DNA from: Neobacillus sp. YX16
GTDB taxonomy: Bacteria > Bacillota > Bacilli > Bacillales > Cytobacillaceae
Direction: 5' to 3'
Assembly: GCF_030123505.1 (NCBI RefSeq)
Contig: NZ_CP126115.1
Location: 5,408,001 to 5,472,000 of the forward strand
Length of the DNA stretch: 64,000 bases
Shown here: positions 1 to 64,000 of the stretch, piece after piece
Layout of the letters: each line of letters begins with the position of its first letter
How positions within the stretch are numbered: the first letter of the stretch is position 1
Translations under genes and position numbers: made by a program
Notes under the pieces: generated by a model
The model's input: only the letters and a program-made list of their open reading frames with translations
What the model was told of the DNA's origin: nothing
Databases searched by the model: none

Positions 1-357
1 CTCCATCATTTTCGGATCCCGAATTAACAACTCGTTTATTCTTGGAATGTACTTCATCGTACAGGTTCCTTGTCCAATTTCCACATTAAAATCTGAGCCA
101 AGGGTTTCTTGCGAAAGTCTTAAATAATGTCTTAATACCCGTGCTTGACCAATTTCAGGGAGATTGGGCTTACTCTTTCTCCGCATCGCTGCCGGAATGG
201 CCGATGTTCCATCTCCTACAGCTGATGCAATTCCGTCGTTTACCGGCGGCAGCTCCACACCCTTTTCCCCTGGCTGATGGAGTTCAAAAATTATCGGTTC
301 ATTCCATTTTGCTTGGTGAAAATCCCGGGTCTTGCTTGTGCGTTGAATTCTTTTCAT
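1..357 (-). CDS. GcvPB-like PLP enzyme subunit (glycine dehydrogenase subunit 2 family), 5' part only
   Basis: The first 119 codons are present and the rest lies beyond the left edge. The N-terminus reads like subunit 2 of the two-subunit glycine decarboxylase: an IIFEL block near residue 23, a PNLPEI block and RHYLRLSQ, then a GTCTMKY motif that corresponds to GSCTMKYNPK in canonical GcvPB. Canonical GcvPB carries the PLP lysine, which would lie outside this window. The start is an ATG behind a GAGGAG-type site, 26 bp after the GcvPA-like gene, so the two are co-transcribed. The family's normal role is decarboxylating glycine onto lipoyl-GcvH, but the partner gene is divergent and no gcvH or gcvT is visible, so the true substrate is uncertain. 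Confidence 0.75.
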   Translation of the reverse strand, partial: MKRIQRTSKTRDFHQAKWNEPIIFELHQPGEKGVELPPVNDGIASAVGDGTSAIPAAMRRKSKPNLPEIGQARVLRHYLRLSQETLGSDFNVEIGQGTCTMKYIPRINELLIRDPKMME

Positions 358-383
358 GTCTGAATGCTCCTCTCTTCTTTCGA

Positions 384-1772
384 TTATTTCGCTAAAATGT
401 CCTTAATGGCTTGAACTAAATGGTCAATATCTTCTTTTGTATGAACCTCGGTTACACAAAATAATGCTGATTGACCAAACTCTGGAAACTCAAGTGAGAG
501 GTCCTTTCCACCAAAAATCTTCTTTTCTATCAGTCTGTGATTAATTTGTTCAACTGAATAGCCCGTTTGATTAAAATCGACGATAAACTCTTTAAAAAAT
601 GATGAATGTAAACGTGACCCTGTTACAGCAGCAATTTTATTCAATTCTTGAGCAGCATACTGGCTATTTTGCATAATGGTTTGGCCTACCTCCTGCATAC
701 CATTTGGGCCAAGTAAGGCTAAATAGACTCCAGCTGTGATGCCCCATAATGCTGTCTGCGTTCCAACAGATTCTTTTCCATTTTCCCTTTGAGCAAATGA
801 GGTCCGTTCATATGCCACATCACCAAAGCCGTATTCTCCTTCTTTCACCGTAGGGACAATACCAAACAATCGGGATGGATACTCACTGACAACTTTCACT
901 TCATTATGTGAGGCAATGAAGCCTGCCTGGCCTCCGCTGTAATTCATATGCATACCTAGGGGCTGCAGGTCTCCACACACAATATCAGCTCCATAATGAC
1001 TTGGTGGTGCCAGTACACCAAGAGAAATCGGGTCTACCCCTACTACCATCAGTGTTTCGGTTTCCTTTAATAGATTAGAAATCTCTGTTCCCTGCGCCTC
1101 AATAAATCCAAGGTAGGATGGATTTTCAAAATATAGGGCGGCAACATCTTCTGTTAATTTTTCTTTTAGGTCTTCTAAGTCCATTGCCCCTGATTTCGTA
1201 TCAAATTGAACAAATTCAAATTCTAATTCTGGCGACCCGTAGTTGATGATAATTTTAATTCGTTCGGGTGCCACGGTTTTGGCTAATAAGACTTTTTTCC
1301 TCCCGGTAATACGGGCTGCCATTCTAATTGATGTAGCTGCCGCCTGCCCCCAATCAAAGGTTGGAACATTCACAACATCCATATCTACCAATTCAGCTAG
1401 TAAACTTTGATACTCGTAAAGTGCCTGAAAACGTCCGTGGTCCTCATACGGTTCCCCCGCATAGGCCGTTAAAAATTCAGAGCGCTGATTGATTTCATCA
1501 CAAACTGCTGGGATAAAGTGCTGCCAACAGCCAGCACCTAGGAAATTCAAATATTCCTTTGTACTTGTATTTTTATTTAGAATTCCTTCAATATGGCGTC
1601 TAAGCTCATACTCCGTTAGGGCTGGAGGCAGTTTTAGGTCTCCTTTAAGCTGCAGCTCCTCCGGGATTCCTGAGAATAATTCCATAATGGATTCAGCGCC
1701 AATCACCTTTAGCATCTCCGTTTGTACTTCTGGCACCATGTTCGGAATATAAGGGTGTACCTTTTGTGACAT
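384..1772 (-). CDS. Divergent GcvPA-like protein (glycine dehydrogenase subunit 1 family)
   Basis: 462 aa, slightly longer than the roughly 448 aa of B. subtilis GcvPA. Family blocks are visible: FLGAGCWQHF near residue 77, RSEFLTAY, a VVGVDPISLGVLAPPSHYGADIV stretch around 245 and GGQAGF near 285. The conserved family segment remembered as REQHIRREKATSNIC is replaced here by RTSFAQRENGKESVGTQ, a strong change in a motif normally invariant. The start is an ATG behind AGGAGGT. The gene follows an SDR dehydrogenase and a sugar-binding lipoprotein and precedes a GcvPB-like gene. The fold assignment is firm; true glycine decarboxylase activity is doubtful. A related PLP reaction on a product of the sugar locus is an alternative (inference). 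Confidence 0.8.
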   Translation of the reverse strand: MSQKVHPYIPNMVPEVQTEMLKVIGAESIMELFSGIPEELQLKGDLKLPPALTEYELRRHIEGILNKNTSTKEYLNFLGAGCWQHFIPAVCDEINQRSEFLTAYAGEPYEDHGRFQALYEYQSLLAELVDMDVVNVPTFDWGQAAATSIRMAARITGRKKVLLAKTVAPERIKIIINYGSPELEFEFVQFDTKSGAMDLEDLKEKLTEDVAALYFENPSYLGFIEAQGTEISNLLKETETLMVVGVDPISLGVLAPPSHYGADIVCGDLQPLGMHMNYSGGQAGFIASHNEVKVVSEYPSRLFGIVPTVKEGEYGFGDVAYERTSFAQRENGKESVGTQTALWGITAGVYLALLGPNGMQEVGQTIMQNSQYAAQELNKIAAVTGSRLHSSFFKEFIVDFNQTGYSVEQINHRLIEKKIFGGKDLSLEFPEFGQSALFCVTEVHTKEDIDHLVQAIKDILAK

Positions 1773-1830
1773 GAAAATTACCTCCTGTAAGTTGAGTAAT
1801 TACTTGTTAAATTTGAAATTTTACAAAAAA

Positions 1831-2610
1831 TCAAGCTAAACCGCCGCCATCAACAATTAAATCTGTACCTGTTACCCATTCTGACAAGTCACTTGCAAGG
1901 AATAAAACTCCTTTAGCAATATCCCTTGGCGTTCCAAGTCTTTCTAATGGTCGGCCTTTTGCAGAGGATACTAAAAAATCTTCCTCTTTCAACTGTAATT
2001 GCTTGGCTTCATCCCGTAATAACGGAGTATCGGTATCGCCTGGACAAATACAGTTCACACGAATATTTTGCGGGCCATGGTCAATGGCCATCGCCTTTGT
2101 TAAATTCACAACTCCAGCTTTGGCAGCACAATAAGCAGCTGCCTGGTCTCCACCTTTTATTCCCCATCCAGAGCCGGTATTAATGATACTTCCTCCACCG
2201 CCACTAGCCATAAGAGGAATTAAATATTTAGAAAGGAGATAAATTCCTTTTAAGGAGACATCAATGACTAAATCCCAATCCGACTCTTCTAAATCAACAA
2301 CTGTTTTTCTTCTGATAACACCAGCATTGTTAAAAAGGACATCTATGGCACCGTATTTTTTTTCGATATGATTTCTTACGGCGATACAATCGTTTCCATT
2401 ACTTACATCACATTGTAGGAATTCCGCCCGATAGTCTTTCCTCTGTAACTCAGCAACGGCCTTTTGACCGTTTTCTTGATTAATATCTACCATAATCACC
2501 TTAGCACCAACTTCAGCTAAAAGTGTTGCAGCAGCTAGTCCAATCCCTGATGCCCCTCCTGTTACCACACACACCTTATCCTCTAAACCGAAATAATCTT
2601 GAGTGATCAT
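1831..2610 (-). CDS. SDR-family oxidoreductase
   Basis: 259 aa classical short-chain dehydrogenase. The Rossmann motif TGGASGIG lies near residue 17, followed by an acidic VDIN at the end of beta-2 that suggests NAD rather than NADP. Also visible are NNAGV near 93, a catalytic Ser in the NTGSGWG stretch, YCAAK (Tyr/Lys) near 160 and a C-terminal VTGTDLIVDGG. The start chosen is the ATG behind AGGAGGAATTAAG at 2610; an upstream in-frame start has no ribosome site. It lies 66 bp after the binding-protein gene and 58 bp before the GcvPA-like gene. It probably oxidises a sugar, polyol or sugar acid from this locus; the substrate cannot be read from sequence. Confidence 0.88.
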   Translation of the reverse strand: MITQDYFGLEDKVCVVTGGASGIGLAAATLLAEVGAKVIMVDINQENGQKAVAELQRKDYRAEFLQCDVSNGNDCIAVRNHIEKKYGAIDVLFNNAGVIRRKTVVDLEESDWDLVIDVSLKGIYLLSKYLIPLMASGGGGSIINTGSGWGIKGGDQAAAYCAAKAGVVNLTKAMAIDHGPQNIRVNCICPGDTDTPLLRDEAKQLQLKEEDFLVSSAKGRPLERLGTPRDIAKGVLFLASDLSEWVTGTDLIVDGGGLA

Positions 2611-2676
2611 CTTAATTCCTCCTGATAAAAATTGATTTAATTTATAGTAGAAAATCGTTAAACCCTTTTTCACTTT

Positions 2677-3945
2677 TTACTTCCCCATATATTTCTCTGA
2701 ATCCAAAACGGATTTATTCAATAATTCTTTCGCATCCTGTTCCAGCATGATGGCATTTATTGCAGAAGATAAATTTCGATTGATTTCATCCCAATTCTTA
2801 GTTAGCAGATACGCTGGTGTAGCATTTGATCGCTCTAACATTTTGTAAAATGGTCCAATTAATGGGTCTTGATCTGTTTTCAACTTTTTCACCATGCTAA
2901 TACGGACAGGTAAATCTGCTGTTCTCATCCTTATTGCTTCTGGGGAGGAGTAAAATTTCACAAATTCCCATGCTAGATCTTTGTTTTCTGAATCCTTCGC
3001 AATTGAAATTGCTGAAGAAGAAATCACTCCTCTTACTTGTTTTCCATTAAATGCAGGCATCTCTACTGTTCCAAAGTTTACCTTAGCTTTTTTAAACTCC
3101 TCCAGTGGCCAAATTCCGCTTTCCCACATGGCAATCTTGCCTTCCTTAAATACCTCTTCACCACTTTGCTGATTTTTACCGCCAACCAGCACTGCGCTTT
3201 TTCCCTTGACCATTTCTGCAAACATTTCTATTGATTCAATGGTTTCTGGGCTATTCATATAGCTATCGATTTTCTTTCCATCCTCACTAATGAAGCTTGA
3301 GCCATTACTCCAGACAATGCCTTGGAGGTCATACGTATCTGGTTCTGGTCTTACTCCTAATCCATACTGATTGATAGCAGGATTAGATAATTGCTTTGCC
3401 ACACTTTTAAAGTCATCCCATGTCCATCCATCCTTTGGGTAGGGGACTTGAGCAGCATCAAATAAATCCTTGTTATAATAGACCACCCTTGTTGTAAAAC
3501 CGGCTGGCATACCATACAGTTTTCGGTACATAGTAGAATAATTAAAGAGACCTTGGTAAAAATCATTCAAGTCGATAGTGGGATCTCTTTTAATAAAATT
3601 CTCAAGTGGTTCGAGTGATTGAAAATAGGCTGAAAAGTTCCACATATACATAACATCAGGAGGATTTTTTGCGCCAAATGCAGCAGTCAATTTTTGGTCA
3701 AATTCATCACCATATGCCTCCATCTGCACCTCTATAAATGGATGTTTTTCCTCAAATTTTGTAGCAATCGCCTCTTGTATTTTTAGTGCTTCTCCTGAAT
3801 CCCAAGTTGCAAACCGAAGCACTATTTTTTCTTTACTCTCCTTCCTTGTTTGATCATCCCTGCTGCTTGATTGATTATCTGAACAGGCGGCCATAACAAA
3901 TACTAAAATGAGTGCCAGAAAACTCATCCTGAATTTCTTCATCAC
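2677..3945 (-). CDS. ABC sugar-binding lipoprotein (family 1 extracellular solute-binding protein)
   Basis: 422 aa. A lipoprotein signal peptide ends in the lipobox VMAAC (Cys at about residue 21), followed by a Ser/Asp-rich linker and a type 1 solute-binding fold (VVYYNKDLFDAA and GWTWDDFK near 150). It closely resembles the binding protein at 15842-17077, sharing the RFATWD, VVYYNKDLFDAA and GWTWDD segments, so the two may share the one permease pair in this locus. It sits 124 bp after the response regulator and has its own regulatory region with a cre-like inverted repeat. No permease genes are adjacent. It may feed the 13772-15528 permeases or supply the nearby sensor kinase with ligand (inference). 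Confidence 0.9.
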   Translation of the reverse strand: MMKKFRMSFLALILVFVMAACSDNQSSSRDDQTRKESKEKIVLRFATWDSGEALKIQEAIATKFEEKHPFIEVQMEAYGDEFDQKLTAAFGAKNPPDVMYMWNFSAYFQSLEPLENFIKRDPTIDLNDFYQGLFNYSTMYRKLYGMPAGFTTRVVYYNKDLFDAAQVPYPKDGWTWDDFKSVAKQLSNPAINQYGLGVRPEPDTYDLQGIVWSNGSSFISEDGKKIDSYMNSPETIESIEMFAEMVKGKSAVLVGGKNQQSGEEVFKEGKIAMWESGIWPLEEFKKAKVNFGTVEMPAFNGKQVRGVISSSAISIAKDSENKDLAWEFVKFYSSPEAIRMRTADLPVRISMVKKLKTDQDPLIGPFYKMLERSNATPAYLLTKNWDEINRNLSSAINAIMLEQDAKELLNKSVLDSEKYMGK

Positions 3946-3969
3946 TAGTTCCTCTTTTTTTTAATATAG

Positions 3970-4006
3970 TAGAAACCGCTTTCATTATAACTCGAATGAA
4001 AGCGGT
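3970..4006 (-). promoter_or_regulatory. Cre-like box and perfect inverted repeat over a -10 element
   Basis: Two perfect 12-bp arms (3975-3986 and 3995-4006, ACCGCTTTCATT and its complement) enclose an 8-bp loop. On the minus strand a TATAAT at 3989-3984 lies in the repeat, so a bound protein would block it. Minus-strand ATGAAAGCGGTTTCTA (3985-3970) matches the CcpA cre consensus with one mismatch. It probably controls the binding protein starting at 3945, through CcpA or the LacI-family regulator at 6997-7992. A terminator role is less likely because no T-run follows. Confidence 0.55.
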
Positions 4007-4068
4007 CAAGAACTTACTATTATCTTATTCTTTTTGTACTATTGTTTGAATCCTCGTGAAAGAACGAA

Positions 4069-5226
4069 TCATAGGGAAATTTGTTTGCTTTCATTCCGCT
4101 TTTTGTTCTGTCGATATTCCGATGGTGTTTTACCCATGCATTTTTTAAACCATTTGCTAAAATATTTCCCATCCTGAATGCCTATTTTTTCACCAATATC
4201 TTGTAAAGGAAGCGAAGTATTTTCCAGAAGTTCACATGCCGCTTTGACTTTTAGCTTTTCTATAAAAGTAAAAAAGCTTTCTCCAACTGTCTTTTTAAAC
4301 ATGGTACTAAAATGGCTTCGGCTTAAGCCCACTTCATTTGCAATATAGCTAGATGAAAAAGATTGATCTAAATCCTGGATCATGATTTGAACAGCCTTGC
4401 GAATGGGCAATGGCCAATCCTCCATCGAAACCTTAAATTGTTTTTCAAATTTAAACCTGCGAAAAAGATTTGTCACTCCATCCATCCAGTCATTCATTCC
4501 TCGATTTGGACCGTGATCCTTCCAACGAATAGAGGATCCTATACTTCTAGCCTCAACTAGAAGATGTTCAAAATCTGTTTTTGACTTTTCCTGGATAAAA
4601 GTAAAGGCTTGATCATGCCCGCAAGGAATCAAAGCAAATTGCGTTTCCCCATAAGACAGTTTCTTCTGAAAAAACTCGCTGCTATTTAATCCGGTAATTA
4701 AATAAATATAATAAGGATTCTCCATCCAATTCCACTCATTAGAAAACAACTCCTCAACTAGCTTAGGAAAAGAATTTTCAAAGTCACATAACCATTCATA
4801 AAATTCCTTTGCTAGATAGGATGAATCATAGGAATCTTGGATATTGGTATGATTAATTTCATTTTCTATGCGTCCAAGGTATTCTTCAAATTGTTGGTCT
4901 TCAAAGGCCGTTTTCAAAATATAACCAGAAGCACCAATATTCATCCCCTCCTGTGCAAAAGTGAAGTCCCGATGGCAGCTTAACAATAATATTTTGGTAG
5001 TTGGGGAAGTCTGTTTTATGTTTCTAGCAAGTTCAATTCCATTCATTTCAGGCATGACAATATCGGTTATGACTACCTCGGGGCTATGCTGTTGAAAGAG
5101 CTCCCAAGCTTTTTGTCCATTAGGTGCATCAGCAATTACCTCCATGCCAAATTTCTCCCAATCTATCGTTGCGATTAATCCTTTTCTAACAATGAGTTCA
5201 TCATCTGCAATTAATACCTTTATCAT
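4069..5226 (-). CDS. YesN-family two-component response regulator (AraC output)
   Basis: 385 aa. The receiver domain occupies about residues 1-120 with the acidic pair DDE near the start and the phosphorylated Asp in VVITDIVMPEMNG (about residue 54). A middle region has no recognised motif. The C-terminal double helix-turn-helix AraC domain runs from about 280 (SSSYIANEVGLSRSHFS to KYFSKWFKKCMGKTPSEY). The start is the ATG at 5226 behind AAGGAGA, 5 bp after the kinase stop codon, so the two are translated together. It presumably activates promoters in this sugar locus when phosphorylated by the 5232-6926 kinase. Confidence 0.92.
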   Translation of the reverse strand: MIKVLIADDELIVRKGLIATIDWEKFGMEVIADAPNGQKAWELFQQHSPEVVITDIVMPEMNGIELARNIKQTSPTTKILLLSCHRDFTFAQEGMNIGASGYILKTAFEDQQFEEYLGRIENEINHTNIQDSYDSSYLAKEFYEWLCDFENSFPKLVEELFSNEWNWMENPYYIYLITGLNSSEFFQKKLSYGETQFALIPCGHDQAFTFIQEKSKTDFEHLLVEARSIGSSIRWKDHGPNRGMNDWMDGVTNLFRRFKFEKQFKVSMEDWPLPIRKAVQIMIQDLDQSFSSSYIANEVGLSRSHFSTMFKKTVGESFFTFIEKLKVKAACELLENTSLPLQDIGEKIGIQDGKYFSKWFKKCMGKTPSEYRQNKKRNESKQISL

Positions 5227-5231
5227 CAACG

Positions 5232-6926
5232 TTATCTCCTTTTCGGCCATTTAATGCTAAAGATTGTTTTTACACCCACAACGGATTCGATTGATAAGCC
5301 GTACTCAGTTCCAAAGTGAAGCCTTATTCGTTGGTCGACATTATAAACACCAATTCCCCTCCCATTTCCACCATGGTGATTCGGGTTGAGAAGCTTTTCA
5401 ATGGATTCTGCATTCATTCCTTTGCCGTTATCGGCTAAGGTAAGTTCTAGATATTCAGGTTTAACGGTAACCACTAGTTCAATACTTCCTTCGCCATCTT
5501 CAAATGCATGGAAGAAGATATTTTCAAACAATGGCTGGAGAGTCATCCTAGGGATTAAATAGTCCAAGCATTCCGAATGAATATTCTCTATATATTCAAA
5601 TGTTTGGCCATAACGTATCTCTTGAACCTTCAAATAATGTTTGATTGTCTGGAGTTCCTTTTTTAACGGAATTAACTCATCTGCAAAATTTAAATTTTCA
5701 TGCAGAACCTCTGTTAAATGGTAGATCATCTCTTGAACTTCCTTCGCTCCTAAGATCCTTGCCTTCCATTGTATCGAGTTTAAGGTGTTAAATAATAAAT
5801 GAGGGTTTATTTGGTAATGGAACGCCTTTAATTCTGCTTGTCTTTTTAAACGTTCTGTCATGCTAATTTTCTCGATTAATTCCTTAATTTGATTGACCAT
5901 AACATTAAAGCTTTGAGATAAAATCCCTAATTCATCATTAGAAGTAACGGTTATTTGTGTATCTAAGTTTCCTTCACTGACTCTCTTCATAGAGGAATTT
6001 AGACTTTTAATTCCCTTCGTAAGCGGAACAGAAAATAAGAAAGCGAGCACGGATACAAGGATGATTGAAAATAAAATAGCCGCTATCGTATAACGTAATA
6101 TCACATTTGATGATTGATAATAATACTCTTGAGGTATGCGAACATGGATATCCCATCCATAAGCATCAAAATGGTTGTTCCAAATAATATCTGTTGTCAA
6201 TTCCTTCGGAGCATTCTTTGTCTTATAGACCACCTGGTTCTTACCATTTTTAAGGGTGATAGAAGCTTGGAGATCATTTTCTAGAAAACCAATATAAGAG
6301 AACAGCTCCTCCGCATTTGTTTCAACTAACAGTTTACTTCCTTTCAATACCCCAAAATCACTTTCAATTGGAAAAACAAGTCCGATAATTTTTTCATCTT
6401 TTTTACCAGTGTAATAATGGTCAGAATTATAAAACCCTATCCAGAGATCTCCTTCTTTTAAGCTATTAATCTCTTTCCAAAATGGCTTTTGAAAGAGCTT
6501 ATGTATATCCAAGCGACTATTTCCATAATAATAACCTGTATTGGTAATTAAATAGATTCCCTTTGTGTCATACGTTTTATGTGCCTCTATATATCTTTCA
6601 AAGTTTTTGATTTCAATAAACCCGGTGTACGTTCTCGGGATTTCTTCCTGTAAGATGACCAAGGTTGGATCCGATAAATACTGATTAATATCTTTCGAAA
6701 CGACATACATTTGCTCAAAGATATTTTCGATTTGTTTATCAAGTTGAGAAACAGCAAATTGCTCATAATCATTAAATTGTTTATTCACAATTTCAGAGGA
6801 CTTTCCATAGGATAGGAATCCAAACAACAGTAATGGAAACAAGGCAACAATGAGGAAAAACAGCACCATTTTTGTACGAATGCTTCGAAATGAAAGGTTT
6901 TTTATTTTAGTTGCAAGTATTTTCAA
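5232..6926 (-). CDS. YesM-family sensor histidine kinase
   Basis: About 564 aa. A transmembrane helix near residues 20-40 (VLFFLIVALFPLLLFGFLSY) precedes an extracellular sensor region, a second helix near 275 (TIAAILFSIILVSVLAFLF), HAMP, and a His_kinase domain with the H-box YQINPHLLFNTLNSIQ. An HATPase region follows with LADNGKGM and GGNGRGIGVYNV. The start proposed is a TTG at 6926 with AGGTGGAG five bases upstream; a longer reading would overlap the LacI gene without a good ribosome site. It is paired with the downstream regulator and lies in the beta-galactoside locus, so it likely senses an extracellular sugar or a loaded binding protein. Confidence 0.88.
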   Translation of the reverse strand: MKILATKIKNLSFRSIRTKMVLFFLIVALFPLLLFGFLSYGKSSEIVNKQFNDYEQFAVSQLDKQIENIFEQMYVVSKDINQYLSDPTLVILQEEIPRTYTGFIEIKNFERYIEAHKTYDTKGIYLITNTGYYYGNSRLDIHKLFQKPFWKEINSLKEGDLWIGFYNSDHYYTGKKDEKIIGLVFPIESDFGVLKGSKLLVETNAEELFSYIGFLENDLQASITLKNGKNQVVYKTKNAPKELTTDIIWNNHFDAYGWDIHVRIPQEYYYQSSNVILRYTIAAILFSIILVSVLAFLFSVPLTKGIKSLNSSMKRVSEGNLDTQITVTSNDELGILSQSFNVMVNQIKELIEKISMTERLKRQAELKAFHYQINPHLLFNTLNSIQWKARILGAKEVQEMIYHLTEVLHENLNFADELIPLKKELQTIKHYLKVQEIRYGQTFEYIENIHSECLDYLIPRMTLQPLFENIFFHAFEDGEGSIELVVTVKPEYLELTLADNGKGMNAESIEKLLNPNHHGGNGRGIGVYNVDQRIRLHFGTEYGLSIESVVGVKTIFSIKWPKRR

Positions 6927-6996
6927 AGTTTTCTCCACCTCGTAGGGAAAAATGTGGAAATGAAAAAAAGGAGTGTCCCAGCACCCCAATTTAACT

Positions 6997-8025
<1,029 letters not shown>

Positions 8026-8039
8026 CTATTTCTATTCAA

Positions 8040-8921
8040 TTAGGTTATTTCCTTAAGTTTATTCTTTTTTAAAAAGGGAATTTTTGTTTCTGAAATGATG
8101 ATGGCAGTAAGAATGAGAATGGCGCCAATCACCATTTTAATGGTCATAGTTTCATCCAAAATCGCAACGGAAAATACCATTCCCCAAAACGATTCTGTGG
8201 AAAGAATAATCGCAGCCTTTGTTTCTGTTATCATTTTTTGTGCAACGGTTTGCAATAGATACGCGATCGTTGTTGAAAATATCCCTAGGTAAAGCAGTGA
8301 GAACATTCCTTCCTTTTCAATAACAAAGGAAGTTTCTCCCCTGAAAAGAACAACGATGACTCCGATTATCGCGGCTGTCATCATTTGAATCAGCGTTAAT
8401 GAGACAGGGTCTGAATCTTTTACATATTTTGCAGTAAAAAATATATGGAATGCAAATCCAAAAGCACAGCCTAGTGTCAGTAAATCCCCAATGTTGATTC
8501 CAGCAGAGAGCTTAAGTGATAATATGCCGACACCAACCATAGCCAAAATAGCACCCATTAGTTCATACATATCAATTTTCCGTTTATATATAACAAATGC
8601 AATAAAAGGAACAATCACGACATTCACAGCCGTTAAGAATGCATTTTTTGAAGGAGTCGTAAATTGAAGTCCTACTGTTTGAAGTGCAAAGGCCAAATAT
8701 AAAAAGATTCCTAGTACAGCCCCTTTTATCATAGTACTTTTATTTATATTTTTCAGCTTTTTATGGAAAATTACGGTTAAAACAATGGCACCTATTAAAA
8801 ATCTCCCTGCTAAAATTTGATAGGGTGTAAAGTACTCCAAGGAGATGCTACTTGCCACAAATCCGCTTCCCCATATAATCGCTGTAATCGTAAGAGCGAT
8901 TTCTCCCATATACTTTTGCAT
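8040..8921 (-). CDS. EamA/DMT-family membrane transporter
   Basis: 293 aa with about ten predicted helices in two EamA repeats (each about 140 aa). The first repeat has GEIALTITAIIWGSGFVAS and the second starts near residue 145 (NIGDLLTLGCAFGFAFHIFF). A basic tail KIPFLKKNKLKE ends the protein. The ATG immediately follows the TAA of the glycoside hydrolase gene (stop 8924-8922, start 8921), with AGGGGGG as ribosome site, so the two are translationally coupled. The family exports or imports small metabolites such as amino acids or sugar derivatives. The cargo here is unknown; its position suggests a by-product of glycoside breakdown. Confidence 0.85.
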   Translation of the reverse strand: MQKYMGEIALTITAIIWGSGFVASSISLEYFTPYQILAGRFLIGAIVLTVIFHKKLKNINKSTMIKGAVLGIFLYLAFALQTVGLQFTTPSKNAFLTAVNVVIVPFIAFVIYKRKIDMYELMGAILAMVGVGILSLKLSAGINIGDLLTLGCAFGFAFHIFFTAKYVKDSDPVSLTLIQMMTAAIIGVIVVLFRGETSFVIEKEGMFSLLYLGIFSTTIAYLLQTVAQKMITETKAAIILSTESFWGMVFSVAILDETMTIKMVIGAILILTAIIISETKIPFLKKNKLKEIT

Positions 8922-10598
8922 TTAATCCCCCCTAAGCTGATCTTCTAACAGCAGCAGAAATACACTTGATGTCCATGTGAAGGATGTATCCACTAACCCT
9001 TTTCCAGTAAGCGGATCGAAGTTTTCAGCCATCCCGCCTATAAGCGTAAGGTCTAAAAACTTATCTCTAAGTCGATTTCCAACCTCTTTGTAGCCATTTT
9101 TCTTTAATGCATGGATAAACAGGTACGTAACTGGCGCCCAGATAGGACCGAGCCAATACCCATTTTCCCGATAATAGTTACTTGTTACACTCTCAGTAGC
9201 AAGACCAAATTTTGTTTCAAAGTTGGCTTCAAGGTCAGATACCAAGCGATCCATAATGGTTTTATCCAAACGATAACCGATCAATACTGGCAGCCTTAGA
9301 ATTAAGCTAGTTCTAACATCGATTTTCTCACCATTTTTCCCAACTCGTCCATAAAAGCCTTCACCATCATAAAGTCTCTCAAGTAACAGGTTAAACAGGG
9401 AGTCTGCTTGATTCTTAAATCTTTCCGCCTCCTCTTTTTCACTTAAAATTTCAGCGAAGGAGGAGAGAATATCAAACGTACGAATTAAAAAACTAGCAAG
9501 GTCCGGTGCCTCCACAGGCATCCCGACATGGAAGAGGGAAGCATTATCCCATCCAGAATCATTCCCATGTTTATAGTGTGGCAGTCTGCCATGAAAAGTA
9601 CGATGATTTTCATAATAGCTCATGACTTTTTTTGTAGACTCATACACATTTCTTAACCGTTGTTCGTCCTTAAAGTAATCATTCCGCTCCATTAACTGTT
9701 CATAGACATAAGCAAAAATAGGCGGCTTTATACAATTGTACGAAATAAATTTGTCATTCACAAAATCCGGATAAGCGCCCGACTCATCTTGTGTGTCCAT
9801 GAAAATCTTTAATTGAGCATAGGCGATTTCTGGATACCTTTCTCCTAAGTTCAATGCGTTAAAGCAGTTATCCCACGACCAAATATTATACATCCACAGC
9901 TTAGACATATACATCGCATAATCCTTAAGGACTCCATCCGGATGTACGACGCTTGACCATGTAATATAAGAAGCCTTCTCCAAGGAGGGCCGATAATCAG
10001 TTTGACCATAACCCTTTCTCATGGAATCAAACCATTCTTTGTAAAGCACATCGACTTGTTCTTTTCCTTGGCTAAAAGGGAGGTATTCCTTTTGATGATA
10101 AACGGTTCGATAGCTTTCGATCACAAAATGTCCATTTTTCAAACGTATATCAATATAATCATTTCCGATAATATTCCAAGGTGCATCAACAGACATATCA
10201 CCATTTAGATTCATGATCATTAATTTTAATTCCTTCGGATAGATGTGGTATTCATACATCCCATCTTCCAATTCCATTAATGAATCATATTTTCCTTTTG
10301 TCGCTCGCAGCCTAAGTTCTACATCCTGCACCTCGATATGGAGTTCATCTTCCTCAGGAATGATGATTTCCGCGACACGTTCCGATTGATCTTTTAAATA
10401 GAAGGAAAGGGATACCTCTGAAGCACGTACTTCATACTCCCGTTCCACTCCATCTTTAAGGATATCGATTTGAAAAAGCTTGGATGGTGCGTCGTCGCCG
10501 CCATGCACGTCTCTAATATATACAGAATCCTTTTCTTGTGAGACACAAAAATAGGAGCCAAATCTGGAAAATGGTATTTCTTTAATATCTAAATTCAT
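8922..10598 (-). CDS. (alpha/alpha)6-barrel glycoside hydrolase (GH63/MGH1-like)
   Basis: 558 aa with no signal peptide, so cytoplasmic. An N-terminal beta-rich region of about 190 residues precedes an (alpha/alpha)6 domain with the aromatic/acidic patches of GH63/GH37-type hydrolases: WSWDNCFNALNLG near 260, HGNDSGWDNASLF near 350 and GYWLGPIWAPVTYLF near 490. The W-D-N motifs probably form the catalytic site, but general acid and base residues are not assigned with certainty. The start is an ATG behind AAGGAG. It lies 89 bp downstream of lacZ with a small hairpin between them. It likely removes alpha-linked sugars from an oligosaccharide imported by the same locus. Confidence 0.78.
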   Translation of the reverse strand: MNLDIKEIPFSRFGSYFCVSQEKDSVYIRDVHGGDDAPSKLFQIDILKDGVEREYEVRASEVSLSFYLKDQSERVAEIIIPEEDELHIEVQDVELRLRATKGKYDSLMELEDGMYEYHIYPKELKLMIMNLNGDMSVDAPWNIIGNDYIDIRLKNGHFVIESYRTVYHQKEYLPFSQGKEQVDVLYKEWFDSMRKGYGQTDYRPSLEKASYITWSSVVHPDGVLKDYAMYMSKLWMYNIWSWDNCFNALNLGERYPEIAYAQLKIFMDTQDESGAYPDFVNDKFISYNCIKPPIFAYVYEQLMERNDYFKDEQRLRNVYESTKKVMSYYENHRTFHGRLPHYKHGNDSGWDNASLFHVGMPVEAPDLASFLIRTFDILSSFAEILSEKEEAERFKNQADSLFNLLLERLYDGEGFYGRVGKNGEKIDVRTSLILRLPVLIGYRLDKTIMDRLVSDLEANFETKFGLATESVTSNYYRENGYWLGPIWAPVTYLFIHALKKNGYKEVGNRLRDKFLDLTLIGGMAENFDPLTGKGLVDTSFTWTSSVFLLLLEDQLRGD

Positions 10599-10658
10599 CC
10601 TATTTCTCCTTGTCATTTGAACTAGCCGCTGGGCGCTGGAACTGGACATATTTCAAAT

Positions 10659-10678
10659 AAGCAGGGTTTCCCCTGCTT
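10659..10678 (-). terminator. Intercistronic hairpin after lacZ
   Basis: Perfect 8-bp arms (AAGCAGGG/CCCTGCTT) flank a 4-base loop in the 89-bp gap between lacZ and the next hydrolase. The following T-run is weak (TTATTTG on the minus strand), so partial termination or RNA processing is more likely than a full stop. Confidence 0.45.
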
Positions 10679-10687
10679 TTGAATTTT

Positions 10688-13768
<3,081 letters not shown>

Positions 13769-13771
13769 TTA

Positions 13772-14593
13772 TTACTTGATTGAGCCGCTTATTCCTTCCA
13801 CAATATATTTCTGCGCAAAGGCAAAAACGATTACTGGCGGAATGATCATAACAAGCGTCATTGCCATTATTGGAATAATTTGAAGCTCATGCACACCTTG
13901 GAATGATGCCAAACCAAGTGCCATCGTATATTTAGATTGATCATTCAAATAAATAAGTGGTCCTAAGTAGTCATTCCAAACCAAAATAATATTTAATACA
14001 GCAATCAATGTTAGAGGAGCCTTCATGATAGGTAAGAAAATTTTATAAAAGATTTGGAACTCATTTGCTCCATCAATTCTCGCTGCATTTTCTAAATCTT
14101 TAGGAATGTTCATTAAAAACTGCCTTAGCAAAAAGATATTATAAGCTGATCCGAAGAAGGCAGGGACGATCAGTGGTTTTAACGTATTGATCCAGCCAAA
14201 CATGTTAAATTCCATATAAAGTGGAATCATTGTCACATCCCATGGAATCATCATGGTGGATAGCAGAAGCATAAAGAGAATATTCTTGTATTTGAAGTCA
14301 TACCGTGCAAAACCATACGCAACTAAGGAACAGGATATTATCTGACCGATGGTCGTCAACACGGTAACTATCATTGAGTTTTTAAAATAGGTTCCAAATG
14401 GCTGGCTATTCCAAGCATCCATAAAATTACTTACAAGTGGTACATCAGGAACGAATTTGGGCGGAAAGCTAAATACTTCTGTTTCTGACTTGAGTGCTGT
14501 AATAAGTGCCCAGATAAACGGAAATAGGAAATAAAGAGAAAAGAGGACAAGAATGCTATAAACAATGATTTTATGTTTTCGGGTTATCTTCAT
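13772..14593 (-). CDS. ABC sugar permease, MalG/LacG family
   Basis: 273 aa with six predicted helices, the first at about residues 10-30 (IIVYSILVLFSLYFLFPFIWAL). The ATPase-coupling EAA motif reads ENAARIDGANEFQIFYKIFLPIMKAPL near residue 170. The start codon overlaps the stop of the MalF-type permease by 4 bp (ATGA), as is usual for such pairs. Together they form the channel for the binding protein at 15842-17077. No ATPase gene lies in the locus, so a shared MsmX-type ATPase elsewhere is likely, as is known for this family in Bacillus. Confidence 0.93.
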   Translation of the reverse strand: MKITRKHKIIVYSILVLFSLYFLFPFIWALITALKSETEVFSFPPKFVPDVPLVSNFMDAWNSQPFGTYFKNSMIVTVLTTIGQIISCSLVAYGFARYDFKYKNILFMLLLSTMMIPWDVTMIPLYMEFNMFGWINTLKPLIVPAFFGSAYNIFLLRQFLMNIPKDLENAARIDGANEFQIFYKIFLPIMKAPLTLIAVLNIILVWNDYLGPLIYLNDQSKYTMALGLASFQGVHELQIIPIMAMTLVMIIPPVIVFAFAQKYIVEGISGSIK

Positions 14594-15528
14594 TTTCTTT
14601 TCCTTCCTTTTCTTTCCTTTTTCACTTCAGCCTCATAGAATACCCATGCAGAGGATGACTTAAAGATGATCATCGTCAATATCAGGATGATGATAAACAT
14701 AAACCAAGCATTTGCACTGGCATAACCAAGTTCATGATGCTTAAAGGCATTGTTGTAAACAAATAGTCCGTAGAAATAGGTCGATTTTAATGGCCCGCCC
14801 CCTGTTAATAGCAACACTAACGTTAATTGCTGCAATGCTGCAATTACAGAGGTGATGATATTAAATAGGATTGTAGGTGTAATTGTAGGAATTGTTATGC
14901 TAACGAACTGTCTGATCGGACCTGCACCATCAATGGAGGCTGCTTCATACATTTCATGTGGAATCCCTTTAATATCTGTATAGAAAATTAACATCATGGT
15001 CCCGACTCCCCAAGCACTTGCAATCACAATGGTTACAATTGCCCACTTAGGATCAATCAGCCAGTCCGGTCCTTCTATACCAAGTAATGATAATATATAA
15101 TTTAAAACTCCATACTCAGAGTTAAACATCCAACCCCATACAATGGACACTGCCACACCGGATACAACAGCCGGAAGATAGAAGATTGTCCTGAAGACTT
15201 TAATCCCTTTGATTGGCTGCGTAATAAGCAGCGCCAGCACCAAAGCAACAAAGAGGTTTAATGGAACAAATATTAATGCGAACTTCAAGGTGATAGCGAG
15301 CGAATCATAAAACTGTGGATCAGCCGTAAACATCTTCTTAAAGTTATCAATACCAATAAACTTCGCTTCGCCAGCAATTGGCCAATCAAATAGACTCATG
15401 ATTAATGAAAAAACTAAAGGTCCTAATGTAAACACAATAAAGCCGATGATCCAAGGTAAAATAAATAAAAAGGGTACTCTTTTACGGACTAATGTAAATT
15501 TCTTTTGTTTGTTCTTTTTAGTAAACAT
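14590..15528 (-). CDS. ABC sugar permease, MalF/LacF family
   Basis: 312 aa with a basic N-terminus (MFTKKNKQKK) and about six helices, the first at FLFILPWIIGFIVFTLGPLV. The coupling motif EMYEAASIDGAGPIRQFVSITIPTI lies near residue 210. The start is the ATG at 15528 behind AGAGGG; a reading 54 codons longer would run into the GC-rich repeat and is rejected. It overlaps the next permease by 4 bp. It is separated from its binding-protein gene by 313 bp holding a stem-loop and a dispersed repeat, which probably lowers permease expression relative to the binding protein. Confidence 0.92.
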   Translation of the reverse strand: MFTKKNKQKKFTLVRKRVPFLFILPWIIGFIVFTLGPLVFSLIMSLFDWPIAGEAKFIGIDNFKKMFTADPQFYDSLAITLKFALIFVPLNLFVALVLALLITQPIKGIKVFRTIFYLPAVVSGVAVSIVWGWMFNSEYGVLNYILSLLGIEGPDWLIDPKWAIVTIVIASAWGVGTMMLIFYTDIKGIPHEMYEAASIDGAGPIRQFVSITIPTITPTILFNIITSVIAALQQLTLVLLLTGGGPLKSTYFYGLFVYNNAFKHHELGYASANAWFMFIIILILTMIIFKSSSAWVFYEAEVKKERKGRKRK

Positions 15529-15592
15529 ATATTTCCCTCTTAATGGTTTGACCTTTTTAGAAAATGAAATCCATTTTCGTTTATACTTTTTT

Positions 15593-15774
15593 GCTGTGTT
15601 AAAGGTAACTGTTGATTTTAGAACTCTGTTGATTTGTGCGGAAGGCGCGAGACTCCTGCAGGAGGACGGGACAGGGGAGACCCCGCTCATCTCTTAGCGC
15701 CGAGGAGGCTTCCCGAACCGCCTGCGGAAAGCGAAGCGACTGGAGCGCAAATCAACAGCCCAATTTAACACAGC
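15593..15774. repeat. GC-rich dispersed palindromic repeat with terminal inverted repeats
   Basis: An outer inverted pair GCTGTGTTAA/TTAACACAGC (15593-15602 and 15765-15774) encloses an inner pair CTGTTGATTTG/CAAATCAACAG (15626-15636 and 15748-15758) around a core much richer in G+C than the surroundings (GCGCGAGACTCCTGCAGG, CGCCGAGGAGGC). It resembles a dispersed intergenic element that I recall from many Bacillaceae genomes; its function is unknown to me. It lies between a binding-protein gene and its permeases and contains no supported gene. Confidence 0.75.
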
Positions 15775-15787
15775 CTACTTTTTAAAG

Positions 15788-15823
15788 ATGAGAATATATC
15801 ATGCTGCCATGATATATTCTCAT
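15788..15823 (-). terminator. Perfect 16-bp stem-loop after the binding-protein gene
   Basis: The arms ATGAGAATATATCATG and its complement (15788-15803 and 15808-15823) pair perfectly around a CTGC loop. It lies 18 bp after the stop of the binding protein and before the permeases. There is no clean T-run, so it is best read as a 3' stabiliser or partial terminator that keeps the binding-protein message more abundant. Confidence 0.6.
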
Positions 15824-15841
15824 TCAGATCAATGGACAATC

Positions 15842-17077
15842 CTACTTAGCAACACTATTTAAAGCTTCTTTAGGATCAACACGTGTACTTGGATTAAAGA
15901 TTTGTTCAAAGACTAAACTTAAATCATCTGACAACTTACTCCAGTCCTCTGTTACAAACGATGTTGGTGTATATCCTTCACTTTGTTCCAGCATGTTGTA
16001 AAAGACCTTCTTAATTGGATCTTCTTGCAGCTTTTCTGATTCAACTACGCTTTTTAATACTGGAAGTTCAAAGGAGAGTCGTGCTTTATTTGCTTGTTCC
16101 CCTGTCCAAAACTCCATAAATTTAAATGCCGCTTCTTTATGCTTAGAATCCTTTGACATCGCAATACCAGAAGAACTAACGATACTTGCACTTGGGTTAT
16201 CTCCAAATGAAGGAATTTCAACCACCCCATAGTTAATTCCAGCTTCCTCAAATGCGGACAGATACCAAGCACCGTTAACAAGCATACCTACTCTGCCTGT
16301 TTTCATCTCGGTATCACCATAGCCTTCAGTGGTAATCGCGATACCGTCTTCCAGCATATTTTGGAACATCGTAAACGTTTCAATTGACTTTTTAGAATTC
16401 AAATTTCCATCTAGTTTGCCTTTGCTGTCTACATAAGTAGCACCATTGCCCCATAAATACATTTCAAAATCATAGGGGTCAGGTTGACCTGGGAAAGCAA
16501 ATCCAGTGATTTTCTTTTCTTTATCTGTCAGCTTCTTAGCTGCTGCCTGTAGATCATCCCATGTCCAGCCAGCTTGAGGATACTCAAGTCCTGCTGCATC
16601 AAAAAGATCTTTATTATAGTAAACAACATGTGTCGTATAACCTACTGGAAGACCGTAAATATCTTCACCAACGGAGTTATAGTTCCATAATGCTTCATAG
16701 AAGTTACCCTTGTACTCTTCCCCTCTATCTTTTATATAAGAATCGAGCGGTTCAAGAGCATCTTTATATTGAGGGTAATTCCACATATACATGATATCCG
16801 GAGCATCCTTAGCACCAATACCTGCAGTAATCTTAGTGTCATAATCACCGCCATAAGCTTCCAAAACTACTTCTATATCGCTATTTTTCGCATTAAATTC
16901 ATCGATTAATCCTTGTTGAAGCTCGACATCGTCACCCACATCCCACGTTGCAAACCTTAACTTGACTTTGCCATCTTCTGCTTTCTCACCTTTTGTATTG
17001 GATGAACTGCAAGCTGATAAGAGCAGTGCTGCTACAATTGTAAAAAGAAATAAAAATTTCATTTTTGACGTCTTCAT
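15842..17077 (-). CDS. ABC sugar-binding lipoprotein of the beta-galactoside importer
   Basis: 411 aa. The signal peptide ends in lipobox LLLSAC (Cys about residue 23). The type 1 binding fold has the sugar-contact-rich VVYYNKDLFDAAGLEYPQAGWTW stretch around 145 and conserved Trp/Tyr residues throughout. It is a close relative of the 2677-3945 protein. The ATG follows AGGAGGG and a clear promoter at 17107-17135. It is the first gene of the permease/lacZ transcript, so it is presumably the main receptor for the oligosaccharide that LacZ degrades. Confidence 0.93.
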   Translation of the reverse strand: MKTSKMKFLFLFTIVAALLLSACSSSNTKGEKAEDGKVKLRFATWDVGDDVELQQGLIDEFNAKNSDIEVVLEAYGGDYDTKITAGIGAKDAPDIMYMWNYPQYKDALEPLDSYIKDRGEEYKGNFYEALWNYNSVGEDIYGLPVGYTTHVVYYNKDLFDAAGLEYPQAGWTWDDLQAAAKKLTDKEKKITGFAFPGQPDPYDFEMYLWGNGATYVDSKGKLDGNLNSKKSIETFTMFQNMLEDGIAITTEGYGDTEMKTGRVGMLVNGAWYLSAFEEAGINYGVVEIPSFGDNPSASIVSSSGIAMSKDSKHKEAAFKFMEFWTGEQANKARLSFELPVLKSVVESEKLQEDPIKKVFYNMLEQSEGYTPTSFVTEDWSKLSDDLSLVFEQIFNPSTRVDPKEALNSVAK

Positions 17078-17408
17078 TTCTAACCCTCCTAGTAGTTTAT
17101 AGGATTATTATAATAGCAGTTTTACTAAAAGTAAATGCTTTCATTAAATATTTTACTAAAAATATAATAGTATATTGGTAATTATCAGACTTTTACGATT
17201 TGGTAAAATTATACTCTGGTAACGTAGTAAATAATAGTATTAATACGAGAATTTTGTTAAAACGGTAGGATAATAGGAATTTATCCCTTAAAATCTACTG
17301 AATTTCGGTATAAACATAATGACGTTTGTTGAGGGTATTTTAGTAAAATCAGATAATAGTAGAAGGAGAATTTACCTAACCTCGAAATCACGAAGTAGTG
17401 TTCAGCAT
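17078..17408 (-). promoter_or_regulatory. Intergenic control region of the beta-galactoside operon
   Basis: This AT-rich stretch has no supported gene. A minus-strand promoter is readable: TTTACT at 17135-17130, a 17-bp spacer, then TATAAT at 17112-17107. Overlapping and upstream of the -35 is ATGAAAGCATTTACTT, a cre-like box with two mismatches. The palindrome-like TTTTACTAAAA recurs at 17120-17130 and 17150-17160, with TTTTAGTAAAA near 17337, possibly sites for the YesN-type or LacI-type regulator. Nothing else was recognised in the stretch. Confidence 0.6.
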
Positions 17409-17444
17409 AAAAAGACGATTCGAGGGGGACCGAATCGTCTTTTT
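17409..17444 (-). terminator. Rho-independent terminator of the first DoxX gene
   Basis: Arms AAAAAGACGATTCG/CGAATCGTCTTTTT with loop AGGGGGAC, ending in T-runs on both strands. The same stem occurs after the second DoxX gene at 41581-41617. Confidence 0.85.
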
Positions 17445-17456
17445 TATTTACATACT

Positions 17457-17960
17457 TTAAGCTGTTGCTTTTGCTTTACCTTTTCTAACTTTTTTGTTGA
17501 TGAATGGTACTACCCAATAGTCTAAACCGTATTTACCTGCATTGAAACCTGCGGTTAAGATGATGAAGCCTAAGAAAATATCTGTCGGGTTATGAGATAC
17601 TGTTCCTGCTAAGAAGAAAGAGAAGTTCATTACGAGACCAAAGAACATCGCTGCTGTGGTTAAACATCCTAATAGAAGTCCTAAGCCAATTAATGTTTCG
17701 CCCCAAGGAACGATGAAGTTAAACACATCAATGTTTGGTAGTGCAAAGCTTTCTAAGAAGTTAACATACCAGCTGTAAACCATATTTCCATCTGGACCTG
17801 TTACAGGTTTCGCAATCGCCCCTTTTAGGAAGCCAGAAGCGTCGAAGCCGCCTGTAAGTTTATGAAAACCTGCTGTGAACCAAGCATAGCCAAGGTATAA
17901 ACGAATGATAGTTAAAATAGCTGCTGAAATTTTATTTTCTCTTAAAAAGTTGTTAAACAT
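17457..17960 (-). CDS. DoxX-family membrane protein, copy 1
   Basis: 167 aa, four predicted helices. DoxX signs include the early RLYLGYAWFTAGFHK stretch (residues 20-34), PWGETLIGLGLLLG near 85 and a NFSFFLAGTVSHNPTDIFLGF helix near 111. It shares about 90% of residues with the copy at 41636-42139 (17 differences by eye, clustered at residues 46-54 and the C-terminus). The family includes quinone- or redox-linked membrane proteins (DoxD, CatD, MhqP relatives), but the specific activity is unknown. It is monocistronic, with its own conserved 5' region and terminator. Confidence 0.9.
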   Translation of the reverse strand: MFNNFLRENKISAAILTIIRLYLGYAWFTAGFHKLTGGFDASGFLKGAIAKPVTGPDGNMVYSWYVNFLESFALPNIDVFNFIVPWGETLIGLGLLLGCLTTAAMFFGLVMNFSFFLAGTVSHNPTDIFLGFIILTAGFNAGKYGLDYWVVPFINKKVRKGKAKATA

Positions 17961-18087
17961 AAGTCATTCCGCCTTTCAAAATTTGTTTGTTCTTTATACT
18001 TACACTATATTAGGTTTCGAGCGTTAATAACATAGGTGTAGTGTTAAGTTCACAGTTTGTTTGAAAAGTTATGACTGAATGTTGAAC
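17961..18087 (-). promoter_or_regulatory. Conserved 127-bp 5' region of DoxX copy 1
   Basis: It aligns without gaps to 42140-42266. Strictly kept blocks are the ribosome-site stretch, a TATAAAGAAC-type segment, GTTAATAACAT and GTGTTAAGTTCACAGTTTG (plus-strand reading). TTAACAC and GTTATTAA half-sites could bind one regulator. The -10/-35 elements are not certain. Confidence 0.55.
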
Positions 18088-18208
18088 AGCTCTAAATACA
18101 AGTAATGTATACAAAGTTCGAATGAATTCCTCCTCCTGAACATATACAAAAACAGGGCACCTTGTATCCCACAATAGCCCGAAGTGTCAAGGAAAGGCAG
18201 GAGAAGAA

Positions 18209-19138
18209 ATGAACGTTTTAGAGGTAAAGAACTTACAAAAATCATTTGGATCCATTAGGGCTGTACAGGATATTAGCTTCTCGGTAGAGGCAGGAGAAGT
18301 GTTCACCATCATTGGGCCAAATGGGGCTGGAAAAACAACCACACTTGAAATGATTGAAGGCTTGGTACCACCTGACCACGGAGAAATCCATTTTGGAAAT
18401 ATGAACTGGGGCCAACATGCGGTAGCCATTAAAATGAAGATTGGTGTTCAGCCCCAATCTAGTGCGATGTTTGACCTATTAACTCCTGAAGAAAATCTAG
18501 ACCTTTTCGCCACTTTTTACGAAAAGGCACGACCCACTGAAGAAATTCTTGAACTCATCAATTTAACTGAACATCGTAAAAACCAGGTAAAAAAACTATC
18601 TGGCGGCCAGCGCCAAAGGCTTGCAATTGGACTTGCGATGATTAGTGATCCCGATATCATCTTCCTTGATGAACCAACAACTGGTCTTGACCCACAGGCA
18701 CGCCGTCATATATGGGATATTATTCTCGAGCTGAAGAAGTTAGGAAAAACGACTATCTTAACGACACATTATATGGAAGAAGCCGAAAAGCTAAGCGATC
18801 GAGTATGTATCGTTGACCAAGGTAATATTGTAACCATTGATACACCCTCCGCCCTCATTGAAAAACTAACCAAAGAAAGAGAAGTTCGCTTATCCTTCCT
18901 AGATGGAGAAAATGCGGCTGAAGAGACAGCTATTTTCGCTGACGATCTTAACTCTGTATCTCGCACAGAGCGTGAAGGTGAGATATTAAAGCTTTGGACG
19001 ATTAAGCCGGAGGATACACTTTTAGATTTGTTTAAGTTTACAAAGGAAAAGGAGTATCAGGTGGAACAGGTCTCCATCCGTGAAATGAGTCTCGAGGATG
19101 TCTTTATTGCTTTTACGGGTAAGGAATGGAGGGATTAA
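18209..19138 (+). CDS. ABC-2-type transporter ATP-binding protein
   Basis: 309 aa. Walker A is GPNGAGKTTT (about residue 38), the signature LSGGQRQRLAIGLAM is near 133, Walker B is IIFLDEPTTGLDP near 153, and the H-loop is in LTTHYMEEAEK. The C-terminal 90 residues form the DUF4162-like tail of the CcmA/NatA/drug-exporter group. The ATG follows AGGAG. It is joined to the permease that starts 2 bp after its stop. It powers export of a drug, lipid or sodium-type substrate; the cargo cannot be deduced. Confidence 0.93.
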   Translation: MNVLEVKNLQKSFGSIRAVQDISFSVEAGEVFTIIGPNGAGKTTTLEMIEGLVPPDHGEIHFGNMNWGQHAVAIKMKIGVQPQSSAMFDLLTPEENLDLFATFYEKARPTEEILELINLTEHRKNQVKKLSGGQRQRLAIGLAMISDPDIIFLDEPTTGLDPQARRHIWDIILELKKLGKTTILTTHYMEEAEKLSDRVCIVDQGNIVTIDTPSALIEKLTKEREVRLSFLDGENAAEETAIFADDLNSVSRTEREGEILKLWTIKPEDTLLDLFKFTKEKEYQVEQVSIREMSLEDVFIAFTGKEWRD

Positions 19139-19139
19139 C

Positions 19140-20261
19140 TTGAACAATTTTAACCAGTTTAAAAAAATGTTCTTAACGCAATTAAAATTGACCCTTCGTG
19201 AAAAACAAGCTTGGTTTTGGGGCATCTTCTTCCCTGTTATCTTGATGGTCATCTTTATGGTGATTTTCAGCGGAAGTTCCGATGACGAATTTCAATCTGA
19301 AATTGCGATTGTAGCGGACAATCCAAACCCAACCTCGGAAATGCTGTTAACGCAAATCAATCAACTGTCCATCCTTGATGTGAAAAGTGGCGCACCGGTT
19401 AGCCGAGATACAGCTGATCAATGGGTGAAAGATAAAGAAGTCGATGCAGCCATTGTCTTACCTGAATCCGCGGAGGATACGTCTTTCGTCCTTGTAGTCA
19501 ACAAGGAAGATGAACAAGGCGTAACCACGCAAGCATTATCGGCGATTCTCGATAAATTGGTTCAGCAGGCAAACCTGGCAGCTGTAGGTGCAGCTTCAAC
19601 CTTTGATATTCAATTTGAATCCGTTACGAGTGGCAGTAACGAATTAAATTACACAGATTTTCTATTAACAGGGATGATTGCTTTATCGATTGCTCAGGGC
19701 GGGATGTTCGGAATGGTGGATTTAGTAGAAATGCGCCGTAAAGGCTTAATCAAAAGATTAAGGATGACACCCGCCAAAATGGGAATTTTCGGCTTAAGCG
19801 ATATGGTCATGCGGCTGTTATTCAGTATAATCCAAATCCTGCTGTTATCGTTAATTGGAGTTTTCATCTTTGGGGCAAATCTCTTTATCAACTTTCCAAG
19901 CCTTATCGTTGTTTTTCTAATAGGGGCTCTTTCTTTCAATGCTTTAGGTTACCTCTTTTCTTCCTTCAGCACTACACAAAATGCATATATGGGAGTAGCG
20001 AATATTGTCAGCTTCCTTATGATGTTCTTAAGCGGGGTCTTCTTTCCGGTTGAAACCATGCCAGATTGGCTGCAGCCGATATCTAATCTTTTGCCTCTCA
20101 CCTATTTTGCCGAAGGCTTAAGAGACAGCATGGTTTATGAGACAGGTCTGTTTTCAGGTACACTCTGGTTCGGGATCGGAGTTTTGGTCGTTTGGGGCGC
20201 AGTAGCCTTTATCATTGGCTCTTGGCTTTATAAAAGAAAGTCAATTATTGCTGTAAGATAA
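19140..20261 (+). CDS. ABC-2-type transporter permease
   Basis: 373 aa. One N-terminal helix (WGIFFPVILMVIFMVIF) is followed by an extracellular domain of about 140 residues, then five helices including the SGVFFPVETMPDWLQPISNLLPLTYF stretch typical of ABC-2 permeases. The start chosen is TTG at 19140 behind GGAGGG, because the longer reading lies inside the ATPase gene. It forms an exporter with the preceding ATPase and ends at a shared bidirectional terminator. Confidence 0.9.
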   Translation: MNNFNQFKKMFLTQLKLTLREKQAWFWGIFFPVILMVIFMVIFSGSSDDEFQSEIAIVADNPNPTSEMLLTQINQLSILDVKSGAPVSRDTADQWVKDKEVDAAIVLPESAEDTSFVLVVNKEDEQGVTTQALSAILDKLVQQANLAAVGAASTFDIQFESVTSGSNELNYTDFLLTGMIALSIAQGGMFGMVDLVEMRRKGLIKRLRMTPAKMGIFGLSDMVMRLLFSIIQILLLSLIGVFIFGANLFINFPSLIVVFLIGALSFNALGYLFSSFSTTQNAYMGVANIVSFLMMFLSGVFFPVETMPDWLQPISNLLPLTYFAEGLRDSMVYETGLFSGTLWFGIGVLVVWGAVAFIIGSWLYKRKSIIAVR

Positions 20262-20288
20262 AAAGGAAGGGGAAATCCCTTCCTTTTT
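20260..20288. terminator. Bidirectional terminator
   Basis: GGAAGGG/CCCTTCC stem with A- and T-runs on the two sides, between convergent genes for the ABC permease and the DeoR regulator. Confidence 0.9.
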
Positions 20289-20290
20289 AT

Positions 20291-21064
20291 CTATTCTGCA
20301 ACTTCCACTTGAATATTATTAGTTATGAAATAGTCTGCTACTTCATCTGAAAGTTCTTGATCGGTAATAAATAAATCGATATCATCTGGGCGTGCGAATG
20401 TGGCAATCGAACTTTTATTTATTTTACTGGAATCTAGTAAGGCAATAACTTTATTAGCAACAGACACCATGACCCTTTTTAATTCCACTTCATATAAGCT
20501 AAAATCCGAAAGTCCGTCCCTTATATTAAAGGCATAGGCAGACGTAAAAAGAATATCGATATTAATCTTTCTCAAAAGTTCTTCACCTAACAGCCCTTCA
20601 ACAGAATTAGATGCATTTCGGACAATACCGCCAATAATAATAACCGTTAAATATGGGTTTTCCTTCAGCATTGAAGCTGTAGCAAGTCCACTTGTGACGA
20701 CAGTTAACCTCATTTTTGTATCTCTTAAGTATTTTGCTAACTCAAAACAAGTGGTACTAGCATCTAAAAGAATACATTGACCTTCTTGGATTTGTTGAAA
20801 CGCTCTTTGTCCAATACGCTGCTTTTCAGCACGGGATTTCTTTTCACGATCCTCATACTTTTTATCAACTGGTTCCGAAACATCCTGTTTCATCATTGCT
20901 CCACCATGTGTACGAATAAGCAGACCTTGTTTTTCCATTTGATTTAAATCTGAACGTATCGTAGCAGCAGAAATACTAAGCAATCCGGTCAAATCATTTA
21001 CAGTTACTACCCCTTTTTCCGCCAGTAACTCTATAATTAAATTTCTGCGTTGGTCCGCGAACAT
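20291..21064 (-). CDS. DeoR-family transcriptional regulator
   Basis: 257 aa. The N-terminal winged helix begins RRNLIIELLAEKGVVTVNDL (residues 5-24) with the recognition part SAATIRSDLNQME; the C-terminal DeoRC sensor has LLDASTTCFELAKYL near 97 and VVTSG. These proteins bind phosphorylated sugars. It lies downstream of the carbohydrate locus at 21379-31924 and is its likely regulator. The TTTTCRTTTG-like sites near 30185-30208, 26672-26685 and 21207-21226 are candidate operators (inference). Confidence 0.93.
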   Translation of the reverse strand: MFADQRRNLIIELLAEKGVVTVNDLTGLLSISAATIRSDLNQMEKQGLLIRTHGGAMMKQDVSEPVDKKYEDREKKSRAEKQRIGQRAFQQIQEGQCILLDASTTCFELAKYLRDTKMRLTVVTSGLATASMLKENPYLTVIIIGGIVRNASNSVEGLLGEELLRKINIDILFTSAYAFNIRDGLSDFSLYEVELKRVMVSVANKVIALLDSSKINKSSIATFARPDDIDLFITDQELSDEVADYFITNNIQVEVAE

Positions 21065-21311
21065 AATGTCACCCTTTCATTTCCTTTCGAAAATTTACTA
21101 AACATTCTTCCAAAATAATATTTATACTTATATTATATAGGCAAATGGCTAAAAAGTCTGTTTAATAACTCCATAAGCTAAAATTTTTTTATATTTTTTA
21201 AAAAAATTTTCATTTTTCTTCGTTTTATTTTACAATAACGCAAAGAAACGCTAGTTTTTGACAATTAAGGTAAAGATAGATTCATTTTTTCTAACAACAT
21301 GATCATAGAGG
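21065..21311 (-). promoter_or_regulatory. Upstream region of the DeoR gene
   Basis: No gene is supported here. The minus-strand promoter of deoR must lie in it. The stretch TTTTCATTTTTCTTCGTTTT at 21207-21226 resembles the sites in the other promoter regions of the locus and may mediate autoregulation. Confidence 0.4.
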
Positions 21312-21313
21312 AA

Positions 21314-21376
21314 AAAAATCCCCTCTGAAGTAACCATAGAAGACTTCGCTTCGTTGGTCTACTAAAGAGAGGATTA
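21314..21376 (-). terminator. Long imperfect terminator hairpin
   Basis: On the minus strand a CCTCT...AGAGG stem with inner AGTAGACCA/TGGTTACT pairing ends in seven T residues (21320-21314). It closes the long minus-strand operon after the TpiA-like gene. Confidence 0.75.
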
Positions 21377-21378
21377 AC

Positions 21379-22170
21379 TCATAAAATTGGACTGACATTA
21401 CTTGCTAGATGGGAGTCAAGTTGCTGAAGAATGACTTGAAAAGACTCAATATTCCAAGCAGCTCTGCCAATAAAGAGCCCATTCACATTTTCTAACTCGA
21501 TATAGTCAAGAAAATTATCATGATTCACACTGCCGCCGAATAAAATCGGGATCTCGCTGCCCACTTCTGCAAACAGCCCCTCCAACGTATTCCGAAGAAA
21601 GTCATGGATTTCGGCAACGTAGGAAGCATCCGCAGGAATTCCTTGTTCGCCAATTGCCCAGACAGGTTCATAGGCAATCAACACCTCTTTGGCCTGTTCC
21701 TCTGATAGATTCTGCAGGCAAACTTTTAGTTGTGCTGCCAATGTTTCTTTCGAAATCTGCTGTTTCTTCTGATCTATATTTTCGCCAATACAAACCAGTG
21801 GTTTAATAGAATAATTTAAAGCAGCATGCACTTTTTTATTAATCGCCTCATCATTTTCATTAAAATACTGCCTGCGTTCTGAATGGCCTAATTCAATCAT
21901 ATCAATGCCTATTTCAGCTAGCATTCGCGGAGAAATTTCACCCGTATACGGGCCGCTATCCTCCCAATGCATATTTTGTGCACCCAAATAAATATTGGCA
22001 GCCGTTGTTAATGGCTTAATGGGAACTAGGGACGTATGAGACGGAATAATAAATAGTTGCAGGTTCGAGGTAACCGCCTCAGAAATCTCTCTAAGACCCT
22101 TCGTGAATTGTATTCCTTCTTCAATTGTTTTTGTCATCTTCCAATTGGTGCCGATCCAAATCTTTTTCAT
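21379..22170 (-). CDS. TpiA-like isomerase, probably EryH/LerI-type (tetrulose phosphate)
   Basis: 263 aa TIM barrel of the triosephosphate isomerase family. Catalytic signs are IGTNWKM (Lys about residue 11), IELGHSERR (His near 100) and AYEPVWAIG (Glu near 171); the phosphate loop FGGSV is near 212. The N-terminal GTNWKMTKT resembles the GTSWKMNKT I recall from EryH of erythritol operons rather than the GNWKMN of glycolytic TpiA. The start is the ATG at 22170 behind AAGGAG. It closes an operon with DhaKL and a TIM isomerase. A second role as extra TpiA handling DHAP is possible. Confidence 0.82.
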   Translation of the reverse strand: MKKIWIGTNWKMTKTIEEGIQFTKGLREISEAVTSNLQLFIIPSHTSLVPIKPLTTAANIYLGAQNMHWEDSGPYTGEISPRMLAEIGIDMIELGHSERRQYFNENDEAINKKVHAALNYSIKPLVCIGENIDQKKQQISKETLAAQLKVCLQNLSEEQAKEVLIAYEPVWAIGEQGIPADASYVAEIHDFLRNTLEGLFAEVGSEIPILFGGSVNHDNFLDYIELENVNGLFIGRAAWNIESFQVILQQLDSHLASNVSPIL

Positions 22171-22202
22171 TTCAAAAATCTCCTTCACTCAGTCGACATC
22201 AA

Positions 22203-23102
22203 TTATCTACTCGCTACTAAGCTCAATGCCCTTTCTAAAATCGACCGCACCATTTTTTCGTTATCTTGGTAATTAACTTTATCGTTTCCTCTCACTTCCA
22301 CAGCAACACGTAAACCATGATCAGATTGGAGACTGAGTTCGTCCGCTTTTCGCAAAATATCACTAATTTTCTCAATCGTCAGGAAACCAGGTTCCCCGAT
22401 TGGCATATGAAAGTCCCCATATAATTCATTGTTTGGATCGACTACCGCATTGGAAAAATGAATTTGATGGATATGCGTTTTAGCTAGTTCTAACGCATCG
22501 GAAATGACTTCCTTATTTAATGCAGCATGTGCAGTATCAAACGCTAAGCCAATATTGCTGTACTTTTTCGCCACATTTGAAAGCAATTCGACGGTATCAT
22601 CCATCGGCCCAATCAAACGTTTTTTGTGAGCAAAACGATCAAGATGTTCAACCAAAACGTTCATATTATACTTACTTGCTTCTTCACAAATATCGCATAA
22701 GGCATCATAAAAGCCCTCCATCGCCTCTAGTCGACGTTCTGGACCTGGGTCTAGACCTGGGACAAACGCAATATTCTCCACTCCGCATTCAGCAGCCAAA
22801 TAAATATTTTCTTTGATCTGTCGAACGGATTCAGAGCGCAGCTGTGAATCTAAGGCTGACACATCAAGATTATTTTTATCTATTAAGAAGGTTAACCACT
22901 GTGTCAGTTGGAAGTTGTATTTTTCCTTTAATGACAAGATACCTCTGCGTTCTTGTTTATCATCAACACCAGCAATTTCAAATGAACGATAGAAACCCTC
23001 AGGAGCCATTTTCTCAAGTAAATTTCCTGTAAATCCTCTTTCATGTTTAACTGGAAAATAAATTTCTGGAACAAGAAGGGATGTAATAAAGTGTGTACTC
23101 AT
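22203..23102 (-). CDS. Sugar phosphate isomerase/epimerase (xylose isomerase-like TIM barrel)
   Basis: 299 aa AP-endonuclease-2-type TIM barrel. Metal and acid residues are suggested by VLVEHLDRF (Glu/His, about 155), GLAFDTAHAALN (Asp/His, about 193), IHQIHFSNAVVDP and the C-terminal VAVEVRGND. It is the intact relative of the pseudogene at 28321-29220. It lies 21 bp after the aldolase gene and 32 bp before the TpiA-like gene. Members interconvert ketoses and aldoses or epimerise ketoses, including tetruloses and apiose-like sugars; the exact reaction is unknown. Confidence 0.85.
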   Translation of the reverse strand: MSTHFITSLLVPEIYFPVKHERGFTGNLLEKMAPEGFYRSFEIAGVDDKQERRGILSLKEKYNFQLTQWLTFLIDKNNLDVSALDSQLRSESVRQIKENIYLAAECGVENIAFVPGLDPGPERRLEAMEGFYDALCDICEEASKYNMNVLVEHLDRFAHKKRLIGPMDDTVELLSNVAKKYSNIGLAFDTAHAALNKEVISDALELAKTHIHQIHFSNAVVDPNNELYGDFHMPIGEPGFLTIEKISDILRKADELSLQSDHGLRVAVEVRGNDKVNYQDNEKMVRSILERALSLVASR

Positions 23103-23123
23103 TTTATTTTTCTCCTTTACAAA

Positions 23124-23909
23124 TTAATGGAATGATTGAATCAATTCAAAGCTAGATTGATAGGTTTGGTACGCCTCTTCAGCAGTCCCGTTTTGATGAA
23201 TAATCCGATTTAACCCGGCCACTACACCAATTGGATTTTCATCTAATGTAATATTCCTGCCCACAGCCACACCCTTTGCCCCGACATCCATGCAGTGCTT
23301 CACATATTTAAAGTAGTCATGGATGTTATCCGTTTTCGGTCCCCCTAAGACCATGACGGGACGTTTTGCTGCTTCTATGATTCTTCTATCTTCTTGATCA
23401 CCAGTCAATCTGGTTTTAATAATATCCGCGCCCAGCTCTGTCCCAATCCGTGCCGCGGCCGCAATCGTTTCGATTTGATTCGATTCCGGTATTGTCACAT
23501 GGTAGCTATATGGCAGGGTTTCACACATATAAGGAACATTCCAGTGATCTGCTCCTTTAGCTAGATCCCAAGCCATTTTATGTGAGAGTACTTCATCATC
23601 AGCCCCGAGCTTTAATGCGTCTTTTACCGTAAGAAGATCTGTTGTTTGCGGAATTCGCGCGTCGAATACACTGGTGGAAAGATCAGCACGAACAACTAAT
23701 CCCACGTCCGTAAAGGCAGATGCATACATTTTTGCCATTCCATATGTAACAATCACAGCATCAAGTCCGTTCTCAATCAGTTGCGGCAATATAGCAATCG
23801 TTTGATCAATTCCCGCCGTTTTGGTAGAAAAGTAGTATCCATCCAACGCAAGCGTAATTGATTTTCCATCGTTTGAAAAAATTTGCGACATTCTTCTTGT
23901 CTTGGACAT
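23124..23909 (-). CDS. Class I (DhnA/LsrF-type) aldolase
   Basis: 261 aa with the chosen ATG at 23909 (GGAG six bases upstream); an upstream ATG at 23936 is possible but has a weaker site. It has the DhnA/DeoC fold, with TLALDGYYF at the first strand, GADIIKTRLTGD carrying a likely Schiff-base Lys (about residue 165), VLGGPK and AVGRNI phosphate-binding ends. The family cleaves or condenses fructose 1,6-bisphosphate, 2-amino-heptanoate or LsrF-type substrates. In this locus a condensation of DHAP with erythrose 4-phosphate is attractive, because GlpX could then act on the bisphosphate (inference). Confidence 0.82.
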   Translation of the reverse strand: MSKTRRMSQIFSNDGKSITLALDGYYFSTKTAGIDQTIAILPQLIENGLDAVIVTYGMAKMYASAFTDVGLVVRADLSTSVFDARIPQTTDLLTVKDALKLGADDEVLSHKMAWDLAKGADHWNVPYMCETLPYSYHVTIPESNQIETIAAAARIGTELGADIIKTRLTGDQEDRRIIEAAKRPVMVLGGPKTDNIHDYFKYVKHCMDVGAKGVAVGRNITLDENPIGVVAGLNRIIHQNGTAEEAYQTYQSSFELIQSFH

Positions 23910-23949
23910 ATCGGGCTCCATTTCTTTATTATTCATGAATACCTTGTAA

Positions 23950-23975
23950 AAAAGATCTCACGGTGGAGATCTTTT
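23950..23975 (-). terminator. Hairpin between the lyase and aldolase genes
   Basis: Perfect 10-bp arms AAAAGATCTC/GAGATCTTTT with a 6-base loop lie just before the aldolase start. The TTTT run follows on the minus strand, so it may terminate part of the transcripts or mark an RNA processing point. Confidence 0.6.
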
Positions 23976-23984
23976 CCCTTCATA

Positions 23985-24908
23985 TTATTTAACTGGCATA
24001 TTTTCTAACAAGTCAGCTTGAATCAGAATCTTTTTAAGCTCCTCAATCTTATGGGCACCTAATGAACGTGCTGGCGGCAGGACATGTGTTGAAATATCCA
24101 GCCCCCTCAATTTCATGGCTTCTTTTACCACACTAACAAACGGTGAATCTAGTTTGTACATTGTCGGCATAAGCGCCATCCGCTGATGAAGTGCTACAGC
24201 TTCATCAAAACGCTTCTCTTTAAATGCCTTGTATATACCAATTGCGAGTTCCGGAGCGAAATTAACAGAGGCACTGATCGCGCCATCCCCGCCAAGTGTC
24301 AAGGTTTGGAAAAAATGATCATCAAAACCGGAGAAGACAGAAAAATCTGGGTGTTTTCCTTTAACAGTTAAGATCATATCTCGAATATGCGCTACATTTT
24401 CAACCGTTTCTTTAATTCCGACGATATTATCGTGTGCATCAACTAATTTAAGGACGAATTCCGGATTCAAATCCTGCCCTGACATGGTAGGGAAATTGTA
24501 TAGTAAAATCGGTAAATGAACGGAGCTGGCAATTTCACTATAATGAGCAAATAAATTCTCCTCGGTCAAAGACCAATAATAGGGATTGATAATTACAACC
24601 GCATCTGCTCCTACTGATTCCGCATGCTGACTGAGCAGAATGACTTCACGCGTATTAGTGCTTCCTGTACCAATTAATACCGGGACCCTGCCGTTTACAT
24701 ATTCCGTTGTAAAGGATGCCACTTCCTTACGTTCCTCCACAGACATTTGCGAAAACTCGCCGCCTGTTCCAAGAAAGAACAATCCATCTACACCAGAATC
24801 AATTAAGAAATCAATAACACTTGCCATTCCCTTTTTATCAAGTCCACCTTGTTCGTCAAAAATGAGCGATACTGGGGGAATAACCCCGTGAAACTTTTTG
24901 CCTGCCAT
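23985..24908 (-). CDS. DapA-family lyase/synthase (class I aldolase superfamily)
   Basis: 307 aa, typical DapA/NanA-family length. The Schiff-base Lys is in IVGIKETVENV (about residue 165) and the Tyr in ILLYNFPTMSG (about 138). GTGGEF near 47 is the usual pyruvate carboxyl-binding loop, so a pyruvate-releasing or 2-keto-acid reaction is expected. The start chosen is the second of two adjacent ATGs, with AGGAGG seven bases upstream (24911 is the other). It overlaps no gene but lies 37 bp after the DhaL stop. It is not biosynthetic dapA by context; it may be a sugar-acid aldolase or dehydratase. Confidence 0.85.
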   Translation of the reverse strand: MAGKKFHGVIPPVSLIFDEQGGLDKKGMASVIDFLIDSGVDGLFFLGTGGEFSQMSVEERKEVASFTTEYVNGRVPVLIGTGSTNTREVILLSQHAESVGADAVVIINPYYWSLTEENLFAHYSEIASSVHLPILLYNFPTMSGQDLNPEFVLKLVDAHDNIVGIKETVENVAHIRDMILTVKGKHPDFSVFSGFDDHFFQTLTLGGDGAISASVNFAPELAIGIYKAFKEKRFDEAVALHQRMALMPTMYKLDSPFVSVVKEAMKLRGLDISTHVLPPARSLGAHKIEELKKILIQADLLENMPVK

Positions 24909-24945
24909 CATATTTCCTCCTATTCCTTTGGGCGTTTTAAAACTT

Positions 24946-25614
24946 TTATTGTTGAGCAGAGGCTTTTTCAACCCACTCTCTCATCGATTTAAACATAATC
25001 CAGACAGTAGTTGCCCCTGCATCTTGGTGGCCAATTGCCCGTTCACCAAGTGATTTCGCTCTTCCAAACTTTGCAACATATTCCTTCGATTTTTCAACTC
25101 CATCGGCTGCACATTTCTCAGCAACTATAAGCCCTTCTAGTAAACTATGATTTGCTTCGACACTTTGTTTAATCCCAAAGGCAGCAGGCTCAAGTGCGTC
25201 AATCATCGTTTTATCTCCTAATTCAGCCTTCCCGCGTTCCTTGATGGATTTTACCGACCCTTCAAGAATTTGCGCTAAAACTGGCAAAGTCAATTCCTCC
25301 TGAGCTTCAAGGCACTTCACTCCGCCGGTAAACAAGGTGCCAAAAATAACTCCGGACGCTCCGCCCATGTTCGCAATCATCGACATGCCAATCGTTTTAA
25401 AAACATCATTGATGGTTGTAAACTCTTTTTGTTTTAAATTTTCTTCTGCTTTTGTAAAACCAACAGACATGCCAATACCGTGATCTCCATCACCGATAGC
25501 GCTATCAATTTTTGTTAAAAACGGCTTGTTTTCACGGACTTGATCTCCTACATACAGAAACATTTCCTTTACTTGTGAGGCATTCAACTTAACAGCCTGG
25601 ATACTATTTTGCAT
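24946..25614 (-). CDS. dhaL: DhaL-type kinase nucleotide-binding subunit
   Basis: 222 aa. The Mg-nucleotide motif DSAIGDGDHGIGMSVGF lies near residue 40, NMGGASGVIFGTLF near 80 and GRAKSLGERAIGHQDAGA near 187. It overlaps the dhaK end by 11 bp. No dhaM (PTS phosphoryl donor) is nearby, so the pair probably uses ATP directly, as in the erythrulose kinases of this superfamily (established for mycobacterial homologues; inference here). Its partner binds the substrate. Confidence 0.92.
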   Translation of the reverse strand: MQNSIQAVKLNASQVKEMFLYVGDQVRENKPFLTKIDSAIGDGDHGIGMSVGFTKAEENLKQKEFTTINDVFKTIGMSMIANMGGASGVIFGTLFTGGVKCLEAQEELTLPVLAQILEGSVKSIKERGKAELGDKTMIDALEPAAFGIKQSVEANHSLLEGLIVAEKCAADGVEKSKEYVAKFGRAKSLGERAIGHQDAGATTVWIMFKSMREWVEKASAQQ

Positions 25615-26635
25615 ATACGTTCCCTCCGATGCTTGTATGTGTCAAACCTTTTTTGTAATACGGTGAGTCTGCTGGTGCATTATATAAATCTTTTAATTGA
25701 TCATCTAATTTCAATAAGGTAATGGAGAGTCCAGCCATTTCCTGTGTCGTGCAATAGCTGTTAACATCCATGTCATATGCTGTAATCTCTTTATCTTCCA
25801 AAATTTGCGCCACTCTGCGGTTTACAATTAATAGTTCCATTAAAGTTGTCGATCCAAGGCCATTTACCAATACAGCCACTTCATCGCCTGCCTCAATATT
25901 GCTTTCCGCTAACAACTTATCCATCAACTTATCTGTTAACGCGTCAGCAGACATCATTTTTGTCCGTTCCATCCCTGGTTCCCCGTGGATGCCCATGCCA
26001 ATCTCAATTTCATCATCACTAAGTGTGTACGGCGGCTCGACTGCACCAGGAATAGATCCCGGAGCTAAGGCAACACCAATGGAGAAGGTATGATCATTTG
26101 CTTTTTGAGCTACTTGGGTGACTTCTTCTAAAGATAATCCTTTTTCTGCTGCTGCACCGGCAATCTTAACAACGAAAACATCTCCGGCAATTCCTCTGCG
26201 ATCTCCTTTTCGTTCAACAGGAGCAGATGCAACGTCATCTGTAACAAGTACTGTTTTCGTCTGAATATCTTCCATTTCTAATAATTCTTCTGCCATGCCG
26301 AAATTTAAAACATCACCGCTATAATTTCCGTAGATAAATAGAACGCCTTTTCCAGAATCAACTGCTTTTGCCACTTCAAACACATTGGTTGGCGGTGGTG
26401 CTGCAAAGACATTTCCAAGTGTGACGCCATCCGCTAGTCCTTCTCCAATTAACCCCAAGAACAACGGTTCATGGCCGCTGCCACCACCTGTAACCACTGC
26501 CACTTTATCTTTAAGATTTCGGCGAATGACTCCGTTTACATTTTCAACTTTTTGATATGTACTCTTATAAGCTGCCAAAAACCCCTCAATTGTTTCTTCT
26601 ACTACGCGTTCGGGTTGGTTAATAATTTTCTTCAA
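25604..26635 (-). CDS. dhaK: DhaK-type dihydroxyacetone/tetrulose kinase substrate subunit
   Basis: 343 aa. Substrate-binding residues sit in VVTGGGSGHEP (about residue 50) and in the GMGIHGEPGMER stretch, where the His (about residue 217) forms the hemiaminal with the keto-sugar. The GNYSGDVLNF segment is the usual DhaK active-site block. It has its own promoter (26705-26733). With DhaL it phosphorylates dihydroxyacetone or a homologous keto-tetrose; the neighbouring TpiA-like and RpiB-like isomerases favour a tetrulose. Confidence 0.93.
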   Translation of the reverse strand: MKKIINQPERVVEETIEGFLAAYKSTYQKVENVNGVIRRNLKDKVAVVTGGGSGHEPLFLGLIGEGLADGVTLGNVFAAPPPTNVFEVAKAVDSGKGVLFIYGNYSGDVLNFGMAEELLEMEDIQTKTVLVTDDVASAPVERKGDRRGIAGDVFVVKIAGAAAEKGLSLEEVTQVAQKANDHTFSIGVALAPGSIPGAVEPPYTLSDDEIEIGMGIHGEPGMERTKMMSADALTDKLMDKLLAESNIEAGDEVAVLVNGLGSTTLMELLIVNRRVAQILEDKEITAYDMDVNSYCTTQEMAGLSITLLKLDDQLKDLYNAPADSPYYKKGLTHTSIGGNVYAK

Positions 26636-26671
26636 ACTAAACTCCCCTTTCTATTAAAAAACAAAAATTAT

Positions 26672-26733
26672 ATTTTCGTTTTTTTGTGTTTGTTGTTATT
26701 TACTATCATAACCTTCATGTTTTATTGTGTCAA
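26672..26733 (-). promoter_or_regulatory. dhaK promoter with candidate DeoR operator
   Basis: A strong minus-strand promoter: TTGACA (26733-26728), a 17-bp spacer, then TATGAT (26710-26705). Directly downstream is an AAACGAAAAT element (26685-26672 region), similar to the sites in the divergent region at 30185-30370. A protein bound there would block initiation or early elongation. Confidence 0.7.
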
Positions 26734-26797
26734 TTTTCATTTTATTTTTAATTGATGAAGTTTTCTGACCCAATTCGACAAAAAACCACATTTCTAT

Positions 26798-26836
26798 AAA
26801 AAAAATAAGAGGACTACGATTAGCAGCCCCCTTATT
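26798..26836 (-). terminator. Terminator of the MFS gene
   Basis: An AATAAGGGG...CCTCTTATT stem on the minus strand followed by eight T residues, 12 bp after the stop codon. It separates the MFS transcript from dhaK, which then restarts from its own promoter. Confidence 0.8.
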
Positions 26837-26847
26837 CATTTGACTCA

Positions 26848-28170
26848 TTATGCTGCTTCAGCAGGCTTAATCGGTTCCTTTACAACAAACCAATAGAAGA
26901 AGGCTGCAAATCCAGCGATGATCCCGCCAGAAATAAATGCCACAGAATAAGAACCTGTTGTATCCAAAATGATACCTGTTACTAATGGTGCAAATGCACC
27001 TCCGAAGTAACCGCCGAAGTTTTGGATCGCTCCGACAGAACCAACCATTGCTGGTGGTGCAACGTCCCCAGATAGCGCCCAAGCGCTGCCTGTAATCGCT
27101 GAAATAACACAAAGAGCTAAAGTCATCACTGTAATAGTAATTCCTAATCCATCTACAAATGGAATCATAATAACGAAAGCTGCTGCTAGAAGGGCACTAA
27201 CCGCAATCAAACCGCGTTTTGCGTTAATCGGAGAACAAATTTTCTTATCCGCTAACACCTTCGTAATGTAACCTCCGCCTAAGTTACCGACAATTCCGCC
27301 AAAGTAAGGAATTGCCGCATAAATACCAAGTTCTTTAAAAGTAATATCTTGTGTGTTTAATAGATATAGTGGTAAGAATGTAAGGAAAATATTCCAAATC
27401 CAAATTGTACAGAAGAAACCGCCGATCATTCCCCATACGCTTCTATACTTAAATAACTCTCTCCATTTAATATTGGCAGATTCAACTGTATCGGTGCTCG
27501 CACCGCCTTCAGCCTTAATATAGTCATATTCTTCTTTCGAAAGCATTTTACTTTTATCAGGAGTTTTATAGAATTTCATAAATAAAAGGGCAAAGATAAT
27601 ACCAATAGCACCAGTAATGAAGAATAGAGCACGCCAGCCAAATGCAACCTGAATCGCAACTAGAATAGGCGGTGCAATTGCAGGACCAATTTTAGATGAT
27701 GCATCCCAAAACCCAGTCGCTAATCCTCTTTCACTCTTAGGGAACCATTGGGCAGTAATCTTGGCATTAGAAGGCATACATGGTGCTTCCCCTACTCCAA
27801 GTAAGAATCTGGCTCCAACTAAAGTGAGCATCTTGTTACATGCACCTGTCATAGCAGTTGCAATACTCCACCAAAGAACAGCAATTGAATAAATTCGCTT
27901 CGCACCAAATTTATCAATCAACCAACCGGAAGGAAGCTGCATCATTGCATAAGTCCAAGAGAAAATAGTACCTAATAGACCGATATGGGTCATATTTAAA
28001 TCCAATTCCTTCATCATAGCTGGGGCTGCAATGGCAAGGTTTGTTCTATCAAGGTAGTTGATAATCCCGCCGATCAACAGCCAAATAACAACGGTCCAAC
28101 GGAAATTCTTTTTTGTTTTCCCCCCAGCCTCTATGGGGAAATCTGTCTGAAGCGCTTGACCTGTTTTCAT
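26848..28170 (-). CDS. MFS transporter, anion:cation symporter (hexuronate/phthalate-like) family
   Basis: 440 aa with twelve predicted helices. It has the first-helix motif INYLDRTNLAIAAPAM (residues 37-52) that marks the ACS family, the loop GWLIDKFGAKR near 85, and GVGEAPCMPSNAK near 130. Members import hexuronates, tetronates or other sugar acids by proton symport. The start is the ATG at 28170 behind AGGAGG. It is preceded by a cre box and lies in the carbohydrate locus, so it is the probable importer for the whole pathway. Confidence 0.9.
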   Translation of the reverse strand: MKTGQALQTDFPIEAGGKTKKNFRWTVVIWLLIGGIINYLDRTNLAIAAPAMMKELDLNMTHIGLLGTIFSWTYAMMQLPSGWLIDKFGAKRIYSIAVLWWSIATAMTGACNKMLTLVGARFLLGVGEAPCMPSNAKITAQWFPKSERGLATGFWDASSKIGPAIAPPILVAIQVAFGWRALFFITGAIGIIFALLFMKFYKTPDKSKMLSKEEYDYIKAEGGASTDTVESANIKWRELFKYRSVWGMIGGFFCTIWIWNIFLTFLPLYLLNTQDITFKELGIYAAIPYFGGIVGNLGGGYITKVLADKKICSPINAKRGLIAVSALLAAAFVIMIPFVDGLGITITVMTLALCVISAITGSAWALSGDVAPPAMVGSVGAIQNFGGYFGGAFAPLVTGIILDTTGSYSVAFISGGIIAGFAAFFYWFVVKEPIKPAEAA

Positions 28171-28214
28171 GTAAAATCCTCCTCTAACAATCTTTTTGTT
28201 TTTATACATTTTCT

Positions 28215-28230
28215 CAGATAGCGCTTTCAC
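28215..28230 (-). promoter_or_regulatory. CcpA cre box upstream of the MFS gene
   Basis: Minus-strand TGAAAGCGCTATC (28229-28217) matches the cre core at every position; only the last outer positions deviate. It lies about 45 bp before the MFS start, where bound CcpA would act as roadblock for glucose repression. Confidence 0.65.
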
Positions 28231-28320
28231 AGATGGTTAAAAAATCTATCCTGGTCTTACGCAGTAAAGGATCGTTGATAGTCGAGTCCGTTCTGCTGCC
28301 AAGGATATACTTGCCCTAGG

Positions 28321-29220
28321 TTATTTACTTCCGACTAGGTTCATCGCACTTTCTAATGCAGCCCTAATCGTTCTTTCATTCGCAAAATAATCATTCTTGT
28401 CTTTTCCCTGAACTTCGATTGCAACAGGTAAGCCTATTTCCGATTGAATCCCAAGCTCATTAGCTTTTTGCAAAATTTGGGACATCTTTTCAATCGTTAG
28501 AAAGCCTGGTTCACCAATTGGCATATGATTATCTCCATACAAAGGGCTCTCGGGATCTAGGACAACATTTGCAAAATGCAGACGGTCCATTGTGGATTTT
28601 GCTAATTCTAATGAAGTAAAAATATCTTCACCATTCAGGGAAACATGTGCTGTATCAAAGACGAGACCAACATTCGGATATTTCTCTTTAACCTTCGAAA
28701 TAATTGGAACCGCTTCACTTGTTAGACCTAATACTCTCTTTTTATGCACCTCTCGATCCATTGCCTCAATCGATAGATGCATATTAAATGTGGCGGCTTC
28801 CTAACAGATTTCACAAAGACTTTCATAAAATGCTTCAAGCCCTTGCTTACGTAAAGAGATACCTGGATCAGGGCCAGGAACAAACCCAACGGTAGACACG
28901 CCGCACTCTGCGGCTAAATATAGGCTTTCTTTAACCTGTTTAACGGGTCTCTCTCTTAAACTAGCATCAATCGCAGAAACATTTAGCTCCGTCTTATACG
29001 TTAAAAATGTTAACCACTGGAAGATTGATAAGTTATTTTGTACCTTTGCTTGTAAAATTCTTTTTCGATCTTCCTGATCATAACCATCGCCAATTTCAAA
29101 CGAACGATAAAAACCTTGTTACCCCAAATTTTCTACTATACTCGCAGCAAATCCCTTTTCATCTTTTACAGGAAAAAACACTTCAGTGACGAGCAAGGAT
29201 GGAATAATTCGGTTACTCAC
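28321..29220 (-). pseudogene. TIM-barrel sugar isomerase broken by two in-frame stops
   Basis: A 300-codon frame begins with GTG at 29220 (overlapping the TAG of the previous gene) and continues to 28321, but it holds a TAA at 29121-29119 and a TAG at 28803-28801. Translated through the stops it is collinear with the intact isomerase at 22203-23102: SLLVTEVFFPVK, GFYRSFEIG, YLAAECGV, FVPGPDPG, FDTAH and IGEPGFLTIEKM. The TAG stands at the position of Glu in CDICEEA of the paralogue. Only the C-terminal 153 residues could restart, without most of the barrel. There are no frameshifts, so decay appears recent. Confidence 0.88.
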
Positions 29221-30047
29221 TAGATTTTCACCCCATTGACAATTGGCTTTAATTTTTCATCTACATATTTACTAATATCATAGATACATTGATCGGCATT
29301 CGTTTTTGTTTCTTCTGTTTCTTCCTCGACCATAATCCATCCATCATATCCATAATCAACTAACGCTTGCACAATGGCAGGGAAATCAATATCGCCATAG
29401 CCCATTTTCATCCACTCAAAACCTTTCGAGCAATCTTTAAAATGAACATGTTTGATAATTGGTAAGTTGTTTTTAACCACTTCGACTGGATCCATTCCAC
29501 CAGCCGCAATGTGGCCAACATCAGGTGTATAAGCTACATATCTAGTATCTAATTCTTCAAAAAGAAGTTTGTAATCGCTTTCTATTCTAAAATAAGAAGT
29601 TGCTGGAGAATGTGGATGGAATACAGCTATGACGCCATTTTCGACCGCACGTTTACTTACAGCATTCACGCAGCTAATAATCTCTCTTTGTCTTTTTACT
29701 AAATTGTCTCGATTAGGACCTACTCGTGCTGGTAAATTTAACTTTGCATTCGGGAAGTGCTTTAAATAGTTAATATAATAATCTGCCCGTTGCTTTTCTT
29801 CTTCCGATTCGGTATCACTTTCCCAGCTGAATGGCAGTGTGATTGCTGCTAGCTCAAGATCCAAACTATCAAGCTTTTCTTTTAGTTTTTCAGGTGCTTC
29901 ATTGTATTTCCCCAATAATGCATACTGAACGTCAATCCCCTTGAATCCAGCTTTCTTAACCGTATCGATCATATGATCTAAGCAGTCTACCTTCTCATCA
30001 TAATCGAGTACCCATGTTGAACCGTGACAACCAAACTTAATCGTCAT
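29220..30047 (-). CDS. IolE/Hyi-like TIM-barrel sugar isomerase/epimerase
   Basis: 275 aa AP-endonuclease-2-type barrel. Likely metal ligands are in VIAVFHPHSP (His, about 143), YTPDVGHIAAGG (Asp/His, about 180), IKHVHFKD near 205 and the C-terminal GWIMVEEE. It is not closely similar to the other isomerase of the locus. It is the first gene after a TTGACA promoter at 30166 and has the ATG start behind GGGG-type purines. It probably acts on the imported sugar or its keto form before phosphorylation. Confidence 0.85.
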   Translation of the reverse strand: MTIKFGCHGSTWVLDYDEKVDCLDHMIDTVKKAGFKGIDVQYALLGKYNEAPEKLKEKLDSLDLELAAITLPFSWESDTESEEEKQRADYYINYLKHFPNAKLNLPARVGPNRDNLVKRQREIISCVNAVSKRAVENGVIAVFHPHSPATSYFRIESDYKLLFEELDTRYVAYTPDVGHIAAGGMDPVEVVKNNLPIIKHVHFKDCSKGFEWMKMGYGDIDFPAIVQALVDYGYDGWIMVEEETEETKTNADQCIYDISKYVDEKLKPIVNGVKI

Positions 30048-30138
30048 TTGCGTATTCCCCCTTTTTTACCTATGGAAGTTTTCATTCCTTAGTAGATGTT
30101 TGCAAATACTAAGCAAACAAGTTGTTCCTCTATTTAGA

Positions 30139-30208
30139 ATATTATCATTTGTTTTTGTTTTGTCAATTACTTTTGATAAAAATATTTTCATTTGAAAACA
30201 AACGAAAA
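30139..30208 (-). promoter_or_regulatory. Leftward promoter and palindromic operator
   Basis: On the minus strand TTGACA (30166-30161), 16 bp, then TAATAT (30144-30139). Upstream lies the inverted repeat TTTTCATTTG-AAAA-CAAACGAAAA (30185-30208), the clearest example of the recurring TTTTCRTTTG site. The rest of the 365-bp divergent gap (30048-30412) contains no gene. Confidence 0.65.
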
Positions 30209-30330
30209 TTAAGGTCCTCTATAAGTAGTTAGGAATCAACTTTTTATCCTTTTTTATGTTTCCTTCCTATAATAAATCTATTATATACGGACTTAGTGAA
30301 CAATAAAAATTGTTCGTTTACTTTCATATT

Positions 30331-30370
30331 TTTTCGTTTTAACAGAAATTAATTGACAATAACGAAAATA
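30331..30370 (+). promoter_or_regulatory. Rightward promoter region of the rpiB-like gene
   Basis: TTTTCGTTTT (30331-30340) and AACGAAAATAA (30361-30371) flank a TTGACA at 30353-30358. With 17 bp spacing the -10 would be a weak AAAAAT; the exact -10 is uncertain. The flanking sites point to control by the same DeoR-type protein as the leftward operon. Confidence 0.5.
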
Positions 30371-30412
30371 AATGAAAAAATATGGTTAATCAAACTAATT
30401 GGAGTGATAATT

Positions 30413-30877
30413 GTGAAAATCGGAATAGGTTCAGATCACAATGCTTTTCAAATGAAAGAGGAAGTAAAATCATATATTGCTAGTTTAGGTCATGAAGTAG
30501 TCGATTATGGCTGTTATTCAGAAGATGCAATCGACTATCCTGGCGTGGCCTTTAACGTAGCAACTGACATACAAACGAACAAACTAGAACGCGGAATACT
30601 TTTTTGCGGAACTGGAATCGGAATGTCGATTGCGGCCAATAAAGTTCCAGGGATTCGTTCTGCGCAATGCCATGATGTTTTTTCAGCAGAACGTGCACAA
30701 CTAAGCAACAACGCCCAAATCATGACTATAGGTGCGAAAGTTATTGGTGCAGAGCTAGCCAAAAAAGTAGTCGAATCCTACTTAAACGTTTCCTTCCAAG
30801 GTGGGAATTCCGCAAGAAAAATTGATCAAATCATGAATAAAGAAAAAGAACATCTGCTTAACGGTACATGCGGATAA
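30413..30877 (+). CDS. RpiB-family sugar phosphate isomerase, perhaps EryI-type
   Basis: 154 aa, the usual RpiB/LacAB length. It has GIGSDHNAF at the N-terminus, the catalytic Cys in LFCGTGIGMSIAANK (about residue 67) and SNNAQIMTIGAKV near 98. The start is a GTG with GGAGTG upstream. The family interconverts ribulose/ribose 5-phosphate, allose, galactose or erythrulose/erythrose phosphates; EryI of erythritol operons is RpiB-like. With DhaKL and a TpiA-like isomerase beside it, erythrose 4-phosphate formation is the preferred reading. Confidence 0.85.
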   Translation: MKIGIGSDHNAFQMKEEVKSYIASLGHEVVDYGCYSEDAIDYPGVAFNVATDIQTNKLERGILFCGTGIGMSIAANKVPGIRSAQCHDVFSAERAQLSNNAQIMTIGAKVIGAELAKKVVESYLNVSFQGGNSARKIDQIMNKEKEHLLNGTCG

Positions 30878-30946
30878 ATACTATGTAACCGTTAGATAAT
30901 CAAATTGTTTTATAGTCTTTTTTAATGAATGGGGGGGGAAAAGTTC

Positions 30947-31924
30947 ATGCAAACGAAAAATAGAGAAGTTAATACTGTATGTACACAAGGTTTAGTGATG
31001 GATTTCCTTGCAATATCACAACAAGCCGCTATTGCCTCCTACCCTTGGATCGGGAAGGGTAATAAATATGATGCTGATGGAGCTGGAACCGAATCAATCC
31101 GGAAACACATGAACCTTATTGATATGACTGGAGTTATTGTGATTGGTGAAGGAGAAATGGATGAGGCTCCAATGCTATACATTAATGAAGTACTCGGGAC
31201 TCGTAATGGACCTGTAGTAGATATCGCTGTAGATCCCGTTGAAGGAACGACCTTAATGGCCAAGGGTCAAGATAACTCACTAACTGTCATCGCTGTTGCC
31301 GCTCGCGGAAGTTTACTACATGCTCCGGATATGTACATGAAAAAAATCGCTTGTGGACCTAAAGCAAGAGGCTGCATTAATATTGATTTACCCTTAACAG
31401 AAAATATAAAAGCTGTCGCTAAAGCTCTGGGTAAAAATGTAAAGGACATCAATGTTATGATTCAAGACCGCCCGCGTCATGAAGAACTAATTAATGAAGT
31501 CATTAAATCTGGGGCTCGGGTTAAATTGTTTTCGGATGTTGATATCACTGGAGCTATCGCAACTGCCTTACATGAAGTAGACGTTGATATTTTAGTAGGA
31601 ATTGGCGGTGCCCCAGAAGGTGCCATTGCCGCCACCGCCTTGAAATGTCTAGGAGGAGACTTTCAAGCTAAACTTATGCCTCAAGATGAAGCAGAATTTA
31701 ATCGTTGCATTAAGATGGGAATCCCAAATCCTGAAGCAGCTTTAACCATTGATGATATTGTTAAAACAGATGATTGCTTCTTTGTCGCAACGGGAATTAC
31801 TGATGGACAGCTGTTAAAAGGGGTACAGAAAAAAGAAAATGGTGCAATGCTGACCCAATCATTAGTGATTGTTGGCGGTCAAATGAAAAACTCCCAAGTT
31901 ATCGACGCAACTTTTTTTAAATGA
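30947..31924 (+). CDS. glpX: Class II fructose-1,6-/sedoheptulose-1,7-bisphosphatase (GlpX)
   Basis: 325 aa. Metal and substrate motifs are VIGEGEMDEAPML (about residue 68), DIAVDPVEGTTLMAKG (about 93-108) and LVGIGGAPEGAIAATAL near 220. The start is the ATG behind a G-run. It lies 69 bp after the RpiB-like gene on the same strand. GlpX enzymes act on fructose bisphosphate and, in several bacteria, on sedoheptulose bisphosphate. A copy dedicated to a sugar locus rather than gluconeogenesis suggests dephosphorylation of a product of the local aldolase (inference). Confidence 0.92.
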   Translation: MQTKNREVNTVCTQGLVMDFLAISQQAAIASYPWIGKGNKYDADGAGTESIRKHMNLIDMTGVIVIGEGEMDEAPMLYINEVLGTRNGPVVDIAVDPVEGTTLMAKGQDNSLTVIAVAARGSLLHAPDMYMKKIACGPKARGCINIDLPLTENIKAVAKALGKNVKDINVMIQDRPRHEELINEVIKSGARVKLFSDVDITGAIATALHEVDVDILVGIGGAPEGAIAATALKCLGGDFQAKLMPQDEAEFNRCIKMGIPNPEAALTIDDIVKTDDCFFVATGITDGQLLKGVQKKENGAMLTQSLVIVGGQMKNSQVIDATFFK

Positions 31925-31993
31925 ACGCACTTCTTATCAAAGAATAGAAACAGCCAAGTTGTACAAAAGGACATCGACAGTCGTTGCTAGATA

Positions 31994-32023
31994 GAAAAAG
32001 GAAGGGAATCCCCTTCCTTTTTC
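31994..32023. terminator. Bidirectional terminator after glpX
   Basis: Perfect 13-bp arms GAAAAAGGAAGGG/CCCTTCCTTTTTC around loop AATC, between convergent genes. Confidence 0.92.
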
Positions 32024-32284
32024 TCATGAAAATCCTACGACTGCAAATAAAATCGCCAATCCAAATAACAAGATTAAAAGTAAATATCCTAGGATGCTAA
32101 GAATCGTAATGATCCAGCCTGCCACTTTTCGGCCGGTCTTAATTAAATAGATTCCTAAAGCAATCGCACCAAAAACGAAACCTAGAATACCCCATAGAAT
32201 AGGACTTTTACCATGCTTTTTAGAATCAATTACTAAATAAATGGTGATGATAATATTTAAAGCCAGCCCAAAGAAACCTTCCAA
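32024..32284 (-). CDS. Small hydrophobic membrane protein, unknown function
   Basis: 86 aa with TTG start behind a GGGAGAGGGAG purine run. Three or so helices are predicted: residues 3-19, 28-47 and 55-84, with a KKHGKSP loop after the first. The fold resembles small multi-helix proteins of unknown role found in Bacillaceae. It stands alone between two terminators; no function is assigned. Confidence 0.65.
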   Translation of the reverse strand: MEGFFGLALNIIITIYLVIDSKKHGKSPILWGILGFVFGAIALGIYLIKTGRKVAGWIITILSILGYLLLILLFGLAILFAVVGFS

Positions 32285-32353
32285 AACTCCCTCTCCCTAC
32301 TATGTTTAAATGTTTGTTACTCAACAAAATTATACCAGAAAATTCAAATAGTA

Positions 32354-32404
32354 AAAAAGCATGTTCTTGGAAGACTAATTGCCTGCCAAAAACATGCTTT
32401 ATTT
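32354..32404 (-). terminator. Terminator of the alanine permease gene
   Basis: AAAGCATGTTCTTGG pairs with CCAAAAACATGCTTT over a 15-base loop; a T-run follows on the minus strand. Confidence 0.8.
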
Positions 32405-32405
32405 T

Positions 32406-33800
32406 TTATCCGACCTGTTCAACTCGTTCCTGCTTTACCTTTTCTCGTTTATGATATCCCTTACCATAATAGAAGGCAGTTAAAATCCCGAGCCAAAGCG
32501 GTCCAACGATTAAAGCGATTCTTGTATCTGGGAAGAATGCCATTAACCCTACTACTAGAAGTAAGAACGCTAATGAAAAGTAAGATGTGAATGGGAATAA
32601 CGGCATCTTATATTTTAAGCCTCTCAATTGATTTGGAGTTAGTCCCTTTCGATACTTGATTTGAGATAATAATATCATTGACCAAGTCCATATCGCACCA
32701 AACGTTGAAATCGCTGTTACCCATGTAAATACTTTTGCTGGTACGAAATAGTTAAGAATAACACCCACTAATAGGGCACCCGCTGTTACTAAGACGGCAG
32801 CACTCGGAACACCATTCTTGTTTAATTTACCAAGCCCCTTTGGCGCTTCATCATTTTCAGCTAGGTTGAATAACATACGTGCTGTACTAAAAATACCTCC
32901 GTTACACGAAGAAAGCGCAGCCGTTAAGACAACAAAGTTAATGATTCCGGCTGCTGCTGGAATCCCAAGCTTATCAAAGGTCAAAACGAACGGACTGCCT
33001 TGCGCGCCGATTTCGGTCCAAGGATAAATCGACATAATCACAAACAAGGCACCTACATAGAAAATAAGAATTCGCCAGAAAACGGTATCAATCGCTCTAG
33101 ATAATGTTTTTTCCGGATTCTTTACTTCCCCGGCAGTAATACCAATCATCTCAATACCTAAGAAAGCAAACATAACCATTTGTAAGGACATTAATACCCC
33201 AGTGATCCCATTTGGAAGGATTCCTCCGTTCTCCCAAAGATTGCTGATACCAGTAGCAATACCGCCATTACCAATCCCTAAAACTATCATTCCAAGACCA
33301 CTTACAATCATGAATATGATCGTAATAATCTTAATTAACGCAAACCAAAATTCAAGTTCACCATAGGCTTTTACATTTAGGAAATTGACGGATGCCATGA
33401 TGACTAGTGCTGCCAATGCCCAAATCCAACGAGGCACTTCAGGGAACCAATACTCCATGTAGATTCCTGCTGCCGTAATCTCAGCCATACACGTTACAAC
33501 CCATAAGAACCAATAATTCCATCCTGTTAGGAAACCAGGCAACGCACCTAAATAATCACGAGCATATTGACTAAAGGATCCGGCAACCGGTTTTTGAATC
33601 GCCATCTCTCCAAGTGCTCTCATAATAAAGAACATAATCATACCGGCAAATGCATAACCCAGAATAATACCAGGTCCTGCAAGCTTAATAGCCGTTGCTG
33701 AACCTAGAAACAGACCTACCCCAATGGCTGCTCCTAAAGACATTAGCGTAATATGTCTTTCTTCTAAACCTCTTTGTAATTGATTTGGATTTTTTTGCAT
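32406..33800 (-). CDS. alaP: Amino-acid permease, AlaP-like (L-alanine uptake)
   Basis: 464 aa APC-superfamily permease with twelve predicted helices. It opens with QRGLEERHITLMSLGAAIGVGLFLGSA, the GAAIGVGLF core of helix 1, followed by AGPGIILGYAFAGMIMFFIMRALGEM. Length and sequence match the AlaP/YtnA, ProY and CycA group. Its position, divergent from an AdeR-type activator with ald and alr beyond it, makes L-alanine (or D-alanine/glycine) the likely substrate. Confidence 0.85.
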   Translation of the reverse strand: MQKNPNQLQRGLEERHITLMSLGAAIGVGLFLGSATAIKLAGPGIILGYAFAGMIMFFIMRALGEMAIQKPVAGSFSQYARDYLGALPGFLTGWNYWFLWVVTCMAEITAAGIYMEYWFPEVPRWIWALAALVIMASVNFLNVKAYGELEFWFALIKIITIIFMIVSGLGMIVLGIGNGGIATGISNLWENGGILPNGITGVLMSLQMVMFAFLGIEMIGITAGEVKNPEKTLSRAIDTVFWRILIFYVGALFVIMSIYPWTEIGAQGSPFVLTFDKLGIPAAAGIINFVVLTAALSSCNGGIFSTARMLFNLAENDEAPKGLGKLNKNGVPSAAVLVTAGALLVGVILNYFVPAKVFTWVTAISTFGAIWTWSMILLSQIKYRKGLTPNQLRGLKYKMPLFPFTSYFSLAFLLLVVGLMAFFPDTRIALIVGPLWLGILTAFYYGKGYHKREKVKQERVEQVG

Positions 33801-34094
33801 AGTCTACCCCCTATTTAGTTTAAATCTCCTATTTCCCTTTTACAGTAAAAAAGATACAATATTATTCGAATAAAACCTACTGTTTATATTTAAATAATAT
33901 CCTCCTATTCCTTTTTAAAATGATAGCGTTTACAATGGCTTAGAAAATAATAAAAGCGAAAACTTTGTGAAATTAATATAACATATCTGTGAACATTTTA
34001 TATTGTGGAATAAAGACAAATTTATTAAAAGAATATTGTTTTAAATGACAAATACGTTACAAAGTGCACAATCTCATTGAAAGAGGTGGTATAG
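33801..34094. promoter_or_regulatory. Divergent control region between alaP and adeR
   Basis: 294 AT-rich bases without a gene. It contains TTTGTG at 33964-33969 and related TGTGAA/TTGTGG words, the same half-site as the inverted repeat upstream of ald. The promoter elements themselves are not clear. Confidence 0.4.
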
Positions 34095-35318
34095 ATGAAA
34101 AATGATCCCTTTCGCGCAAGTTTTGATAGTCTAGAAGAATTTGCAGATATGGTAAGTGAAGTCTTACATTGTCCAATAACGATAGAAGATGCAAACCATC
34201 GTCTCCTAGCCTACAGTACCCATGATGATCGAACCGACCCGGCACGGATTGCCACGATTATCGGCCGCCGTGTACCGGAAAAAGTAATCAATTCCTTATG
34301 GAAGGAAGGGGTCATTCCTTCCTTGTTAAGCAGCCGTGAGCCTGTAAGGGTTAAGACTGTGGATGAGATTGGGCTAGGAAATAGAGTTGCCGTATCCATT
34401 TGGAAGAACGATGAAGTCCTCGGCTTCATTTGGGCATTAGAGATTGAAAAAACTTTAGGCGAAGAAGAAATGAACTGTTTAAAGCGAGCGGCGGACGCAA
34501 CTAAAAATAAACTGATTCAGCTGCAGAACCGGAAAAATAAAAAAGAAGAGCAATTTCAAGAGTTTTTTTGGCAGCTGTTAACGAGTCATCTTTCTTCCAA
34601 TGAGGAGATTATTAATAAGTTTCATGCGTTGCAAATTTCACCTCCCTCCATATTCGCGGTTGCCGTCTTTCAATTTTCAAAGGAATTAGAAAGAGACGAT
34701 GAAAAGCACATAGCCTACTTATTAAAAACCATTCAACTGCCAAAAATTTTATTGCACACCATTGACCATCAACAATTAATCTTGTTTATTTCTCTTGATG
34801 GAACCCAGCAGCCAGTGAATAAACTAAATGAATTTTGTGAGCTGTTTGTTGCTAAAATGAAGGAACGATTTGGAATTGAATCAATCGTCCAGGGCTATAG
34901 CAGTGTTTATAGTCATTTAGGAAAAGTGGAAAAATCGTACAAAGAAGCTCGAACTGTACTATCAGTAAAGAGAAAATTCCCTAGTGAAGCACAAGATATC
35001 CATGGCTACCAAAGCTTAGGAATTTATAAGTATATCGATGTATTGATAGAAAAGGCAGGTACAGACCAGAACGAAAACTATTCTCTGAAAAGGCTTCAAG
35101 AATATGATAAAAAAAATAACACCGATCTCGTAGAAACACTAGAAGTGTTTTTAAACAAAGACAGCAATGTCCATGAAGCCGCAAATGCATTAAATGTACA
35201 CACAAACACACTAAATTACCGGCTCAAACGTATATCAGAAATTGGTGAAATTAACTTAAAAGATCCAAACCAAAAAATAACCCTCTACTTAGACCTTAAA
35301 ATCGAAAAATTCAAATAG
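34095..35318 (+). CDS. adeR: AdeR-like PucR/CdaR-family activator of alanine dehydrogenase
   Basis: 407 aa, close to the B. subtilis AdeR length. The N-terminal ligand part (LHCPITIEDANHRLLAYSTH) leads into a GGDEF-like middle region (FAVAVFQFSKEL, then SVYSHLGKVEKSYKEART) and a C-terminal PucR helix-turn-helix (DSNVHEAANALNVHTNTLNYRLKRI). The ATG follows AGGTGG. It is directly upstream of ald and divergent from the alanine permease, as expected for the alanine-responsive activator. Confidence 0.9.
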   Translation: MKNDPFRASFDSLEEFADMVSEVLHCPITIEDANHRLLAYSTHDDRTDPARIATIIGRRVPEKVINSLWKEGVIPSLLSSREPVRVKTVDEIGLGNRVAVSIWKNDEVLGFIWALEIEKTLGEEEMNCLKRAADATKNKLIQLQNRKNKKEEQFQEFFWQLLTSHLSSNEEIINKFHALQISPPSIFAVAVFQFSKELERDDEKHIAYLLKTIQLPKILLHTIDHQQLILFISLDGTQQPVNKLNEFCELFVAKMKERFGIESIVQGYSSVYSHLGKVEKSYKEARTVLSVKRKFPSEAQDIHGYQSLGIYKYIDVLIEKAGTDQNENYSLKRLQEYDKKNNTDLVETLEVFLNKDSNVHEAANALNVHTNTLNYRLKRISEIGEINLKDPNQKITLYLDLKIEKFK

Positions 35319-35319
35319 G

Positions 35320-35388
35320 AAAAGCAGGTGCCTGTCACCTAGGTGACACCTAAAAGGTGTTCACCAGAGGTGACAGGCACCTGCTTTT
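35320..35388. repeat. Perfect 21-bp inverted repeat of the GGTGACAGGCACC family, also a terminator
   Basis: Arms 35320-35340 and 35368-35388 pair perfectly; the 27-bp loop contains a second GGTG...CACC hairpin. It starts 2 bp after the adeR stop and ends in TTTTT, so it can terminate adeR. The core GGTGACAGGCACC recurs at 56082-56094 and 58711-58722. Confidence 0.85.
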
Positions 35389-35473
35389 TGAATATTCCAA
35401 CAAAACGAAATTTTATTTTTTCACTATGTAAGCCCTATCATTTTTCCTTTTATATCAAGGAATTTGTGAACGT

Positions 35474-35491
35474 TTTGTGTAAATCCACAAA
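35474..35491. promoter_or_regulatory. TTTGTG-N6-CACAAA site upstream of ald
   Basis: A perfect 6-bp inverted repeat preceded by another TTTGTG at 35463-35468. It lies about 105 bp before the ald start. It is a candidate AdeR binding site (inference). Confidence 0.5.
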
Positions 35492-35595
35492 TAGAATCAT
35501 GTTATTTCTGCATTCTTAACAAAGAAAAATGGTTTTGAAAGGATTATTCTAAAGTCAGAAAAAATCACTTAAGACTTCTAAGGGGGATAACGATA

Positions 35596-36729
35596 ATGAT
35601 TATTGGCGTAGTGAAAGAAATTAAAAACAATGAAAACCGTGTGGCACTTACTCCAGCAGGGGTAGTTTCATTTGTACAGGCTGGACATAAAGTAATCGTT
35701 GAAAAAGGGGCTGGAATTGGAAGCGGTTTCGCGGATGTGGATTACGCTCAAGCTGGTGCTGAATTGATTGAGTTAGCAGCTGATGTTTGGAATCAGTCTG
35801 AAATGATTATGAAAGTGAAAGAACCGCTTGAAAGTGAATACAAATACTTCCGTCCAGGTTTAGTATTATTTACGTATCTGCATTTAGCTGCAGAACCAGC
35901 TTTAGCTCAGGCACTTAAAGACAGCGGAGTAATCGCAATTGCCTATGAAACGGTGTCAGTTAACCGTGCGCTTCCGCTTCTTACACCAATGAGTGAAGTG
36001 GCTGGCCGTATGTCCGCACAAATTGGGGCACAATTTTTACAGAAATTCAATGGCGGTAAAGGTATCCTGCTAGCAGGTGTTCCAGGGGTAAGCCGTGGTA
36101 AGGTTACCATCATTGGCGGCGGTATTGTCGGAACAAACGCTGCAAAAATGGCAATTGGTTTAGGAGCAGATGTAACAATTATTGATTTAAGCGCAGATCG
36201 TCTTCGTTACTTAGATGACGTTTTCGGAAACCAAATTAAAACATTAATTTCAAATCCATTCAACATTGCTGAAGCAGTGAAAGAAGCGGACTTAGTAATC
36301 GGTGCAGTATTAATCCCAGGGGCAAAAGCTCCTAAGCTGGTAACAGAAGAAATGGTAAAAACGATGAAGCCTGGTTCTGTTATCGTTGACGTTGCGATTG
36401 ACCAAGGCGGAAGCGTTGAAACCATTGACCACGTAACCACTCACGACAACCCAACATTTGAAAAACATGGTGTGGTTCACTATTCCGTTGCCAACATGCC
36501 TGGAGCGGTTCCAAGAACATCTACAATGGCTCTTACCAATGCAACTGTTCCATATGCATTGCAAATTGCGAATAAGGGTGTTGTGAAGGCAATTTCAGAA
36601 AATCCAGCATTAAAGCTTGGAGTAAACGTTGCGAACGGCGAAGTCACCTACGAAGCAGTAGCAAAAGACCTTAACTATGAATATGTACCAGTGGAAAAAG
36701 CATTGGAAAAAGAAATCGTATTGAACTAA
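35596..36729 (+). CDS. ald: Alanine dehydrogenase
   Basis: 377 aa, the standard length. It has the N-terminal signature [18 protein letters not shown] with Arg15, the catalytic His in [11 protein letters not shown] (about residue 96), the NAD-binding stretch [17 protein letters not shown] (about 171-187) and catalytic Asp in [11 protein letters not shown] (about 270). The ATG follows AGGGGG. It converts L-alanine, NAD and water to pyruvate, ammonia and NADH, feeding imported alanine into central metabolism. Confidence 0.97.
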
Positions 36730-36739
36730 TCATCTTGGT

Positions 36740-36767
36740 ACCCTCAAGTTTATCTTGAGGGTTTTTT
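36740..36767 (+). terminator. ald terminator
   Basis: ACCCTCAAG/CTTGAGGGT stem with loop TTTAT followed by six T residues. Confidence 0.92.
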
Positions 36768-36794
36768 CATAGGGGAATTCAGGGAGGGAGAATT

Positions 36795-37955
36795 GTGAAT
36801 CTACAGAGTTTTCGAGATACATGGGCTGAAATTTCAATAAATGCCATTAAACATAATACCAACCAATTCAAAAAATATATTGGAGAGCCTGTGAACTTGA
36901 TGGCTGTGGTTAAAGCAGATGGTTACGGTCATGGAGCAGCCCCAGTTGCTAGAGCGGCAGTAGAAGAAGGTGCAGATTATTTAGCAGTGGCGATACTGGA
37001 TGAAGCGATCGAACTTCGAGAGGCAGGAATAACCAAACCCATTCTAGTATTGGGATTTACTCCCATCCGCTCCATTCGACAGGCAATTATTGCCGGGGTT
37101 GATATAACCGTTTTTAGTGAGGATGTACTTGACGAAATTATTTTTCAGTCTGAAAGGCTTCAAAAAACGGTAGCCATCCATTTAAAAGTGGATACCGGGA
37201 TGACAAGAATTGGTGCTCAAACAAGAGAAGAAGCACTTATTTTAGCAGCCAAAGCGGTTGAGTCAAAATTTGTTTTCCTTAAAGGCATTTTCACTCACTT
37301 CGCTAACGCTGATAGTGAGGATCCATCCTATACACTACAGCAATTCGAACGATTTCGTGCTGTTATTTCCTTTTTAGATAGCAACGGAATTTCTATCCCT
37401 TTAAAGCACTGTTGTAATACTGCCGGGACGATGAACTTTCCTGAGATGCACCTGGATATGGTCCGTGTCGGAATTGGATTATACGGCCTATATCCGGATG
37501 AGTCGTTGAAGGAGCATCCTATTTCCCTCAAGCAAGCGATGACACTTAAAACGAAAATTGCGGCGCTTAAAATGGTTCCCAAATCTCAGCCGATTAGCTA
37601 CGGTTGCACGTATACTCCTTCCGTAGAAAGATTGATTGCCTCTCTGCCAATCGGTTATGCCGACGGGCTGTCAAGGGGCCTTTCCAATTGTGGGCAATTT
37701 CTCTTACAGGGACAAAAGGTTTTAGTGGCAGGACGTGTCTGCATGGACCAAACGATGATTGATGTAACGAGTGTCCCCTCTTGCAAAGAGGGTGATGAGG
37801 TGATTATTTTTGGCGGCAATGGTGATGTTTTTCAATCCGTTGATGAAATCGCGCTTCTCATGGGGACCATAAACTATGAGGTTGTCTGTTTAATTGGGAA
37901 ACGTGTTCCGCGCATTTATACTGTCTCAGAAAATCAAACCGTTGAATCTACATAA
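36795..37955 (+). CDS. alr: Alanine racemase
   Basis: 386 aa with GTG start behind AGGGAGGGAG. PLP lysine is in AVVKADGYGHG (Lys40); the second catalytic Tyr lies in the C-terminal SLPIGYADGLSRGLSN stretch (about residue 282), followed by GRVCMDQTMIDVT. It makes D-alanine for peptidoglycan and can also turn D-alanine back to L-alanine for the adjacent dehydrogenase. It follows the ald terminator, so it is expressed from its own promoter or by read-through. A second alr may exist elsewhere. Confidence 0.95.
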   Translation: MNLQSFRDTWAEISINAIKHNTNQFKKYIGEPVNLMAVVKADGYGHGAAPVARAAVEEGADYLAVAILDEAIELREAGITKPILVLGFTPIRSIRQAIIAGVDITVFSEDVLDEIIFQSERLQKTVAIHLKVDTGMTRIGAQTREEALILAAKAVESKFVFLKGIFTHFANADSEDPSYTLQQFERFRAVISFLDSNGISIPLKHCCNTAGTMNFPEMHLDMVRVGIGLYGLYPDESLKEHPISLKQAMTLKTKIAALKMVPKSQPISYGCTYTPSVERLIASLPIGYADGLSRGLSNCGQFLLQGQKVLVAGRVCMDQTMIDVTSVPSCKEGDEVIIFGGNGDVFQSVDEIALLMGTINYEVVCLIGKRVPRIYTVSENQTVEST

Positions 37956-37964
37956 TTCATGAAA

Positions 37965-37996
37965 AACAGGCCACATCAACTTCGATGTGACCTGTT
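37965..37996. terminator. Bidirectional terminator after alr
   Basis: AACAGGCCACATC/GATGTGACCTGTT with loop AACTTC between convergent genes. Confidence 0.85.
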
Positions 37997-38002
37997 CTAA
38001 AC

Positions 38003-38641
38003 CTATAATTCTATTTTTGAAACAGGTAAGAATAGCTTAATCCCACGCCTATTAAACGGCAATATTTTTAGATCGGCCAGTAAATGACTGATGTATCCCC
38101 CAAGACAGGCATAGAAAACACCATCGATTCCAAGTGATACCTCTAGTTTTGAAGCGATGCCCCCAAAGAAAATGACACCCAAGATGGAATGTGTATAGCT
38201 GCGATGCGAGGTAATAGACGCAATGATGACATACACCCCCAGCAGAATTAACCATACTTCAGACAACGATATTCCTCCGATTAGGACACCAATTCCTGTA
38301 ATGGTTAACATATGCTTTTGTTTGATGAGTGACGAGACCATCATAATCACCAAACCGCTCCCGATACCAAACCACTTTTCTGCTGCTCTTCCTTCATAAA
38401 AACTATAAAAAACCATCAAGACTCCAATTAATAATGCCGTCAATCGAATCACCTTATGGGATAAGGTAATTTTGCCGCGAAGCTTTCCATCAATATCTAA
38501 ATCAGGCATTAAACCTGAAACCGCTCCTAGTCCAACGAGAATGATTGTCTCAGTGGGAGAGGAATGAAAGGTGTTGGCAGCGATAAATCCTGTTGCGGCT
38601 CCGATTGCTGTATGTGCGGTACCATTCAAAGTTAAATCCAC
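38003..38641 (-). CDS. YdjM/LexA-regulated-type membrane-bound metal-dependent hydrolase
   Basis: 212 aa. It begins MDLTLNGTAHTAIGAATGF, has GLMPDLDIDGKLRGK near 43, SHRSYTHSILG near 145 and GYISHLLADL near 182; the His/Asp pairs are the metal-binding pattern of the YdjM (DUF457) family. About six helices are predicted. The biochemical substrate of the family is not established. It is preceded by a GGTGG-type site and stands alone. Confidence 0.82.
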   Translation of the reverse strand: MDLTLNGTAHTAIGAATGFIAANTFHSSPTETIILVGLGAVSGLMPDLDIDGKLRGKITLSHKVIRLTALLIGVLMVFYSFYEGRAAEKWFGIGSGLVIMMVSSLIKQKHMLTITGIGVLIGGISLSEVWLILLGVYVIIASITSHRSYTHSILGVIFFGGIASKLEVSLGIDGVFYACLGGYISHLLADLKILPFNRRGIKLFLPVSKIEL

Positions 38642-38733
38642 CTCTATTTTTGTTGTTACAGCTTATCTTACACCAAAACGTTTGTTCTGTTTAGAAGTTT
38701 TACAAAAAACCCTACTATTATCCTATTAAAAAA

Positions 38734-38755
38734 TAGCCAGGTATCACCCTGACTA
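38734..38755 (-). terminator. Terminator of the S9 peptidase gene
   Basis: AGTCAGGG...CCTGGCT stem followed by ATTTTTT on the minus strand, overlapping the stop codon. Confidence 0.7.
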
Positions 38756-40537
38756 CTTTCCTAAATACTTTTCTAGAAACTCCGCCATCTCTGTATAAGA
38801 AGTTATTTTATTCTTCAACTTCATCATCGTATGTCCTTCCTCTTCGATGCGGCTATACTGGACGGGATGATTTCGCTCCTTAAGCTTCTTCACAATCTGA
38901 TCTGATTCTTGGATGGGAACTCGCGGGTCATTGACGCCATGAATGACCATTAGCGGTGCTTTAATTTTATCGGCATGATTCAAAGGGTCGATTTGGTCAA
39001 AAAAATCGCCATCACCTTCAATTGTTCCATACTCCGCCTCTCTTAGCTTTTTCCGCCACGGACTTGTTGTTTTTAAAAAAGTTCGGATACTTGACATTCC
39101 GACGATATCGATGGCTGCAGCCCAAAGTTCCGGAAAGTGGCTGATGGCAGCCAGTACGACGAATCCACCATAGCTTCCACCCACAATCGCTGCTTTCTCA
39201 GCATCAATATCCCCTGTTTTTTTCAGCCATTTCATTAAAAAAATAACATCCTTTATTGCGTGCATTCGTTTTCGCCCATCGTCTAAATGAGAATAGGTTT
39301 TTCCATAACCTGTACTGCCGCGGACGTTAGGGGCAACTACCGCATAACCCTGGTTTAAGAAATATTGCAAAAAGGGGCTGTATACGGCGCGGCTTTGACT
39401 CTCCGGCCCTCCGTGAATATAGACAACAACGGGGGATTTCTTCTTATTATTAGCAGGCTTATAGTAAAAAGCAGGTATGGGCAGGTTGTCAAAGGATGGA
39501 AATGTTATCGGTTCAGGCTCGACTAATTTTTCCTCAAGAATCGGTGTGCGAGAAATGTAGGTAAGCCGCTTTGCTTGGATGGTCTTCAGGTCAACCTCCC
39601 ATATGTCAGGAGGATGCGCAGGTCCATTTAACACAAATCCAAGCTTTTGATTATCTGGTGAAAATCTTAGATTGTACATCACGCCCATAGGAGTTTCCCA
39701 GTTATAAAAGGTTGTTCGCTCCAAGTCGACTAGAAAGCCCTTGGATACTCCCCCTTCATTCATCGAAAATGCTAATTTGTTCTTATCCTTGTTCATGACT
39801 AGGTCTTCAAAGTCCCACTCGCCTCGCTCGAGCCAGGTAAATTGCTTACTTGCTATCTGGATCATTGCCAGCCCGAAGAACTCTCTGCCTTGATTGGTTA
39901 AGAGATAGAGATGATCAGCTTCCTTATTAAAATGGATATCTTTATAGCCTGCTTCGCCTTTATGCTGGGTAATCCAATCCATTTTTCCTGTTAAAAATGA
40001 AAATAACCCTAAATCATGATCAAGGGGCGTGTTTGTTTTTTTAACTAAAAGAGACTTTCCATCAGGAAACCATTTTTCAACCATAAAGGTTCCATCCCCG
40101 GTAAATATACGGCGAATTTCCAAGGTCTCCAAGTTTTGTATATAAATATCTAAAAAAGCTTGATGCCGGCGGTTACTGGACCAGGCAATCCATTTTCCAT
40201 CAGGAGAGCTGTCACCGAACAAATGAAGATGTTCAGGGGAGTTGGTCAGTGCAATTTTTTCGCCATCCTCCTTTAATAAGTACAATTGCTCCTTTTCATC
40301 GCCATCCGCATCCATCCCGTAAACCAAATCCGATGTACCGGCAATATATTTAATAAAGGTGATTCCTTTCATTGAAAAAGAGGTTTGCGCTGGCCACCTG
40401 TCCTCTCTATCAAGCTCCCATACCTGCGGGACCCCTGTAAAGTCAGAAATAAAACTGATTTTCGTACCCTTGGGATCGTATTCAAAGCTTTTCACCATTC
40501 TCACGTGTATATAAGGGTCAATGGTTATTTCCTTCAT
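38753..40537 (-). CDS. S9-family (prolyl oligopeptidase-like) serine peptidase
   Basis: 594 aa. An N-terminal beta-propeller (about residues 1-330, repeated SPDG/SxDN-type blades) caps a C-terminal alpha/beta hydrolase. Catalytic Ser is in IVGGSYGGFV (about 455), Asp in IHGVNDPRVP (about 536) and His in EEEGHTM (about 568). The oxyanion region YIHGGPESQSR fits acylaminoacyl-peptidase types. No signal peptide is seen. The start is the ATG at 40537 with GGTGG seven bases upstream. It hydrolyses small peptides in the cytoplasm. Confidence 0.92.
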   Translation of the reverse strand: MKEITIDPYIHVRMVKSFEYDPKGTKISFISDFTGVPQVWELDREDRWPAQTSFSMKGITFIKYIAGTSDLVYGMDADGDEKEQLYLLKEDGEKIALTNSPEHLHLFGDSSPDGKWIAWSSNRRHQAFLDIYIQNLETLEIRRIFTGDGTFMVEKWFPDGKSLLVKKTNTPLDHDLGLFSFLTGKMDWITQHKGEAGYKDIHFNKEADHLYLLTNQGREFFGLAMIQIASKQFTWLERGEWDFEDLVMNKDKNKLAFSMNEGGVSKGFLVDLERTTFYNWETPMGVMYNLRFSPDNQKLGFVLNGPAHPPDIWEVDLKTIQAKRLTYISRTPILEEKLVEPEPITFPSFDNLPIPAFYYKPANNKKKSPVVVYIHGGPESQSRAVYSPFLQYFLNQGYAVVAPNVRGSTGYGKTYSHLDDGRKRMHAIKDVIFLMKWLKKTGDIDAEKAAIVGGSYGGFVVLAAISHFPELWAAAIDIVGMSSIRTFLKTTSPWRKKLREAEYGTIEGDGDFFDQIDPLNHADKIKAPLMVIHGVNDPRVPIQESDQIVKKLKERNHPVQYSRIEEEGHTMMKLKNKITSYTEMAEFLEKYLGK

Positions 40538-40611
40538 GCCATTACCACCATTCACGATAACTTTTTTTAAAACTTTACTCCTTTCATTCTATTTAAATAG
40601 GTTTGGGTTCA

Positions 40612-41505
40612 TTACTCTCGAAATTCAATAAACCATTTTACACATTGATAGGTTTTTTCCCAGTCTGGATCTTGATCCTCAATCCCCCAAGAAGCATATA
40701 GTGTCCCTAAGGCAATCGCAGCTTTTAATAACCGCCCGCGATCAAGTCCCAGCTGTTCACTGATTGTATCCACTCGGAGCTTCAGGATATTCTTTGGCTG
40801 AGCCTTTGAATCTAGTTGATTGATTAAAAAGGAAACGACATCAAAATACGGGTCCCCTGTAACGCCTTTTGGGTCAATCGCCATCCAGCCTTTTTGCTCC
40901 GAATACAGAATATTTTCATGGTGCAAATCACCATGAAGCAGTTCAGGACCTTCCGAAGTATGTATGACCTGTTGAAAAAACTCTTCTGCTAACTGAATAT
41001 GTTCCTTTGAAATCTGCACATCCCCTGTTTCCCGGTAGCGTTTAAGCCCCTCAAACCAGTGTGTAAGCGATGGCGTCTTCCCTCCATTTGGAACAGGTCT
41101 GCGAATAGCCTTCCAAACTTTTATGTAATTCTCCAATACAATCATTTCATCGGTTTCCTCTGAAAGCATGATTCCTGGTACAAGCCGCTCCAGCAGCATA
41201 ACGCCACTATTCTGATCAGACCTCAGAATCCTGGCACAGCCATTGCCATCATATGCTTGTAAGGTTACCATCTCATTAGCAGTGTCAAAGTTTGGGACAC
41301 CCAGCTTTAAAATTAATGGTGTTCCTTTAGAATCTCTTACCTTTAATACATAATTATAAGAAAGATTTCCCACAGGACCCTCGCTCGTAAGGCTCCACTG
41401 TTCTAAAAAGGTTTTTACCGTGTCCTCTAAAGATTGCAGCCATGCCTTTCCATCAGATCCAAAGGCATTGATAATTTTATCTTGAAATTCACTAGAAATT
41501 CGCAT
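40612..41505 (-). CDS. APH-family kinase (hydroxyurea/streptomycin phosphotransferase type)
   Basis: 297 aa protein-kinase-like fold. VLKVRDSKGTPLILKLG carries the ATP-binding Lys (about residue 70), LLHGDLHHENIL the catalytic Asp and Asn (about 193), and MAIDPKGVTGDP the metal-binding Asp, the pattern of the APH_6_hur family. The ATG at 41505 follows AAGGGG. Related proteins phosphorylate streptomycin or hydroxyurea, but many Bacillus members have unknown metabolic substrates. A resistance role cannot be claimed from sequence. Confidence 0.85.
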   Translation of the reverse strand: MRISSEFQDKIINAFGSDGKAWLQSLEDTVKTFLEQWSLTSEGPVGNLSYNYVLKVRDSKGTPLILKLGVPNFDTANEMVTLQAYDGNGCARILRSDQNSGVMLLERLVPGIMLSEETDEMIVLENYIKVWKAIRRPVPNGGKTPSLTHWFEGLKRYRETGDVQISKEHIQLAEEFFQQVIHTSEGPELLHGDLHHENILYSEQKGWMAIDPKGVTGDPYFDVVSFLINQLDSKAQPKNILKLRVDTISEQLGLDRGRLLKAAIALGTLYASWGIEDQDPDWEKTYQCVKWFIEFRE

Positions 41506-41580
41506 AGTATTCCCCTTCATATTTATCTATTTCAAGAATTAACAATTCAACATACCCATTCATTTTCCCTTTTTTCATAA

Positions 41581-41617
41581 AAAAAAGACGATTCGAGGGG
41601 GACGAATCGCCTTTTTT
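41581..41617 (-). terminator. Terminator of the second DoxX gene
   Basis: GACGATTCG...CGAATCGCC stem with T-runs on both sides, nearly identical to 17409-17444. Confidence 0.85.
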
Positions 41618-41635
41618 GCGTTGCTACTACTTACC

Positions 41636-42139
41636 TTAGGCAGCTGACTTTGCTTTGTTTTTTCCAACTGTTTTGTTGATGAATGGAACTACCCAGTAGT
41701 CTAAACCAAATTTTCCTGCGTTGTAGCCTGCTGTTAAGATGATGAAGCCTAAGAAAATGTCAGTTGGGTTATGAGATACAGTTCCGGCTAGGAAGAAAGA
41801 GAAGTTCATCACTAGACCAAAGAACATTGCTGCTGTTGTTAAACATCCAAGCATAAGTCCTAAACCGATTAATGTTTCGCCCCAGGGAACGATGGTGTTG
41901 AAGATATCAATGTTCGGTAATGCAAAGTTTTCTAAGAAGTTAACATACCAGCTGTAAACCATGTTGCCATCTGGGCCTTTAACTGGATTTTTGACTGCAT
42001 TAGCTAAAAATCCAGAAGCGTCGAAGCCGCCTGTAATTTTATGAAAACCAGCTGTGAACCAAGCATAGCCAAGGTATAAACGAATAATAGTTAAAATAGC
42101 TGCTGAGATTTTATTTTCTCTTAAAAAGTTGTTAAACAT
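41636..42139 (-). CDS. DoxX-family membrane protein, copy 2
   Basis: 167 aa, equal in length to copy 1 at 17457-17960 and about 90% identical; the first 34 residues are the same. The same four helices and PWGETLIGLGL and NPTDIFLGFIILTAG motifs are present. Differences concentrate in the residue 46-54 loop and the basic C-terminus. The gene, its 127-bp 5' region and terminator stem all match copy 1, so a whole transcription unit was duplicated. The role is unknown; redox or thiol-stress functions are known for some relatives. Confidence 0.9.
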   Translation of the reverse strand: MFNNFLRENKISAAILTIIRLYLGYAWFTAGFHKITGGFDASGFLANAVKNPVKGPDGNMVYSWYVNFLENFALPNIDIFNTIVPWGETLIGLGLMLGCLTTAAMFFGLVMNFSFFLAGTVSHNPTDIFLGFIILTAGYNAGKFGLDYWVVPFINKTVGKNKAKSAA

Positions 42140-42266
42140 TTGTCATTCCGCCTTTCAATATTTGGTTGTTCTTTATACTCATACTATATTGGATTTCTAC
42201 AGTTAATAACATGGGTATAGTGTTAAGTTCACAGTTTGTTTGAAATGTTATGGCGGAAGTTTGAAC
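42140..42266 (-). promoter_or_regulatory. Conserved 127-bp 5' region of DoxX copy 2
   Basis: It aligns without gaps to 17961-18087, with GTTAATAACAT and GTGTTAAGTTCACAGTTTG unchanged. Such retention over noncoding DNA suggests shared regulation. Confidence 0.55.
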
Positions 42267-42286
42267 AACAAATGTGAGTATCAGGA

Positions 42287-43246
42287 TTATACAGATAGAA
42301 TGTCTTCTATTGTTGGTATTGCAGAAATTGCTCCTACCTTAGTACATACCAAGGCACCTACTTTATTACTAAAATAAATAATTTCTTTAAGTTTTTCAAA
42401 GTCTTCAATCTCAGGTTTACCATTTGCGAATTGGTATAAGGTAGCCCCAACGAATGCGTCGCCAGCACCAGTGGAGTCAATCGATTTTATTTTTACACTT
42501 GAAACAATTTCGTTATTTTGCCCATTTGATAAATAAGTTCCCTCACTTCCTAATGTAACGGCAACTATTTTTGCTCCTAATTCATGAAGATAATCCGTTC
42601 CTTCAGCCAGGTTATTGATTCCAGTAATAAGTTTTAGCTCCTCATCACTCACTTTTACAAAATCAGCTAAGGCGATTCCCACCTTTGCCAAGTCGATAAA
42701 TTCAGGTATTCTGTTTTTCCATAAATCTTTTCGATAATTAGGATCAAATGAAATAAATTTCCCTTGTTCCTGTGCATTACGCATTACATGAAAATAAGTG
42801 GTTTGAAAGGGATCGCTTAATAAAGCAGTAGCAGAGCCAAAGTGATGAATAGCGGCCTCATTTAGCTTAACGGTATCAATTTCTTCCTCCACTAAAAAGG
42901 CGTCAGCCCCGCGATTAAATACAAAATCTCTTTCGCCATTTGCCTGTAAGGATACAAAGGCCAATGTGGTTGGGTGAATATTATCAAACACGACCATTGA
43001 TGTATCTACTTGGACGTCATCTAGTGTCTTCTTTAAAAATTGCCCAAATGGGTCATTCCCAACTTTTCCGCTAAAAAAAGCAGTACCCCCTAATTTAGCA
43101 ATCGTCGCACAGACATTAGCCGGTGCTCCCCCAGCTTGCTTTTGAAAATTTTGCCCTTCTATTAAGTTAATGTCCACATCGGTACAGAAAAAGTCGATTA
43201 ATAATTCACCCATGCATATAATTGATGAACCCAAACGAAACACCAT
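42287..43246 (-). CDS. PfkB-family fructokinase
   Basis: About 319 aa. The PfkB signatures are [19 protein letters not shown] near residue 38 and [15 protein letters not shown] near 257, with the catalytic Asp in the second. Start choice is uncertain: ATG at 43246 is used; a TTG at 43234 also has purines upstream. It lies 55 bp after GH32. It phosphorylates fructose freed by that hydrolase so it can enter glycolysis. Confidence 0.9.
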
Positions 43247-43259
43247 CCTTTTAAAAAAT

Positions 43260-43290
43260 AAAGCTCTAACCAATTAACCGATTAGAGCTT
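43260..43290 (-). terminator. Hairpin between GH32 and fructokinase
   Basis: AAGCTCTAA/TTAGAGCTT arms over a 12-base loop followed by TTATTTTTT on the minus strand, just before the fructokinase start. Partial termination is plausible. Confidence 0.6.
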
Positions 43291-43301
43291 TCATACTTAA
43301 C

Positions 43302-44771
43302 TTACTTGCACCAAATAGAATCAAGTTTCGTTATTTTTAAATGCGAAACATTTGTAGTTCCTTCATTTGAAAATAAAATTAGCTCTTTGCTTGACTCACG
43401 CGGGAACAATAAGCTAGTAATAGCAGCCTCACCATTGTTTGCAAACACCTCAATGGAGGAAGCATCTAAAAACAATTGAAGTTTCAACCTTTGATGATCC
43501 AACTTTAATGGGGCTTCCTGTATAGCTTGGAAGGATGTCGAAAAGCTATGTTCTCCAGAAAATGTTCGGTCAACAAATAACTTCTCTTCTACTGTATTAT
43601 AGCCAATGACGGTTTTTTCTTGTTCAGAATGATGTATGATCATTCCAAATTGGCTTGAACTTACTTTTTCAAATTCGAGAGTTATTTCCATTAATGCATT
43701 CGTAAACGGAATCGATACTGTGCTGCCTGATTCAACCGCTATTTCGGGATGAGATTCCGTTTCTTTTCTAATGGTACGAACTTCAGCAACTGGTTTTTGG
43801 AATAAGCGGATTCCGACCTCTGTTTTAGCTAAGGATAATTCTCTTGGTAACGTCATCGCACCTCTCCAGTCTTTAGTTGGAACTTGATTGGCATAGCGCC
43901 AATTACTCATCCAGCCAAGATAAATGCGTCTTCCATCTTGGATATCGGACCAACTCACTCCCGCATAATTATCACGGCCGTAATCTAACCAAAGAATCGT
44001 CGAATCGTCATGGTCATTTACAAAAGTAGTTCCATCAAACTGGCCAATAAAATATTGTGTTCTGGAACCTTCTGCTGATGGATCGTTATCACCGATGCTC
44101 ACGATCATTACCCATTTATCTTGTTCTCCATCTACAGGTAGTTTGAATAGGTCTGGACATTCCCAAACCCCATCATGTGAACCAGCACTATGCCCAAATT
44201 CACTGGCAAACTCCCATTCTTTTAAATTAAGGGAAGTATAAATCGTAATCGTTTGGCCCGTTGCCAGCACCATCACCCATTTATTTGTCTCTTCATGCCA
44301 AAAAACTTTAGGGTCACGGTAATCGGTAATATTAACGTCTGAAAGGACAGGATTGCCTTCAAATTTCACCCACGTTCTTCCATTGTCCTTACTGTAAGCT
44401 AAGCTTTGTTGCTGAAGCGGTCTATCGGAATCAGGATAAGTGCCGGCACTAGTATATATCGCAACCAATCCTGATTGATCTTTTTCAAAAAAGCCTGTAG
44501 TATTCTTCCAATCTACGACCGCACTCCCTGAAAAAATACCTCCAAGTTCATCCGGATATAAGGCAATCGGAAGGTGCTCCCAATGAATCAAGTCTTTACT
44601 TACCGCATGTCCCCAGTGCATTGGCCCCCAGGTCGTACCAAAGGGATGGTGTTGATAGAACAAATGATATTCATCATTAAAAAAGACCATTCCATTCGGA
44701 TCATTCAGCCACTTTTCTTCCGGTGAAAAGTGAAATTGTGGACGATACTGCTCTTTATAGGTTTGTGTCAT
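43302..44771 (-). CDS. GH32 beta-fructofuranosidase (sucrose/levan-oligosaccharide hydrolase)
   Basis: 489 aa without signal peptide. The five-bladed propeller has the nucleophile Asp24 in EKWLNDPNG, the transition-state RDPK near 150 and the acid/base Glu in ECPDLF near 204; a beta-sandwich follows with DASSIEVFAN near 450. It sits after an Lpl-type oligosaccharide importer rather than a sucrose PTS, so it probably cleaves unphosphorylated fructo-oligosaccharides in the cytoplasm. A role on sucrose phosphate is less likely. Confidence 0.93.
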   Translation of the reverse strand: MTQTYKEQYRPQFHFSPEEKWLNDPNGMVFFNDEYHLFYQHHPFGTTWGPMHWGHAVSKDLIHWEHLPIALYPDELGGIFSGSAVVDWKNTTGFFEKDQSGLVAIYTSAGTYPDSDRPLQQQSLAYSKDNGRTWVKFEGNPVLSDVNITDYRDPKVFWHEETNKWVMVLATGQTITIYTSLNLKEWEFASEFGHSAGSHDGVWECPDLFKLPVDGEQDKWVMIVSIGDNDPSAEGSRTQYFIGQFDGTTFVNDHDDSTILWLDYGRDNYAGVSWSDIQDGRRIYLGWMSNWRYANQVPTKDWRGAMTLPRELSLAKTEVGIRLFQKPVAEVRTIRKETESHPEIAVESGSTVSIPFTNALMEITLEFEKVSSSQFGMIIHHSEQEKTVIGYNTVEEKLFVDRTFSGEHSFSTSFQAIQEAPLKLDHQRLKLQLFLDASSIEVFANNGEAAITSLLFPRESSKELILFSNEGTTNVSHLKITKLDSIWCK

Positions 44772-44802
44772 TTTTTTAGCTCCTTATTTGTATTAAATTT
44801 GT

Positions 44803-44840
44803 AAAAAAGGCTGTACATTTGCCAAAACACCTGTACAGCC
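44803..44840 (-). terminator. Terminator between the binding protein and GH32
   Basis: GGCTGTACA/TGTACAGCC stem with a 14-base loop and six T residues on the minus strand, placed 19 bp after the binding-protein stop. It may give differential expression inside the operon. Confidence 0.8.
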
Positions 44841-44859
44841 TCAGACCATTTACCGTGTA

Positions 44860-46479
44860 TTATTCCTGATTTCGATCGTAACCTTTTTGCTTAATATCTA
44901 GCCATTCTTGTAGCCCAAGTCGATCTAATTCTGCTAGATATTCATTCCATTCTTTTTCAACACCGCCATTTGCAATCCATTCCGCACGTTTTCGCTTAAT
45001 ATAAGCAAACAAATCGGTTTCGATCACGGAAATTCGATCTAGGTCCTCTAGTGAGAAAAATACACGCGGGTAAATATTATCGGCTTCCATGTAAGGAACC
45101 ATTACTTCTTTCATTAAGTTCAATCTCCAAGCAGCATCATCTGGTTTTGTAGTCACATTACCGTAGTAGCTGTCTAAGATTGCCAATGGCCCGCCGACAG
45201 ATGTTTTTTCTCTTAATTCAACTGGTGCAGTACCTTCTAAAGGAAGATGTTTTAACATTTTTGTTGCCTCATCCATTCCAAAAATGTTTTGTTGCTTTTC
45301 GTCACCATACGTACCCCAGTTATTTTGTACGGATTGAGACGGATCATAAAGCTGGTCAATCCACTTTGCTGTTAATTCTAGGTTTTTATTTGCTGATGTC
45401 ACCACTAAACGAGAGCGATCAAAGCCCATTCCATTTGTCCTTGCAACATTTTGATGTCCTTCTGGACCTTTTAATGGAGCAAGCAAATCATAGTCTTCGC
45501 CCATTCCAGTGATATTTCCTTTATCCCATGTAAAGTACAAACCATATTTTTTGTCTCGACCTTTTGCTAGATACGTATTCCAATCATGTTCAAATGCCTC
45601 GATATCGATTAATCCTTCATTGTATAAATCATTAAACCAGCTAATAGCCTTTTTATAGCTTTCATCAGCTGCAGTTAGTTTTACTTCTCCATCATTCGTT
45701 ACCACCGTGAAATCCCAGTTATCTCCTAGACCAAATGCACCGAATAATGAATGGGGATCCTGTCCACCATCATTGATAATGAATGACATTGGGATCTCGT
45801 CCGCTTCACCATTACCATTCGGATCCTGAGTTTTAAAAGCAAGTAAGACTTTCTTTAACTCTTCGGTTGTTTTTGGAACCTCTAATCCTAATTTGTTTAA
45901 CCATTCCATATTAATCCATGGGAATGCATCAAGGGAATGAATACTTTCTTTTCCTTCACCCAACTCCTCAATCCATGGAAAAGCATAGATATGGCCATCA
46001 GGCGCCGTCATCATTGCTTTGTATTGTGGTGCTTTTTCAAGGACAGCTTGTAAGTTTGGCATATACTGAATTAAATCCTCAACTGGTACAATAACTCCAT
46101 CCTTCGCATGCTTTAATAGTTCATAATCGCTGAATCCGGCATTAAAGATGGCGTCCGGAAGCTCACCACTAGCAATGGCTAAATTACGTTTTTCATTGAA
46201 TATATCCGTTGTATAGTTTCTCCAGTCTACTTTAACACCAGTTTGTTCTTCTAACCGTTGAAAAATTAACTTATCATTCGGATTCTCAGGAGCTAATGGT
46301 GAACTGGATGTCATAATCTTTAATGTTTTTACCTCTTTCAATGGAAAGCTTACTTCCTTTAGCCCGTAATCCTTAGATGAGAAACTTTCGCTGCCGCCAC
46401 TTTTGCTCGTACAGCCCGTTAGAAGTAAAGAACCTGAAAGCAGTAGTGCTGAAGCTGTTGTAAACATTCTTTTTTTCAT
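44860..46479 (-). CDS. LplA/YtcQ-family oligosaccharide-binding lipoprotein
   Basis: 539 aa, the large-size class of family-1 binding proteins. The signal ends in lipobox SLLLTGC (Cys about 23), followed by a Ser/Gly-rich linker. LKVLLAFKTQDPNGNGEADEIP-like Ca-binding loop (DPNGNGEADE) near 215 is typical of this class. It follows the two permeases and precedes GH32, so it captures the fructan oligosaccharide. It lies 22 bp after the permease stop. Confidence 0.92.
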   Translation of the reverse strand: MKKRMFTTASALLLSGSLLLTGCTSKSGGSESFSSKDYGLKEVSFPLKEVKTLKIMTSSSPLAPENPNDKLIFQRLEEQTGVKVDWRNYTTDIFNEKRNLAIASGELPDAIFNAGFSDYELLKHAKDGVIVPVEDLIQYMPNLQAVLEKAPQYKAMMTAPDGHIYAFPWIEELGEGKESIHSLDAFPWINMEWLNKLGLEVPKTTEELKKVLLAFKTQDPNGNGEADEIPMSFIINDGGQDPHSLFGAFGLGDNWDFTVVTNDGEVKLTAADESYKKAISWFNDLYNEGLIDIEAFEHDWNTYLAKGRDKKYGLYFTWDKGNITGMGEDYDLLAPLKGPEGHQNVARTNGMGFDRSRLVVTSANKNLELTAKWIDQLYDPSQSVQNNWGTYGDEKQQNIFGMDEATKMLKHLPLEGTAPVELREKTSVGGPLAILDSYYGNVTTKPDDAAWRLNLMKEVMVPYMEADNIYPRVFFSLEDLDRISVIETDLFAYIKRKRAEWIANGGVEKEWNEYLAELDRLGLQEWLDIKQKGYDRNQE

Positions 46480-46501
46480 TATAAACCCTCACTTTTTTGT
46501 T

Positions 46502-47389
46502 TTATTTTAAAGAACCAACCATTACTCCCTTTTCAAAATACTTTTGGAAAAATGGGTACATAATCAATAACGGTAAACTTGCAATCACAATCGATGAATA
46601 GCGGATCATCTCTGAAATCCTCATTAACTCGTTCCTTGCCTCAACATCCGCAACCATTCCAGGCTGTACTTCGTTTTGGATCAGAATCGAACGCAATACT
46701 AATTGCAATGGATGTAATTCTCGATCGTCAAGGTATATCATGGCATCGAAGTAGGCGTTCCATTGTCCAATGAAGGCATATAATGCTAGAACAAAGATTA
46801 TCGGTTTCGATAAAGGTAAAATGATACGAAAGAATATTTTTAAATCGGAGGCGCCATCAATTCTTGCTGCTTCCTTCAGCTCATTTGGAACCGCTTTAAA
46901 ATAAGTTCTGGCGAGAATAATAAACCAGACATTAACAGCACCAGGCAGGATAATCGCCCAAATCGTATTCAGCATTCCTAAATCACGGATAACAAAATAC
47001 GTTGGGATTAAGCCTCCTCCAAAAAACATTGTAAATAAGAAGAAAATCATAAATACCTTTTTACCAACTAAACCATCTACCGATAACGTATATCCGGCAA
47101 AGAGACAAACGAGTACGGTCACAATCGTAAATCCAGTTGAATACAGGAGTGAGTTGAAAAATCCTCTCACAATGGTGTCATCCGTAAAGAGTCGCTTATA
47201 ACCTTCTAATGACCAATCAGAGGAATGTAACGACAGTCCTTTTCGAATGATTGCATTTGGTTCTAGGAAAGACGACAGAAATACATATAATAGAGGTCCT
47301 ACTATGGCAAGGATGATAATAGTTAGTAGAATATTATTGGTCAGAAGCAGAATTCGGTCGCCCTTTGCATGTTTGATTTGATTGTTCAT
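46502..47389 (-). CDS. LplC/YtcP-family ABC permease
   Basis: 295 aa, six predicted helices, with the first near residue 15-37. The coupling EAA motif reads ELKEAARIDGASDLKIFFRIILPLSKPI near residue 175. The C-terminus ends YFEKGVMVGSLK, as usual for this family. It forms the channel with the upstream LplB-like permease (15 bp away). Confidence 0.93.
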   Translation of the reverse strand: MNNQIKHAKGDRILLLTNNILLTIIILAIVGPLLYVFLSSFLEPNAIIRKGLSLHSSDWSLEGYKRLFTDDTIVRGFFNSLLYSTGFTIVTVLVCLFAGYTLSVDGLVGKKVFMIFFLFTMFFGGGLIPTYFVIRDLGMLNTIWAIILPGAVNVWFIILARTYFKAVPNELKEAARIDGASDLKIFFRIILPLSKPIIFVLALYAFIGQWNAYFDAMIYLDDRELHPLQLVLRSILIQNEVQPGMVADVEARNELMRISEMIRYSSIVIASLPLLIMYPFFQKYFEKGVMVGSLK

Positions 47390-47404
47390 ACTTTTCCTCC
47401 TTCC

Positions 47405-48373
47405 TTAAACGAGTCCTTCGCCTTCGTTTAGTTTCTTAACTACCTGATTGACAACTCCAAGTAAAATTACATTTACAACGGCATTAAATAATCCGACTGC
47501 GGTTGCAAACGAGTAATCACCTGCCAGCAACCCTCGTTTATAAACGTAAGTAGCAATAATTTCTGATGATGGCGAATTCATTGGCGTTTGCATTAAGTAC
47601 GCTTTTTCAAAACCAATTCCCATGATTCCTCCAGCCGCTAAGATAAACAAGACTGCCATCACTGGCTTAAGCGTTGGAAGATCGATATGCCAGATTCGTT
47701 GTAGGAGTGACGCCCCGTCAAGTGTTGCTGCTTCATGAAGCTGCGGGTCAACGTTAGCAAGTGCGGCAACATAAACAATGGATGCCCAGCCTGCCCCTTG
47801 CCATACTCCAGACCAGATGTAGATCGTTCTAAAATAATCCGGGTCAGACATGAATGAAATCGGCTTATCAAAAAAGGTTGATAACACCGCATTAATAGGT
47901 CCAACCGGTGATAGAAAAAGAAAGACCATTCCCGAAACGACAACCACAGATATGAAATGCGGTGCATATAAGGCTAACTGAACATTCTTCTTCACACTTG
48001 ATTTTCGCAGTTGGTTTAACATAAGAGCCAATATAATTGGAATAGGAAATCCTATCAAAAGTTCAAAGGAACTTAATTTAATCGTGTTCATTAATATTTC
48101 GATGAAATTAGGCGACGTTAGGAAACTTGTAAAATGTTTAAAACCTACCCATTCACTCCCTGTAATCCCCCTGATCGGACTAAAATCTTTAAAGGCAATC
48201 GTCGCCCCGTATATGGGGATGTACTTAAATATAATTGTAAGAATAACAGCAGGCGCAATAAGCAAATAAAGAATGTAGTTCTTTTTAATGTACATAAGGT
48301 TCTTGCTTAGTTTTGTAGTTGTTGCTGGTTTACTAACCGGTATGGTTTGCTCTGCTTTTACTATTTCTTCCAC
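47405..48373 (-). CDS. LplB-family ABC permease
   Basis: 322 aa. A long cytoplasmic N-terminus precedes the first helix YILYLLIAPAVILTIIFKYIP, followed by GATIAFKDFSPIRGI and the coupling motif QLHEAATLDGASLLQRIWHIDLPTL near 215. It is the first gene of the fructan operon, with a palindromic operator 28 bp upstream. The ATPase is not encoded here; a shared MsmX-type ATPase is expected. Confidence 0.93.
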   Translation of the reverse strand: MEEIVKAEQTIPVSKPATTTKLSKNLMYIKKNYILYLLIAPAVILTIIFKYIPIYGATIAFKDFSPIRGITGSEWVGFKHFTSFLTSPNFIEILMNTIKLSSFELLIGFPIPIILALMLNQLRKSSVKKNVQLALYAPHFISVVVVSGMVFLFLSPVGPINAVLSTFFDKPISFMSDPDYFRTIYIWSGVWQGAGWASIVYVAALANVDPQLHEAATLDGASLLQRIWHIDLPTLKPVMAVLFILAAGGIMGIGFEKAYLMQTPMNSPSSEIIATYVYKRGLLAGDYSFATAVGLFNAVVNVILLGVVNQVVKKLNEGEGLV

Positions 48374-48400
48374 TCTCTTACCCTCCTATCAACTTAGTTC

Positions 48401-48420
48401 TGTTGAAAGCACTTTCAACA
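48401..48420. promoter_or_regulatory. Palindromic operator/cre of the fructan operon
   Basis: TGTTGAAAG-CA-CTTTCAACA has perfect 9-bp arms. Read on the minus strand it matches the CcpA cre with one mismatch and also LacI-type operators. It sits directly downstream of a minus-strand TATATT (48433-48428), an ideal repressor position. Confidence 0.7.
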
Positions 48421-48496
48421 TGGGTTTAATATAACAAAATGGGTAGAATTAAGAGTTTAATATTTTTGGTTGAGGCATTTTAAAATTTTCGGCAGT

Positions 48497-48510
48497 TGAT
48501 ATCGCTTTCA
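48497..48510 (-). promoter_or_regulatory. Second cre box in the divergent region
   Basis: Minus-strand TGAAAGCGATATCA matches the cre core at all positions. It lies upstream of the fructan promoter and close to the NERD-gene start at 48545, so it could serve either side. Confidence 0.6.
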
Positions 48511-48544
48511 CTCTATTTTTTCGATATGATGGGAAGGAGAAAGG

Positions 48545-49459
48545 ATGTGGGATATGCCATACAAAGCCCGGAGTGAATCAGTAGTATTAAAGACTCTTAG
48601 AATCTTAAACAAACGAATGAAATTAACCGAGGATGATCAAAGGTATTATCAAAACCAAGAAAAAGGATATGAAGGGGAAGTTCAATTTGATGTATTTACT
48701 GAGATGCTTCAACGTAATTGCTATATTTTGAACGATTTGCTGCTTAATAATAACAAGTCAAGTTTCCAACTGGATTCATCCCTCATTTTTCAAGGGACCT
48801 TTTCTCTTTTTGAAGTGAAAAATTTCGAAGGCGAGTACGTTTATGATGGTGAATATTTTAAAACACTCAGCGGACTAGATATCCAGAACCCGTTGGACCA
48901 ACTAAAACGAAGCAAGTTAATGCTGAGTCAGCTTCTTCAATCGCTAGGGAGTAAGCTAACAGTTGAAGCATATGTCATATTCATCAACCCTCAATTTACC
49001 TTATACCAAACTCCACCTGACCTGCCTTTTATTCTCCCTACCCAACTTAACCGCTTTATGAGCAAATTGGATCAAAAACCTTCACTTCTCAATCAGTCCC
49101 ATAAAAATCTAGCGGACAAACTCATTTCATTGCACCAAACAGAATCTCCCTATACCCAATTTCCCATATACGAGTATGAACAGATAAAAAAGGGGATGAC
49201 GTGCAAGGTATGTCATACTTTTTCAGTGTTTGTCACGGGGAAAAAAATGGTATGTAAAGAGTGCGGTTGTGAAGAAATGGTCGCACTTGCCATCATGCGT
49301 AATGCAGAGGAATTTAAGCTCCTTTTTCCAGAACGCAAAATCACCACAAATATCATTCAGGATTGGTGTAGGATCGTTCCTTGTAAAAAGACAATAAGCC
49401 GGTCACTGGGAAAGAATCTTAAAATTATAGGTAAGGGTCAATGGGCTTTTTATGAATGA
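48545..49459 (+). CDS. NERD-domain (nuclease-related) protein with C-terminal zinc-ribbon-like segment
   Basis: 304 aa. NERD domain at about residues 37-150: GYEGEVQFDVF, the acidic position in SSLIFQG, then FEVKNFEGEYVYDGEYF with the E-K pair of the restriction-endonuclease-like fold. C-terminally CKVCHTFSVF and CKECGCEE give a CxxC/CxxC zinc-ribbon-like pattern, followed by helical material. Two starts are possible (48545 or 48554). No partner gene is fused. Its stop is 20 bp before the 52-bp tandem array. The biochemical role of stand-alone NERD proteins is poorly known; DNA processing is inferred from the fold. Confidence 0.82.
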   Translation: MWDMPYKARSESVVLKTLRILNKRMKLTEDDQRYYQNQEKGYEGEVQFDVFTEMLQRNCYILNDLLLNNNKSSFQLDSSLIFQGTFSLFEVKNFEGEYVYDGEYFKTLSGLDIQNPLDQLKRSKLMLSQLLQSLGSKLTVEAYVIFINPQFTLYQTPPDLPFILPTQLNRFMSKLDQKPSLLNQSHKNLADKLISLHQTESPYTQFPIYEYEQIKKGMTCKVCHTFSVFVTGKKMVCKECGCEEMVALAIMRNAEEFKLLFPERKITTNIIQDWCRIVPCKKTISRSLGKNLKIIGKGQWAFYE

Positions 49460-49478
49460 TAGAAATGCTGCTTGTCCT

Positions 49479-49894
49479 TTCTTAAAGACAAATCTTCCTG
49501 GACGGTCGCTCGATTTGTCCTCTAGACCCTTGATTAAAGACGAATCTTCCTGGACGCTTGTGCGATTTGTCCTTAAGACCCTTGATTAAAGACCAATCTT
49601 CCTGGTTGCTTGTGCGATTTGTCCTCAAGACCCTTGATTAAAGACCAATCTTCCTGGACGTTCGTGCGATTTGTCCTCAAGACCCTTGATTAAAGACCAA
49701 TCTTCCTGGACGCTTGTACGATTTGTCCTTAAGACCCTTGATTAGAGACGAATCTTCCTGGACGCTTGTGCGATTTGTCCTTAAGACCCTTGATTAAAGA
49801 CAAATCCTCCTGGTCGCTTGTGCGATTTGTCCTCAAGACCCTTGATTAAGGACAAAACTTCTATGCTCCAATAATATTTGTCCTGAAGACGATA
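49479..49894. repeat. Tandem array of eight 52-bp hairpin-forming units
   Basis: Unit starts (TGATTAAAG-like) fall at 49479, 49531, 49583, 49635, 49687, 49739, 49791 and 49843, exactly 52 bp apart. Each unit has TTAAAGACNAATC and GATTTGTCCTTAA, which can pair as a stem of up to 13 bp around a 17-base loop (TTCCTGGACGCTTGTGC in most units). The first and last units are the most diverged. No unique spacers exist and no reading frame is conserved. This accounts for nearly all of the 464-bp gap 49460-49923. Confidence 0.92.
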
Positions 49895-49897
49895 GAA

Positions 49898-49925
49898 AAT
49901 CCTCTAGTTTCTAATCTAGAGGATT
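49898..49925 (-). terminator. Terminator of the anchored binding-protein gene
   Basis: AATCCTCTAG/CTAGAGGATT arms with an 8-base loop overlap the stop codon; the T-run on the minus strand is short (TTTTC). Confidence 0.65.
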
Positions 49926-51234
49926 ACTTTTTGATATCTTTTAAACCATTATTAATTTTCTCTACCGCTTTATTTGCGGCTTCTTCGACATTTTTTCCTT
50001 CCAGCCCGACTTCTTCAAATAGATCCTTAATCGCTTCGCTGATGACTGGATAGGCTGGAGTTACCGGTCGATTTTTCGAGTAGTTTTGATCTTGTTGGAC
50101 AAAGATATTTTTGGGATATTCATTGAGTTCCGGAAAGTCTTTTGCTACTGAATATCGCGCAGGTAAATCCCCGGAAATCTCGACGAACAATTTCGAACCC
50201 TCATACCCTGTAGCAAATTTCACAAATTCCCAGGCTTCCTCCGGGTGCTTGGTTTTGGATGAAATCCCAAGTGCCCAGCCGCCATTCGGGACAACTTGAT
50301 TTTTCCCCTTCGGCAGGGGGGCGACCCCAAAATCTTCTCCAAGCACAAAACCAGGAGTTTGTTGCAATTCCGATATCGCCCAAGAACCCAAAATCGTCAT
50401 CCCAAGCTTATCTGTTTCAAAAGGAGCGGGAGGCATTTCAACCGCCGCTACCCCATGCTTCCTATATAAATCTTGATAAAATTGTAGGGCTTCTAATGCT
50501 TCAGGTGAATTAAGATACCCCTGTGCAGTTGTTCCATCTGGACTAATAACATCTGCTCCGAACTGCCAAAGGATCGGTATTTTAAAATAAGCAGGACCTT
50601 CTCCAACATTAAAGCCTTGGGCAGGATCTATTCCTATCACACCTTTTGCAGGATTGTTAACTTTTATAGCTATCTCCAGCACTTCCTCCCACGTCAGAGG
50701 ATTGTTTGGATTTCCTGAAGGAAAGGGGATCCCTGCCTTCCTGAAAATATTCATATTGTAAAATAAGGCAATGCTCGATTCCACAATTGGAGCAAGGTAA
50801 ATTTCATCCTTATAGGTTAAACCCTTTAATACACTTTCAGGTATATCTTCAATATTTCCTTCCTCTTTCATATAAGAATCAATCGATAATAGCGAACCGG
50901 AATTTGCATAAAGAGCCAGGTTTGGACTATCAATCGCCATAATATCCGGATGGTTTCCTGCAGCAAGTTCAGTACGCAGCCTTAATTCGTATTCACTTCC
51001 CCAGTGCATCGATTGCATATTAATCTTAATATTGGGGTGCGTTGATTCAAAGGCAGAAACCATCTCTTCATAGGCCTGATTAAACGCTGGATTCGCTAAA
51101 TTTCGTAAAAAGGTCAGTTCGACTTGTTTTACCTGCTTCTCTTTATCTGGACTGTCACTTGATAAAGTAAAAATATAAAAATACGCAAATCCCGCTATAC
51201 CAAAAAGAATGATGACAGTTAACCATTTCTTCAC
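49924..51234 (-). CDS. Membrane-anchored extracellular sugar-binding protein (sensor-linked)
   Basis: 436 aa. The N-terminal hydrophobic segment (residues 4-24) has no lipobox Cys, so the protein is anchored by an uncleaved helix or released, unlike the three lipoprotein receptors here. The fold is type 1 binding protein: VELTFLRNLANPAFNQAYEEM near 38, LAPIVESSIALFYNMNIF near 145, GVAPLPKGKNQVVPNGGWALGIS near 325. GTG start behind AGGAGGAG. It follows the kinase and regulator in one operon, with no permeases, so it probably presents ligand to the kinase. Confidence 0.85.
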   Translation of the reverse strand: MKKWLTVIILFGIAGFAYFYIFTLSSDSPDKEKQVKQVELTFLRNLANPAFNQAYEEMVSAFESTHPNIKINMQSMHWGSEYELRLRTELAAGNHPDIMAIDSPNLALYANSGSLLSIDSYMKEEGNIEDIPESVLKGLTYKDEIYLAPIVESSIALFYNMNIFRKAGIPFPSGNPNNPLTWEEVLEIAIKVNNPAKGVIGIDPAQGFNVGEGPAYFKIPILWQFGADVISPDGTTAQGYLNSPEALEALQFYQDLYRKHGVAAVEMPPAPFETDKLGMTILGSWAISELQQTPGFVLGEDFGVAPLPKGKNQVVPNGGWALGISSKTKHPEEAWEFVKFATGYEGSKLFVEISGDLPARYSVAKDFPELNEYPKNIFVQQDQNYSKNRPVTPAYPVISEAIKDLFEEVGLEGKNVEEAANKAVEKINNGLKDIKK

Positions 51235-51263
51235 CTAGAATCTCCTCCTCACTAAAAACTGAC

Positions 51264-52844
51264 CTATTCCCCTATCGAGTTACGAAATTCTAAAGGTGTT
51301 TGTCCAACGTGTTTTTTAAAGACCGTACTAAAATACCCTGAGTTTGAAAAGCCAACTAAGTTACTGACATCAATGATTTTCAACTGTTTATCTTTAAGCA
51401 ATTGTCTTGCCTTTTTCATCCTCAAATTAACTAGATAATCACTAAAGTTCAGCCCGACATGATGTTTAAATGTTTCCGATAAATGGGCACTATTAATGTG
51501 AAATAAAGCGGACAAGGTAGTAAGGGATATTTCACTTGCATAATGCTGGTCCAAATAATGGCGGATACTATCGATTAATTTCTTATTGGAAAAACGAGCA
51601 AGATGAACTTTTTCAATGATTAATGAGGCTAATTGAATCAGGTCCTCTTTCACTTTATGTTGGGAATAAAGCTTCCATATATTTTGCTGGCAATTCCATA
51701 TCATATTTTGAATGTCTTTCGTCTCAACATCGTACTTTTTTGCTAATGAACCTAACATAAATAACACTTGGTTGGCAGCAAAAGAGAACGACATAACCGA
51801 ACGGCCTCTGGGCCCTTCAAGAACAATCTGCAAATTATCTTTAAAAGCAGCAAAATCAACATTTTCGATTGAATTCGTTATCCGTCTCTCGAAATCGGGA
51901 GAAAAGTCAAACACTTCTTCGCTTGCAGCAGTTTGATCCATAATCTGAGACTTTGATCCAAGTTGACTTTGGCTCCAAGCAAGTAAACTGGATATATATC
52001 CGCTCCTATATTCTGAAAGTCCATTTACAATCGTACCAATGCCAATGACGGTTTCTAATTTTAATAGTTTGTTAACGTTTTGTTGAATTAACAAAACGAA
52101 ATGACTGGTCGATGAAGAATGGGAATCAACCAACTGTAAAAATTGAACCATATTAGGATAGCTTGGATCTGTAAACATATAGGTTGATTGCTGCTGTTGA
52201 GCGATTTCTTTACACAACAACTGAAATGGAATCCTTAGTTCCTCTAAACGATTAGGATCGTGGCTTTCTCTAATTTCCACCGTGAAAAACTGTACTTTCC
52301 CATTTTCACTTGCCAGTTCCTGTAGCTGAAGCTGCTGAAGCCTTTCAATCACAATCGGAAGCTGTAATCTTTCCTCTTTTGCTAAATGAAGGATAAATTG
52401 TTCCTGCAATTCTTGTAAATGAGAATGAACAAGTCTACTCATTTGCGCGATTTCAACCTGTTTTCTTTTCTCTTCCTCTATTTCTTTCCTAATCTTCCTC
52501 AATGCTTCTACTAATTCATCAGGGGCAACAGGTTTTAATAAGTAGTCTTTAACGCCTTGTTGCAATGAATTCCGCACATAATCAAAATCGGAATAACCTG
52601 ATAAAACGATGACTTTTACATGGGGAAAATCTTGATGACAACGTTTTGCCAATTCTACTCCATCCATAATAGGCATTCTCATATCGGTAATCACTATATC
52701 GATATCCTTGGTTTGGAGGATTTCAAGAGCTTCTTTTCCATTTGAAGCCTCTTCAACAAGTTGAAATCCCTCTTCCTCCCAGTCTACTTTTAAGCGTAAT
52801 CCTTTACGAATTTGAATCTCATCATCCGTGATTAACACTTTCAT
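51264..52844 (-). CDS. YesN-family response regulator of the three-component sensor
   Basis: 526 aa, the long YesN type. Receiver at residues 1-120 with DDE near 7 and phospho-Asp in IVITDMRMPIMDG (about 55); coiled-coil-rich linker (KEIEEEKRKQ, then LQELQEQFILHL) near 130-165; C-terminal AraC domain from about 425 (ISLTTLSALFHINSAHLSE to FSNSGYFSTVFKKHVGQTP). The start codon lies inside the kinase gene (23-bp overlap), so translation is coupled. Confidence 0.92.
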   Translation of the reverse strand: MKVLITDDEIQIRKGLRLKVDWEEEGFQLVEEASNGKEALEILQTKDIDIVITDMRMPIMDGVELAKRCHQDFPHVKVIVLSGYSDFDYVRNSLQQGVKDYLLKPVAPDELVEALRKIRKEIEEEKRKQVEIAQMSRLVHSHLQELQEQFILHLAKEERLQLPIVIERLQQLQLQELASENGKVQFFTVEIRESHDPNRLEELRIPFQLLCKEIAQQQQSTYMFTDPSYPNMVQFLQLVDSHSSSTSHFVLLIQQNVNKLLKLETVIGIGTIVNGLSEYRSGYISSLLAWSQSQLGSKSQIMDQTAASEEVFDFSPDFERRITNSIENVDFAAFKDNLQIVLEGPRGRSVMSFSFAANQVLFMLGSLAKKYDVETKDIQNMIWNCQQNIWKLYSQHKVKEDLIQLASLIIEKVHLARFSNKKLIDSIRHYLDQHYASEISLTTLSALFHINSAHLSETFKHHVGLNFSDYLVNLRMKKARQLLKDKQLKIIDVSNLVGFSNSGYFSTVFKKHVGQTPLEFRNSIGE

Positions 52845-54618
52845 TCTGTCTTCCCCCCCTCTTCAAATCAATCAGTAAAGTAATCTTCGTACCTTCATTT
52901 TTTGTAGATTCAATTTGATAGGAAAAGTCATCTCCATAGGTAAGTTTTAATCGTCCAAGTACATTTCTTAACCCAATGCTGTTTCCTTTGCTTTCCAATA
53001 CATATAGAGTTTCATCAGCTTGAGATAATAAATCCGAAATGACCTCATGAGACATCCCCATCCCTTTATCTGCCACTGACAGGGTAAGCTGACTTCCAAT
53101 CACTTCAGTTTTTATTAAAATATTGGCAAACGTCTTTTCACTGAAACTATATTTCACTGCATTTTCCACGAGTGGCTGTAAAATGAATTTTATTACGGGG
53201 GTCGTTATGGTGTCAGGGTCTACATCCATATGAATCGTAATCGTGTCCTCATATCTTAACTTTAATATGTTCGTGTAACTCTTGATATAATTTACTTCTT
53301 CACCTAACGGTACAATATTGCTTTTTGTATTTAAAGAATATCTCAGCATTTTTCCTAAATAAATGCTTACATTCATAACCTCTTTACTTTTTCCTTGAAG
53401 CGCTAGACTTCCTATAATTTCAAGTGTATTGTTCAGAAAGTGAGGATTGATTTGTAATAATAAGGCCTTATATTCCGCATCTTTCCGGCGCAAATTGGCT
53501 TCATATTCGGTTTCAATTAAATTCTGCAATTGATCAATCGTATGTTCCGTAACATTAATAAGGTAATCAACTTCATTATTTTGAGATTTAATGTGAGGCA
53601 TAAAGCGTTTTGCCCCTGTAAAATCTCCCCGTTCGATAAACACAAGCGCTTTTGCGAGTTTTCCTAAAGGACTTGTAATATTGTTAGACATAATCACCGA
53701 AGCCACAATGGTGATGAAAAAAAGGACTGCACTCGTTAAAAGAAGGTTTCGCTGTAAATGATTGGCCCTTGCGAATAAATCGGACTCTGTTACTTCACTG
53801 ACTAGGATCCAATCCCCTACTGGCAGCTTTTGAAAGAAAACTAAATACTTCTCCTTCTGGTAAGAGGCTTCAATTAGCCCTTCTTGGTCATCGCTAGTGG
53901 TGATTTGCTTTAAACTTTGTTTCAGGATCGAATTTGGGATCTTTATCTTGCCTGACAAAATGTTTTCACCCTGATGATTTAACAAATACGTATGCTCATT
54001 TTGTCCAATTGTGATTTTATTTAGGGCCGTTTCCAGTAAAGCAGAAGGGAAATTCACTTTAATGACCCCTGCTGATATCATCGTATTGGTATCAATGAGG
54101 GGCAAAATATAGCTATTGATCTTCTTTTGTTGCATTTCATGACTTTGCTGAAATGGATCTAAATGTGATTTAACATAGTCCTGATTATGTTGGGTAAAGT
54201 CCTGATACCAATCTGTTTCATGAAGTGAGGAATGAACACCCCAAGTACCGGTCCCATCATCAAGCAGTACCGAAATCGACATCGCATTAGAATTGTTAAT
54301 CATGATCGAGGATAGTCCCTGTTTAAGTTGATTCATCAATGCATCGATTTCTTCCTTGTCAGCACCTTGTCTATTTAATCTAATCCATTCCTGCGTGGTC
54401 TGGTCAACAAGTACTTGCTTGCCCAAATCCTCTGCCTGTGTAGAGATGGAATCAACATAAAGTGAAAACTGATCCATCATTTCTATGGTCAACTCTTGAG
54501 TCTGTTCTCGAATAACAGACGTAAAAAAGCTAGGAATAATCAAAGATAATATAATAAATGGAATCGTTAGCAAACACGTAAAAATAAGTAATAAACGATT
54601 GCGTAATGAGAAAAGCAT
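52822..54618 (-). CDS. YesM-family sensor histidine kinase of the three-component sensor
   Basis: 598 aa. Helix at about residues 8-30, an extracellular double-Cache-like sensor (about 35-285), second helix near 290-308 (LLLTSAVLFFITIVASVIM), HAMP (NNITSPLGKLAKAL), H-box LLQINPHFLNNTLEIIG near 392, and N/G boxes VADKGMGMS and SKGNSIGLRNV. The ATG follows GGAAGGGGG. It forms a trio with the downstream regulator and binding protein, next to the fructan operon, its likely target. Confidence 0.92.
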   Translation of the reverse strand: MLFSLRNRLLLIFTCLLTIPFIILSLIIPSFFTSVIREQTQELTIEMMDQFSLYVDSISTQAEDLGKQVLVDQTTQEWIRLNRQGADKEEIDALMNQLKQGLSSIMINNSNAMSISVLLDDGTGTWGVHSSLHETDWYQDFTQHNQDYVKSHLDPFQQSHEMQQKKINSYILPLIDTNTMISAGVIKVNFPSALLETALNKITIGQNEHTYLLNHQGENILSGKIKIPNSILKQSLKQITTSDDQEGLIEASYQKEKYLVFFQKLPVGDWILVSEVTESDLFARANHLQRNLLLTSAVLFFITIVASVIMSNNITSPLGKLAKALVFIERGDFTGAKRFMPHIKSQNNEVDYLINVTEHTIDQLQNLIETEYEANLRRKDAEYKALLLQINPHFLNNTLEIIGSLALQGKSKEVMNVSIYLGKMLRYSLNTKSNIVPLGEEVNYIKSYTNILKLRYEDTITIHMDVDPDTITTPVIKFILQPLVENAVKYSFSEKTFANILIKTEVIGSQLTLSVADKGMGMSHEVISDLLSQADETLYVLESKGNSIGLRNVLGRLKLTYGDDFSYQIESTKNEGTKITLLIDLKRGGRQNESVNHG

Positions 54619-54821
54619 GTTACCCCCTTCCGGGAAAACCCTTACAATTTTTCGTATATTGGAATAATCTATTATAGCACTTTACTATTACTAGACTCTA
54701 GCACTTGGGAAAATGCAGCTATTCGTAAATTTTGATACTATCCTTCTAATGTGTCAAAATAAGGAATGAATACATAGCTGTTCCTGAGAGTGGAAAATTC
54801 CCTAAAATGGAGGTCATGACG

Positions 54822-55739
54822 TTGAGAACAATGAAACTAGGAGGCAGCACATTAGAGGTGCCGGTTGTTGCGGTTGGATGCATGCGGATCAATTCACTTG
54901 AGAAGAACGAGGCTGAACGCTTTGTCCAAACTGCGTTAGAGCAAGGGGCGAACTTCTTTGACCATGCGGACATTTATGGCGGTGGAGCCTGTGAGGAAAT
55001 TTTCGCCGATGCAATCCATATGAATGCTGATGTCCGTGAAAAAATGATCCTGCAATCAAAATGTGGCATTCGCAAGGGAATGTTTGATTTTTCAAAAGAG
55101 CATATTTTAAATTCGGTAGATGAGATTTTAAAAAGACTGAATACCGAGTATCTGGATGTTTTACTCCTGCACCGTCCGGATGCACTAGTGGAGCCTGAAG
55201 AGGTAGCAGAGGCTTTTGACACACTTGAAAGTTCAGGAAAAGTCCGCCACTTTGGCGTGTCCAACCAGAAACCTATGCAAATTCAACTGCTTCAGAAATA
55301 TGTGAAGCAGCCGCTAGTTGCGAATCAGCTGCAATTGAGCATCACGAATGCCAACATGATTTCCAATGGAATCAATGTAAACATGGAGAATGATTCAGCG
55401 ATTGATCGCGATGGCAGCGTCCTTGATTTCTGCAGGCTGAACGATATGACCATTCAGCCGTGGTCACCTTTCCAATATGGATTCTTTGAAGGTGTGTTTC
55501 TAGGAAACGAAAAGTTTCCTGAATTAAATCAAAAGATAGATGAAATCGCGGCAAAATATGGGGTTAGCAATACGACCATCGCCATTGCGTGGCTGCTGCG
55601 TCATCCAGCCAAAATGCAGCCCGTTATTGGAACGATGAATGTGGACAGGTTGAAGGATTGCTGCAGAGCAAGTGAGATTCATTTAACGCGCGAAGAGTGG
55701 TACAGTATCTACCGTACTGCTGGGAATATCCTGCCTTAA
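54822..55739 (+). CDS. Aldo/keto reductase (YdhF-like)
   Basis: 305 aa with TTG start, GGAGG eight bases upstream. AKR features: FFDHADIYGGG with Asp and Tyr (about 50-56), QSKCGIRKG with catalytic Lys near 80, LLHRPD with His near 115, HFGVSN near 148 and the NADP-binding NTTIAIAWLLRHPAKMQPVIGT at the end. It reduces aldehydes or ketones with NADPH; the physiological substrate is unknown. It is monocistronic with a strong terminator. Confidence 0.92.
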   Translation: MRTMKLGGSTLEVPVVAVGCMRINSLEKNEAERFVQTALEQGANFFDHADIYGGGACEEIFADAIHMNADVREKMILQSKCGIRKGMFDFSKEHILNSVDEILKRLNTEYLDVLLLHRPDALVEPEEVAEAFDTLESSGKVRHFGVSNQKPMQIQLLQKYVKQPLVANQLQLSITNANMISNGINVNMENDSAIDRDGSVLDFCRLNDMTIQPWSPFQYGFFEGVFLGNEKFPELNQKIDEIAAKYGVSNTTIAIAWLLRHPAKMQPVIGTMNVDRLKDCCRASEIHLTREEWYSIYRTAGNILP

Positions 55740-55745
55740 ATACTT

Positions 55746-55786
55746 ATAAAACAAGGAGTGCCGTTAAATGGCACTCCTTGTTTTAT
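55746..55786. terminator. Strong bidirectional terminator
   Basis: Perfect 17-bp arms (55746-55762 and 55770-55786) with loop GTTAAAT and A/T-rich ends, shared by convergent genes. Confidence 0.92.
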
Positions 55787-55816
55787 ACGTCTTGAGGATA
55801 GGATCAGACCCTGCCT

Positions 55817-55972
55817 TTATTCATCATCAACCTCGCCATCGCCGATTTCATCTTCCTCTTCCACATCTTCAATCTTTTCCCCTTCTTCAGGCTCCTCATC
55901 ATTACCACAACCCGTTAGAGAAAAAAGAGAACCACTTAAAAGTAACATCAATAATAACCTCTTCAACTTCAT
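55817..55972 (-). CDS. Tiny acidic lipoprotein
   Basis: 51 aa. The signal peptide MKLKRLLLMLLLSGSLFSLTGC ends in lipobox SLTGC (Cys about 22). The mature part is only about 29 residues and almost all Asp, Glu and Gly (EEPEEGEKIEDVEEEDEIGD). The ATG at 55972 has AGGAGG upstream; a longer reading has no support. Similar stubs occur in Bacillaceae; the role is unknown. The acidic tail could bind cations at the membrane surface (inference). Confidence 0.65.
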   Translation of the reverse strand: MKLKRLLLMLLLSGSLFSLTGCGNDEEPEEGEKIEDVEEEDEIGDGEVDDE

Positions 55973-56050
55973 TCCTATCAATCCTCCTATTATCCTTAGC
56001 CTTTCCAGTTTAAACCGCAATATGACAAAGGAGGTTCTTAAATTTAGAAC

Positions 56051-56093
56051 TGTCCGTCTGGGGTGGACAGTGTCCACGGGCGGTGACAGGCAC
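56051..56093. repeat. Degenerate member of the GGTGACAGGCACC repeat family
   Basis: The centre GTGGACA-G-TGTCCAC (56063-56077) and right arm GGGCGGTGACAGGCACC are intact, while the left arm has decayed. It lies just after the anti-sigma gene (stop at 56109, minus strand). A GGCACCAAAC duplicate follows at 56089-56108. Confidence 0.7.
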
Positions 56094-56108
56094 CAAACGG
56101 CACCAAAC

Positions 56109-57242
56109 TTAGAAGAAGTATTCTAATTTCCATATCCCTGCTTTGTCTTTCTTTAATGAGTATGGTGTGTCACCTTTGACACCAATTGATGCATGGTCAT
56201 TGTTTATCTTTATCTCCAGGTTTCCGATGTTGGCTTTGATTTTTTCGAATTCTATTTGCAAGGTTTTTACTTCTTTTTCGTATACGTTGTCGACAAATTT
56301 TTGGTAACTAGGAATCTTAGTGTTTTCATCATCCATTAATTCATACATGGTCACGGTATGATTGAATTCAAATGCCTGCAAAAACATCAGGAAGATGTCC
56401 TCTGGCTTCAAGCCCTTAAGAACATTATCATTACCTGTTAGATAGAACTTTTCATAAATAGGAGAAAGATGGTTCGAAATCACTGCATACTCTAGAGGCA
56501 CTTCATCCATTACACCCGTATTGCCTTTTTCCTTTAAACTCAATTCCGTTCCATTGACGGCCACAATATCAGCACTGTCTACCTGTTCACCTGTACTTCT
56601 AAAGTCCATTCGATACCAGGTGAATGTTACGTTCCCCAATACCTTTTTTCCTGGATTAATCTCTAACAACTCAATGACTTCGTCTTTATTTTCAGCAAAA
56701 TTTGAAATTGAAATCACTGGAATTCTACCTGCACCTTCGGGAGCGGGAAGCTTCTGTACCTCGTCTTCATCAGGATAGAACAAAAGCTCTTCTGACTCCT
56801 CAATATAATGAAACATACCGCTCAGTGTTTCATACCCCGTAAACACTGCCTCGAAAGGTGACGCAGGAAAATATCTAGCACTCGGCGAAACTGATTTTAC
56901 CAGGAAGCTGCCCAGCTGTGTTCCCAATTCTAAGGTCCTAGGGTCAAATTTAATCCCGTCTTCTTCTTTTGGGTTGGTGATTGGTTCATTCTGTTGAGTA
57001 ACAAAGTTCTCTTTGGATAACAAACCAAGCTGATCACCCATGTATCCTCCTATAAGGAAAAAGAACACCGCAACAGCAGCAAAGGACATCATTAACGGGA
57101 AGAGCCGATTTTGTTTTCTTTTTGAACCCTCTAATTCTCGAATTTTTCTCCTTACAGCTCGTTTATCATCTTCGGTAAAAAAGGCAGTGGTAGAAATATG
57201 CTCATCTATTTCTTCTCTAAAATGGTTAAGATTTTTATCCAT
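56109..57242 (-). CDS. Putative anti-sigma factor, single-pass membrane protein
   Basis: 377 aa. The cytoplasmic N-terminus (about 45 residues) with FTEDDKRAVRRKIRELEGSKRK precedes one helix (FPLMMSFAAVAVFFFLIGGYMG, residues 48-69). The remaining 300 residues are extracellular and without motifs I recognise. It overlaps the sigma gene by 8 bp, the usual layout for a cognate anti-sigma factor. Release by regulated proteolysis upon an envelope signal is the family model; no direct evidence here. Confidence 0.75.
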   Translation of the reverse strand: MDKNLNHFREEIDEHISTTAFFTEDDKRAVRRKIRELEGSKRKQNRLFPLMMSFAAVAVFFFLIGGYMGDQLGLLSKENFVTQQNEPITNPKEEDGIKFDPRTLELGTQLGSFLVKSVSPSARYFPASPFEAVFTGYETLSGMFHYIEESEELLFYPDEDEVQKLPAPEGAGRIPVISISNFAENKDEVIELLEINPGKKVLGNVTFTWYRMDFRSTGEQVDSADIVAVNGTELSLKEKGNTGVMDEVPLEYAVISNHLSPIYEKFYLTGNDNVLKGLKPEDIFLMFLQAFEFNHTVTMYELMDDENTKIPSYQKFVDNVYEKEVKTLQIEFEKIKANIGNLEIKINNDHASIGVKGDTPYSLKKDKAGIWKLEYFF

Positions 57243-57804
57243 TTAGCTCACCTCGTCCCAATATATCTAAGCCCAATCGTAACTTTTCCCGTCCTCGATG
57301 AAGTCTAACTTTGGCCGTAGTTTCACTTATTTTTAATAGCACCGAAATTTCATGAATGGAAAACTCCTTATAATAATACAAAATAATCATTTCCCTGTAT
57401 TTAATGGGCAGTTTTAGAATTTCCTGCACCATCTCAGCTCTATCGGACTGATCTAGTAAATTATTTTCAGGGCCCTTGTTGGTTCCAATGAAATCAAGAA
57501 GATTGTGGGTATAGCTAATTTTCCGATAATGCCAGCTTTTTAAATAGTCCTTACATTTATTAATGGCAATGGTATACACCCAGGTCTTGAGCGAACTCCT
57601 TCCCGCAAAGGTATCCAATTTGAGATAGACGATAAGAAAGATTTCTTGCGTTAAATCCTCCGTAAGCGCGTAATCTTTAATATAGGTGAAAACTAAACGC
57701 TTGATGGTTTCACCATATTCATTCATCAATAATTCTATTGCGTCATCTCGGTTCATTTTTACGATATCTATTTTTTCGTTCTCCGTATCATCCAGCAATC
57801 CCAT
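57235..57804 (-). CDS. ECF-family RNA polymerase sigma factor
   Basis: 189 aa. Region 2 has YIKDYALTEDLTQEIFLIVY near 43-62 and WVYTIAINKCKDYLKSW near 75-92; region 4 has LPIKYREMIILYYYKEFSIHEISVLL and TTAKVRLHRGREKLR near 135-175. The ATG follows GGGGGCAGGGG. An ECF-type promoter lies upstream (57832-57858), suggesting autoregulation. It is co-transcribed with the membrane protein that follows. Confidence 0.93.
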   Translation of the reverse strand: MGLLDDTENEKIDIVKMNRDDAIELLMNEYGETIKRLVFTYIKDYALTEDLTQEIFLIVYLKLDTFAGRSSLKTWVYTIAINKCKDYLKSWHYRKISYTHNLLDFIGTNKGPENNLLDQSDRAEMVQEILKLPIKYREMIILYYYKEFSIHEISVLLKISETTAKVRLHRGREKLRLGLDILGRGELNG

Positions 57805-57831
57805 CCCCCTGCCCCCTTTCTCTACAGTTTC

Positions 57832-57858
57832 GACGATTCAACAAATATAGAGGTTACA
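57832..57858 (-). promoter_or_regulatory. ECF-type autoregulatory promoter
   Basis: On the minus strand TGTAAC (57858-57853), a 17-bp spacer, then CGTC (57835-57832). This resembles the -35 AAC and -10 CGTC of Bacillus ECF sigma promoters and lies 28 bp before the sigma start codon. Confidence 0.7.
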
Positions 57859-57981
57859 AAAATCGTTAAAGCCATCTAACCTCAAATATATCACGTTTAC
57901 ATGCTGCTCTTTACTATGGAATTCAAGTTGAAAAGCCTGTTTACCGAGGATAAAATGAAACTTAGGAATGGGGGAGGATTT

Positions 57982-58659
57982 ATGTTAAATTCAACAAAAA
58001 GTGTCATCGAGAAATTAAATTTCAGTAAATATCCATCAAAGCTTATTCTTAATGTACCGGAAGATATTGAAGAGTTTGAGGCGTTAGAGTATGACTCTTC
58101 TATTAAAAAGGCTCAATATGACCTGATTTTTGTCTTTATTTTCAAATTAGAAGATTTTCAAACGTACTTACAAGAAGCAGTCGAAAAGCAACTAGTAATG
58201 AAAAACGGCTATATCTACTTCGCCTACCCGAAGAAAGGTAATCCTAAATATCCGGAATACATAGAGCGTGACAGTATTTATACGGAAAAACATTATGATG
58301 AAGAAGGCTATTATCGTGGAAGCAGCTTAAAGTTTTCTCGCATGGTGAGTTTCAATGAGGTATTCACAGTGATTGGCCTGAAGTCAGCACCAAAGAAAAC
58401 AAAAAACACGACAAGCTCAAAAAATAGCCAGTGTGTGGATGACTACATCATCAACATTGAGGATATCCGAAATTACTTAGGTAAAAATAGAGATGTATTA
58501 AAAATATACAACGAATTAACACCAGGCTACCAAAAAGACTGGGCGCGTTATGTCTACAGCGCAAAAAGAAAAGAAACCCAAGAAAAACGCCTCCTCGAAA
58601 TGGAAACCGTACTAGCAGAAGGCTACAAAACCATGGACCTCTATCGCAGAAGGAAATAA
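57982..58659 (+). CDS. YdeI/OmpD-associated-like protein
   Basis: 225 aa with ATG start behind GGGGGAGG; a start 27 codons earlier lacks a ribosome site. The N-terminal half (SVIEKLNFSKYPSKLILNVPEDI) resembles the DUF3052-like part often found with this family, and the C-terminus LTPGYQKDWARYVYSAKRKETQEKRL carries the YdeI/OmpD helical motif. It is likely cytoplasmic. Relatives are reported in bacteriocin protection or have no known role. It ends 16 bp before a perfect palindromic repeat. Confidence 0.75.
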   Translation: MLNSTKSVIEKLNFSKYPSKLILNVPEDIEEFEALEYDSSIKKAQYDLIFVFIFKLEDFQTYLQEAVEKQLVMKNGYIYFAYPKKGNPKYPEYIERDSIYTEKHYDEEGYYRGSSLKFSRMVSFNEVFTVIGLKSAPKKTKNTTSSKNSQCVDDYIINIEDIRNYLGKNRDVLKIYNELTPGYQKDWARYVYSAKRKETQEKRLLEMETVLAEGYKTMDLYRRRK

Positions 58660-58675
58660 CTCAGTGAAAAATTTG

Positions 58676-58722
58676 GTGCCTGTCACCACTCGTGGACAGT
58701 GTCCACGAGTGGTGACAGGCAC
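58676..58722. repeat. Perfect 23-bp inverted repeat of the GGTGACAGGCACC family
   Basis: Arms 58676-58698 and 58700-58722 are exact complements around one base. The centre is GTGGACA-G-TGTCCAC, flanked by CACTCG/CGAGTG, then GTGCCTGTCAC/GTGACAGGCAC. It lies in the convergent gap between a plus-strand gene and nhaK. It has no long T-run. Confidence 0.88.
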
Positions 58723-58754
58723 TGTTTATACATCACTGTATATTTTCCTACACC

Positions 58755-60788
58755 TTATTCTACGTGTTCGTATAGGGTGATGCTTTCGTTGTAGTTGATG
58801 AATCGGCGCAGTTCTTTTGCTTGGTCTCGGTTAATTTCACCTGCTTCGAACATGCTGCGGATTTGGGCTCGTTCGATGTCCATGACTTTGAGCCGCAGTT
58901 CTTCTTTTTGTTCTTCTCTTTTTTCGTTGAATTCGGCGGTTGGGGTTTTTAGAACATTGATCATTCGTTTGTAGTCTAGAATCACAATGCTGACCATTTC
59001 TGTTCTTTCATTTTCTTTTGCATATTTTTCTAAACTGTCAAGAGCGGCCTGCAACGCTTTTAATTGGATGTCTTGCCCCATCCGCAATTTTGCAATTCTA
59101 GTCTCTCTGTCTCTAGGATACTGACCTCTGAACTTTTTCCAGCCTCTGATCATTTTACCAAGTAGATACAGAATTCCAAATTGAGCATTGTTCGACAGTG
59201 CCTCTTCTCGGTAGTCAAGGGACTTTTCGAATGACTCAAACACGTTTTGATCCATGCCGCCTTTATCCATTTCTTCGTGGATATATCTTCGCTCTGCTTT
59301 TAACGCCAATAACCTGATTTCTCTTAATTTTTGTTGATAGTGATTGATGTCTCGTTCATCCGAAGTAGGTACTGGTTTAAACCGCTGAAACATCACCTTA
59401 TACTCCCCAATGAGCTCATACGCTACGGCTTCGTTTTCCTCATTCATTTCAAGGTGGAGTTTTTTAATCGCGGATAGCATAAGCTTTTTCTTAGCTTCAT
59501 TTATATCTATCTCATCCTCAATTTCTCCCTCAACTTCTTCTTCCTTACTTAATAGTGGTAAAAACACCGTTGCAGCTAGTAAGGTAAACAAAATCACACC
59601 TGCTGCTATAAAAAGAATCAAGGACCTCTCTGGAAACACCGCTCCACTCATGATGACGTATGGAATGGAAAGTACTCCAGCCATGGTCACAGCACCACGA
59701 ACCCCTGTTAAACTAGTGACCAACGTAGTTTTGCTGTTTGGCTTATCTCCCTGTTTACTTTTCACAAAGTGATACTCATATGTAGAAAAAAGATACGACC
59801 ATAAATAGCGAATTCCCAAGATAACCATTCCAATCGCCAGCACATAGCCAATGATTAGCCAATTTCCATAATTGGGGTTCGCGACGGTCTCCATCATTGA
59901 GAAAGGAATATTTAGTCCTAATAGAAGAAAAACAATCCCATTTAACACAAATAAAATAATCGACCAGATATTTTCTGTCAGTACTTGCTCCTCCGCTGAC
60001 AATGCTTCTGTTCTTTCTTTTACCAATGCATGAACAATTCCAGCTACGACCACCGCGATTACGCCAGATGCATGCAAAAGCTCCTCGGTAATGATAAAAA
60101 TAACGAACGGGGTCATAATCTGTAGTAACGAATGGAAGGTAACATCGTTAATTCCTTGTTTGCGTAAGATAAATCGTATCCATGTAACAAGTACCCCTAG
60201 TAAAAATCCTAATAATGCCCCTGCTAAAAACATATAGGTAAAATCAAAGACTGCCTCTATTAGCGAAAAATAACCTGTCACCACAGCTGCTACGGCATAA
60301 TTAAACGCAACCAGGCCTGATGCATCATTGATCAGTGATTCTCCTCTAACCAGATGCAAGACCTTTTCGGGAATTCGAATCCGTTTCGCAATCCCATTTA
60401 CTGCTACAGGATCTGTTGGTGATAGAATTGCTGCTAAAGCAAAGGCAGCCGCCAAAGGAATATTTGGAATTAGCCAGTGAATAAAATACCCTCCGCCAAT
60501 CGTAGTTAATAGAACAAGAATAATGGCATTACCAAAGATAGGGGCCCTCATCCTCCACAATTCTTCGCGTGGAAAATGCCGCCCATCGTTGTACAAAAGT
60601 GGAGCGACAAAAAGTAACAAAAACCACTCGGTCTCGATTTCAAGTGAAATATCACGAAATAATAGGGCAATCAAAATCCCAAACCCGATTTGAGTCAAGG
60701 CCGTTGGAATCGAAGGCAGGTAATGGCTAATGATATTTGAAATCAATAAACCAACAATCAACAATAAAACACTCATCAATAAATCCAT
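58755..60788 (-). CDS. nhaK: Na+/H+ (or monovalent cation/H+) antiporter, NhaK-like CPA1 family
   Basis: 677 aa. About 12-13 helices fill residues 1-410; ILSPTDPVAVNGIAKR near 115-130 and GESLINDASGLVAFN near 148-162 (with the ND pair of the CPA1 core) are diagnostic, plus TSLTGVRGAVTMAGVLSIP near 355. A hydrophilic regulatory tail of about 260 residues follows. Length and layout match B. subtilis NhaK (YvgP). It exchanges internal Na+, K+ or Li+ for protons in salt and pH homeostasis. Confidence 0.9.
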   Translation of the reverse strand: MDLLMSVLLLIVGLLISNIISHYLPSIPTALTQIGFGILIALLFRDISLEIETEWFLLLFVAPLLYNDGRHFPREELWRMRAPIFGNAIILVLLTTIGGGYFIHWLIPNIPLAAAFALAAILSPTDPVAVNGIAKRIRIPEKVLHLVRGESLINDASGLVAFNYAVAAVVTGYFSLIEAVFDFTYMFLAGALLGFLLGVLVTWIRFILRKQGINDVTFHSLLQIMTPFVIFIITEELLHASGVIAVVVAGIVHALVKERTEALSAEEQVLTENIWSIILFVLNGIVFLLLGLNIPFSMMETVANPNYGNWLIIGYVLAIGMVILGIRYLWSYLFSTYEYHFVKSKQGDKPNSKTTLVTSLTGVRGAVTMAGVLSIPYVIMSGAVFPERSLILFIAAGVILFTLLAATVFLPLLSKEEEVEGEIEDEIDINEAKKKLMLSAIKKLHLEMNEENEAVAYELIGEYKVMFQRFKPVPTSDERDINHYQQKLREIRLLALKAERRYIHEEMDKGGMDQNVFESFEKSLDYREEALSNNAQFGILYLLGKMIRGWKKFRGQYPRDRETRIAKLRMGQDIQLKALQAALDSLEKYAKENERTEMVSIVILDYKRMINVLKTPTAEFNEKREEQKEELRLKVMDIERAQIRSMFEAGEINRDQAKELRRFINYNESITLYEHVE

Positions 60789-60814
60789 TTATGCTCTCCC
60801 TTATGAAGTAAATT

Positions 60815-61264
60815 CTATGCTTCCTCTTCCTCTGTTTCTTTTGCCTCTATCACTTCTTCTGATTCTTCTTCCTGTTCCTTTTCTGCCTTGATTCTTGTGA
60901 TTTCTTCGTTTAGCTGTTCAAACGCATTAAGTCTATGATTCGCACTGGCCAATAAATCATCAATGATTATGATAAATTTTTCATAGGGCACACCATTCTC
61001 GCTGCAGCCTGTAATCATTTTGAGTAAGTCTTTTTCATATAAATGATAGCGTTCTTTAAAGGTTTTCGAATCCATGGTTAGAAAATACTCATCATCGACG
61101 ACAAATTCGTTAAACACTTTTTTTGTTAAACGCCTTTTGGTTACTTCTATATCTTGTTTATCCTTTTCATTGTCGTAGTGAGCTTCATCCTCATACTCAG
61201 AACAAAGCGTGTCATAGATTTTTTCCAGCAGTTCGGTCGGATTTAAATACTTTAACTCTTCCAC
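60815..61264 (-). CDS. Hypothetical protein with acidic coiled-coil tail
   Basis: 149 aa from a GTG with AGGGAGGG upstream; a longer ATG reading has no ribosome site. The N-terminal part VEELKYLNPTELLEKIYDTLC is helical; the middle DDEYFLTMDSKTFKERYHLYEKDLL has no known motif. The last 40 residues (ITRIKAEKEQEEESEEVIEAKE) are highly charged and probably coiled. It is 27 bp upstream of the antiporter gene on the same strand, so the two are probably co-transcribed and it could modulate the antiporter (inference). Confidence 0.65.
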   Translation of the reverse strand: MEELKYLNPTELLEKIYDTLCSEYEDEAHYDNEKDKQDIEVTKRRLTKKVFNEFVVDDEYFLTMDSKTFKERYHLYEKDLLKMITGCSENGVPYEKFIIIIDDLLASANHRLNAFEQLNEEITRIKAEKEQEEESEEVIEAKETEEEEA

Positions 61265-61324
61265 AAAATCCCTCCCTTTATTTATTTTTGCCCAAAAAAG
61301 GTATTTTTCGTCACCCATAACAAA

Positions 61325-61352
61325 AAAGCACACGCTAATCCGCGTGTACTTT
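61325..61352 (-). terminator. Terminator of the 46-aa gene
   Basis: AAAGCACACGC...GCGTGTACTTT imperfect stem with a T-run (TTTTTTG) on the minus strand. Confidence 0.7.
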
Positions 61353-61385
61353 AAAGAATGCTATTGAAATATAGATGGATTGACT

Positions 61386-61526
61386 TTAAGATACTTGGTT
61401 TGCAAGTATCGTTACCAAAGCACTTAGTATAATCGTGCCAATCATAATATTAATATAAAGTAGGTTTTTCTTCATTTTTTTCTTTCGCATTGATTCTTCA
61501 GGTGTCATCCACATACTTTTTGCCAC
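61386..61526 (-). CDS. 46-aa single-helix membrane peptide
   Basis: A GTG start with AAGGGG upstream opens a 47-codon frame. The product has a basic middle (MRKKKMKKN, residues 13-21) and one hydrophobic helix (LLYINIMIGTIILSALVTIL, 22-41). The gene is followed by a terminator. It has a clear ribosome site and good coding appearance, but no recognised family. Confidence 0.6.
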   Translation of the reverse strand: MAKSMWMTPEESMRKKKMKKNLLYINIMIGTIILSALVTILANQVS

Positions 61527-61636
61527 AACTATTACCCCTTTACACCTTCTAGCTAGTTATAAATGTATTAATAGTAATAACCCATTTATATATTATACAA
61601 GAATAATAGATGGCGCCAATAATCATAAAAAGGATC

Positions 61637-62266
61637 TTATATAGCTTGAACTTCTTGCCCACTTTTCTCTTTTTTGAATGAAAGCTTTGGGCTTAAAAGG
61701 CTGACTACGAAAAAGATAATAGTCAGAATCAGCACCCAAGTCCAGATTTGTTGGACTGCTGGTGTATTCCAGACGCCTAAAAAGTAAAGCATGGCTGGAA
61801 TCGTAAGTGTTACCCAAGATAGTACAATGGCTACTATACCAACATAGCCATCAATTTTCTTATTAAGCGAACCTGTTAAAAAGAATAGCAGCCATAAGAA
61901 TGCCCACAGTCCCCATGTTAATGCATTGACAACATCGTGAAATTGGATTAAAGAGATAACCGTGTACACAACGGCAATGATGGAAACCCATAAGCTAAAC
62001 CAGCCGAGGCCGTTTCCTTCAAGTCCCTTCACAGAGGTAACCCCGACGTATAGGTAGGTTAAACCAAATAGAAAGATAGCAGCACTATTATATAAATCCC
62101 AATTACCTTGACTAGAAGTCATGAGTAAATAAAACGGATTAATGATTTGAATAACTCCGACGAAAAGATTAAAATACCCAACTGCTTTGGCATCTGCCTT
62201 CCCTAAGAGCATTAGACCATTTAGAAAAAGAACAGCACCTGATAAAAATAAACCAACAAAACTCAT
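61637..62266 (-). CDS. AmiS/UreI-family membrane channel
   Basis: 209 aa with six predicted helices. The opening MSFVGLFLSGAVLFLNGLMLLGKADAKAVGYFNLFVG and the QIINPFYLL, NSAAIFLFGLTYLYVG and GWFSLWVSI segments follow the AmiS/UreI family. The family includes acid-gated urea channels and short-chain amide transporters. No urease or amidase lies here, so the cargo is uncertain. Single gene, ATG behind a GGGGAAAG-type site. Confidence 0.85.
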   Translation of the reverse strand: MSFVGLFLSGAVLFLNGLMLLGKADAKAVGYFNLFVGVIQIINPFYLLMTSSQGNWDLYNSAAIFLFGLTYLYVGVTSVKGLEGNGLGWFSLWVSIIAVVYTVISLIQFHDVVNALTWGLWAFLWLLFFLTGSLNKKIDGYVGIVAIVLSWVTLTIPAMLYFLGVWNTPAVQQIWTWVLILTIIFFVVSLLSPKLSFKKEKSGQEVQAI

Positions 62267-62479
62267 AGTAATCGCTGTGAAAACTGACCTTTCACAACTT
62301 TCCCCTCCTTTAAAATAGAAAAAGCACTTTCCCTTCTCCTACAAGAAAAGAAATTGCCCTCTTAAAAAATATCGTAATATAATACCTGTACACCAATATA
62401 GCATATATAGTGAACAAAAGTTAAGGAAGGTTTGAACAAAGTGTAAATTAAGTTTTTTCCATATTCACCATAAGCGACC

Positions 62480-62508
62480 AAAAAAACTGCCCCATTGCTG
62501 AGGCAGTT
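62480..62508 (-). terminator. mupG terminator
   Basis: AACTGCC(C)CA/TGAGGCAGTT stem with loop TTGC followed by TTTTTT on the minus strand. Confidence 0.85.
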
Positions 62509-62510
62509 CG

Positions 62511-63518
62511 TTAAACATGTATTAATTTTACTTTTTGACCAGGTTTGAGATAGGAAAGAAGCAGCCAATCGTCTTCCACGACTCTCCCCACTACATTTAC
62601 CCGCTCATCGGCAGGCAAGTCCCAAAGCGTGATTTGTACCTCACCTCGGTACCGTCCATAGCGGTCATTATCTATCGTAATCGAACCAGTTAATCGAGCC
62701 TCGGTATTCATAGGTGGAATGGAACCCTCACTTCTCGTGTCCATGAACCTAAGTACATCACGAGATAAATCAGGACGGAGCCTGAACTCCCCTTCTTGAT
62801 ACCCTTCGATTCGAACCTCTACACAATGATGTTCATCAAACTCGATTAATTTCCGAAGAAGTTCTTCACTTACCTCTGGGTCGCCGATATAAACATCCTC
62901 GATACCATAATGGAACAATTCCAATGCTGACATAAATGAATCGAGATCACGATGCTCCTCTAAGGTCGGCAGTCCTTCAAACAACGGTCCACGTTTCTCC
63001 CCGTCACCTGGAATATAAGCACTCACTGCAATGCCATACTTTTTAAAAAGTTCATTTTGCTTTTGAAAAAACATATCCGATAATCCAGTGTCTCTTCTCG
63101 GATAGAAATTATGCCAAGCTAAAAGCTGATTCGCTTTTAACCCGCCTTCTAAAAGTGCCTGCACATCTTCCTCAAAGATAATACTGGCATTCAGTGCAAG
63201 CTTAAACTCTTTTGCAAGATTTAAAATCATTTCATTTTCAAAAAAGTCATCAAGTCTGAGGCCGCTGACCCCAAGTGATTTTAACGCAAACAAGCTGTCT
63301 AATCCCAAGTGTCCAGGTGTTTTTAATGACACATCGGCATAAACTTCTATCCCTGCATCCTTCGCACACTGTAGCAGCTTCATCGCACGACCCGCTAGAT
63401 CACCAGATTCTTCAGGAATATGAAGCGAGGTAAACGCTCGCTTCACACCCATTTTTCCAGCAAGTTCAATCCGTTCTTCTGCTAAAGGATCATTCAGATA
63501 GAAGGAAATACCGATCAA
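62511..63518 (-). CDS. mupG: 6-phospho-N-acetylmuramidase, MupG family (DUF871)
   Basis: 335 aa. An N-terminal TIM barrel (residues 1-235: GISFYLNDPLAEERIELA, LRLDDFFENEMI near 85-97, LLAWHNFYPRRDTGLS near 130-146) is followed by a beta-rich C-terminal domain. This is the MupG layout, known to cleave the MurNAc-6-phosphate-GlcNAc disaccharide made by the MurP PTS. TTG start overlaps the stop of the PTS gene (TTGA). The pair indicates peptidoglycan turnover recycling; MurQ/MurR would be expected past the window edge. Confidence 0.9.
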   Translation of the reverse strand: MIGISFYLNDPLAEERIELAGKMGVKRAFTSLHIPEESGDLAGRAMKLLQCAKDAGIEVYADVSLKTPGHLGLDSLFALKSLGVSGLRLDDFFENEMILNLAKEFKLALNASIIFEEDVQALLEGGLKANQLLAWHNFYPRRDTGLSDMFFQKQNELFKKYGIAVSAYIPGDGEKRGPLFEGLPTLEEHRDLDSFMSALELFHYGIEDVYIGDPEVSEELLRKLIEFDEHHCVEVRIEGYQEGEFRLRPDLSRDVLRFMDTRSEGSIPPMNTEARLTGSITIDNDRYGRYRGEVQITLWDLPADERVNVVGRVVEDDWLLLSYLKPGQKVKLIHV

Positions 63519-64000
63519 TCAAATTCACCAGCCATATCATCATTGAAACCGAATAGGTACGTGAACAAGAATCCTGCGCCATAGGCAATTAATACCCCTA
63601 CTAAATAAAGGAGAACTTGACCAGTTACAACTAGGAACGCTAGTGGCAAACCAGATACTCCGATTGCGACTGTTGCGATTCCAAATGCTGCTTGGAACGC
63701 ACCGCCGACACCAGCACCTAAACATGCTGTTAAGAACGGACGACCTAATGGAAGCGTAACACCGAAGATTAACGGCTCACCGATTCCAAGAATACCTGCT
63801 GGCAGACCACCGCCAATGGCTCTTTTTAAGCGAGTTTTCTTTGTTTTAAGATAGATGGCAAACGCTGCACCTACTTGCCCTGCTCCACCCATAGCTAAGA
63901 TTGGTAGAAGCGGGTCATCACCAATTGTATTAATTAACTCTAAATGGATCGGTGTTAAACCTTGGTGTAATCCAGTGACAACTAATGGAAGGAAGGTTGC
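63515..64000 (-). CDS. murP: PTS EIIC component (MurP-like), 3' part only
   Basis: The last 161 codons of a sugar PTS permease; the start is off the right edge. EIIC marks are visible: LHQGLTPIHLELINTIGDDPLLPILAMGGAGQVGAA, IGGGLPAGILGIGEPLIFGVTLPL and a hydrophobic end. The NDDMAGEFD C-terminus has no EIIA domain. It overlaps mupG by 3 bp, so MurNAc or MurNAc-GlcNAc is the probable substrate. A close sucrose or trehalose PTS is possible from fold alone, but the neighbour argues for MurP. Confidence 0.85.
   Translation of the reverse strand, partial: ATFLPLVVTGLHQGLTPIHLELINTIGDDPLLPILAMGGAGQVGAAFAIYLKTKKTRLKRAIGGGLPAGILGIGEPLIFGVTLPLGRPFLTACLGAGVGGAFQAAFGIATVAIGVSGLPLAFLVVTGQVLLYLVGVLIAYGAGFLFTYLFGFNDDMAGEFD

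Follow-up and report, generated by a model that had tools for sequence, protein, structure and literature searches.

A candidate acid-fed variant of tetrulose catabolism in a Neobacillus gene cluster

Background

What does a gene cluster degrade when it joins a DhaK-type kinase to two sugar phosphate isomerases, an aldolase and a bisphosphatase, with no polyol dehydrogenase among its genes? Tetritol catabolism is known to proceed through LerK, LerI and DerI, with EryH and EryI in Brucella and rhizobia, and in the apionate route a 3-oxo-isoapionate decarboxylase delivers L-erythrulose. We analysed such a cluster from Neobacillus sp. YX16 in a window of 64,000 nucleotides (the whole stretch of DNA studied, from NZ_CP126115.1, to which all coordinates refer). 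A preliminary description had read it as a tetrulose pathway leading to erythrose 4-phosphate and ending in sedoheptulose bisphosphate, with a sugar-acid branch. Judged from sequence, we favour, with a probability of about 45%, a redox-neutral operon whose substrate is a sugar acid already in oxidised (keto) form, which would enter metabolism probably as a tetrulose phosphate. It looks like a variant of the known tetrulose pathways, a new member that is fed by an acid.

Results

Gene content and comparative set

The genes named in the preliminary description (TpiA, DhnA, DapA, DhaL, DhaK, MFS, RpiB and GlpX) were all recovered as open reading frames with model matches, and no polyol dehydrogenase is present among the open reading frames of the cluster, as it had stated, which rules out an erythritol/threitol operon. 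Its inventory had overlooked the paralogues Iso2a and Iso2b, an IolE-like gene, a DeoR-family regulator gene, an operator-like motif and a gap in DhnA. The genome-neighbourhood comparison that it had called for showed the same gene order in five other Neobacillus-type genomes, all with an intact aldolase; the gene set is thus not due to chance.

We compared 27 clusters that contain both an IolE-like gene and DhaK, counting a gene as present when its match exceeded 50 bits within regions some 19-31 kb long (the window, L003-L007, L010, L113 with L130, L076-L088, L108 with L128, L109 with L133, L111 with L131, L112 with L129, L115 with L132, and L117). IolE-like loci without DhaK (L110, L114, L116 and L118) were set aside, and L012, L089 and G168 are the same records as L113, L010 and L006, respectively. 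RpiB was found in 25/27 clusters, GlpX in 12, transketolase in seven and transaldolase in three. Scored above 100 bits, 44 comparison loci from the DhnA search contained none of DhaK, DhaL, TpiA, RpiB, GlpX, transketolase, transaldolase, class II Fba (FbaII), IolE, Iso2, DapA, HIBADH, PdxA and 2HADHb, and a single 3HCDH (L047); one transaldolase match was weak (71.6 bits, L029). This comparison is rough because the loci are mixed (many from enterobacteria, lactobacilli and actinomycetes) and some are short, L053 being a DhnA piece only.

The long operon on one side and RpiB and GlpX on the other diverge from a common region that holds a promoter-like sequence (TTGACA, 16 bases, TAATAT; 30139..30166, reverse strand), nearly unchanged across six clusters, and two predicted operator-like sites, TTTCGTTTGTTTTC (30194..30207, reverse strand) and TTTCATTTATTTTC (30364..30377, reverse strand), which overlaps RpiB at its listed 5' end. 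A gene for a DeoR-family regulator (20291..21064, reverse strand; best model AgaR, 193 bits, cut-off 260) adjoins the operon, has relatives in 26 of the 27 clusters and belongs with the operon, which it probably controls.

The tetrulose module

The closest solved protein to TpiA (21379..22188, reverse strand) is 11ef, an L-erythrulose-1-phosphate isomerase by its depositors' name (219 bits, against 182 bits for the best triose-phosphate isomerase, TPI). In the tree, 11 of the 17 cluster TpiA-type genes tested group together (support 86/94) and carry the motifs IG[ED]xGxPA and GLF[IV]GRxAW, which are present in the window gene and in none of three canonical TPIs. The other six genes take other forms, and 11ef did not join the cluster TpiA with support.

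DhaK (25604..26635, reverse strand; NF011049 436 bits, cut-off 492; TIGR02363 378 bits, cut-off 406) has the sequences GHEP, YSGDV and GMGIHG, and is followed by DhaL (24946..25614, reverse strand; TIGR02365 179 bits, cut-off 138.3). DhaM (TIGR02364) had no match in the whole window genome and matches in 3 of 14 control genomes, including E. coli and L. lactis. This agrees with the earlier reading of DhaKL without DhaM and rules out the PTS-type dihydroxyacetone kinase DhaKLM. DhaK splits into two clades in the tree, K1, to which the window copy belongs, and K2 (11 copies, support 100/98). A TpiA-type gene accompanies 15 of the 17 K1 clusters and none of the eight K2-only clusters, leaving aside L077 and L088, where DhaK has a long branch or is represented by both kinds; the stretches read of the K1 loci L010 and L109 hold no TpiA, and that of L109 no RpiB either.

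RpiB (30353..30877, forward strand; TIGR01120 145.7 bits, cut-off 138.65) probably starts downstream of the listed TTG. It reaches 138 bits against the D-erythrulose-4-phosphate isomerase model, a rhizobial model with a cut-off of 240. The tetrulose route proposed earlier is thus borne out in part: a TpiA nearest the LerI type, DhaKL and RpiB speak for it, and the RpiB score below the rhizobial model and a TpiA that also passes generic triose-phosphate isomerase models speak against it.

The sugar-acid branch

The MFS importer (26848..28230, reverse strand), of the class that we take to be named ACS, is nearest the D-galactonate transporter subfamily and below its cut-off (TIGR00893 290.5 bits, cut-off 395). 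The IolE-like PF01261 enzyme (29220..30047, reverse strand), which scores well below the inosose dehydratase model (TIGR04379 79.7 bits, cut-off 290) and falls in a clade of 20 in a tree (120 of the 316 matches to relatives were listed), is a candidate keto-sugar-acid isomerase or decarboxylase. Iso2b, a PF01261 TIM-barrel enzyme (22203..23102, reverse strand), has E152, D189, H215 and E269 invariant in 31 aligned rows, as would be expected of metal ligands. Its broken paralogue Iso2a (about 28321..29218, reverse strand) has two in-frame stops in the window and is open, with 298-301 amino acids, in L003-L007. Among 398 genomes from the class, Iso2 gave a match in two, G041 and that of the window, and its counts are therefore drawn from the IolE-centred loci.

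The DapA-family lyase (23985..24971, reverse strand) scores 373.6 bits with YagE and 152.7 bits with the best other solved protein, a wide margin that favours the earlier idea of a sugar-acid branch. Its lysine aligned in GIK(D/E)T is presumably the catalytic residue of YagE-type aldolases. No decarboxylase was identified, which tells against the acid-fed reading, and for most wordings the literature had no match for a pentonate-to-tetrulose decarboxylation.

A gene of the 3HCDH, PdxA, HIBADH or 2HADH kind, the four dehydrogenase kinds counted, is present in 19 of the 27 clusters. The eight without one, which represent three lineages, are exactly those with the MFS importer of the window, and all eight carry Iso2 and DhnA; a weak SDR lies near L109. 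Because these clusters are without the four kinds, their gene content suggests a substrate that is an already oxidised acid. The association of DhnA with the absence of the four kinds (Fisher, 4e-6) is descriptive only, as related clusters were treated as independent. An equivalent encoded elsewhere in the window genome was rejected for the two kinds covered by the search, 3HCDH and HIBADH (PdxA and 2HADH stood outside it): the best matches were at 37% and 36%, compared with 76-100% and 68-100% among the cluster copies. In relatives, the HIBADH-type partner scores above the threshold of the tartronate semialdehyde reductase model (364.8 bits, cut-off 340.75), so reading it as an aldonate dehydrogenase is insecure and this branch may perform other chemistry. 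Carriers across the clusters include MFS, Tct, TRAP and GntP; sugar ABC importers, which are not acid carriers, occur in six of the 27 and GH43 genes in five.

The aldolase, the bisphosphatase and alternative readings

The DhnA-type class I aldolase (23124..23936, reverse strand) lacks 11 internal residues that 30/30 aligned relatives have (120 of 139 matches were listed); the gap probably lies at barrel strand 4, and the enzyme is probably impaired in this strain. A sugar kinase lies beside DhnA in 45 of 50 loci, so cleavage of a ketose phosphate fits better than synthesis of sedoheptulose bisphosphate. In the tree, the DhaK-paired copies form one clade (99/91) among FGGY-paired copies. GlpX (30929..31924, forward strand; TIGR00330 363.3 bits, cut-off 259.3) is one of three GlpX genes in the genome.

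The ending proposed in the preliminary description, in which DhnA would join erythrose 4-phosphate and DHAP to sedoheptulose 1,7-bisphosphate and GlpX would yield sedoheptulose 7-phosphate, emerges weak, and we consider it unlikely. The divergent region shared by GlpX, RpiB and the operon speaks for it, as does a swap in gene content: L086 and L108/L128 carry RpiB-GlpX-transaldolase-transketolase, and in L088 class II Fba takes the transaldolase position (RpiB-GlpX-class II Fba-transketolase); L076 holds all four of the former in another order. Transaldolase is also found in none of the nine DhnA clusters within the stretches read. However, DhnA lacks a conserved segment in this strain, and the genome has two transaldolase matches over cut-off, although for one of them a stop was reported within the region matched. 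DhnA and GlpX occur together only in the six Neobacillus-type clusters, DhnA without GlpX in L010, L109 and L113, and GlpX without DhnA in six of the 27. Passages of the Brucella study provide a precedent, since they describe growth on erythritol via transaldolase or via Fba and bisphosphatases, the same reaction pair with other enzymes, but the GlpX tested there preferred fructose bisphosphate (74 vs 9 per mM per s; PMC11005471). Another precedent is the plasmid GlpX of B. methanolicus, described in parts of PMC7092467 as a sedoheptulose bisphosphatase (SBPase).

Dihydroxyacetone assimilation, with DhaKL forming DHAP, TpiA glyceraldehyde 3-phosphate, DhnA fructose bisphosphate and GlpX fructose 6-phosphate, is quite improbable in our view. 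All four families fit, DhaL passes a dihydroxyacetone kinase model, TpiA passes the generic models, and an archaeal class I FBP aldolase is among the solved proteins related to DhnA, but RpiB would have no role, the transketolase and transaldolase partners would go unexplained, and TpiA is nearest LerI in a genome with a second TPI gene elsewhere. Equally doubtful is a route in which the IolE-like enzyme and Iso2 convert a six-carbon keto acid to a pentulose, DhaKL makes the pentulose 1-phosphate and DhnA releases DHAP and glycolaldehyde. It would suit L109, which has DhnA, the IolE-like gene, Iso2, MFS and DhaKL without TpiA, RpiB and GlpX, and the loci in which DhnA adjoins FGGY kinases; in L110, L114 and L116, which lack DhaK, the IolE-like gene and Iso2 are accompanied by a gene related to an FGGY kinase that passes the XylB model. 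It leaves the LerI-type TpiA of the Neobacillus-type clusters without a role, and we know of no DhaKL that acts on pentuloses. Very unlikely, finally, is a reading in which the intact DhnA of relatives, next to the kinase and the two isomerases, converts L-erythrulose 1-phosphate reversibly to DHAP and formaldehyde, which would make such a cluster a natural equivalent of the synthetic erythrulose monophosphate cycle. Two hexulose-6-phosphate synthase matches over cut-off in the window genome imply that formaldehyde could be handled. In passages of their paper, the authors of the cycle judge a natural cycle possible and an aldolase co-occurring with these isomerases worth studying, but growth was supported only by FucA and RhaD, while class I YihT and class II FbaA failed (PMC10733421).

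Discussion

For the acid-fed operon that we prefer, we infer a scheme in which the MFS carrier would import the acid, and Iso2 followed by the IolE-like enzyme would move its keto group; a short ketose would be set free, most probably L-erythrulose once CO2 has been lost. DhaKL would then form L-erythrulose 1-phosphate without DhaM, and the LerI-type TpiA and RpiB would convert it to erythrose 4-phosphate for the pentose phosphate network, where GlpX may supply hexose or heptulose phosphate. DhnA would cleave the kinase product, a ketose 1-phosphate, to DHAP and an aldehyde, and the YagE-like DapA would serve a side branch for 2-keto-3-deoxy acids. The two DhaK clades, with and without a TpiA-type partner, yield a stereochemical prediction of L- versus D-erythrulose.

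In its proposed passage from a sugar acid to L-erythrulose and then to a kinase and isomerases, the cluster resembles the apionate route, although no lactonase or apionate oxidoisomerase was recognised in it. With the E. coli yagEFG D-xylonate operon, as presented in parts of PMC13279387, it shares the YagE-like aldolase, whereas no sugar-acid dehydratase was recognised in the window cluster. The SBPase routes of Brucella and of the B. methanolicus RuMP cycle, like the ending judged unlikely above, place an aldolase and a bisphosphatase in lieu of transaldolase for erythrose 4-phosphate; they use Fba with Fbp/Bbp or a plasmid GlpX, in contrast to the gapped class I DhnA within a tetrulose cluster (PMC11005471, PMC7092467). 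With tetritol catabolism (LerK, LerI and DerI) the cluster has in common that a DhaK-type kinase is grouped with isomerases of the TpiA and RpiB types; it differs by having no polyol dehydrogenase and by adding an MFS acid-type importer, the IolE-like enzyme, Iso2, a YagE-like lyase, DhnA and GlpX. If our reading is true, tetrulose metabolism reaches beyond polyols, and Bacillaceae have a route from acidic sugars to erythrose 4-phosphate. LerK, LerI and DerI have already been put to use in the study behind the synthetic cycle (PMC10733421), and the clusters described here would be natural ones with a DHAP-type aldolase beside a tetrulose-type kinase and isomerases, the pairing that this study calls worth studying.

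Gene content and distribution of the clusters

The genome is a single contig of 6.23 Mb, probably of a Neobacillus-type bacterium to judge by the closest relatives, and the window spans its positions 5408001-5472000. On its minus strand the window encodes, in order, an IolE-like protein, a broken Iso2a, an MFS carrier, DhaK, DhaL, DapA, DhnA, Iso2b and TpiA, followed by DeoR; RpiB and GlpX are encoded divergently from this set. The gene order is common to the window and five other genomes (L003-L007, Neobacillus-type relatives, two labelled only Bacillus sp.), whose genes are 71-95% identical to those of the window. Iso2a carries two in-frame stops in the window and is open in L003-L007 (298-301 residues), where Iso2b was the sole possible comparison (53-56% identity). 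Elsewhere in the window, at 10688-17077, genes for two ABC permeases and a sugar-binding lipoprotein lie next to one for a LacZ-type beta-galactosidase of 1020 aa.

Searches with E-values up to 1e-60 covered 397 genomes of the order and 159 of one family; 14 and 11 of these, respectively, encode the IolE-like protein. The genome-search loci plus named loci gave 27 clusters encoding both this protein and DhaK. Of these, 25 have RpiB and 26 a DeoR relative; TpiA types occur in 17 clusters and GlpX in 12, half of which are Neobacillus-type. Transketolase is present in seven, transaldolase in three and a class II Fba beside GlpX in one. None of the 44 comparison loci from the DhnA search contained the key partner genes above 100 bits; one weak match to transaldolase scored 71.6 bits.

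The IolE-like tree comprises two clades, with a HIBADH-type gene beside 12 of 13 copies of one and only 2 of 20 copies of the other, both in double clusters. The DhaK tree is likewise split into K2 (11 copies, support 100/98) and K1 (19 copies, 86/83). Within the stretches read, a TpiA-type gene accompanies 15 of 17 K1 clusters versus none of eight K2-only clusters, a contrast that leads to the prediction that K1 clusters would use L-erythrulose, for which TpiA is needed, and K2 clusters D-erythrulose, for which it is not. In L108 with L128 the cluster is double: it has two IolE-like genes and DhaK of both types, and its RpiB, GlpX, transaldolase and transketolase genes follow one another. Three loci (L110, L114 and L116) encode IolE-like and Iso2 proteins with an FGGY kinase and without DhaK; in L114 these are followed by genes for a carrier resembling KdgT (227 bits against a cut-off of 453.8) and for an Ldh_2-family dehydrogenase.

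Candidate tetrulose enzymes

The window TpiA, described preliminarily as EryH-like, scores 219 bits against the solved structure 11ef, which its depositors named L-erythrulose-1-phosphate isomerase, and 182 bits against the best TPI. Eleven cluster copies form one tree group (86/94) and share IG[ED]xGxPA and GLF[IV]GRxAW with 11ef; the genome's other TPI (35% identical) and two solved TPIs have IGTG and GGASL instead, and six cluster copies (L077, L088, L111, L115, L129 and L130) have other forms. Weighing against a tetrulose role, the window protein also passes generic TPI models and 11ef is unplaced in the TpiA tree. RpiB fell below the cut-off of the rhizobial erythrulose-phosphate isomerase model. 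DhaK retains GHEP, YSGDV and GMGIHG, and DhaM is absent genome-wide, confirming the earlier observation of DhaKL without DhaM.

Carriers and the proposed acid substrate

The window-type MFS carrier occurs in 8 of the 27 clusters, a second MFS type in L076 and L077 and a third in L083. Other carriers are Tct (five clusters), GntP (three) and TRAP (one), and sugar ABC importers occur in six, five of them with GH43. A 3HCDH, PdxA, HIBADH or 2HADH gene is present in 19 clusters. The eight lacking all four kinds (six Neobacillus-type, L010 and L109) are exactly the holders of the window's MFS carrier, and all eight encode Iso2 and DhnA. Because of this coincidence, and because we found no close relatives of the 3HCDH or HIBADH partners in the window genome, our view is that the window-type module imports an acid that is already oxidised. 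The eight clusters represent only three lineages. L113, the remaining one of the nine DhnA clusters, encodes PdxA, a 2HADH-type enzyme and two copies of DhaK.

Putative operator

The divergent region contains a promoter-like TTGACA-16-TAATAT, nearly identical in six clusters, and both window copies of TTTCRTTTRTTTTC, a motif chosen by eye from the window and L003-L007. Allowing one mismatch added nothing to these two matches in the window, against 0.52 expected, and 11 of 100 shuffles reached two. The divergent regions of L003 to L007 hold 2, 2, 1, 2 and 0 exact copies, respectively, and L003, L004 and L007 have one copy each before DeoR. Beyond those six, 7 of the 21 clusters carry the motif: in L010, L076, L083, L088, L117 and L113/L130 it lies in the gap preceding RpiB, and in L080 at the DeoR start. 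Of 135 fetched loci, 21 contain it; every one of these is an IolE-cluster record or part of one, and none belongs to the 44 comparison loci. With TTTCRTTTRTTTTC as a putative operator, RpiB and GlpX are moderately well tied to the operon.

The aldolase and the fate of the carbon

Among 50 loci, the kinase beside DhnA is FGGY in 38, DhaK in seven and neither in five. Together with those of the window and of L109, the DhaK-paired copies make up a single clade (99/91) that lies within the FGGY-paired copies from Bacillaceae; pairing with either kinase suggests that DhnA cleaves a ketose phosphate. Operons in L008, L027 and other loci combine DhnA with a glycerol-3-phosphate antiterminator family protein, FGGY kinase, SDR, 2-hydroxyacid dehydrogenase and galactitol-type EIIC (in L027, 400.7 bits, cut-off 542.2).

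The window DhnA has 270 residues versus 281 in P0001, a relative's aldolase, and is otherwise nearly identical. All 30 other rows of alignment A1 keep the missing segment, in which several residues are nearly invariant; it aligns approximately with residues 115-125 of solved MJ0400, where it would form barrel strand 4. K174, presumably the Schiff-base lysine, is still present. Judged from its sequence, the window enzyme is likely impaired; relatives carry intact copies.

The preliminary description proposed that the pathway ends in sedoheptulose phosphates through DhnA and GlpX. Such an aldolase and bisphosphatase reaction pair is already known (PMC11005471, PMC7092467). DhnA and GlpX occur together only in Neobacillus-type clusters, the window DhnA carries the gap and the window genome has transaldolase matches, making this ending unlikely. 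The genome also encodes a further GlpX (G000:C1:786069-786993; L057, L059), possibly damaged at its start, the first part matching as a separate piece, and two hexulose-6-phosphate synthase matches above the family cut-off (G000:C1:431182-431796 and 5494912-5495514). In the published precedents, Brucella required transaldolase, or Fba with bisphosphatases, for growth on erythritol (PMC11005471), and the SBPase variant used by B. methanolicus includes a plasmid-encoded GlpX (PMC7092467).
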